The position numbers were made by a program, and so were the translations under genes. A stretch of DNA of 26,663 bases from a virus: positions 1 to 26,663 of the IMG/VR virus record IMGVR_UViG_3300037507_003913; one strand, written 5' to 3'. The notes below the pieces were generated by a model that ran no database searches, had not been told where the DNA came from, and saw nothing but the letters and a program-made list of their open reading frames with translations. Of this stretch, positions 1 to 26,663 are shown in pieces. Positions within the stretch are counted from its first letter, which is position 1, and every line of letters starts with the position of its first letter.

Positions 1-3000
1 GTGTAGATATTGATGCCAACAATTTTGTTGGTATGACAATATTTTCCTCAGACGAAACAAAACGAGCTGAAGTCGTTAAAGTTTATCCTGCAAATAATGG
101 TAATGGTGATCCAATCACTTTGATGGTGAAACAACTTTATGGATCAACATTTACCTCATCGGAAACAATTAAAACTGATGAGACTTCTCCTTCGTTTGCC
201 AATATTTCTTCTTCTGGTGTCGGTACCGGCCAAATATTTTCGGTCAATGAGGGCGTTTTTTACTATGATGGTTTCTTTATTCAAAACGATGCTCAAACTG
301 TAGCCGTTTCGAAATATGACAATACCACAGCAAATGCTCGTATTGGTTTTGAAATTACAGAATCAATCGTCACAAATAACACAGATACCTCTCTTTTAGA
401 CCCAGCACAAAACGCTTCAAATTATCAAGCGCCAGGTTCTGATCGTTATAAGATTAACTTAGTTTTAGCAACAAGAAGTTTATCTTCTACTGACGATACA
501 CAATTTATTGAATTGGCCACAGTCGAAAACGGTCAAATTATTCGTGAAAACAAATACCCAATTTATTCTGTTTTAGAAGATACATTAGCTCGCAGAACAT
601 TTGATGAGTCTGGCAATTACACAGTTCGTGATTTTAGAATTTCATTAGATACAAATTCTTCAAATACTGCACAAACTGAAGTTACTTTATCGCCAGGTAA
701 AGCATATGTTTATGGTTATGAATTTGAAACGAATGGTCCATCAAAGTTAATTATTGATAAACCGAGAACAACTGCAAGTATTTCGAATAAAAGAGTTACG
801 GCAGATTACGGCAATTTTGTTTACACTACAAACCATTATGGTTCTTTCCCAATTAATAGTTTACAGACAATTGATTTGCATGTTGTAAACACTGCTTCAA
901 TTAATGTTACTTCTACTGCATCCATTACCAACACAAAAATTGGTACTGCTCGTGTTAAGTCAATGGCATATGAGTCCGCTTCCAACACATCAAACGGAAG
1001 CACATACACTTATCGTTCATTCTTGTTTGATGTAAGTGTTGGTTCAATCACTGGTACAGTAAATACTGCTACATCAACAACTGTTGTAATTGGAAATACC
1101 GGGGCCGGGCAAGTTTTTTCTACTGTTAATGATGCATATACTGGTGCTAAACTACGAATTACCAGTGGCGCTGGATCTGATGAAGCACCAAAAATTATTA
1201 CAGACTTCGTGGGTTCAACACAAACTCTTACTGTAAGTCCTGCATTTGTAACAACTCCAACAAACGCTTCAGTTTTTTCTATTGATTTTGAATTTAATGA
1301 TGTAGAATCTTTAGCTAACTTTAGTACAACAACAAAAGTTGTTGCCGCTGATATTTCTAGTCGTTCTAAAGATGCCGCAACAACATATGAAGATGTTTTC
1401 TTATCAGACGCTGCATTTGAGCCATTGATTTTTAAACTTGGTGAAGAATATATTGCACAGAATACCATTGCCGATTTTTCTTTCTCATACAAGAGACTGT
1501 ATGCTTCACAGTCGTTTACTGCAAATGATTCGCCAGCTTTAACTTTAGGAACTGGTGAAGATATTGCATCCGCAACTTCAACTGCTGCCAAATCGGCCAA
1601 CTATTATATTGTCGTTACTGCAGCCGGCACTTCAGGTTACTCTGTTGGTCAAGTAATTCCTGCTGACAAATTTTCTGTAGACACTGGCACAAATAAGATT
1701 ACTGTGACTAATGGTCAGAACATGACCGCCAACATTATTGCAACAATTGATGTTTCTACAATTTCGAAGAAACAAAAAACATATGTGGCCGCAAATACAA
1801 CAATTCAAACAACTGGCGGCGTTGATGTTTTTGGCAATTCTGCTGTTGTGATTTATCCATCCAACGGACAATGCCACATTGCGGCTTCTTATGTTAAAAA
1901 GATACCAAATGAAATTCAATCGTTGTTCATGTCTGATTTGATTGAAGTCACGAGTATACTTGATTTTACGGGTAATACGATTACTGTAGCAAACTCATCA
2001 TTTGCTTCAAATGTAACGACAAGATATACATTCGATAACGGTCAAAGAGATTCATACTATGATCACTCATCGATCAAGTTAAAAGCTGGGCAAACTGCGC
2101 CGCAAGGCCCATTGGTTGTTTTCTTTAATCGATTTACATCATCTGGCCCAGGTTTCTTTACTGTTGATTCATACTCTGATATTGCTTATGGCAGTATTCC
2201 AGTTTATTCTTCACCAACAAATAATACACTATACAATCTAAGGGATTGTTTAGATTTTAGGCCAGTACGCTCTGATGCTACTGCTTCCGGCGGAAGTACA
2301 GTATCTTTTGATGTGTCTTCAACTACAACTGGTCCAAAAATACCAGAAAATGGTTCAGATATCATTCTCGACTATCAATATTATCTTGCTAGAATTGACA
2401 AAGTTGTGTTGGATAAAACAAGAAAATTTGAAGTAATTAAAGGTATTCCATCTTTGAATCCTGTTACTCCAAATGATTCTTCTACTGGAATGACTTTGTT
2501 TATTCTAAGTTATTCTCCGTATTTGTCAGACACAAAAGATGTTAATATACAACAGATTAATCATCGCCGTTACACAATGCGTGATATTGGTCAATTGGAA
2601 TCACGCATTGAAAACTTAGAATATTATACCTCATTGAGTTTGTTAGAGCAAGAAGCTCTTGTTAAACAAGATTTATCTATTCTTGATAGTCAAAATGTTG
2701 AAAGATTCAAAAACGGCATTGTTGTTGATTCATTTAAAGGACATGCTGTAGCTGATGTTACAAACTCAGACTATGCAGCTTCAATTGATACTGTAAACAA
2801 AGAACTTCGTCCATCTTTTACAATTACACCACATTCCTTAGTTTTTGATTCTGCAAACTCTACTAACTTTACTAGAACAGGTTCATTAGTAACTGCTAAT
2901 GCTACTTCATCGCTACTTGTAGATCAATCTAAAGCTTCTAAGTCCGTCAATGTTAATCCTTTTAATGTGATTAACTATCTTGGTAAGATGAAGTTGAGTC

Positions 3001-5717
3001 CATCTTCGGATATTTGGGTTGACGAAAACCATCAGTCTGATGTTTTAGTAAATGTTGGCGGTGACAGAGATGCTTGGCAATTAATTACAGATAGACTTCC
3101 AGTAAATCTAGAATGGAATTCTTGGCAAACTATTTGGACAGGAACTAATACAACTGTTGGTGAGGGTTGGATTGGTAGAAGTTTGGTGGAAACCACAACC
3201 ACTACAACTACACAATCACAAACAAGAAGTGGCATAGTCTCAAGAGTTGTGCCTAATACAATAACACAGTCAATTGGTGATCGTGTTGTAGATGTTTCTA
3301 TTATTCCGTTTATGAGAAGCATCAATGTGTTGTTTGTTGGCACTGATTTCAAACCAAGCACCACTCTTTATCCATTCTTTGACGAAACTTCTGTAGAAAA
3401 TTATGTTGGTGATCGTGTTAACAAATATTATCTAACTTCAAACAACATTGGATTTAATGTAAACTACAGTAATCCAGAAGTCGTAAACATTAGAGACAAG
3501 AGTGTTGGCGTCAATGTGGCAAACGCTGTTGTTGTCCATACATCAAATAATATTGTGTATGTTACAAACATGGCAATTAACACTTCGTTTAATTTTGCCA
3601 CAGCAAATGCTGCTAATTTACAATTGGTCGGTGCTCAAACAGGACTAACATACAACGTAGCAACATACGAACACAATGGCGGTATTGTAAATACTGCTAC
3701 CTCTAGTTCTGTGACACTTCGTATTGATGCACAAAACGCAAGCAACCAAAATACAATTAATGGTTCAGTAATCTTTATCACACAAGGTAAAGGCGCTGGT
3801 CAAAGTGCAACAATTACTTCATATAATGTTTCTACAAGAGTAGCGAACATTTCTAGCACTTGGACAACAACCCCAGATACAACCTCACATTATGGCATCG
3901 GCAGATTGACAACGGATCCAGCTGGTTCAGTTGTTGGTATTTTCAGTATTCCTAGTGGCACTTTCCGAGTTGGTGAAAAACAATTTAGATTGACTGATAC
4001 TTCGACTGGCGACATTCCAAGTTCTTCTACTAATGGCGATGCTTCATTCTTCGCACAAGGTTTGTTGCAAACTAAAGAAGAAGTCATCATATCTACTGTA
4101 TCTCCGGTTGTTCAACGAACCGCTGTAACCGATAATCGTGTGGTTACAAGCCAATCTTCAGTTTCAAGAGTTTTACAGACTCTGCCGCCGATCAATTGGG
4201 CAGATCCATTAGCACAAACATTCTTGGTCAGTCCACAACAATATCCTCAAGGCATATTCTTGTCAAAGATTCGTTTGTGCTTCAAAACAAAAGACGATAC
4301 TGTACCAGTGACTTTACAACTTCGTCCAACAGTCAATGGATTCCCATCAAGTTCTGTTGTTTATCCGTTCTCAACTGTTTCTTTGACTCCAGATAAAGTT
4401 AAAGTATCTGCAAGTCCTAGCATGACAGATTCTAGTAAGTATACTGAATTTGTTTTTGATTCGCCAGTGTATTTACAACCTGGTGAACATTCGTTTGTTG
4501 TTCTTGCTAACTCTAACAAGTATGAAATTTATGTGGCTGAAATCGGTAAGTTAGACATTGTGAACGGCCGTCAAATATCTGAACAAGCTTATGGTGGATC
4601 ATTGTTCTTGTCGCAAAACGGATCAACATGGACTGCCGATCAAACTTCAGACATGATGTTCCAATTGTATCGTAGTAGTTTTAGTACAAGTTCCGCTACA
4701 GCTCAATTTCATGTTTCTACTCCAACAACTGTTGTTCCTTATGAAGTTGTGCATTTGATTACATCAGATATTGTTCTTGCAAATACATCATTAAGTTATC
4801 AATTTAATTCTGAGAAAGCCGACAGTTCTGGTTTTGCTGGGTTAACTTCAATCACACCTTTGAAGAATTTGGAAATTTACGATGGTGTTGGTAGAAAGTT
4901 AAGCAATACCGGTAACTCTACAACTGGAACAAGTAACACATTCACTCTTGTTGGCACAATGACTGCTCTAAGTAATGATGTTTCACCAGTAATCGATGTA
5001 TCTCGTATGGCTCTTTTAGCCATTGAAAATGAAATCAACAACCTTGGACTTTCAAACTCAGGTGTTGTCGTTTCTAACACTGGTTCTGGTTACGCAAACT
5101 CCGCAGACATTACAGTTACAATTTCAGGCGGCGGCGGTTCTGGTGCTACAGCTGTAGCAAACGTTGTGTCTAATACCGTTAATGCAGTATACATCACAAA
5201 CGCAGGTTCTGGTTACACAAGTTCACCAACAATTACACTAACACCAGGATCTGGCGGCGGTGCTAATGCTGTTGTAACATACATTGGTGAAACTGAGAAA
5301 TCTGGTGGTAACGCTACGGCACGATATATGACTCGCCGTGTAACTCTCGCTGATGGTTTTGATTCTGGTGACTTGCGTGTTTATGTAACTGCAAATAAAC
5401 CGGCGGGAACTAACATCTATGTTTATTACAAGATTCTTTCAGCATCTGATCCTGGAGTTTTTGATGATAAGAGTTATCAGTTGATGACAGAACTGGGCAA
5501 TGCAAACTTTGTATCATTAAATGAAAATGATGATCGTGAATTAACATTTGCACCAGGTGTAAATGGTATTGCAAACAACTCTGTATCTTACACTTCCGCA
5601 GGAACAGCATTTACAACATTTAGAACTTTTGCTATTAAGATTGTAATGTCTAGTTCTAATACTGGAATTGTTCCAAGAATTAAAGATATGAGAGCGATTG
5701 CTTTACCAGCGGGTTGA
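1..5717 (+). CDS. DUF4815-type giant virion (tail/baseplate-associated) protein, 5' end outside window
   Basis: This is the C-terminal ~1,904 residues of a very large structural protein. The frame is open from base 3, with no stop before the ATG at 33. The residues before that ATG ([10 protein letters not shown]) continue naturally into it, so the real start lies upstream and the ATG at 33 is internal. From memory of marine T4-like phages, blocks such as [20 protein letters not shown] and [20 protein letters not shown] are characteristic of the DUF4815 proteins encoded near baseplate and fibre genes. The chain is rich in Thr, Ser, Asn and Val, as expected of beta-rich fibrous proteins. It has a poly-Thr stretch (about 3195-3215) and two tandem GSGY-type repeats near the C-terminus (about 5062-5290). 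The next gene starts one base after the stop. Virion location is well supported by the family; the exact role (baseplate periphery or fibre attachment) is not established. Confidence 0.85.
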
Positions 5718-5718
5718 T

Positions 5719-5934
5719 ATGAAACAAGTAAAGATTCCAGATACAACTTTTGTTCGTGATATTCATTCTAAGGCGATTCTAAATACTGATAGAAAAGGCT
5801 TGAATGAATATCTAGTGAAAAAAGAAATTGCTAAAAAACAAAAAAATGAACAAAATGAGTCGAAGAATCGTCTGGACAAACTAGAACAAGATATACAAGA
5901 AATCAAAGAATTACTTCTAAAGATGAGTCGATAA
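5719..5934 (+). CDS. Small coiled-coil protein of unknown function
   Basis: A 71-residue protein beginning MKQVKIPDTTFVRDIHSKA. I chose the ATG at 5719, one base after the upstream stop, over a TTG at 5698 that would overlap the giant tail gene. The second half is highly charged and has heptad-like spacing (LDKLEQDIQEIKELLLKM), which predicts a coiled coil, so it may oligomerise or bind a fibre. It has no signal peptide, membrane segment or catalytic motif. Its stop is directly followed by the ATG of the S74 fibre gene, so translational coupling is likely. Position between two tail proteins suggests a minor virion or assembly protein, but no function can be assigned. Confidence 0.7.
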   Translation: MKQVKIPDTTFVRDIHSKAILNTDRKGLNEYLVKKEIAKKQKNEQNESKNRLDKLEQDIQEIKELLLKMSR

Positions 5935-6888
5935 ATGGCAATTAATCAAATAAGTTCAGCTAATACATTTGAGCAGTGGTTAATTGCCACTCAACAACTT
6001 ATATCATTTGCAAATTCAATTACAGATGTTGGTGGAACATTCACATCAAACACTTCTGAATATATTATTACTGGTAACCTCACTGTTGGTAATGCAGTCA
6101 CTGCACCAACAGTAAACACAGATGTGATTATTTTCGATGACGGCACTAGATTGTCATCCAATGTTCAAATTGTAAATGGTTACAATCATGCAAATGGTGC
6201 ATTCAACAAGGCTAATGCTGCTAATATTTTAGCACAACAAGCCTATGATTATGCCAACACAATTGCTTTGAGTGGTGAAATTTCTGGTGATAATGTTGTC
6301 GTATTATACACAGTTACTGGTAACAACATCGTAGCAAACATCTCTGTCAGTTCAGCTAATGTTACCGCTACAAGTAATGTAACTGCTGGAAATGTTAATG
6401 CATCTAATGTTATTACAGGACTCAATGTTACAGCAACAAACAATGTTACTGCTGGAAATGTTAATGTTACTAATGTCATTACCGCAGCAAATGCTACAAT
6501 AACAAATATTACTGCTACAAACAATGTAACTGCTGGAAATATTAGTGTAACTAACGCAATAACAACAACAAATTTGTCAGCAACACTAATTACAGCATCA
6601 GATGTTAACACAACTTCAGACATGGCTTTGAAAGATAATGTGGAACAAATTGGAAACCCATTGGAAATTATAAATAAAATCACTGGTCTTTCTTTTAATT
6701 GGAAATCGGACGGCATAAAATCATATGGCGTTTCGGCACAAGAGGTAGAACAAATACTACCTGAAATTGTTCGAACACGAAGCGATGGTTATAAAGGCGT
6801 AAATTATTTAAATCTTATTGCTTTTTTAATCGAAGCGGTGAAAGAATTGCAAAAAGAAGTGGCAAAAATCAAAAACAACAATAAATAG
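5935..6888 (+). CDS. Tail fibre protein with C-terminal S74 intramolecular chaperone domain
   Basis: A 317-residue fibre protein. The N-terminal ~100 residues include AFNKANAANILAQQAYDYAN, a helical Asn/Ala-rich style common in marine phage fibres. Residues ~145-215 hold three degenerate NVTAGN repeats of 22-27 residues, probably a trimeric beta-structured shaft. The last ~90 residues are a Peptidase_S74 chaperone. The motif TSDMALKDNV supplies the Ser228/Lys233 pair, with the five-residue spacing of the Ser-Lys dyad that drives self-cleavage just before the Ser in endosialidase-type fibres. It is followed by YGVSAQEVEQILPE and a leucine-rich helix. The domain is expected to trimerise the fibre and then be cut off. 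It starts with no gap after the coiled-coil gene. A late-promoter-like octamer overlaps its stop codon and belongs to the next gene. Confidence 0.9.
   Translation: MAINQISSANTFEQWLIATQQLISFANSITDVGGTFTSNTSEYIITGNLTVGNAVTAPTVNTDVIIFDDGTRLSSNVQIVNGYNHANGAFNKANAANILAQQAYDYANTIALSGEISGDNVVVLYTVTGNNIVANISVSSANVTATSNVTAGNVNASNVITGLNVTATNNVTAGNVNVTNVITAANATITNITATNNVTAGNISVTNAITTTNLSATLITASDVNTTSDMALKDNVEQIGNPLEIINKITGLSFNWKSDGIKSYGVSAQEVEQILPEIVRTRSDGYKGVNYLNLIAFLIEAVKELQKEVAKIKNNNK
6367..6576 (+). repeat. Three tandem NVTAGN repeats in the S74 fibre shaft
   Basis: Copies begin at 6367, 6433 and 6514, each starting G-C-[AT]-A-C-A-A-[AG] and encoding variants of AT[SN]NVTAGN followed by VITA-like beta residues. 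Periods are 66 and 81 bases, so all copies stay in frame. This is an in-frame protein repeat, likely a fibre shaft, rather than a DNA element. Confidence 0.7.
6880..6887 (+). promoter_or_regulatory. Late-promoter-like octamer AATAAATA
   Basis: AATAAATA differs at one base from the T4 late promoter TATAAATA, the only conserved element recognised by the phage sigma factor gp55. It overlaps the stop codon of the S74 fibre gene and lies about 20 bases before a perfect octamer. Both are followed by GAG. In such AT-rich DNA a single match is weak evidence; the pairing and the position before a new gene raise it. Confidence 0.35.
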
Positions 6889-6900
6889 AGCTCAATTAAT

Positions 6901-6908
6901 TATAAATA
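6901..6908 (+). promoter_or_regulatory. T4-type late promoter TATAAATA
   Basis: This is a perfect match to the T4 late promoter octamer in the 48-base gap before the fibre gene at 6937. Initiation would be expected about six bases past the octamer, near 6914. That gives a short leader with the AAGGAG ribosome-binding site at 6926-6931. Confidence 0.65.
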
Positions 6909-6936
6909 GAGTGCCGAGTTCTAAAAAGGAGCGAAG

Positions 6937-7491
6937 ATGGCAATCAAAGTAAACGGCACTACTGTTATCGATGACAGTAGAGTTTTCCAAAATTTAGGCG
7001 CTGCACTTACTGTAGGAAACGGTGGTACAGGCGCAACATCCCTAACAGCAAACAGTTTTTTGTACGGTGCCGGCACAAGTGCTATTACCGCAACAACCTT
7101 ATTAGCTAGAGCGCACGCTGTCTCAACAGGTGACTATGTGCGAGCCTTAGGTTTCGCTGACACAGTAACTGCGTTAGGCAATACTGGTACAGCTATTAAC
7201 ATTGATGTGACCGCCGGCGGCGTATTTACAGCAACATTAACTGGCAACTGCACATTTACCTTAAGATATCCAGTTGCTACTGGTGCATCGTCTTTCACAC
7301 TCATTTTAACAAATGATGGCTCAGCGGGTAGAACTGTTGCTTGGTCCGGCGGTTCATTTATTTGGCCAGGCGGTGCATCCAATCTTTCGAGAACGACAAC
7401 TGCAAATGCTATTGACGTTTGGGTATTTTTTACACCAAACGGCGGCACAACTTGGTATGGTAATATTGCAACAAAAGATATGAAGGCTTAA
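6937..7491 (+). CDS. Short tail-fibre-like structural protein
   Basis: A 184-residue protein. The N-terminus MAIKVNGTTVIDDSRVF and the following VGNGGTGATSLTANSFLYG are hallmark segments of phage tail fibre proteins; the Gly-Gly-Thr-Gly turn recurs in many fibre shafts. Residues ~85-184 are beta-rich and aromatic (TFTLRYPVATGASSFTLIL, WSGGSFIWPGG, TTWYGNI) and could form a C-terminal tip domain. It has no S74 domain, unlike its neighbour, so it must fold without that chaperone. The ATG follows AAGGAG at 6926-6931 and a perfect late octamer at 6901, so it probably heads a late transcript. Virion location is likely by family resemblance; receptor binding is inference. Confidence 0.75.
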   Translation: MAIKVNGTTVIDDSRVFQNLGAALTVGNGGTGATSLTANSFLYGAGTSAITATTLLARAHAVSTGDYVRALGFADTVTALGNTGTAINIDVTAGGVFTATLTGNCTFTLRYPVATGASSFTLILTNDGSAGRTVAWSGGSFIWPGGASNLSRTTTANAIDVWVFFTPNGGTTWYGNIATKDMKA

Positions 7492-7518
7492 TTTTTTAAT
7501 CACTAAAGGAGAATTTAA

Positions 7519-7734
7519 ATGCCATTAACAAACGAACAACTGGCGGATTTGGAATATCAAAGTCAAGTACAAAAACTTAATCATGCAGCAAGAGATAGAC
7601 TTGAATTGGTTAGACTAGCAAAAGAAACATTGTTGGAAAATGCTCGTAGTAAACCTGTAGAAACAAGAGAAGTTACCGCAGAAGATATTTTAACTTTTGC
7701 TAATAAACTTACAAATTTTGTACATCCAAACTAA
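7519..7734 (+). CDS. Small protein of unknown function
   Basis: A 71-residue protein beginning MPLTNEQLADLEYQSQVQKLN. It has a strong ribosome-binding site AAAGGAG at 7505-7511, seven bases before the ATG. It is predicted mostly helical and charged, with no Cys motif, signal peptide or membrane segment. It sits between a fibre gene and the first oxygenase gene. The good translation signal and coding-like composition support a real gene; I do not recognise the family. Confidence 0.65.
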   Translation: MPLTNEQLADLEYQSQVQKLNHAARDRLELVRLAKETLLENARSKPVETREVTAEDILTFANKLTNFVHPN

Positions 7735-7749
7735 TAAAAAGTTTTTGTT

Positions 7750-8319
7750 ATGAATTTTTTTGCTTATTTTCCTTCAATCATTTGTCGAGATGAACAACCA
7801 AATTTTGTTGAAACTCTCTTAAATAATTGTATAAAAATTAAAGAAGAAAAAAAAACTGAAGGCGAAACATTTTTTCAATCGAATGATTTAAAGGATGAAT
7901 ATTTCATTGAAGAGTTTAAAAAACATGTTTTATCTTCTGCTGTAAATTTATTGAGTGTACAAGGTTATTCTGTAGAAAAATACAATTTTTTTGTTTCTTC
8001 ATTGTGGTTTCAAGAATTGGGTAAAGGTGCGGCCACAAATGCACATTTCCACAAAAATAGTCAAATATGTGGATGGTTTTTTTTGGAAGCACCAGAAAAG
8101 GGATCATATCCAGTTTATTATGATACTCGCATTAACAAAAATATGATTGAATTGGATTTTGTACAAACAGAAGAAATAACTAATGCCACAAATGTTATAC
8201 ACTTTAATAATGTTCAAAACGGCACCGTTATTTTTGCTCCATCTTGGATACAACATCAATTGACAGTAAATCGTTCAGAAATGCCAACTCGTTGTATCCA
8301 TTTTATTATTTCTAATTAA
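7750..8319 (+). CDS. 2OG-Fe(II) oxygenase (2OG-FeII_Oxy_5-like)
   Basis: A 189-residue putative 2-oxoglutarate/Fe(II)-dependent dioxygenase. The C-terminal half fits the double-stranded beta-helix of this family. NAHFHKNS supplies the iron ligands His99 and His101, as in families where HxH replaces HxD. APSWIQHQL supplies the distal His169, and Arg181 in TRCIHFII can bind 2-oxoglutarate. The order N-H-x-H, then the 'FAPSW..H' strand, then Arg resembles PF13759, which is common in T4-like marine phages. Such enzymes hydroxylate proteins, nucleotides or small molecules; the substrate is unknown. It is the first of four oxygenase genes in a row. There is no strong Shine-Dalgarno before its ATG (the gap is AAAAAGTTTTTGTT), so it may be weakly translated. 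Confidence 0.8.
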   Translation: MNFFAYFPSIICRDEQPNFVETLLNNCIKIKEEKKTEGETFFQSNDLKDEYFIEEFKKHVLSSAVNLLSVQGYSVEKYNFFVSSLWFQELGKGAATNAHFHKNSQICGWFFLEAPEKGSYPVYYDTRINKNMIELDFVQTEEITNATNVIHFNNVQNGTVIFAPSWIQHQLTVNRSEMPTRCIHFIISN

Positions 8320-8332
8320 GGATAAATTTATT

Positions 8333-8935
8333 ATGACACAAATCCAACACACAATTACGCCGTATTCTCAAGGTGTTGAACCTTTTGTTTGGTGGGAGAA
8401 TGTTTTTACTGAAGATGAATTGAATTGGTTACAAAAAAAAGCAAAAATGTCTGAAATACCAGCTCAAATTGGCGGCGCCGGTACTTTTGCAAAAGGTTCA
8501 GTCGATACATCATATAGACGATCAAATATTTCTTGGTTGTCAAAAGATAACCAAACTGCTTGGCTTTTTGAAAAATTGAGTCATGTGGTTTCTTCTATAA
8601 ATTGTAATTTTTATCGATTTGATTTAACTGGTTTTGGAGAAAATATACAACTTACAAACTATGATGAAACAGACAATGGAATGTATAATTGGCATGTTGA
8701 TTATGGTTCTAAAAATGGTCCAAGCCGTAAACTAAGTATCGTGTTACAATTAACTGATCCATCTGAATATGAAGGTGGTAACTTACAAGTTTGTGATGGA
8801 ACAATTCACAATGTTAGAAAACAACGAGGTTTGGTCGCTGCTTTTCCTTCTTATACTTTACATCAAGTTACTCCAGTTACAAAAGGAAGCCGGCAATCTC
8901 TTGTTGCTTGGATTACAGGACCAAGTTTTAGATAA
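8333..8935 (+). CDS. 2OG-Fe(II) oxygenase, prolyl-4-hydroxylase-like
   Basis: A 200-residue dioxygenase of the P4Hc type. NWHVDYG gives iron ligands His121 and Asp123; SYTLHQVTPVTKGSRQSL gives the distal His177 and, ten residues on, Arg187 to bind the 2-oxoglutarate carboxylate. EYEGGNLQV is the usual strand between them. All active-site residues of an active enzyme are present. It most resembles PKHD-type hydroxylases such as PiuC-like proteins; whether it acts on prolyl residues is unknown. An AAGGA ribosome-binding site sits just after the preceding stop, 13 bases separate the genes, and the next oxygenase follows within 11 bases. Confidence 0.88.
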   Translation: MTQIQHTITPYSQGVEPFVWWENVFTEDELNWLQKKAKMSEIPAQIGGAGTFAKGSVDTSYRRSNISWLSKDNQTAWLFEKLSHVVSSINCNFYRFDLTGFGENIQLTNYDETDNGMYNWHVDYGSKNGPSRKLSIVLQLTDPSEYEGGNLQVCDGTIHNVRKQRGLVAAFPSYTLHQVTPVTKGSRQSLVAWITGPSFR

Positions 8936-8946
8936 ATGGAGAAATA

Positions 8947-9555
8947 ATGAATTCTAGTTATAAAAATTTTATAGGCACTTATGAAAATGTTTATCAAGAA
9001 GGTTATTGTGAACATGTAATTTCTGAATTTGAAAATCTGTTGGAACATGGAGCGGGAAGAACAAGATTACAATCAGAAAATTCAAAACCACACACCAAAA
9101 ATGATTACTCAATTATATTCAATTCACATTATCTGAACAGTTTTACTGTTGAAGATCGTAAGTTTGATGTGAGAGATGTTTTTTTTGAGGGCTTACAAAA
9201 GTGTTATGATGAATATGTTTCTAAATACTCTGTTTTACAAGAGTGTAAAATATACGGCAATATAATGAAAGTTCAAAAAACGATGCCTGGTGGTGGTTAT
9301 CACATTTGGCATCAAGAAAAAGGCAATAGAGAATTTACAAGAAGAACAATAGTCTTTATGCTTTATTTGAATACATTGGAACCAGAAGAAGGTGGCGAAA
9401 CTGAATTTTTATATTTAAAACAAAGAGAGCGGCCAGTTAAAAATACTATGTTACTTTGGCCAGCAGATTATACACACGCACATCGTGGAAATGTGGTTCT
9501 TGGTGAAAAGAGTAAATATATTGTTACAGGATGGTTTTTATATGACGATAACTAA
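8947..9555 (+). CDS. 2OG-Fe(II) oxygenase with HxE-type facial triad
   Basis: A 202-residue dioxygenase diverged from its neighbours. YHIWHQEKG supplies His122 and Glu124, a Glu in place of the more usual Asp. PADYTHAHRGN supplies the distal His179, and Lys190 in KYIVTGWF is the probable 2-oxoglutarate-binding residue. PEEGGETEFLYL is the typical strand between the halves of the site. It is therefore probably active. GGAG precedes the ATG. The last 14 bases overlap the next oxygenase gene, which suggests coupled translation. The substrate is unknown. Confidence 0.83.
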   Translation: MNSSYKNFIGTYENVYQEGYCEHVISEFENLLEHGAGRTRLQSENSKPHTKNDYSIIFNSHYLNSFTVEDRKFDVRDVFFEGLQKCYDEYVSKYSVLQECKIYGNIMKVQKTMPGGGYHIWHQEKGNREFTRRTIVFMLYLNTLEPEEGGETEFLYLKQRERPVKNTMLLWPADYTHAHRGNVVLGEKSKYIVTGWFLYDDN

Positions 9556-10141
9556 TTTTGATAAATTTGGTTGTGTTTTTGTGAAAAATTTTATAGAATC
9601 ACAAACAATTACACTTGTTTCTAATTATTTAGAAAATAAAATAAAAAGAGGAGAGTGGGTTGAAAATCGTTCTGGAACTTCATCTTCAAATAAAGATAAT
9701 ACAACACAATATGCATATTACGCAGATCCATTAATTGAAGAACTTTTGAAAGCTGCTAAAGAAAAAGTTGAAGAAGTTTCTGAAAAAGAATTATTACCTA
9801 CATACTCTTATGCCAGAATTTACCAAAGTGGTGAACAATTAAAACCACATGTAGATAGGCCTGCATGTGAAGTGAGTGTCACAGTTAATGTTGCTACAAA
9901 AGGTGAATTTTCTCCAATCTATATACAATACGGAAACAACGAGGTATGTAAATTTGTATTAGAACCTGGCGATGCTGTTGTTTATAAAGGATGTGAAGCT
10001 GTTCACTGGAGAAAACCTTTAGTTGAAGATCAATTAAATGTGCAATTTATGTTACATTATGTCGATAAAAATGGGCCTTATGCTGAACATGTTAAAGATA
10101 AAAGACCGTCATACGGAATGAGCGAATTTACAAGGAGATAA
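9542..10141 (+). CDS. 2OG-Fe(II) oxygenase
   Basis: A 199-residue dioxygenase. I chose the ATG at 9542 (MTITNFDKFGCVFVKNF), which overlaps the previous gene by 14 bases. A longer reading from 9485 would only add residues encoded by an out-of-frame part of the upstream gene. KPHVDRPACE gives iron ligands His103 and Asp105; GCEAVHWRKPL gives distal His155. The usual Arg/Lys about ten residues after the distal His is not obvious, since the stretch is VEDQLNVQFMLHYV, so 2-oxoglutarate may be bound by another residue such as Arg157. The C-terminal block FMLHYVDKNGPY looks family-specific. It is the last of four oxygenases and carries the next gene's AAGGAG at 10133-10138. Confidence 0.82.
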   Translation: MTITNFDKFGCVFVKNFIESQTITLVSNYLENKIKRGEWVENRSGTSSSNKDNTTQYAYYADPLIEELLKAAKEKVEEVSEKELLPTYSYARIYQSGEQLKPHVDRPACEVSVTVNVATKGEFSPIYIQYGNNEVCKFVLEPGDAVVYKGCEAVHWRKPLVEDQLNVQFMLHYVDKNGPYAEHVKDKRPSYGMSEFTRR

Positions 10142-10142
10142 A

Positions 10143-11132
10143 ATGCCAGCTGGAACACCTAAAGTTACATTATTTGGGGGAGTGTCATTAGTGCCTGGCG
10201 GCACTCAAACATTTAATGCTCCAGGAACATTTACTGTTCCAGTTGGAGTTAAAACGGTTTCTGTAACGGGCCGAGGAGGCACAGGCAATGCTGGAAATGC
10301 TGGAAATGCTGGACCGCCTTTAGGAATTAATATTGCTGCTAGCGGCGGTGGTGGCGGCGGCGGAAACGCTTCGATTATTAATCCGGATTTTAACGATCAA
10401 GGCTGTAATACTGGAGGTCCAGGCGGCATCGGTGCAACTGGATGGCCTCAGTGCGAGTATAGTAAAGGCGGCAACGGCGGTACACCAGGCACAAATGGAA
10501 TAACTGGTTCAGCGGGAAATTCAGGTAATCCCGGCAATACGGGAACAGCTTCAACAGCTTTATCACAAACTTTTCCTGGTGGCGCTGGAGGCAATGGCGG
10601 CACCGCAGGTAATACAGCACGTGGCGGAAATGGCGGTAATGCCGGCGGCAAAGCTTTTTTCTATTGGGCTTACAGCCAGGCCTTCAATGGAAGTGGCGGC
10701 GGCGGCGGTTTTCAAGGCGGCGGTAACGGCCAAACCGGCGGCTACGGCGGCGGCGGTGCCGGCAAAGGGCCAGGCGAAAATGATGGACTTCCGGGATGTT
10801 GCTTCGGCACCGGCGGCACTGCTACAGTTAATCCAGCAATACGAAGTTCTGGTCCAGGCGGCAACGGCGGTGGACCAGGCACTTGGGCCGGAAGTCCTGG
10901 CCAGGGCGGCGGTGGCGGCGGCGTGGGGGCTCGAGGACAACAAGGTCAATTTGGTGGTGGTGGTGGCGGTGGTGGTCGCTCAACTCCAGGAAACTCTGCT
11001 AATCCTGGTAATCCGGGTAGCACTGCATCTACAACAACCGTTAACGCTGTGCCAGTAACACCAGGTTCTCCATATCCAATTTCTGTTGGAACACCAGGTG
11101 GAACAATTGTTATAAGTTGGAATCCGCAATAA
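10143..11132 (+). CDS. Glycine-rich tail-fibre-tip or adhesin-like protein
   Basis: A 329-residue protein in three parts. Residues ~20-45 form a short beta segment, TFNAPGTFTVPVGVKTVSV. Residues ~45-305 are extremely Gly-rich, with runs such as GGGGGGGN, GGNGGTAGN and GGGGGGGGR separated by Asn, Ala, Thr and aromatic residues. The C-terminal part is PVTPGSPYPISVGTPGGTIV. Phage adhesins such as T-even gp38 use stacked polyglycine II helices with variable loops for receptor binding, and this architecture is compatible. The 'TFTVPxGV..V.V' plus Gly-rich pattern is common at phage fibre tips. The DNA is locally GC-rich (GGC-GGT runs), unlike its neighbours. Translation starts from AAGGAG, four bases before the ATG. 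A virion role is likely; receptor binding is inference. Confidence 0.72.
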   Translation: MPAGTPKVTLFGGVSLVPGGTQTFNAPGTFTVPVGVKTVSVTGRGGTGNAGNAGNAGPPLGINIAASGGGGGGGNASIINPDFNDQGCNTGGPGGIGATGWPQCEYSKGGNGGTPGTNGITGSAGNSGNPGNTGTASTALSQTFPGGAGGNGGTAGNTARGGNGGNAGGKAFFYWAYSQAFNGSGGGGGFQGGGNGQTGGYGGGGAGKGPGENDGLPGCCFGTGGTATVNPAIRSSGPGGNGGGPGTWAGSPGQGGGGGGVGARGQQGQFGGGGGGGGRSTPGNSANPGNPGSTASTTTVNAVPVTPGSPYPISVGTPGGTIVISWNPQ

Positions 11133-11162
11133 TTTTTTAAAGGGTAATTAGGAAATATAATA

Positions 11163-11729
11163 ATGGTTACAAGAAAAAAAACTAATTGGCAGAAAAAAAT
11201 AAAAGAAGAATGGGGAAATTTTGATGCCCAAATGTCATACATGTCTAGAAGTGGAGATTTAAATCGAGCTAGATCGGTAACCGTAGGAACAGCATTTGGT
11301 GGCTCTATTGAGTTATCAATGCGTAGACATGACGGAAAAACCACTTGGGCTGTTTTACAACCTGTTGAGGTGATTGAACTAATTCATCAACTTTCCGCAC
11401 AAGTTGGATGCCATTTAAATTTAAAACCCAGAAATGATTTTGGTAGTTGGAGAAATTGGCGTGTTTCGGATGAAGAGAGATTGCATTTGCAGGGTCATCC
11501 ACCATTCTCTAATGACTTGGCTCCACACATGCAAATTGGTGCAAATATGCCGGCGCCGGAAGAACAACCTGGCTTAAAATCTAACTTATTGACTTCAAAT
11601 TCTTTGGAACAACAACTACAACAGTTAATAAAGGACACAAAAAATGAACAATCCGCAGACAAAGAACCTGTGGCAACTAAAGAAACTGTCAGACGGAAGC
11701 GCACTAAGCGATCCACAAATTCTTCCTGA
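11163..11729 (+). CDS. Protein of unknown function between adhesin-like and tail chaperone genes
   Basis: A 188-residue protein beginning MVTRKKTNWQKKIKEEWGN. The N-terminal ~110 residues look folded (mixed charge, several Trp, a beta segment near FGGSIELSMRRHDGKTTWAVL). The C-terminal ~70 residues are low-complexity and Gln/Glu/Lys-rich, ending in a basic tail (VRRKRTKRSTNSS), so probably disordered. The last 86 bases overlap the next gene in another frame. I recognise no motif. Its place next to a fibre adhesin and an assembly chaperone suggests a virion or assembly role, without direct evidence. Confidence 0.65.
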   Translation: MVTRKKTNWQKKIKEEWGNFDAQMSYMSRSGDLNRARSVTVGTAFGGSIELSMRRHDGKTTWAVLQPVEVIELIHQLSAQVGCHLNLKPRNDFGSWRNWRVSDEERLHLQGHPPFSNDLAPHMQIGANMPAPEEQPGLKSNLLTSNSLEQQLQQLIKDTKNEQSADKEPVATKETVRRKRTKRSTNSS

Positions 11730-12048
11730 AAATTGGGGACCAATTTTTGGTCTACACGGTTTTATTGATCAACTTAATGATTTAAGTTGGCTTGGTGATG
11801 ATTATAAAGATATGGGTTGGTTTAAATTAGATCAAACAGTTGCTATACCTACAGAGTCTACTAAAGCTGAATTGGTTTGGGAAGAGGCTAAAAAGAGATT
11901 AAAAGAATCCGATTGGTCTGTCCTTTCTGATGTGCCAATGACCTCTGGAAAAAAAGCCGAATGGATTGAGTATCGCAGAGCTCTTCGTGAAATAAAATTA
12001 CAGACAGGTTTTCCTAATGAGGTAAGATGGCCTGACATTCCCACGTGA
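11644..12048 (+). CDS. Tail fibre/tail assembly chaperone-like protein
   Basis: A 134-residue protein. Residues ~75-130 (ending WEEAKKRLKESDWSVL...DVP and WIEYRRALREI...FPNEVRWPDIP) strongly resemble the phage tail assembly chaperone family (Phage_tail_APC type). In that family an 'R..LL..SDW..L.D.P' block is followed by 'W..YRQALRDI' and a C-terminal 'WP..P'. Such proteins help fibres fold or attach. The N-terminal half (ILPENWGPIFGLHGF, DDYKDMGWF) is a separate region. The ATG follows AAAGGA at about 11631-11636, inside the preceding gene, giving an 86-base overlap. The stop overlaps the next GTG start by four bases (GTGA), so coupled translation is expected. Confidence 0.72.
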   Translation: MNNPQTKNLWQLKKLSDGSALSDPQILPENWGPIFGLHGFIDQLNDLSWLGDDYKDMGWFKLDQTVAIPTESTKAELVWEEAKKRLKESDWSVLSDVPMTSGKKAEWIEYRRALREIKLQTGFPNEVRWPDIPT

Positions 12049-12275
12049 ATAAGTATTCAATAAGATTTAATAAGTTTAGAGGACAAGAAGGCCGAGGTTC
12101 GTACTTACATGTTTGGCGTGTTTTTGAAAATGGCCGTGAAATCTTAGCTAAATATGTAAAAATAAATGTAAAATCTTGGACCGAACTTGATGAAAACGGC
12201 CAAGATTATAACATTGCATGTTATGGCAGAATGACTTTTTTTGATGATACTGAAACGGTGGTAATTAATGAATAG
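12045..12275 (+). CDS. Small protein of unknown function
   Basis: A 76-residue protein (MNKYSIRFNKFRGQEGRGSY) starting at a GTG that shares the bases GTGA with the upstream stop. Alternating hydrophobic and charged residues (YLHVWRVFENGREILAKYV, DYNIACYGRMTFF) suggest a small beta-rich fold. It has no known motif, signal peptide or membrane segment. It overlaps the start of the next gene by eight bases, so three consecutive genes here appear translationally coupled. Function unknown. Confidence 0.68.
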   Translation: MNKYSIRFNKFRGQEGRGSYLHVWRVFENGREILAKYVKINVKSWTELDENGQDYNIACYGRMTFFDDTETVVINE

Positions 12276-12678
12276 AACTTGTGATGGATGCGCTGAATGT
12301 TGTAAAGGTTGGCTAAGTGGTATTGCTTTAGGACACGATTTTTATCCCGGTAAAAAATGTTTTTATCTCCAAAAAACTTGCTCAATTTATGAAAATCGGC
12401 CAATTAACCCTTGTCAAACATATAAATGTCATTGGTTAGCTTCTGACGATTTTCCTATGTGGATGCGGCCCGATTTATCTAATGCTATTGTGACACAAAG
12501 AAGGACTCAAAGTGGTATTCCATATTTCGAAATATTAGAGTGTGACAAAAAAATGGACTCTGAAGTTTTGTCATGGTTTATCGTTTGGGCTCTGAACAAT
12601 AACAAAAATCTTTATTATCAAATCAATAGAGGCTATAATAAAATAGGCTCAAAAGATTTTTTAGAATCTAATTTATAA
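12268..12678 (+). CDS. CxxCxxCC (YkgJ-like) metal-binding protein
   Basis: A 136-residue protein with an N-terminal cysteine cluster Cys5-xx-Cys8-xx-Cys11-Cys12 (CDGCAECC). Cys31 follows, then Cys38 in CSIYENRPINPCQTYKC, with Cys49 and Cys54. This matches the CxxCxxCC (UPF0153/YkgJ) family, thought to bind zinc or an iron-sulfur cluster, in which 'C.iY..RP..C..f.C' is the second signature. Biochemical roles in the family are poorly known; in phages a protein-modification or redox role is only a guess. The C-terminal half (EVLSWFIVWALNNNKNLYYQ) is helical. The ATG lies eight bases inside the upstream gene. A regulatory hairpin follows within 12 bases of its stop. Confidence 0.78.
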   Translation: MNRTCDGCAECCKGWLSGIALGHDFYPGKKCFYLQKTCSIYENRPINPCQTYKCHWLASDDFPMWMRPDLSNAIVTQRRTQSGIPYFEILECDKKMDSEVLSWFIVWALNNNKNLYYQINRGYNKIGSKDFLESNL

Positions 12679-12689
12679 GGCAATTTGAA

Positions 12690-12723
12690 CTCCTCTTTTG
12701 ACTAAATACCGTCTAAAGAGGAG
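12690..12723 (+). promoter_or_regulatory. Hairpin pairing the ribosome-binding site, with late-promoter octamer inside
   Basis: The left arm CTCCTCTTT (12690-12698) is exactly complementary to the right arm AAAGAGGAG (12715-12723). After a T-T mismatch, GAC (12700-12702) pairs with GTC (12711-12713), leaving an 8-base loop TAAATACC. The right arm contains the Shine-Dalgarno AGAGGAG of the gene that starts with TTG at 12732. No U-run follows, so it does not look like a terminator. Read-through transcripts would hide this ribosome-binding site. A transcript starting at the internal octamer would lack the left arm. Confidence 0.7.
12701..12708 (+). promoter_or_regulatory. Late-promoter-like octamer ACTAAATA
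   Basis: ACTAAATA differs from TATAAATA at two bases, and the identical octamer occurs upstream of the sheath gene at 26179. With T4 spacing, transcription would begin near 12714, exactly at the start of the right hairpin arm. The gap between two gene groups is where a promoter is expected. Confidence 0.5.
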
Positions 12724-12731
12724 ACTGTATT

Positions 12732-13067
12732 TTGGCAGACTTTATAGAATTAGATATAGAGGCCGGTGCTACTTTTGCCACCCAAATTATTATTGAAAAC
12801 GATGATGGTACGCCTCGTAATTTAACGAATCACACAATCACTTCTCAACTTAGAAAATCTTACTATTCAACAACGGCTACTGATTTTGTAATATCAATAA
12901 CCGATTCTGCAAATGGTAATGTTTCTATGACTCTCACTGCTGCCACCACTGCTAACCTTCGTGCCGGTCGTTATGTTTTTGATGTTGAAATGAATGATGT
13001 AGCCAATAATAACATTCAAAGAATGTTTGAAGGTATTGCAACAGTCTTGCCAAACGTAACAAGATAA
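12732..13067 (+). CDS. Small beta-rich virion-like protein preceding the collagen-like fibres
   Basis: A 111-residue protein, MADFIELDIEAGATF, starting at TTG. That start has an AGAGGAG site eight bases upstream and no nearby ATG, so the rare start codon is well supported. The layout 'D.E.GATF...I.....DGTPRNLTN....SQLRKS', then 'G.VSMTLTAATTANLRAGRYVFDVEM' and 'EGIATVLPNVTR' is a recurring small phage protein, probably an Ig-like beta sandwich comparable to BppU-type N-terminal domains that attach receptor-binding proteins. In marine phages such genes often precede collagen-like fibre genes, as here. Its ribosome-binding site is sequestered in the hairpin at 12690-12723, suggesting expression only from the late promoter inside it. 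The structural role is inference. Confidence 0.75.
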   Translation: MADFIELDIEAGATFATQIIIENDDGTPRNLTNHTITSQLRKSYYSTTATDFVISITDSANGNVSMTLTAATTANLRAGRYVFDVEMNDVANNNIQRMFEGIATVLPNVTR

Positions 13068-13083
13068 AAAAAAAGGTTAAAAA

Positions 13084-16000
13084 ATGAGAGTACAAGTAAG
13101 GGCAGGCGTTCAAGGTGTATCCGGTTTCTCAGGTTATAGTGGTTCAGCCGGCGGTATAGGTTCTTCGGGTTCTTCGGGTTATTCTGGTTATAGTGGAACC
13201 GGTCCATCAGGTTATTCTGGTTTCTCTGGATTTTCTGGTTATTCTGGTTTAGATGGCGCTGCTGCCTTTAGTGGACATTCCGGTTATTCTGGTCAATCTG
13301 GTATTTCGGGTTATTCGGGACTTTCCGGCTTTAGTGGTTTTTCCGGACAATCTGGCATTTCAGGTTATTCGGGCACTGGTCTTTCTGGTTTTTCTGGTTT
13401 TTCAGGACAAAATGGTATTATCGGTGGTGATGGTGTTTCCGGTTACTCAGGTTATTCTGGTACATCAGGTTTTTCTGGAGCAGCTTTTGTAGGCTCTTCA
13501 GGTTTTTCTGGATTCTCAGGATATTCTGGCAATAGCACTTCCGGTTTCAGCGGTTTCTCTGGCATATCCGGTTTCAGCGGTTTCTCAGGCATCTCCGGTT
13601 TCTCCGGTATTTCAGGATTCTCTGGCATCTCCGGTTTTTCCGGCATCTCAGGATATTCTGGTAATAGCACTTCAGGTTTTTCAGGATATTCTGGCAATAG
13701 CACTTCAGGTTTCTCTGGATACTCAGGCATATCCGGTTTTTCTGGAGCAGCCTTCGTAGGTTCATCCGGATTTTCTGGATTCTCAGGCGAGTCGGGTTAT
13801 TCTGGACAATCTGGTGTTTCGGGTTATTCTGGATTCTCTGGTATTTCTGGTTATTCTGGAGTCTCTGGTTTTAGTGGGTCTATAGGTGAATCTGGTTTTT
13901 CCGGTTATTCTGGCCAATCTGGTTTTAGTGGATTTATTGGCGATTCTGGTTACTCTGGCGCTTCTGGTTTTAGCGGCTTTGTTGGTCTTTCCGGTTATTC
14001 GGGATATTCCGGTCAATCCGGTTTCTCTGGAGAATCCGGTTATTCCGGTTATTCTGGTCAATCTGGTGTTTCGGGTTATTCGGGAATTTCTGGTTACTCT
14101 GGTGATAGTACATCGGGTTATTCGGGATATTCCGGCACCAGTGGTTTCTCCGGTTATTCTGGCATATCGGGATTCAGCGGTTTCTCCGGTATATCCGGTT
14201 TCTCTGGTGAGTCTGGTTATTCTGGTATAAGTGGATACTCTGGCGAGTCGGGTTACTCTGGTATCTCCGGTTACTCTGGTGACAGTACATCTGGTTATTC
14301 CGGTTTCTCAGGCATCTCCGGTTTCTCCGGCATTTCTGGTTACTCAGGTTACTCTGGTATATCCGGTTACTCTGGTGATTCAGGCATATCAGGATACTCA
14401 GGTTACTCAGGTTATTCTGGTATATCCGGTTTCTCTGGTGAGTCTGGTTATTCTGGTATTTCCGGTTTTAGCGGTTTCTCCGGCATTTCTGGTTACTCAG
14501 GTTATTCTGGTATATCCGGTTTCTCTGGTGAATCTGGTTACTCTGGCATTTCAGGTTTTTCGGGATTCTCCGGTTTCTCTGGAGAATCCGGTTTCTCAGG
14601 TTTCTCAGGCATTTCCGGATTTTCTGGTTTCTCTGGTTACTCCGGCCAATCTGGTTTCTCAGGCACTTCAGGCATCTCAGGTTATTCTGGCCGTGATGGT
14701 CAGTTCGGCGGTGCATCATTCTATTATCAATTCGACACCAAGACAGACACATTAGATCCTGGCCCAGGCCGTTTGAATGTTAATAATGCTTCGTTGTCAG
14801 CTGCGACTGTACTCGTAATTGATGAACAAGATAAATTCCTGACTAATGTTCATACATTCTTACAAACAATTGATGATTCTTCAAGTTCAATCAAAGGTTA
14901 CGCTAAGATTACTGAAGAAGCGAATACTCTCAATTTCGTCATCTATGCTATTACAGGTCTTCACCTAGATTCATCACAACATTTTGATGTGCCTGTATCA
15001 TATGTTTCAGGTGTAGACACGCCATTCACAAACAACACAAATGTTATCATTACATTTGCTGTAACAGGTGATAAGGGTGACCAGGGTATATCTGGATTCT
15101 CAGGTATATCCGGATTTTCCGGTTTCTCCGGCATCTCAGGATTCTCTGGTGAATCAGGTTATTCTGGTATTTCCGGTTACTCCGGTTTCTCAGGTATCTC
15201 CGGTTATTCCGGTTTCTCTGGTGAATCAGGTTATTCTGGTATAAGTGGATACTCTGGTTTCTCCGGCATCTCAGGATTCTCTGGTGAATCAGGTTATTCT
15301 GGCATCTCCGGTTTCTCTGGATTCTCAGGTATCTCCGGTTATTCCGGTTTCTCTGGTGAATCAGGTTACTCGGGTATATCTGGTTATTCTGGTTTCTCCG
15401 GCATTTCTGGTTACTCCGGTTACTCTGGTATCTCCGGTTACTCTGGTGACAGTACATCTGGTTATTCCGGTTTCTCAGGCATCTCCGGTTTCTCCGGCAT
15501 TTCGGGTTACTCCGGCATTTCCGGTTTCTCAGGGTTTTCTGGTATCTCAGGATTTAGCGGTTTCTCTGGCATATCTGGTTATTCTGGTTACTCCGGTTTT
15601 TCTGGTATAAGTGGTTATTCCGGGTTCTCTGGCATATCCGGTTTCTCCGGTTTCTCCGGTTATTCTGGCATATCTGGTTACTCAGGATTTTCCGGTAGAT
15701 CCGGTTTTTCTGGCATATCTGGTTTTAGTGGATACTCAGGCATATCTGGTTTTAGTGGTTTCTCAGGCATCTCTGGTTTCTCTGGATTCTCAGGTCAATC
15801 TGGATTCTCAGGATTCTCAGGCATCTCTGGTTTCTCAGGCATCTCTGGTTTCTCAGGCATTTCGGGTTACTCTGGTCGCTCAGGTTTCTCAGGTACAAAC
15901 GGTACAAACGGTGCAACAGGTGCTTCTGGTTTCTCTGGTTATTCCGGCGCTTCAGGACCTTCAACGACAATCAATGCAACAGATGACACAACAACGGCCG

Positions 16001-16401
16001 CAGATCATTATCCAGTATTTGTTGCAGCTGTTGGTTCAAACCAAACAGCTGAAACATCGTCCTCTAAACTTTATTTTAGACCATCTACTGGTCAATTGAG
16101 TGCTACTGATTTCAACACACTTTCTGATATCGCATACAAAGAAAATGTAGAACCAATTAGCAATGCGCTAAATAAGATATTAGAGTTGCGTGGTGTTTCG
16201 TATCAAATGAAAGATTCGAAGAAACATTCTTTAGGCGTGATTGCTCAAGAAATACAAAATATATTGCCCGAAACTGTTTCTGAAAATTCAAATGGTTCTA
16301 AGACAGTTTCGTATAATCATATCATTGCTGTGTTGATTGAAGCTATCAAAGAGCAACAAAAGATAATTGATAAGATCAACCAAAAGATAAGCAAACTATA
16401 A
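13084..16401 (+). CDS. Long Gly-X-Ser repeat (collagen-like) fibre with S74 chaperone domain
   Basis: A 1,105-residue fibre. Residues ~8-539 and ~662-957 are Gly-X-Ser triplets in which X is mainly Phe, Tyr or Ile, also Gln, Glu, Val. They are broken at intervals by GNSTS/GDSTS and by SGAAFVGSSGFSG (twice). Between the two shafts, residues ~540-661 form a non-repetitive domain (FYYQFDTKTDTLDPGPG through VIITFAVTGDKGDQG). Residues ~958-1105 contain an S74 auto-processing chaperone: SDIAYKENV gives Ser1014 and Lys1019, followed by LGVIAQEIQNILPETV and a leucine/isoleucine-rich helix. Self-cleavage before Ser1014 would release ~92 residues. The triplets have almost no proline, unusual for a collagen triple helix. 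The next gene, a shorter paralogue, begins directly after its stop. Virion fibre role is strongly inferred. Confidence 0.88.
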   Translation: MRVQVRAGVQGVSGFSGYSGSAGGIGSSGSSGYSGYSGTGPSGYSGFSGFSGYSGLDGAAAFSGHSGYSGQSGISGYSGLSGFSGFSGQSGISGYSGTGLSGFSGFSGQNGIIGGDGVSGYSGYSGTSGFSGAAFVGSSGFSGFSGYSGNSTSGFSGFSGISGFSGFSGISGFSGISGFSGISGFSGISGYSGNSTSGFSGYSGNSTSGFSGYSGISGFSGAAFVGSSGFSGFSGESGYSGQSGVSGYSGFSGISGYSGVSGFSGSIGESGFSGYSGQSGFSGFIGDSGYSGASGFSGFVGLSGYSGYSGQSGFSGESGYSGYSGQSGVSGYSGISGYSGDSTSGYSGYSGTSGFSGYSGISGFSGFSGISGFSGESGYSGISGYSGESGYSGISGYSGDSTSGYSGFSGISGFSGISGYSGYSGISGYSGDSGISGYSGYSGYSGISGFSGESGYSGISGFSGFSGISGYSGYSGISGFSGESGYSGISGFSGFSGFSGESGFSGFSGISGFSGFSGYSGQSGFSGTSGISGYSGRDGQFGGASFYYQFDTKTDTLDPGPGRLNVNNASLSAATVLVIDEQDKFLTNVHTFLQTIDDSSSSIKGYAKITEEANTLNFVIYAITGLHLDSSQHFDVPVSYVSGVDTPFTNNTNVIITFAVTGDKGDQGISGFSGISGFSGFSGISGFSGESGYSGISGYSGFSGISGYSGFSGESGYSGISGYSGFSGISGFSGESGYSGISGFSGFSGISGYSGFSGESGYSGISGYSGFSGISGYSGYSGISGYSGDSTSGYSGFSGISGFSGISGYSGISGFSGFSGISGFSGFSGISGYSGYSGFSGISGYSGFSGISGFSGFSGYSGISGYSGFSGRSGFSGISGFSGYSGISGFSGFSGISGFSGFSGQSGFSGFSGISGFSGISGFSGISGYSGRSGFSGTNGTNGATGASGFSGYSGASGPSTTINATDDTTTAADHYPVFVAAVGSNQTAETSSSKLYFRPSTGQLSATDFNTLSDIAYKENVEPISNALNKILELRGVSYQMKDSKKHSLGVIAQEIQNILPETVSENSNGSKTVSYNHIIAVLIEAIKEQQKIIDKINQKISKL
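13105..14688 (+). repeat. Gly-X-Ser coding repeat, shaft 1
   Basis: About 530 codons of nine-base units encoding Gly-X-Ser, with wobble variation (GGT/GGC/GGA; TCT/TCC/TCA/AGT) and larger duplicated blocks. The variation shows long-standing amino-acid selection plus more recent block duplication. Confidence 0.9.
14251..14336 (+). repeat. 86-base perfect direct repeat, copy 1
   Basis: This block, encoding Gly-Tyr-Ser-type triplets and one GDSTS interruption, is identical base for base to 15418-15503. The synonymous codons match too, so it is a recent copy and not mere amino-acid conservation. The two copies lie on opposite sides of the folded domain between the shafts. Confidence 0.85.
15067..15954 (+). 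repeat. Gly-X-Ser coding repeat, shaft 2
   Basis: About 296 codons of Gly-X-Ser triplets between the inner domain and the S74 region. It starts with GDKGDQG, which is closer to ordinary collagen-like phage sequence, then continues with the aromatic GFS/GYS/GIS pattern. Confidence 0.9.
15418..15503 (+). repeat. 86-base perfect direct repeat, copy 2
   Basis: Second copy of 14251-14336, in the same reading frame 1,167 bases downstream. Recombination between the two would delete or duplicate the inner domain while keeping the frame, because 1,167 is divisible by three. Confidence 0.85.
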
Positions 16402-17442
16402 ATGGCAATATCACTAAGAACACTACTAGGCGCTGGAGTATCGGGATATTCTGGCCGTTCAGGTTATTCTGGCTACTCCGGCATAAGTGGTTTCTCAGGT
16501 TTTTCTGGCATAAGTGGTTATTCTGGTAGATCCGGTTTCTCCGGCTTCTCAGGTATTTCTGGATTTTCAGGATTCTCAGGTATATCTGGTTATTCTGGTT
16601 TTTCTGGAATATCTGGCTTCTCAGGTATTTCTGGATTTTCAGGATTCTCAGGCATATCTGGTTTTTCTGGATTCTCTGGTATATCGGGATTCTCAGGATT
16701 TTCCGGTATTTCAGGATTCTCTGGCATCTCCGGTTTTTCTGGTATATCTGGTTTCTCAGGCAACTCCGGTTTTAGTGGTTTTTCTGGCGTATCTGGCTTT
16801 TCTGGTTTGAATGGTGAAGCAGCCTCAAGTGGTTTCTCTGGTATCTCCGGTTTCTCGGGTACAAACGGTACTAATGGATCATCTGGTTTCTCAGGATATT
16901 CTGGCATCTCCGGTTTCTCAGGATATTCTGGTATATCCGGTTTCTCAGGATATTCTGGTATATCCGGTTATTCTGGATTTTCTGGCATCTCCGGTTTCTC
17001 TGGTGCTGCTGGTCCATCTACTACGATTAATGCAACTGACGATACTTCAACAGCATCAGATTTTTACCCAGTAATCGTAGCGGCTGCTGGCACAAACCAA
17101 ACAGCTAAAGTTACTACAACAAAACTTTATTTTAGGCCATCAACGGGTGAACTAAGTGCGACAGATTACAATACATTATCCGATTTGGCGTATAAAGAAA
17201 ATATTGAGCCAATTAGTAATGCGCTAAATAAGATATTAGATATTCGAGGTGTTTCCTATAACCTAAAAGATTCGAAGAAACAATCTCTTGGTGTTATTGC
17301 TCAAGAAGTTGAGAGGGTTTTACCTCAAACAGTAACATCAAATTCTAATGGAACAAAAACGGTTTCTTATAATCATATTATTGCTGTGTTGGTTGAAGCT
17401 GTTAAAGAGTTAAAAGAGGAAGTCGATAGACTGAAAAAATAA
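16402..17442 (+). CDS. Short Gly-X-Ser repeat fibre with S74 chaperone domain
   Basis: A 346-residue paralogue of the preceding fibre. Residues ~13-203 are Gly-[Phe/Tyr/Ile]-Ser triplets, with a GLNGEAASSG interruption and a GTNGTNGSSG segment. The C-terminal region matches the neighbour almost position by position (KLYFRPSTGELSATDYN, then ISNALNKIL). The S74 dyad is Ser260/Lys265 in SDLAYKENI, followed by LGVIAQEVERVLPQTV and a helical C-terminus; cleavage would release ~87 residues. It starts with no gap after the longer fibre, with no clear Shine-Dalgarno, so translation is probably coupled. Because it lacks the inner folded domain, it may be a simpler alternative fibre or a second segment. 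Virion role is inferred. Confidence 0.88.
   Translation: MAISLRTLLGAGVSGYSGRSGYSGYSGISGFSGFSGISGYSGRSGFSGFSGISGFSGFSGISGYSGFSGISGFSGISGFSGFSGISGFSGFSGISGFSGFSGISGFSGISGFSGISGFSGNSGFSGFSGVSGFSGLNGEAASSGFSGISGFSGTNGTNGSSGFSGYSGISGFSGYSGISGFSGYSGISGYSGFSGISGFSGAAGPSTTINATDDTSTASDFYPVIVAAAGTNQTAKVTTTKLYFRPSTGELSATDYNTLSDLAYKENIEPISNALNKILDIRGVSYNLKDSKKQSLGVIAQEVERVLPQTVTSNSNGTKTVSYNHIIAVLVEAVKELKEEVDRLKK
16438..17010 (+). repeat. Gly-X-Ser coding repeat in the short fibre
   Basis: About 190 codons of the same aromatic Gly-X-Ser triplets as the longer fibre. The two genes share short identical DNA stretches here and in their S74 regions, so homologous exchange between them is plausible. Confidence 0.88.
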
Positions 17443-17457
17443 ATTTTTGGAGTTATT

Positions 17458-19389
17458 ATGAAATATAGTGTGGTGATACCGACATACAATCATTGTGATG
17501 ATTTTCTTAAGCCTTGTATTGAAACAATTATTCAATACACCGATTTGCAAGATGTGGAATTAGTCATATCTGCAAATGGCTGCGTTGATAATACAAAACA
17601 ATACCTAGAACATCTCAAAACAATTGTACCAAACTTAAAAGTTGTTTGGTCGGATGAACCTTTGGGATATCCAAAAGCAACCAATTTGGGTATCAAAGCC
17701 GCAACGGCTGATAAAATTGTTTTGCTCAACAATGATACCAAGTTTTTGCCTCAAGAAAAAAATACTTGGTTAAATCTTCTTGACACACCATTTGAAGATG
17801 AAAAATGTGGCATTACATGTGTTGTAAAAGAATATTCAAGAGTGATGCAGAAAAGTTTTGCTGTATTTTTCTGCGTAATGATTCATCGAAAAGTTTTTGA
17901 TAGAATTGGCTTGTTGAATGAAGAATACGGCACCGGCTCTGGTGAAGATATGGAATTTTGTATTCAAACAGAACTTGCCGGATTTGAAGTTGTAGAAGTT
18001 ATCAGAAAAGTTGCATTAGACCGTAAATATTTTACAGGTTCATTTCCAATCTATCATTTTGGTGAAGGAACAGTTCACGACACCTCATTAGTGCCTGACT
18101 GGAAAGAAGTGTTTTTAAGAAACGGTCTTCGTTTAGCGAATAAGTATAATGAAGAATGGAAAGTTGAAAAAATTATGAATCATCCACGAATCGGTGTAAT
18201 TACACCTGTATATAACGATATCGAACATATCTTTCATGCAATTAGTTCGGTCAAATCACAAAAACTTGGCAATGTAAAACATTTCATTTATGATGATTGT
18301 TCTACAGATGGTCTTGAAGGCGGTTTGAAAGAAATACTTAGAGATGATCCTTCAATTGTTTTTATCCGAGGAACTGAAAATAAAGGCCAATCACACGCAA
18401 GAAATAAAGCAATCGCTGAAGCCTTTGCACATGGTTGTGATTACATAGCATTTCTCGACTCAGATGATTTTTGGTACCCAAACCATTTGCAGAGAGCGCT
18501 TGAAAATCTCAGAACAAAAAATTGTAATGTAACATACTCTACGCCTCAATTTGTGACTGAAGATGGTAATGTTGTTTTTCCAATGAACATTCCTGTACCA
18601 CATGTGTTTGTTGGTAAACAACTTAGACACAACAATTTTATTTGGATATCAAGTGTTGTTTGTAACGCAAGATGTTTGTTGGGCGAAGAGTTTGACAGTA
18701 ATTTGAATAGTATTGAAGATTGGGACATGTGGTTGAGAATGCATAATAATGGTCACATCTTCTATAAAGATTCAGAAATGACTGTTCGTTATTTGGTGAG
18801 AGATGGCTCACAAGCACATCGTGGTGGTGCAAAGATGCCATTATTTTGGCAAAAACACCAACAATTGCCACAATTAAAATTGCATTTGGCTTGCGGCCAC
18901 GATTATAATGAAGACTATATTAACATTGATTTGTATGCACCTGAAGATGCTAAGTGTGATGTTCGTTTTGATGTTGCTAAATTGCCATACGATGATAATA
19001 CAGTTGACGAAATCAAAGCGTTTCATATTATCGAACACTTTCACTTTTTTGAAATACAAGAAGTTCTTAAAGAGTGGTATCGTGTGTTGAAACCAGGTGG
19101 CAAGTTGTATCTTGAGACACCAGACTTTTTAGAAACCTGCCGTTCATTTGTTGAAGGTAATCCAGCAACTGGCATGGATATCGAACAATGGCGCATTCTT
19201 CTTTATGGCCATTTCTTCGCTCACGCATGGGTTCCTGGACAGACACATAAATTCTTGTTTACCGAAACACAACTAAGAACGAATTTGGGCTGGGCTGGCT
19301 TTAAAGATGTGGTGCGAGTTCGGCCGGCGTCTAAGTATGTGATGAACGAAACTTATCATTTATTTTTAACTGTTGAGGCTTTTAAGTGA
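17458..19389 (+). CDS. Two GT2 glycosyltransferase domains fused to a SAM methyltransferase
   Basis: A 643-residue three-domain enzyme. Residues 1-~235 are a GT-A fold family 2 glycosyltransferase (MKYSVVIPTYNHCDDFL; NND at 91-93 in the DXD position; EEYGTGSGEDMEFCIQ). Residues ~242-465 are a second GT2 domain (RIGVITPVYND; YDDCSTDG; FLDSDDFWYPNH with DSD at 334-336; EDWDMWLRM). Residues ~472-643 are a class I methyltransferase (LHLACGHD at 475-482, HIIEHFH at 523-529, LKPGGKLYLETPDF). It probably assembles and methylates a short glycan in the cytoplasm. The acceptor may be the Ser-rich fibres encoded just upstream or a host surface glycan; this is inference. TTGGAG precedes the ATG. The stop overlaps the next GTG start (GTGA). 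Confidence 0.87.
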   Translation: MKYSVVIPTYNHCDDFLKPCIETIIQYTDLQDVELVISANGCVDNTKQYLEHLKTIVPNLKVVWSDEPLGYPKATNLGIKAATADKIVLLNNDTKFLPQEKNTWLNLLDTPFEDEKCGITCVVKEYSRVMQKSFAVFFCVMIHRKVFDRIGLLNEEYGTGSGEDMEFCIQTELAGFEVVEVIRKVALDRKYFTGSFPIYHFGEGTVHDTSLVPDWKEVFLRNGLRLANKYNEEWKVEKIMNHPRIGVITPVYNDIEHIFHAISSVKSQKLGNVKHFIYDDCSTDGLEGGLKEILRDDPSIVFIRGTENKGQSHARNKAIAEAFAHGCDYIAFLDSDDFWYPNHLQRALENLRTKNCNVTYSTPQFVTEDGNVVFPMNIPVPHVFVGKQLRHNNFIWISSVVCNARCLLGEEFDSNLNSIEDWDMWLRMHNNGHIFYKDSEMTVRYLVRDGSQAHRGGAKMPLFWQKHQQLPQLKLHLACGHDYNEDYINIDLYAPEDAKCDVRFDVAKLPYDDNTVDEIKAFHIIEHFHFFEIQEVLKEWYRVLKPGGKLYLETPDFLETCRSFVEGNPATGMDIEQWRILLYGHFFAHAWVPGQTHKFLFTETQLRTNLGWAGFKDVVRVRPASKYVMNETYHLFLTVEAFK

Positions 19390-20348
19390 GTATATTATGT
19401 TCTATTTCGACTAGAGGCAGATACGACACAACTTTGCCAATGGCGATACAATCTGTTATCACACAAACATTAAAACCAAACAAATTGGTAATTTTTGATG
19501 ATAATGACCAACCAAAAGACATAAGAGAAATTCAACATTACGAATACCTTCTTCATATGTTGAATGAAAAAGGTATCGAATGGTCAGTCATTTTTGGTCA
19601 GAAAAAAGGCCAACATTTTAACCATCAAATGGCTAATACGATGGGTTATGAATGGGTTTGGAGATTAGATGATGATACGGTTGCTGAACCCAATGTTTTA
19701 GAAAATCTTTTTAAACATGTTACGCCCGAAGTTGGTGCTGTTGGCGGTTCTATTTTAACGCCTCCATTTGCCAAAGTCACAAATTCAACCGGAAAAATTG
19801 ATGACATTGAAGAGGCGAATCTTCAATGGGATTACATCAAAGAGGTAAAAGAAGTAGACCACTTACATTGTTCTTTTTTGTATCGGGCTGGAGTGCATGA
19901 CTATAATTTATCTCTTTCACAAGTGGCACATAGAGAAGAAACTTTATTCACATTTGGTCTAAAACAAAAAGGTTACAAAAATTTAATTATTCCAGATACG
20001 ATAACATGGCACTTAAAAAATAAAAAAGGTGGTATCAGAGATTTTCAGATAGAAATGTTTCAACATGACGAATACATTTTTAGAAACCATTTAGAATATA
20101 GAGATAAAACAATTGTTGTTTTGAATTGCGGTATGGGAGATCATATTGTATTCAACCATGTTCTACCTTATATCAAAAATCCAGAAGTGTTTACTTGTTA
20201 TTCTGAAATTGTTCCAGGCCGAAGCTTAGATGATGCAATGCGTTTGTTTGGCGACATTGATAACTACAACATTTATAGAAAAATGGATCAATGGAATTGG
20301 AAAGATTCTTTAGAAAATGCTTTTAAAAAGATGTATGGTGTAAAATGA
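19386..20348 (+). CDS. GT2 glycosyltransferase with a C-terminal GT9-like segment
   Basis: A 320-residue protein starting at GTG, overlapping the previous stop. Residues 1-~235 form a GT2 domain: MSILCSISTRGRYDTTLPMAI at the N-terminus, VWRLDDDTVAEP with the metal-binding DDD at 95-97, and IIPDTITWHL. Residues ~240-320 differ: KTIVVLNCGMGDHIVFNHVLPYI resembles the Gly-rich N-terminal loop of GT9 (heptosyltransferase-like) enzymes, and EVFTCYSEI resembles the following strand. The rest of a GT9 fold appears to lie in the next gene, which overlaps by four bases (ATGA). Translational coupling would give equal amounts of both. Substrate unknown; it probably acts in one glycan pathway with its neighbours. 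Confidence 0.82.
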   Translation: MSILCSISTRGRYDTTLPMAIQSVITQTLKPNKLVIFDDNDQPKDIREIQHYEYLLHMLNEKGIEWSVIFGQKKGQHFNHQMANTMGYEWVWRLDDDTVAEPNVLENLFKHVTPEVGAVGGSILTPPFAKVTNSTGKIDDIEEANLQWDYIKEVKEVDHLHCSFLYRAGVHDYNLSLSQVAHREETLFTFGLKQKGYKNLIIPDTITWHLKNKKGGIRDFQIEMFQHDEYIFRNHLEYRDKTIVVLNCGMGDHIVFNHVLPYIKNPEVFTCYSEIVPGRSLDDAMRLFGDIDNYNIYRKMDQWNWKDSLENAFKKMYGVK

Positions 20349-20773
20349 TTATCATATCACCATATTCAAAACCATTAAGAAATGGACTAGAAAATCCAAA
20401 AAATTATCCATATTGGGAAGAATTGATAACTCAAATAAAAGAACCAATCGTTCAAGTTGGTGTTGATGAAGAAAAACAATTAGTTGAAGACTTCCGAAAA
20501 AATTTAACAATACCAGAACTACGAACACTTATAGGTGAATGTAGAACTTGGATTTCTGTTGATAGTTTTTTCCAACATTTAGCGTGGGATTGTGGTAAAC
20601 CAGGCATCGTCATTTTTGGCCAGTCTGATCCACAAATATTTGGTCATCCAGAAAATATCAACATACTTAAACATCGTTTTTATTTGAGAGAACAACAATT
20701 TTGGTGGTGGGAACAATGTGAATATAGAAAGGATGCTTTTGTAAAGCCAGAAGAAGTTTTAAAATTTTTGTGA
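20345..20773 (+). CDS. GT9-like (heptosyltransferase C-terminal half) protein
   Basis: A 142-residue protein that looks like only the nucleotide-sugar-binding half of a GT-B enzyme. MIIISPYSKPLRNG and NYPYWEELI resemble the start of the GT9 C-terminal domain. WISVDSFFQHLAWDCGKPGIVIFGQSDP matches its donor-binding block, where 'T.DSg..HlA.a.g.P.v.lfG.t.p' is usual. Complete GT9 enzymes have over 300 residues, so this cannot be a whole one. It overlaps the stop of the upstream GT2 gene, whose C-terminus carries a matching N-terminal-type segment; the two may associate. It may instead be an enzyme remnant. A late-promoter-like sequence overlaps its stop codon region and serves gene 13. Confidence 0.75.
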   Translation: MIIISPYSKPLRNGLENPKNYPYWEELITQIKEPIVQVGVDEEKQLVEDFRKNLTIPELRTLIGECRTWISVDSFFQHLAWDCGKPGIVIFGQSDPQIFGHPENINILKHRFYLREQQFWWWEQCEYRKDAFVKPEEVLKFL

Positions 20774-20781
20774 GATAAATA
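20774..20781 (+). promoter_or_regulatory. Late-promoter-like octamer GATAAATA
   Basis: GATAAATA differs from the T4 late octamer at one base. It lies directly after the stop of the last glycosyltransferase gene and 22 bases before gene 13, so it would give a short leader containing the AAGGA site near 20791. It marks the switch from the variable module to the conserved structural operon. Confidence 0.5.
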
Positions 20782-20802
20782 GGTAATAAACAAGGATTTC
20801 TT

Positions 20803-21756
20803 ATGGCATCTCCAAAAACAAGAACACAATTCAAAGATTACTGCCTTAGAAAATTAGGTTGGCCTGTCATCGACATTAACGTTGATGACGATCAAGTTGA
20901 AGACCGAATTGATGATGCTTTAGCGTTTTTCTACGACTATCATTATGATGGTACAGAAAAACTTTTTATGAAACACCAAATCACCCAAGCGGACATTGAC
21001 CGCCGTTGGATTTATTGTCCTGATGCCGTACTTTTCGTGACTGGTATTTTAAGATTTGATGATTCAAATTCTTCTATAAACATGTTTGACCTCAGATATC
21101 AATTGAGATTACATGATCTTTACGACTTTACTTCAGTATCTTATGTGTCGTATGAAATTACGATGCAACATATTCAAACACTCAATCTTTTATTTTCTGG
21201 AACACCACAATTCAGATTTAATCGTGTTCAAAATAAAGTATTTTTAGATATTGATTGGACAAGAGATTTAGAAGTTGGTGATTATGTTATTGTGGAATGT
21301 TATCGCCGAATGGCACCAGAAACTGTTGATTTGACTGGCACAGCTTCACTAGTTGCGGGAAATACAACTGTGATTGGAACCAACACAATTTTTGACCAAG
21401 AAATTGTTGAAAATGACTTTGTTACTTTTGGCAATGAATCATTGCAAGTTAGAAAAATTAATTCGCCAACAAATATTACATTAACAAGTGCGCCGGCGGC
21501 CACAAATGCTGCAGCAACAATGTCTGTTGCTGGTTTGACAGATGTTTGGGATAATCGATTTCTTAAGGCCTATGCTACTGCCAAGATCAAAATGCAATGG
21601 GGTTCCAATCTTAAAAAGTTTTCAGGCATACAAATGCCTGGTGGTGTAACATTCAATGGCCAACAAATATATGATGAAGCTGTAGAAGAATTGAAGAGTA
21701 TGGAAGAACAGATGTATAATGCTACAAGTATGCCTAGCGAAATCTTTATAGGATAA
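20803..21756 (+). CDS. 13: Neck protein, T4 gp13-like
   Basis: A 317-residue homologue of T4 gp13 (309 residues), which with gp14 forms the neck that closes the DNA-filled head and receives the tail. The N-terminus (RTQFKDYCLRKLGWPVIDIN, then VEDRIDDALAFFYDYHYDG) and C-terminus (WDNRFLKAYATAKIKMQWG, FNGQQIYDEAVEEL) are typical for T4-like phages. Residues ~173-245 (TGTASLVAGNTTVIGTNTIF, NITLTSAPAA) look like a small inserted beta domain also seen in other phage proteins. Gene 14 follows after five bases. The family assignment rests on sequence pattern plus the 13-14-15-16-17-18 order. Confidence 0.9.
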   Translation: MASPKTRTQFKDYCLRKLGWPVIDINVDDDQVEDRIDDALAFFYDYHYDGTEKLFMKHQITQADIDRRWIYCPDAVLFVTGILRFDDSNSSINMFDLRYQLRLHDLYDFTSVSYVSYEITMQHIQTLNLLFSGTPQFRFNRVQNKVFLDIDWTRDLEVGDYVIVECYRRMAPETVDLTGTASLVAGNTTVIGTNTIFDQEIVENDFVTFGNESLQVRKINSPTNITLTSAPAATNAAATMSVAGLTDVWDNRFLKAYATAKIKMQWGSNLKKFSGIQMPGGVTFNGQQIYDEAVEELKSMEEQMYNATSMPSEIFIG

Positions 21757-21761
21757 TTTTT

Positions 21762-22670
21762 GTGGCTACAAATTTTTACTTCAATAATTTTCCTTTAAAT
21801 CACATAACACAAGAACAACTTCTTGTGGAAGACTTACTAATTGAGTCTTTGCAAATCTATGGCATGGATGTTTATTACCTTCCAAGAACTGTAAGAGATA
21901 GCAATCAAATTGATTACATTTATGGTGAAGATACATTAAAAGAATATTTGACTGCTCATCCAATTGAAATGTACTTGGAAAATGTAACAGGAATGGATGG
22001 TGAGGGAGATTTTATAACAAAATTTGGACTCGAAATTCGTGATGAAATTACAATGTTGGTTTCTCGCCGAAGATTTGCTTATGCTACATCAACAAGTAAT
22101 TTGACCCGACCAAGAGAAGGTGATTTGATTTATTTGCCAATGATGAAAAACTTCTTTGAAATTACTTTCGTTGAGAGTGAAAATGATCAAGCAATGTTTT
22201 ATACTTTAGGCCGTGGTCGTGATGCCAACATTTATGTGTATGCTATAAAATTAAAACAATTTGTATTTTCTAATGAAATTATTAGTACGGGATTTAGCGA
22301 AGTTGATAATCAAATTAGAGATAACTATCCAAGAACAAGAATTACACTCACAACAGGTTCTAAAATATTTGCCAATGATGAAATCATTTATCAAGGCACA
22401 AGTTTAGCAAACGCAACAGCACAAGCTATAGTTCACAGTTCAGACACTCTTGGTACTAATAAGTATGTTGATATTATTCGTGTTCAAGGTGATTTTATAT
22501 CTGCTAATGTTAAAGGACAAACATCAGGTGCAGTTTGGATGGCTAATGTTGTTTCTGACACCGCAACAATGAATGATGCATTTGAAGACATTGTTGACAA
22601 TAATCGTATTGAAACCGAATCTGATGGCATATTAGATTGGACTGAAACTAACCCATTTGGTGAAGCATAA
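21762..22670 (+). CDS. 14: Neck protein, T4 gp14-like
   Basis: A 302-residue homologue of T4 gp14, partner of gp13 in the neck. The N-terminus MATNFYFNNFPLNHITQEQLLVEDL and the block MDVYYLPRTVRDSNQIDYIYGED are characteristic, followed by GLEIRDEITMLVSRRRF and REGDLIYLPMMKNFFEI, and a C-terminal DGILDWTETNPFGE. The start is GTG at 21762, chosen because it gives the conserved N-terminus and follows the gp13 stop by five bases. The last base of its stop is the first base of gene 15, so the genes are coupled. Confidence 0.92.
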   Translation: MATNFYFNNFPLNHITQEQLLVEDLLIESLQIYGMDVYYLPRTVRDSNQIDYIYGEDTLKEYLTAHPIEMYLENVTGMDGEGDFITKFGLEIRDEITMLVSRRRFAYATSTSNLTRPREGDLIYLPMMKNFFEITFVESENDQAMFYTLGRGRDANIYVYAIKLKQFVFSNEIISTGFSEVDNQIRDNYPRTRITLTTGSKIFANDEIIYQGTSLANATAQAIVHSSDTLGTNKYVDIIRVQGDFISANVKGQTSGAVWMANVVSDTATMNDAFEDIVDNNRIETESDGILDWTETNPFGEA

Positions 22671-23677
22671 TGTTAGGTAATAAGTTTTTTAGTCATCGAA
22701 CAATACGAAAAGTTGTTGTAGCTTTTGGTACACTTTTTAATGACATTTTGGTCACCAGAACAACACAATCTGGTGTGCAAAAAGAACATTTTAAAGTGCC
22801 GTTATCTTATGGTCCAAAAGAAAAGTATTTGACATTAATTACATCCGACCCAACTTTAACAAAATCAATTGCTACTGTTGTGCCAAGAATTTCATTTAGT
22901 TTAGATGGTTTGTCATATGATCCAACCAGAAAACAAATGACAACGCTTCGCAATTTTTCTGCAAACTCAAGTACCACCGTCAAAACACAATTTGCACCTA
23001 TACCTTATAACTATGAGTTTTCATTATCAATATATGTGAGAAACACGGAAGATGGCACACAAATTTTGGAACAAATTCTTCCATTTTTTACACCAGATTT
23101 TAATGTGACCGTGGATTTTATTCCAGGTATGGATCAAAAATATGATTTGCCAATTATACTTAATTCAGTAACATCTTCTGTGGACTATGAAGGCGATATG
23201 TCGACCACAAGATTAATACTTTGGGACTTATCTTTTACAGTTAAAGGTTTCATTTGGCCTCCAGTTAAACCTAGCGATGGTGAAGGCGGCGGTAAAATTA
23301 TTCGCAGAGCAAATACAAACATTTATATTGAACCACAAAGTTTAGATGGTCAAGTTGTATATGTTGACTTTGCGAACGGAACAGGTCAATATCAAACATC
23401 AGAAAACATTCGTGTTGAAGATCGACAATTGACGGGTAAAGTTTTATATTTCAGTAACAGCAATACTGGAACTTTAATTGTTGGTGATTTAAACAAATAC
23501 CTACAAGTTGGTGACAAAGTTGTCGGTGATTTTAGTAACGCATCATTTACAATCAACTCTTTAGAGTCTACACCACTACATCAAGTAAAAGTTCTTACAA
23601 CTCCAGATCCAATTTCTGCTGAACCAGATGATGCATTTGGTTTCAATCAAACAATAACATATTGGCCTAATTTGTAA
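22670..23677 (+). CDS. 15: Tail sheath stabiliser/completion protein, T4 gp15-like
   Basis: A 335-residue homologue of T4 gp15, which caps the head-proximal end of the contractile tail and connects it to the neck. Family-like blocks are NKFFSHRTIRKVVVAFGTLFND, PLSYGPKEKYL, FAPIPYNYEFSLSIYVRN, ILEQILPFFTPDFNVTVDFI and the sequence ending VKGFIWPPVK. T4 gp15 has 272 residues; the extra length here is C-terminal (residues ~210-335), where IVGDLNKYLQVGDKVVG looks like a small beta domain. The start overlaps the gp14 stop by one base and gene 16 starts two bases after its stop. Confidence 0.9.
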   Translation: MLGNKFFSHRTIRKVVVAFGTLFNDILVTRTTQSGVQKEHFKVPLSYGPKEKYLTLITSDPTLTKSIATVVPRISFSLDGLSYDPTRKQMTTLRNFSANSSTTVKTQFAPIPYNYEFSLSIYVRNTEDGTQILEQILPFFTPDFNVTVDFIPGMDQKYDLPIILNSVTSSVDYEGDMSTTRLILWDLSFTVKGFIWPPVKPSDGEGGGKIIRRANTNIYIEPQSLDGQVVYVDFANGTGQYQTSENIRVEDRQLTGKVLYFSNSNTGTLIVGDLNKYLQVGDKVVGDFSNASFTINSLESTPLHQVKVLTTPDPISAEPDDAFGFNQTITYWPNL

Positions 23678-23678
23678 A

Positions 23679-24077
23679 ATGAAAAAGATTAATGAAAAGT
23701 TGTCTGAAATTTTTGAAGTGGAACCAATCAAAATTGAAGCAGCAAAACAAGAAATTGTCCCAGTTGATGGTGATAATTCTGTAGAAACAGATACGGATTT
23801 TGCACGTAAAAATATTCGTGAGTTGATTCAGAAAGGCGGCAATGCAATAGATGATTTACTACAAGTTGCAAAACATTCTGAATCGCCAAGAGCATATGAA
23901 GTCGCCGCTAATTTGATTAAGAATTTGTCTGACCTAAATAAAGATTTACTTGAAGTACAAAAGCGTAAAAAAGATTTGGTGGCGGATAAAGGTTCATCAA
24001 AAGATGTTAACATAGACAAAGCAGTTTTTGTCGGTTCGACCGCAGAGTTAATGAAACTAATCAAAGCAAACAAATAG
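23679..24077 (+). CDS. 16: Terminase small subunit, T4 gp16-like
   Basis: A 132-residue homologue of T4 gp16, which recognises or regulates DNA for packaging and stimulates the gp17 motor. The acidic linker is followed by DFARKNIRELIQKGGNAIDDLLQVA, ESPRAYEVAANLIKNLSDLNKDLLEVQ and KRKKDL, the helical oligomerising core of the family, and a C-terminal VFVGSTAELMKLIK. Its length is a little below T4's (about 164). In T4, 16 and 17 overlap; here a ferritin-like gene is inserted between them, only seven bases after this stop. Confidence 0.88.
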   Translation: MKKINEKLSEIFEVEPIKIEAAKQEIVPVDGDNSVETDTDFARKNIRELIQKGGNAIDDLLQVAKHSESPRAYEVAANLIKNLSDLNKDLLEVQKRKKDLVADKGSSKDVNIDKAVFVGSTAELMKLIKANK

Positions 24078-24084
24078 GCACAAA

Positions 24085-24519
24085 ATGGAAACACTTGTAG
24101 AAATAATGCGTAAAGTTTTGGCAGATACTTTTGCCATGTACTTAAAAGCCCACAACTATCATTGGAATGTGGAAGGTCCAAACTTTCCGCAATATCACGA
24201 CTTTTTTGGTAAATTATATGAAGAACTTCATGGTGCAGTAGATCCAATCGCAGAAGAAATTCGTTCGTTAGATGCGTATGCACCAGGTTCATTTACACGA
24301 TTTTTAGAACTTACCGAGATTCAAGACGAAACAAATGTGCCTATGGCTCGTGAAATGGCGGCTAAACTTTTGGCCGACAATCAAATTGTTTTGAATACAT
24401 TAAATATGGCATTCAAACTTGCTAATGAATTTGACAAACAAGGCCTTGCTGATTTTGTGGCAGGAAGAATAGATGTTCACAATAAACATGCTTGGATGTT
24501 GCGTAGTATTCTTAAATAA
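24085..24519 (+). CDS. Dps-like miniferritin
   Basis: A 144-residue ferritin-like protein of the Dps family, which form 12-subunit shells that oxidise and store iron and often shield DNA. The signature AHNYHWNVEGPNF is clear. The ferroxidase ligands fall at His26, His38, Asp53 and Glu57: the spacing (12, 15, 4) equals that of the well-known Dps site (His31, His43, Asp58, Glu62). The site is therefore intact. The chain is shorter than typical cellular Dps (about 160-180) and has no long Lys-rich N-terminal tail, which in some members binds DNA. It lies between genes 16 and 17 of an otherwise standard packaging cassette, so it is expressed late. Acquisition from a cell is likely. Role (DNA protection, iron supply or virion component) is unknown. 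Confidence 0.9.
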   Translation: METLVEIMRKVLADTFAMYLKAHNYHWNVEGPNFPQYHDFFGKLYEELHGAVDPIAEEIRSLDAYAPGSFTRFLELTEIQDETNVPMAREMAAKLLADNQIVLNTLNMAFKLANEFDKQGLADFVAGRIDVHNKHAWMLRSILK

Positions 24520-24521
24520 TA

Positions 24522-26174
24522 ATGTCTGAAAATTACCTTGGTAACGCCAATCTGAAAAAGGTTGGCGTTTCTATACCTTTTACTGAAGAGAACATTCTTG
24601 AGTACAAAAAATGTTCTGAAGATCCAATCTATTTCATTGACAACTATTGTTACATTGTAACACTAGATCACGGTATACAAAAGTTCAAACTTTACGATTG
24701 TCAAAAAGAAAAGATTGAAGTAATCCACAAAGAGCGCCGAGTCATCATTATGGAGTCTCGGCAGGCAGGTAAAACCACCACATCTGCTGCTTACATTCTT
24801 TGGTACACACTATTTCAAGGCGACAAGAATGTTGCTATTCTCGCCAACAAAGACAAGACGGCTCGTGAAATTCTTTCTCGATATCAGTTGATGTATGAGA
24901 ATCTTCCACTTTGGATGCAACAAGGTGTGAAGACATGGAACAAAGGTGATGTGGAATTAGAAAACGGTTCTAAAGTATTTACTGCTGCAACTACTGCTGC
25001 AGGTATTCGTTCTAAGTCTGTAAACTTACTGTATATTGACGAAGCTGCGATTATTCCAAACAACATTGCTGATGCATTCTTTACATCAGTTTATCCTGTT
25101 GTTTCTGCTGGTCAAACAACAAAGATTCTGATTACTTCAACGCCACTTGGATATAATCATTTCTGGAAATTCTGGAATGACGCTGAAAACGGTCGTAATG
25201 GATTTACGCCACTATTCATCCCTTACTGGAAAATACCAGGCCGAGATGAAAAATGGGCAGAAGAACAACGCAGAGTTCTTGGCGATATTAAGTACAACCA
25301 AGAGGTTCTTTGTAAATTCCTTGGTTCCGCACTGACCTTGATTCGTGCGGATGTAATTGAACAAATGTCTTATAATGAACCAATCTATCAAAAAGATGGA
25401 CTGGATATTTTTGAAATGCCAGAGAAGAATCATAATTATGTTGTCATTGCTGACACAGCGAAAGGTGTTGGTGGAGACTACTCCTCATTTGTAGTGGTTG
25501 ATATTACCGAGGTACCATATAAAGTTGTTGGCAAATATCGAGACAATCAAATAGCACCAATGTTGTATCCATCTGTTATTTACAGAGCAGCAAGTGATTA
25601 TAACAATGCTTATGTACTCATTGAGGTAAACACATCAGAACAGGTGGCACATATTCTATACCATGAATATGAGTACGAAAATATTCTTTTTGTGCAGAGA
25701 GATTCAAAAGGCCAAAGAGTTTCTGGTGGTTTTGCTGGTGCTGGTAAGACACAGTTGGGCGTTTCAACTGACAAAAAAGTTAAACGAATTGGGTGTTTCA
25801 ACTTTAAATCTTTATTAGAAGAAAAGAAATTATTGGTTTTTGATGCTGACATTATCTCAGAAATTTCAACCTTCATTGAATCCAAGGGTTCATATGCTGC
25901 TGATGAAGGTTACCACGATGATCTGGTGATGCCTCTGGTTCTTTTTGGATGGTTAACAACCAATCCATACTTCAGAGAAATAACCGATGTGAATCTTCGC
26001 AAAGCAGTTTACGAACAAAGAATTAAACAAATTGAAGATGATATGTTACCAGTGGGTTTTATTAATGACGGACAACAAGAAGAAGTAGTTATTGATACTG
26101 GAGATGTTTGGGGAAATTATAATCGTGAAGAAAATAATTCACCACCGCCTGGGTATTTGTCCTCTAGGTTGTGA
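24522..26174 (+). CDS. 17: Terminase large subunit, T4 gp17-like
   Basis: A 550-residue DNA-packaging motor homologous to T4 gp17 (610). The N-terminal ATPase has Walker A SRQAGKTT (79-86), Walker B LLYID with catalytic Glu174 (169-175) and the coupling motif TSTP (205-208). The C-terminal RNase H-like nuclease has Asp311 (IADTAKGVGGDYSSF), Glu368 (VLIEVNT) and Asp466/Asp467 (YHDDLVM), the acidic residues that cut concatemeric DNA. All catalytic residues are present. It uses gp16 as partner and docks on the portal. The ATG is two bases after the Dps stop, so the cassette is cotranscribed. Confidence 0.96.
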   Translation: MSENYLGNANLKKVGVSIPFTEENILEYKKCSEDPIYFIDNYCYIVTLDHGIQKFKLYDCQKEKIEVIHKERRVIIMESRQAGKTTTSAAYILWYTLFQGDKNVAILANKDKTAREILSRYQLMYENLPLWMQQGVKTWNKGDVELENGSKVFTAATTAAGIRSKSVNLLYIDEAAIIPNNIADAFFTSVYPVVSAGQTTKILITSTPLGYNHFWKFWNDAENGRNGFTPLFIPYWKIPGRDEKWAEEQRRVLGDIKYNQEVLCKFLGSALTLIRADVIEQMSYNEPIYQKDGLDIFEMPEKNHNYVVIADTAKGVGGDYSSFVVVDITEVPYKVVGKYRDNQIAPMLYPSVIYRAASDYNNAYVLIEVNTSEQVAHILYHEYEYENILFVQRDSKGQRVSGGFAGAGKTQLGVSTDKKVKRIGCFNFKSLLEEKKLLVFDADIISEISTFIESKGSYAADEGYHDDLVMPLVLFGWLTTNPYFREITDVNLRKAVYEQRIKQIEDDMLPVGFINDGQQEEVVIDTGDVWGNYNREENNSPPPGYLSSRL

Positions 26175-26176
26175 AA

Positions 26177-26192
26177 ATACTAAATAGAGTAT
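26177..26192 (+). promoter_or_regulatory. Late-promoter-like octamer in a small hairpin before the sheath gene
   Basis: ACTAAATA (26179-26186) is the same octamer found at 12701. It is framed by the inverted repeat ATACT (26177-26181) and AGTAT (26188-26192). It starts just after the gene 17 stop and about 45 bases before the gene 18 ATG. Transcription would be expected near 26192. Unlike the hairpin at 12690, this one does not cover the ribosome-binding site. Confidence 0.5.
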
Positions 26193-26218
26193 CAATAAAA
26201 TGATTCCTACATATAACT

Positions 26219-26225
26219 AAAGGAG
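26219..26225 (+). promoter_or_regulatory. Strong ribosome-binding site for the sheath gene
   Basis: AAAGGAG lies six bases before the ATG at 26232. This near-ideal Shine-Dalgarno fits a protein needed in high copy number and supports the chosen start. Confidence 0.75.
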
Positions 26226-26231
26226 AAATCC

Positions 26232-26663
26232 ATGGCGTTTCAGCTTTCACCTGGCGTAAATGTATCAGAAGTTGATCTGACTACAGTTGTGCCTTCAGTC
26301 GCCACATCTATTGGCGCATTTGCCGGAATTTTTGCCTGGGGTCCAGTAAATGAAGTCGTTACAATTTCTGATGAGGTTCGTTTAGCGGACACATTCGGAA
26401 AACCAGACGATAATAACTATGAACATTGGTTCTCAGCTGCAAACTTTTTAGCGTATTCAAATAATCTCAGAGTTGTTCGTGCAGCCAACTCAACCTCCAC
26501 ACTAAATGCCACTTCTGCTGGCGCTGGTGTTTTAATCGAAAATGAAGGTGATTATCTAGACAATCATACATCTGGCGCAAACACTTATGGTCGTTTTGCC
26601 GCCAAATGGCCTGGCGATTTAGGCAATTCCATTCGTGTTGAAGTCGCCGATGCTAACACATAT
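26232..26663 (+). CDS. 18: Contractile tail sheath protein, T4 gp18-like (5' part)
   Basis: The first 144 codons of the tail sheath gene, running off the right edge. MAFQLSPGVNVSEVDLTTVV, then SIGAFAGIFAWGPVNEVVTI and a later 'FL.Y.NNLRVVRA' block, is the standard N-terminus of T4-like sheath subunits, which polymerise around the tail tube and contract on infection. Start at ATG 26232 is supported by the AAAGGAG site. It follows gene 17 directly, as in T4, with its own late-promoter-like octamer. Confidence 0.93.
   Translation, partial: MAFQLSPGVNVSEVDLTTVVPSVATSIGAFAGIFAWGPVNEVVTISDEVRLADTFGKPDDNNYEHWFSAANFLAYSNNLRVVRAANSTSTLNATSAGAGVLIENEGDYLDNHTSGANTYGRFAAKWPGDLGNSIRVEVADANTY

Follow-up and report, generated by a model that had tools for sequence, protein, structure and literature searches.

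The analysed stretch of DNA, called the window here, is a viral fragment of 26,663 bases with a T4-like late gene order. Oxygenase-like and glycosyltransferase-like genes lie amid its fibre block, and the hairpin described below sits mid-way in the host-recognition block. In pelagimyophages and cyanomyophages, a large variable host recognition cluster extends from VrlC to gp14 and the neck genes (PMC7029224). The window resembles this cluster in having a giant gene at the VrlC position, fibres, glycosyltransferase-like genes and then neck genes; an RNA gate was not found described for the cluster in the literature searched. Both fibre proteins contain collagen-like repeats (GXSGYSG/GFSG) and have closely similar C-terminal ends. 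Judged from these sequences, they are likely duplicated tails.

The gene behind the hairpin starts with TTG, in agreement with its homologs, which have the same first residue and mostly ATG at this position. PHROG matches of its 111-aa product were families of unknown function and the 'L-shaped tail fiber protein assembly' family. The predicted structure (pLDDT 93) matches tail-tip proteins of T5/DT57C (TM about 0.72-0.78) and baseplate chains of phage 80alpha, and the model suggests that the product is likely a small baseplate or collar subunit which helps to attach fibres. It may correspond to the T5 collar protein p132. A DNA similarity search with positions 12200-13100 against named phages gave no match, and the search of the genome collection gave no encoded relative.

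Table 1. Features of the window around the hairpin and left-arm versions in close relatives (SD, Shine-Dalgarno sequence)
Feature	Position	Strand	Remarks
Giant gene, VrlC position	33-5717		best PHROG phrog_358
Upstream octamer TATAAATA	6901-6908	+	late-promoter-like; plausible source of read-through RNA
Tail/host-recognition genes upstream of hairpin	6937-12678		behind octamer at 6901
Immediate upstream gene	12268-12678	+	phrog_9155; stop codon ends 11 nt before left arm
Left (anti-SD) arm CTCCTCTTT	12690-12698	+	sequence and fold; varies in relatives, pairing kept
Inner stem, left, GAC	12700-12702	+	3 bp with GTC; AAC/GTT in L024 and L117
Late-promoter-like octamer ACTAAATA	12701-12708	+	same octamer in L001-L005, L024, L117, L046/L149-L154
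Hairpin loop TAAATACC	12703-12710	+	RNA fold
Inner stem, right, GTC	12711-12713	+	pairs with GAC 12700-12702
Predicted transcription start	12714 (12713-12715)	+	inferred from T4 late-promoter geometry
Right arm AAAGAGGAG	12715-12723	+	holds SD; identical in window, L001-L005, L024, L117
SD GAGGAG	12718-12723	+	inside right arm; 8 nt spacing to TTG 12732
Gated gene, TTG start, 111 aa	12732-13067	+	beta-sandwich of baseplate/collar type; assigned in PHROG to 'L-shaped tail fiber protein assembly'
Collagen-like fibre gene	13084-16401	+	16 nt downstream of gated gene; no octamer of its own just upstream
Shorter fibre paralogue	16402-17442		Collagen and Peptidase_S74 matches, tested on this protein
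Neck genes	20803 and 21762		
Large terminase	24522
Left arm, window			CTCCTCTTTT
Left arm, L002-L005			CTTCTCTTTT
Left arm, L001			TTCCCTTTTT
Left arm, L024			CTCTTCTTTT
Left arm, L117			TTTCCTTTTT
Left arm, L046 group			CTCCTGGTTT

The hairpin comprises 34 nt. Its two arms form 9 bp, followed by a single mismatch (T12699 x T12714) and the 3 bp of the inner stem, which is the structure over the SD of the TTG gene reported in a preliminary description of this sequence. The octamer had been placed there in the loop region; this applies to six of its bases, and the first two belong to the stem. In T4 late promoters the octamer ends at about -6 relative to the transcription start. The position of the octamer places the predicted start past the left arm, so the earlier statement that a start near 12714 removes this arm holds. 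Compared with the T4 octamer TATAAATA, ACTAAATA differs at the first two bases. Its count in the window is not above chance (2 found, 1.5 expected), and the pattern GACTAAATACCGTC is present in the window record at the hairpin site only. Inverted repeats of similar length occur elsewhere in the region (the hairpin is I5 of 17 listed). Since neither the length of the repeat nor the octamer word is unusual, the case rests on the coincidence of the inverted repeat with SD and promoter and on its conservation, which are above chance. The second copy of ACTAAATA (26177-26192), ahead of a gene starting near 26233, shows a short dyad (ATACT-AAATAG-AGTAT) with the SD not paired. Short dyad flanks (GAC/GTC, GACT/AGTC, AACT/GGTT) are a tendency of the ACTAAATA octamers encountered.

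Folding of the 101 bases from 12660 to 12760, the check proposed in the preliminary description, recovered the hairpin with -28.9 kcal/mol and z = -4.7 (0 of 200 shuffles as good). The computed cost of opening the region from the SD to the start (12718-12734) was 18.2 kcal/mol in long read-through RNA and 3.2 kcal/mol in RNA from 12714 on, which agrees, as a prediction, with the proposed sequestration of the SD in RNA from upstream. As a null for the opening cost, the 50 bases upstream were dinucleotide-shuffled 4000 times, with octamer and leader held fixed; none of the shuffles reached 18.2 kcal/mol, and their mean was 8.4. None of 5000 shuffles of the left arm of the window folded as well as the real arm. 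Real and shuffled upstream sequences of the window were not separated by a probability-of-pairing test (p=0.15), because pyrimidine-rich shuffles also pair with the SD and the measure saturates; owing to this saturation the statistic was dropped. Tests of the whole ribosome-binding site (RBS) were weak for L024 alone (p 0.10-0.25).

For control, T4 genes, the window gene and other octamer-preceded genes were run through a single script under identical settings. T4 gene e was located through its lysozyme protein sequence, with a 100% match to GenBank T4 records. Under these common settings the opening cost was 15.2-15.5 kcal/mol for T4 gene e, 13.1 for I-TevII and 14.4 for the window gene. Two further octamer-preceded genes of the window gave 7.0 and 2.6 kcal/mol. 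The octamer-preceded genes of the relative G001 (145.6 kb) gave 1.5-11.5 kcal/mol, with the top values of 11.5 and 9.3 not significant in the shuffle null (11.5 against its own null). T4 soc was positive only with the octamer nearest to the start. In T4 gene 49 the octamer is part of the left arm and is kept by the null, hence this control is uninformative.

In T4, long transcripts bury the SD, and late transcripts start within the hairpin and leave it free (PMC3014915, PMC2988022). In gene e, two late promoters lie between left arm and SD, and soc and gene 49 are named as genes with an inhibitory RNA structure over the RBS (PMC3014915). The mechanism is already established for e, soc, 49 and I-TevI, as the preliminary description had argued for gene e and others (PMC3014915, PMC2988022); the gene gated here is new. 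The window shares with gene e a long RNA which sequesters the RBS, a late RNA without the left arm and the same calculated signature, but gene and sequence are others. The long RNAs of T4 are early and a silencing of about 100-fold was measured, whereas here it is predicted. I-TevI, I-TevII, I-TevIII and segB of T4 and mobE of Aeh1 likewise carry a late (or middle) promoter within the stem that sequesters the RBS (PMC2988022), and in I-TevII the octamer is located in the hairpin loop as in the window. In these cases the controlled genes encode homing endonucleases and lie within early or middle transcripts, whereas the hairpin of the window precedes a structural gene that belongs to a tail/host-recognition block. 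T4 soc is also a structural protein gene with an RNA structure covering the RBS, of different sequence. T4 gene 49, again with different sequences, has the octamer itself within the left arm.

Close relatives of the gene share the octamer ACTAAATA. Their proteins are 82-84% (five contigs, L001-L005), 64-65% (G001/L024) and 46% (group of L046 and L149-L154) identical to the window product; a further relative is L117 (partial). Fold comparison revealed that all six distinct versions of the site pair back onto their own SD. The L002 version is a G-U pairing variant, and L001 pairs in a shifted register with a longer stem reaching over the start codon. In L024 and L117, GAC/GTC is changed to AAC/GTT, and the stem of L117 has at least 12 contiguous bp. 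The L046 group pairs CTCCTG with CAGGAG, with a C-G to G-C swap on both sides. Combined with left arms from other versions, the right sides of L117 and L046 mostly fold less well than with their own. Across an alignment of the six rows, 90.3% of the cells pair, compared to 44-72% in slid controls, and two pairs are changed on both sides. The covariation score is modest, with six rows only, and was reached by 20 of 500 shuffles. Covariation of both arms, a check proposed in the preliminary description, is seen in the kept pairing and the two double-sided pairs, with the modest score just given. Loss of pairing without compensation, named there as a refuting observation, was not found among the six close versions, which keep pairing partly by compensatory or register-shifted changes. 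Conservation does not extend beyond the left arm, with only 10-22 of the next 50 bases alike. Matches to ACTAAATA-AAAGAGGAGA outside the gene family mostly come without a left arm, and those to TTGACTAAATANCGTC (L101-L112), which look like chance matches, form no hairpin with the SD.

The hairpin, the difference in SD opening cost and the pairing conserved over divergent left arms are computed from the sequences. We consider it probable, at about 75%, that the 34-nt element gates translation by promoter of origin, in the manner of T4 gene e and I-TevI. RNA entering from upstream genes would carry both arms, and the left arm would pair with the SD and block initiation at TTG 12732. Transcripts begun at the embedded late promoter (about 12714) would lack the left arm, have their 5' end almost at the SD and be translated. 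Most likely, read-through RNA is untranslated at 12732 and RNA from the embedded promoter is translated; we infer this switching, as well as promoter activity and start site, read-through repression and a biological benefit. Features expected of a T4-type hairpin are found here: an SD and/or start codon predicted to be paired in upstream-derived RNA, a putative late promoter whose position would leave the left arm out of its RNA, and pairing conserved in relatives (six versions; patchy in distant homologs). Set in a frequently rearranged host-recognition cassette, the gate would make the 111-aa protein depend on its own late promoter irrespective of what is found upstream; the fibre genes that follow might be tied to this promoter as well.

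The preliminary description had proposed a gate between early and late transcripts. This timing is not supported by the upstream genes (6937-12678), which look late. Read-through RNA is probably also late, because these genes sit behind the late-type octamer at 6901, the nearest octamer before an upstream gene; sigma-70-like sites are not above chance. It is more likely that the gate sorts transcripts by promoter of origin rather than by time. In this way the range of the classic T4 translation switch would come to include a gene of fibre-attachment type and T4-like phages that are uncultured and do not belong to the T-even group.

Translational coupling, in which ribosomes finishing the upstream gene would cover the left arm and open the SD, so that read-through RNA is translated in step, is an improbable alternative. 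In L024 and L117, 5-6 nt separate the upstream stop codon from the left arm, and in the window the two are also close (11 nt). Coupling is weakened because this distance is variable, from 5 to more than 100 nt: it is about 30 nt in L001, and in L002, which also has other upstream genes, it exceeds 100 nt. Given the footprint of a ribosome, one terminating in the window would end about at the edge of the arm, and the embedded promoter would be superfluous.

Slightly less probable still, the pyrimidine-rich left arm might be kept for promoter strength (as an upstream element) or by recent common descent, with SD pairing as a by-product. Most arm versions are indeed pure pyrimidine tracts, and pyrimidine-rich shuffles pair fairly well with the SD, too. 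However, the L046 arm contains two G, one of them paired with a matching C opposite, register-shifted versions retain near-perfect pairing, the GAC/GTC top covaries with AAC/GTT, and the 5000 shuffles of the window arm all fell short of the real one.

We regard it as very unlikely that the inverted repeat is an operator in the DNA, bound by a protein which regulates the late promoter, with incidental RNA pairing. The repeat is centred on the promoter, and overlapping control of this kind has a precedent in I-TevI, which represses its own late promoter (PMC2988022). A protein site would conserve sequence and not complementarity, but the arm sequences differ among the relatives with complementarity to the SD kept, and many of the differences are C to T replacements confined to the left arm, where they still permit G-U pairing.

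In the wider family, 52 of 63 distinct upstream regions of homologs have a NNTAAATA octamer at most 60 nt from the start, and most other homologs have TATAAATA or AATAAATA at the equivalent place. Strong sequestration is patchy, with p<=0.05 at 8 of 50 testable sites (2.5 expected). Among them is the distant homolog L056, which has the same architecture in unrelated sequence (GTCTCCAG/CTGGAGAC). For Melnitz-1 (L013) the predicted stem covers SD and start and has TATAAATA in its loop, but it is not significant in the shuffle test (p=0.21), and HTVC008M has the TATAAATA octamer and no gate in fold and shuffle tests.

A convincing intrinsic terminator lies within about 35 nt upstream of the octamer in 9 of 56 distinct homologs, so the earlier view that the hairpin replaces the usual terminator fits only a minority. 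The hairpin itself can hardly serve the upstream transcript as an intrinsic terminator or for mRNA processing, despite its location between genes and the true terminators just upstream of the same promoter in some homologs. No U-tract directly follows the stem (12723) and the site is absent from the terminator scan, so this reading was rejected. A riboswitch or other Rfam family was rejected as well, the covariance-model search having given one chance-level match far below the gathering score. The terminators directly upstream of the late promoter were seen in L049, L059, L062, L065, L067, L068, L071, L090 and L099. L068 and L090 combine the terminator with CTCCAG/CTGGAG pairing over the SD, i.e., two insulating devices at one site.

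The regions beside the hairpin are rearranged among the relatives. L117 and G001 do not differ in the 37 nt that lead up to the start codon or in the gene's first 77 bases, and their upstream glycosyltransferase-like genes are 92% alike. Between this gene and the hairpin, L117 carries a 216-aa oxygenase-like ORF (reverse strand 4743-5393), unlike G001 (L173 6419-7174). The outer left arm is changed together with the inserted ORF and pairing is still present. The window and L001 have an upstream gene in common and different arm types, and L002 has upstream genes unrelated to those of the window and the same arm type. One arm type (CTCYTCTTTT-like) occurs in the window, L002 and L024, the other (TTYCCTTTTT) in L001 and L117; with the two leader types (CCGTCT, TGGGTT) all four combinations occur, each of them pairing. 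By sequence comparison, the divergent arms with kept pairing would be best explained by selection on pairing or by exchange among gate-carrying phages. A left arm that is replaced along with the upstream cassette and still pairs is a natural experiment on insulation from read-through. Taken together, these points allow a tentative and rather doubtful proposal: the hairpin might insulate the edge of a swapped host-recognition cassette, the collar-type gene would be translatable only from its own late promoter whatever recombines upstream, and crossovers would preferentially hit the left arm or its immediate outer flank. This opens the question of hairpins that insulate structural genes, rather than only timing lysis or endonuclease expression.

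Two minor observations concern other sites. A similar leader (ACAAGGATTTCTTATGGC) accompanies GATAAATA before the gp13-like neck gene in the window (20774-20803) and in L173 (14388-14417), without a hairpin; from its sequence, GATAAATA is a candidate late promoter. In L046 (966-968), L149 and L150-L154, ATC stands at the start position where all others have ATG or TTG. It has normal SD spacing, and in L046 the stretch from it back to the preceding in-frame stop offers no ATG, GTG or TTG in frame. Judged by these sequences, a conserved AUC start codon is possible in this group.
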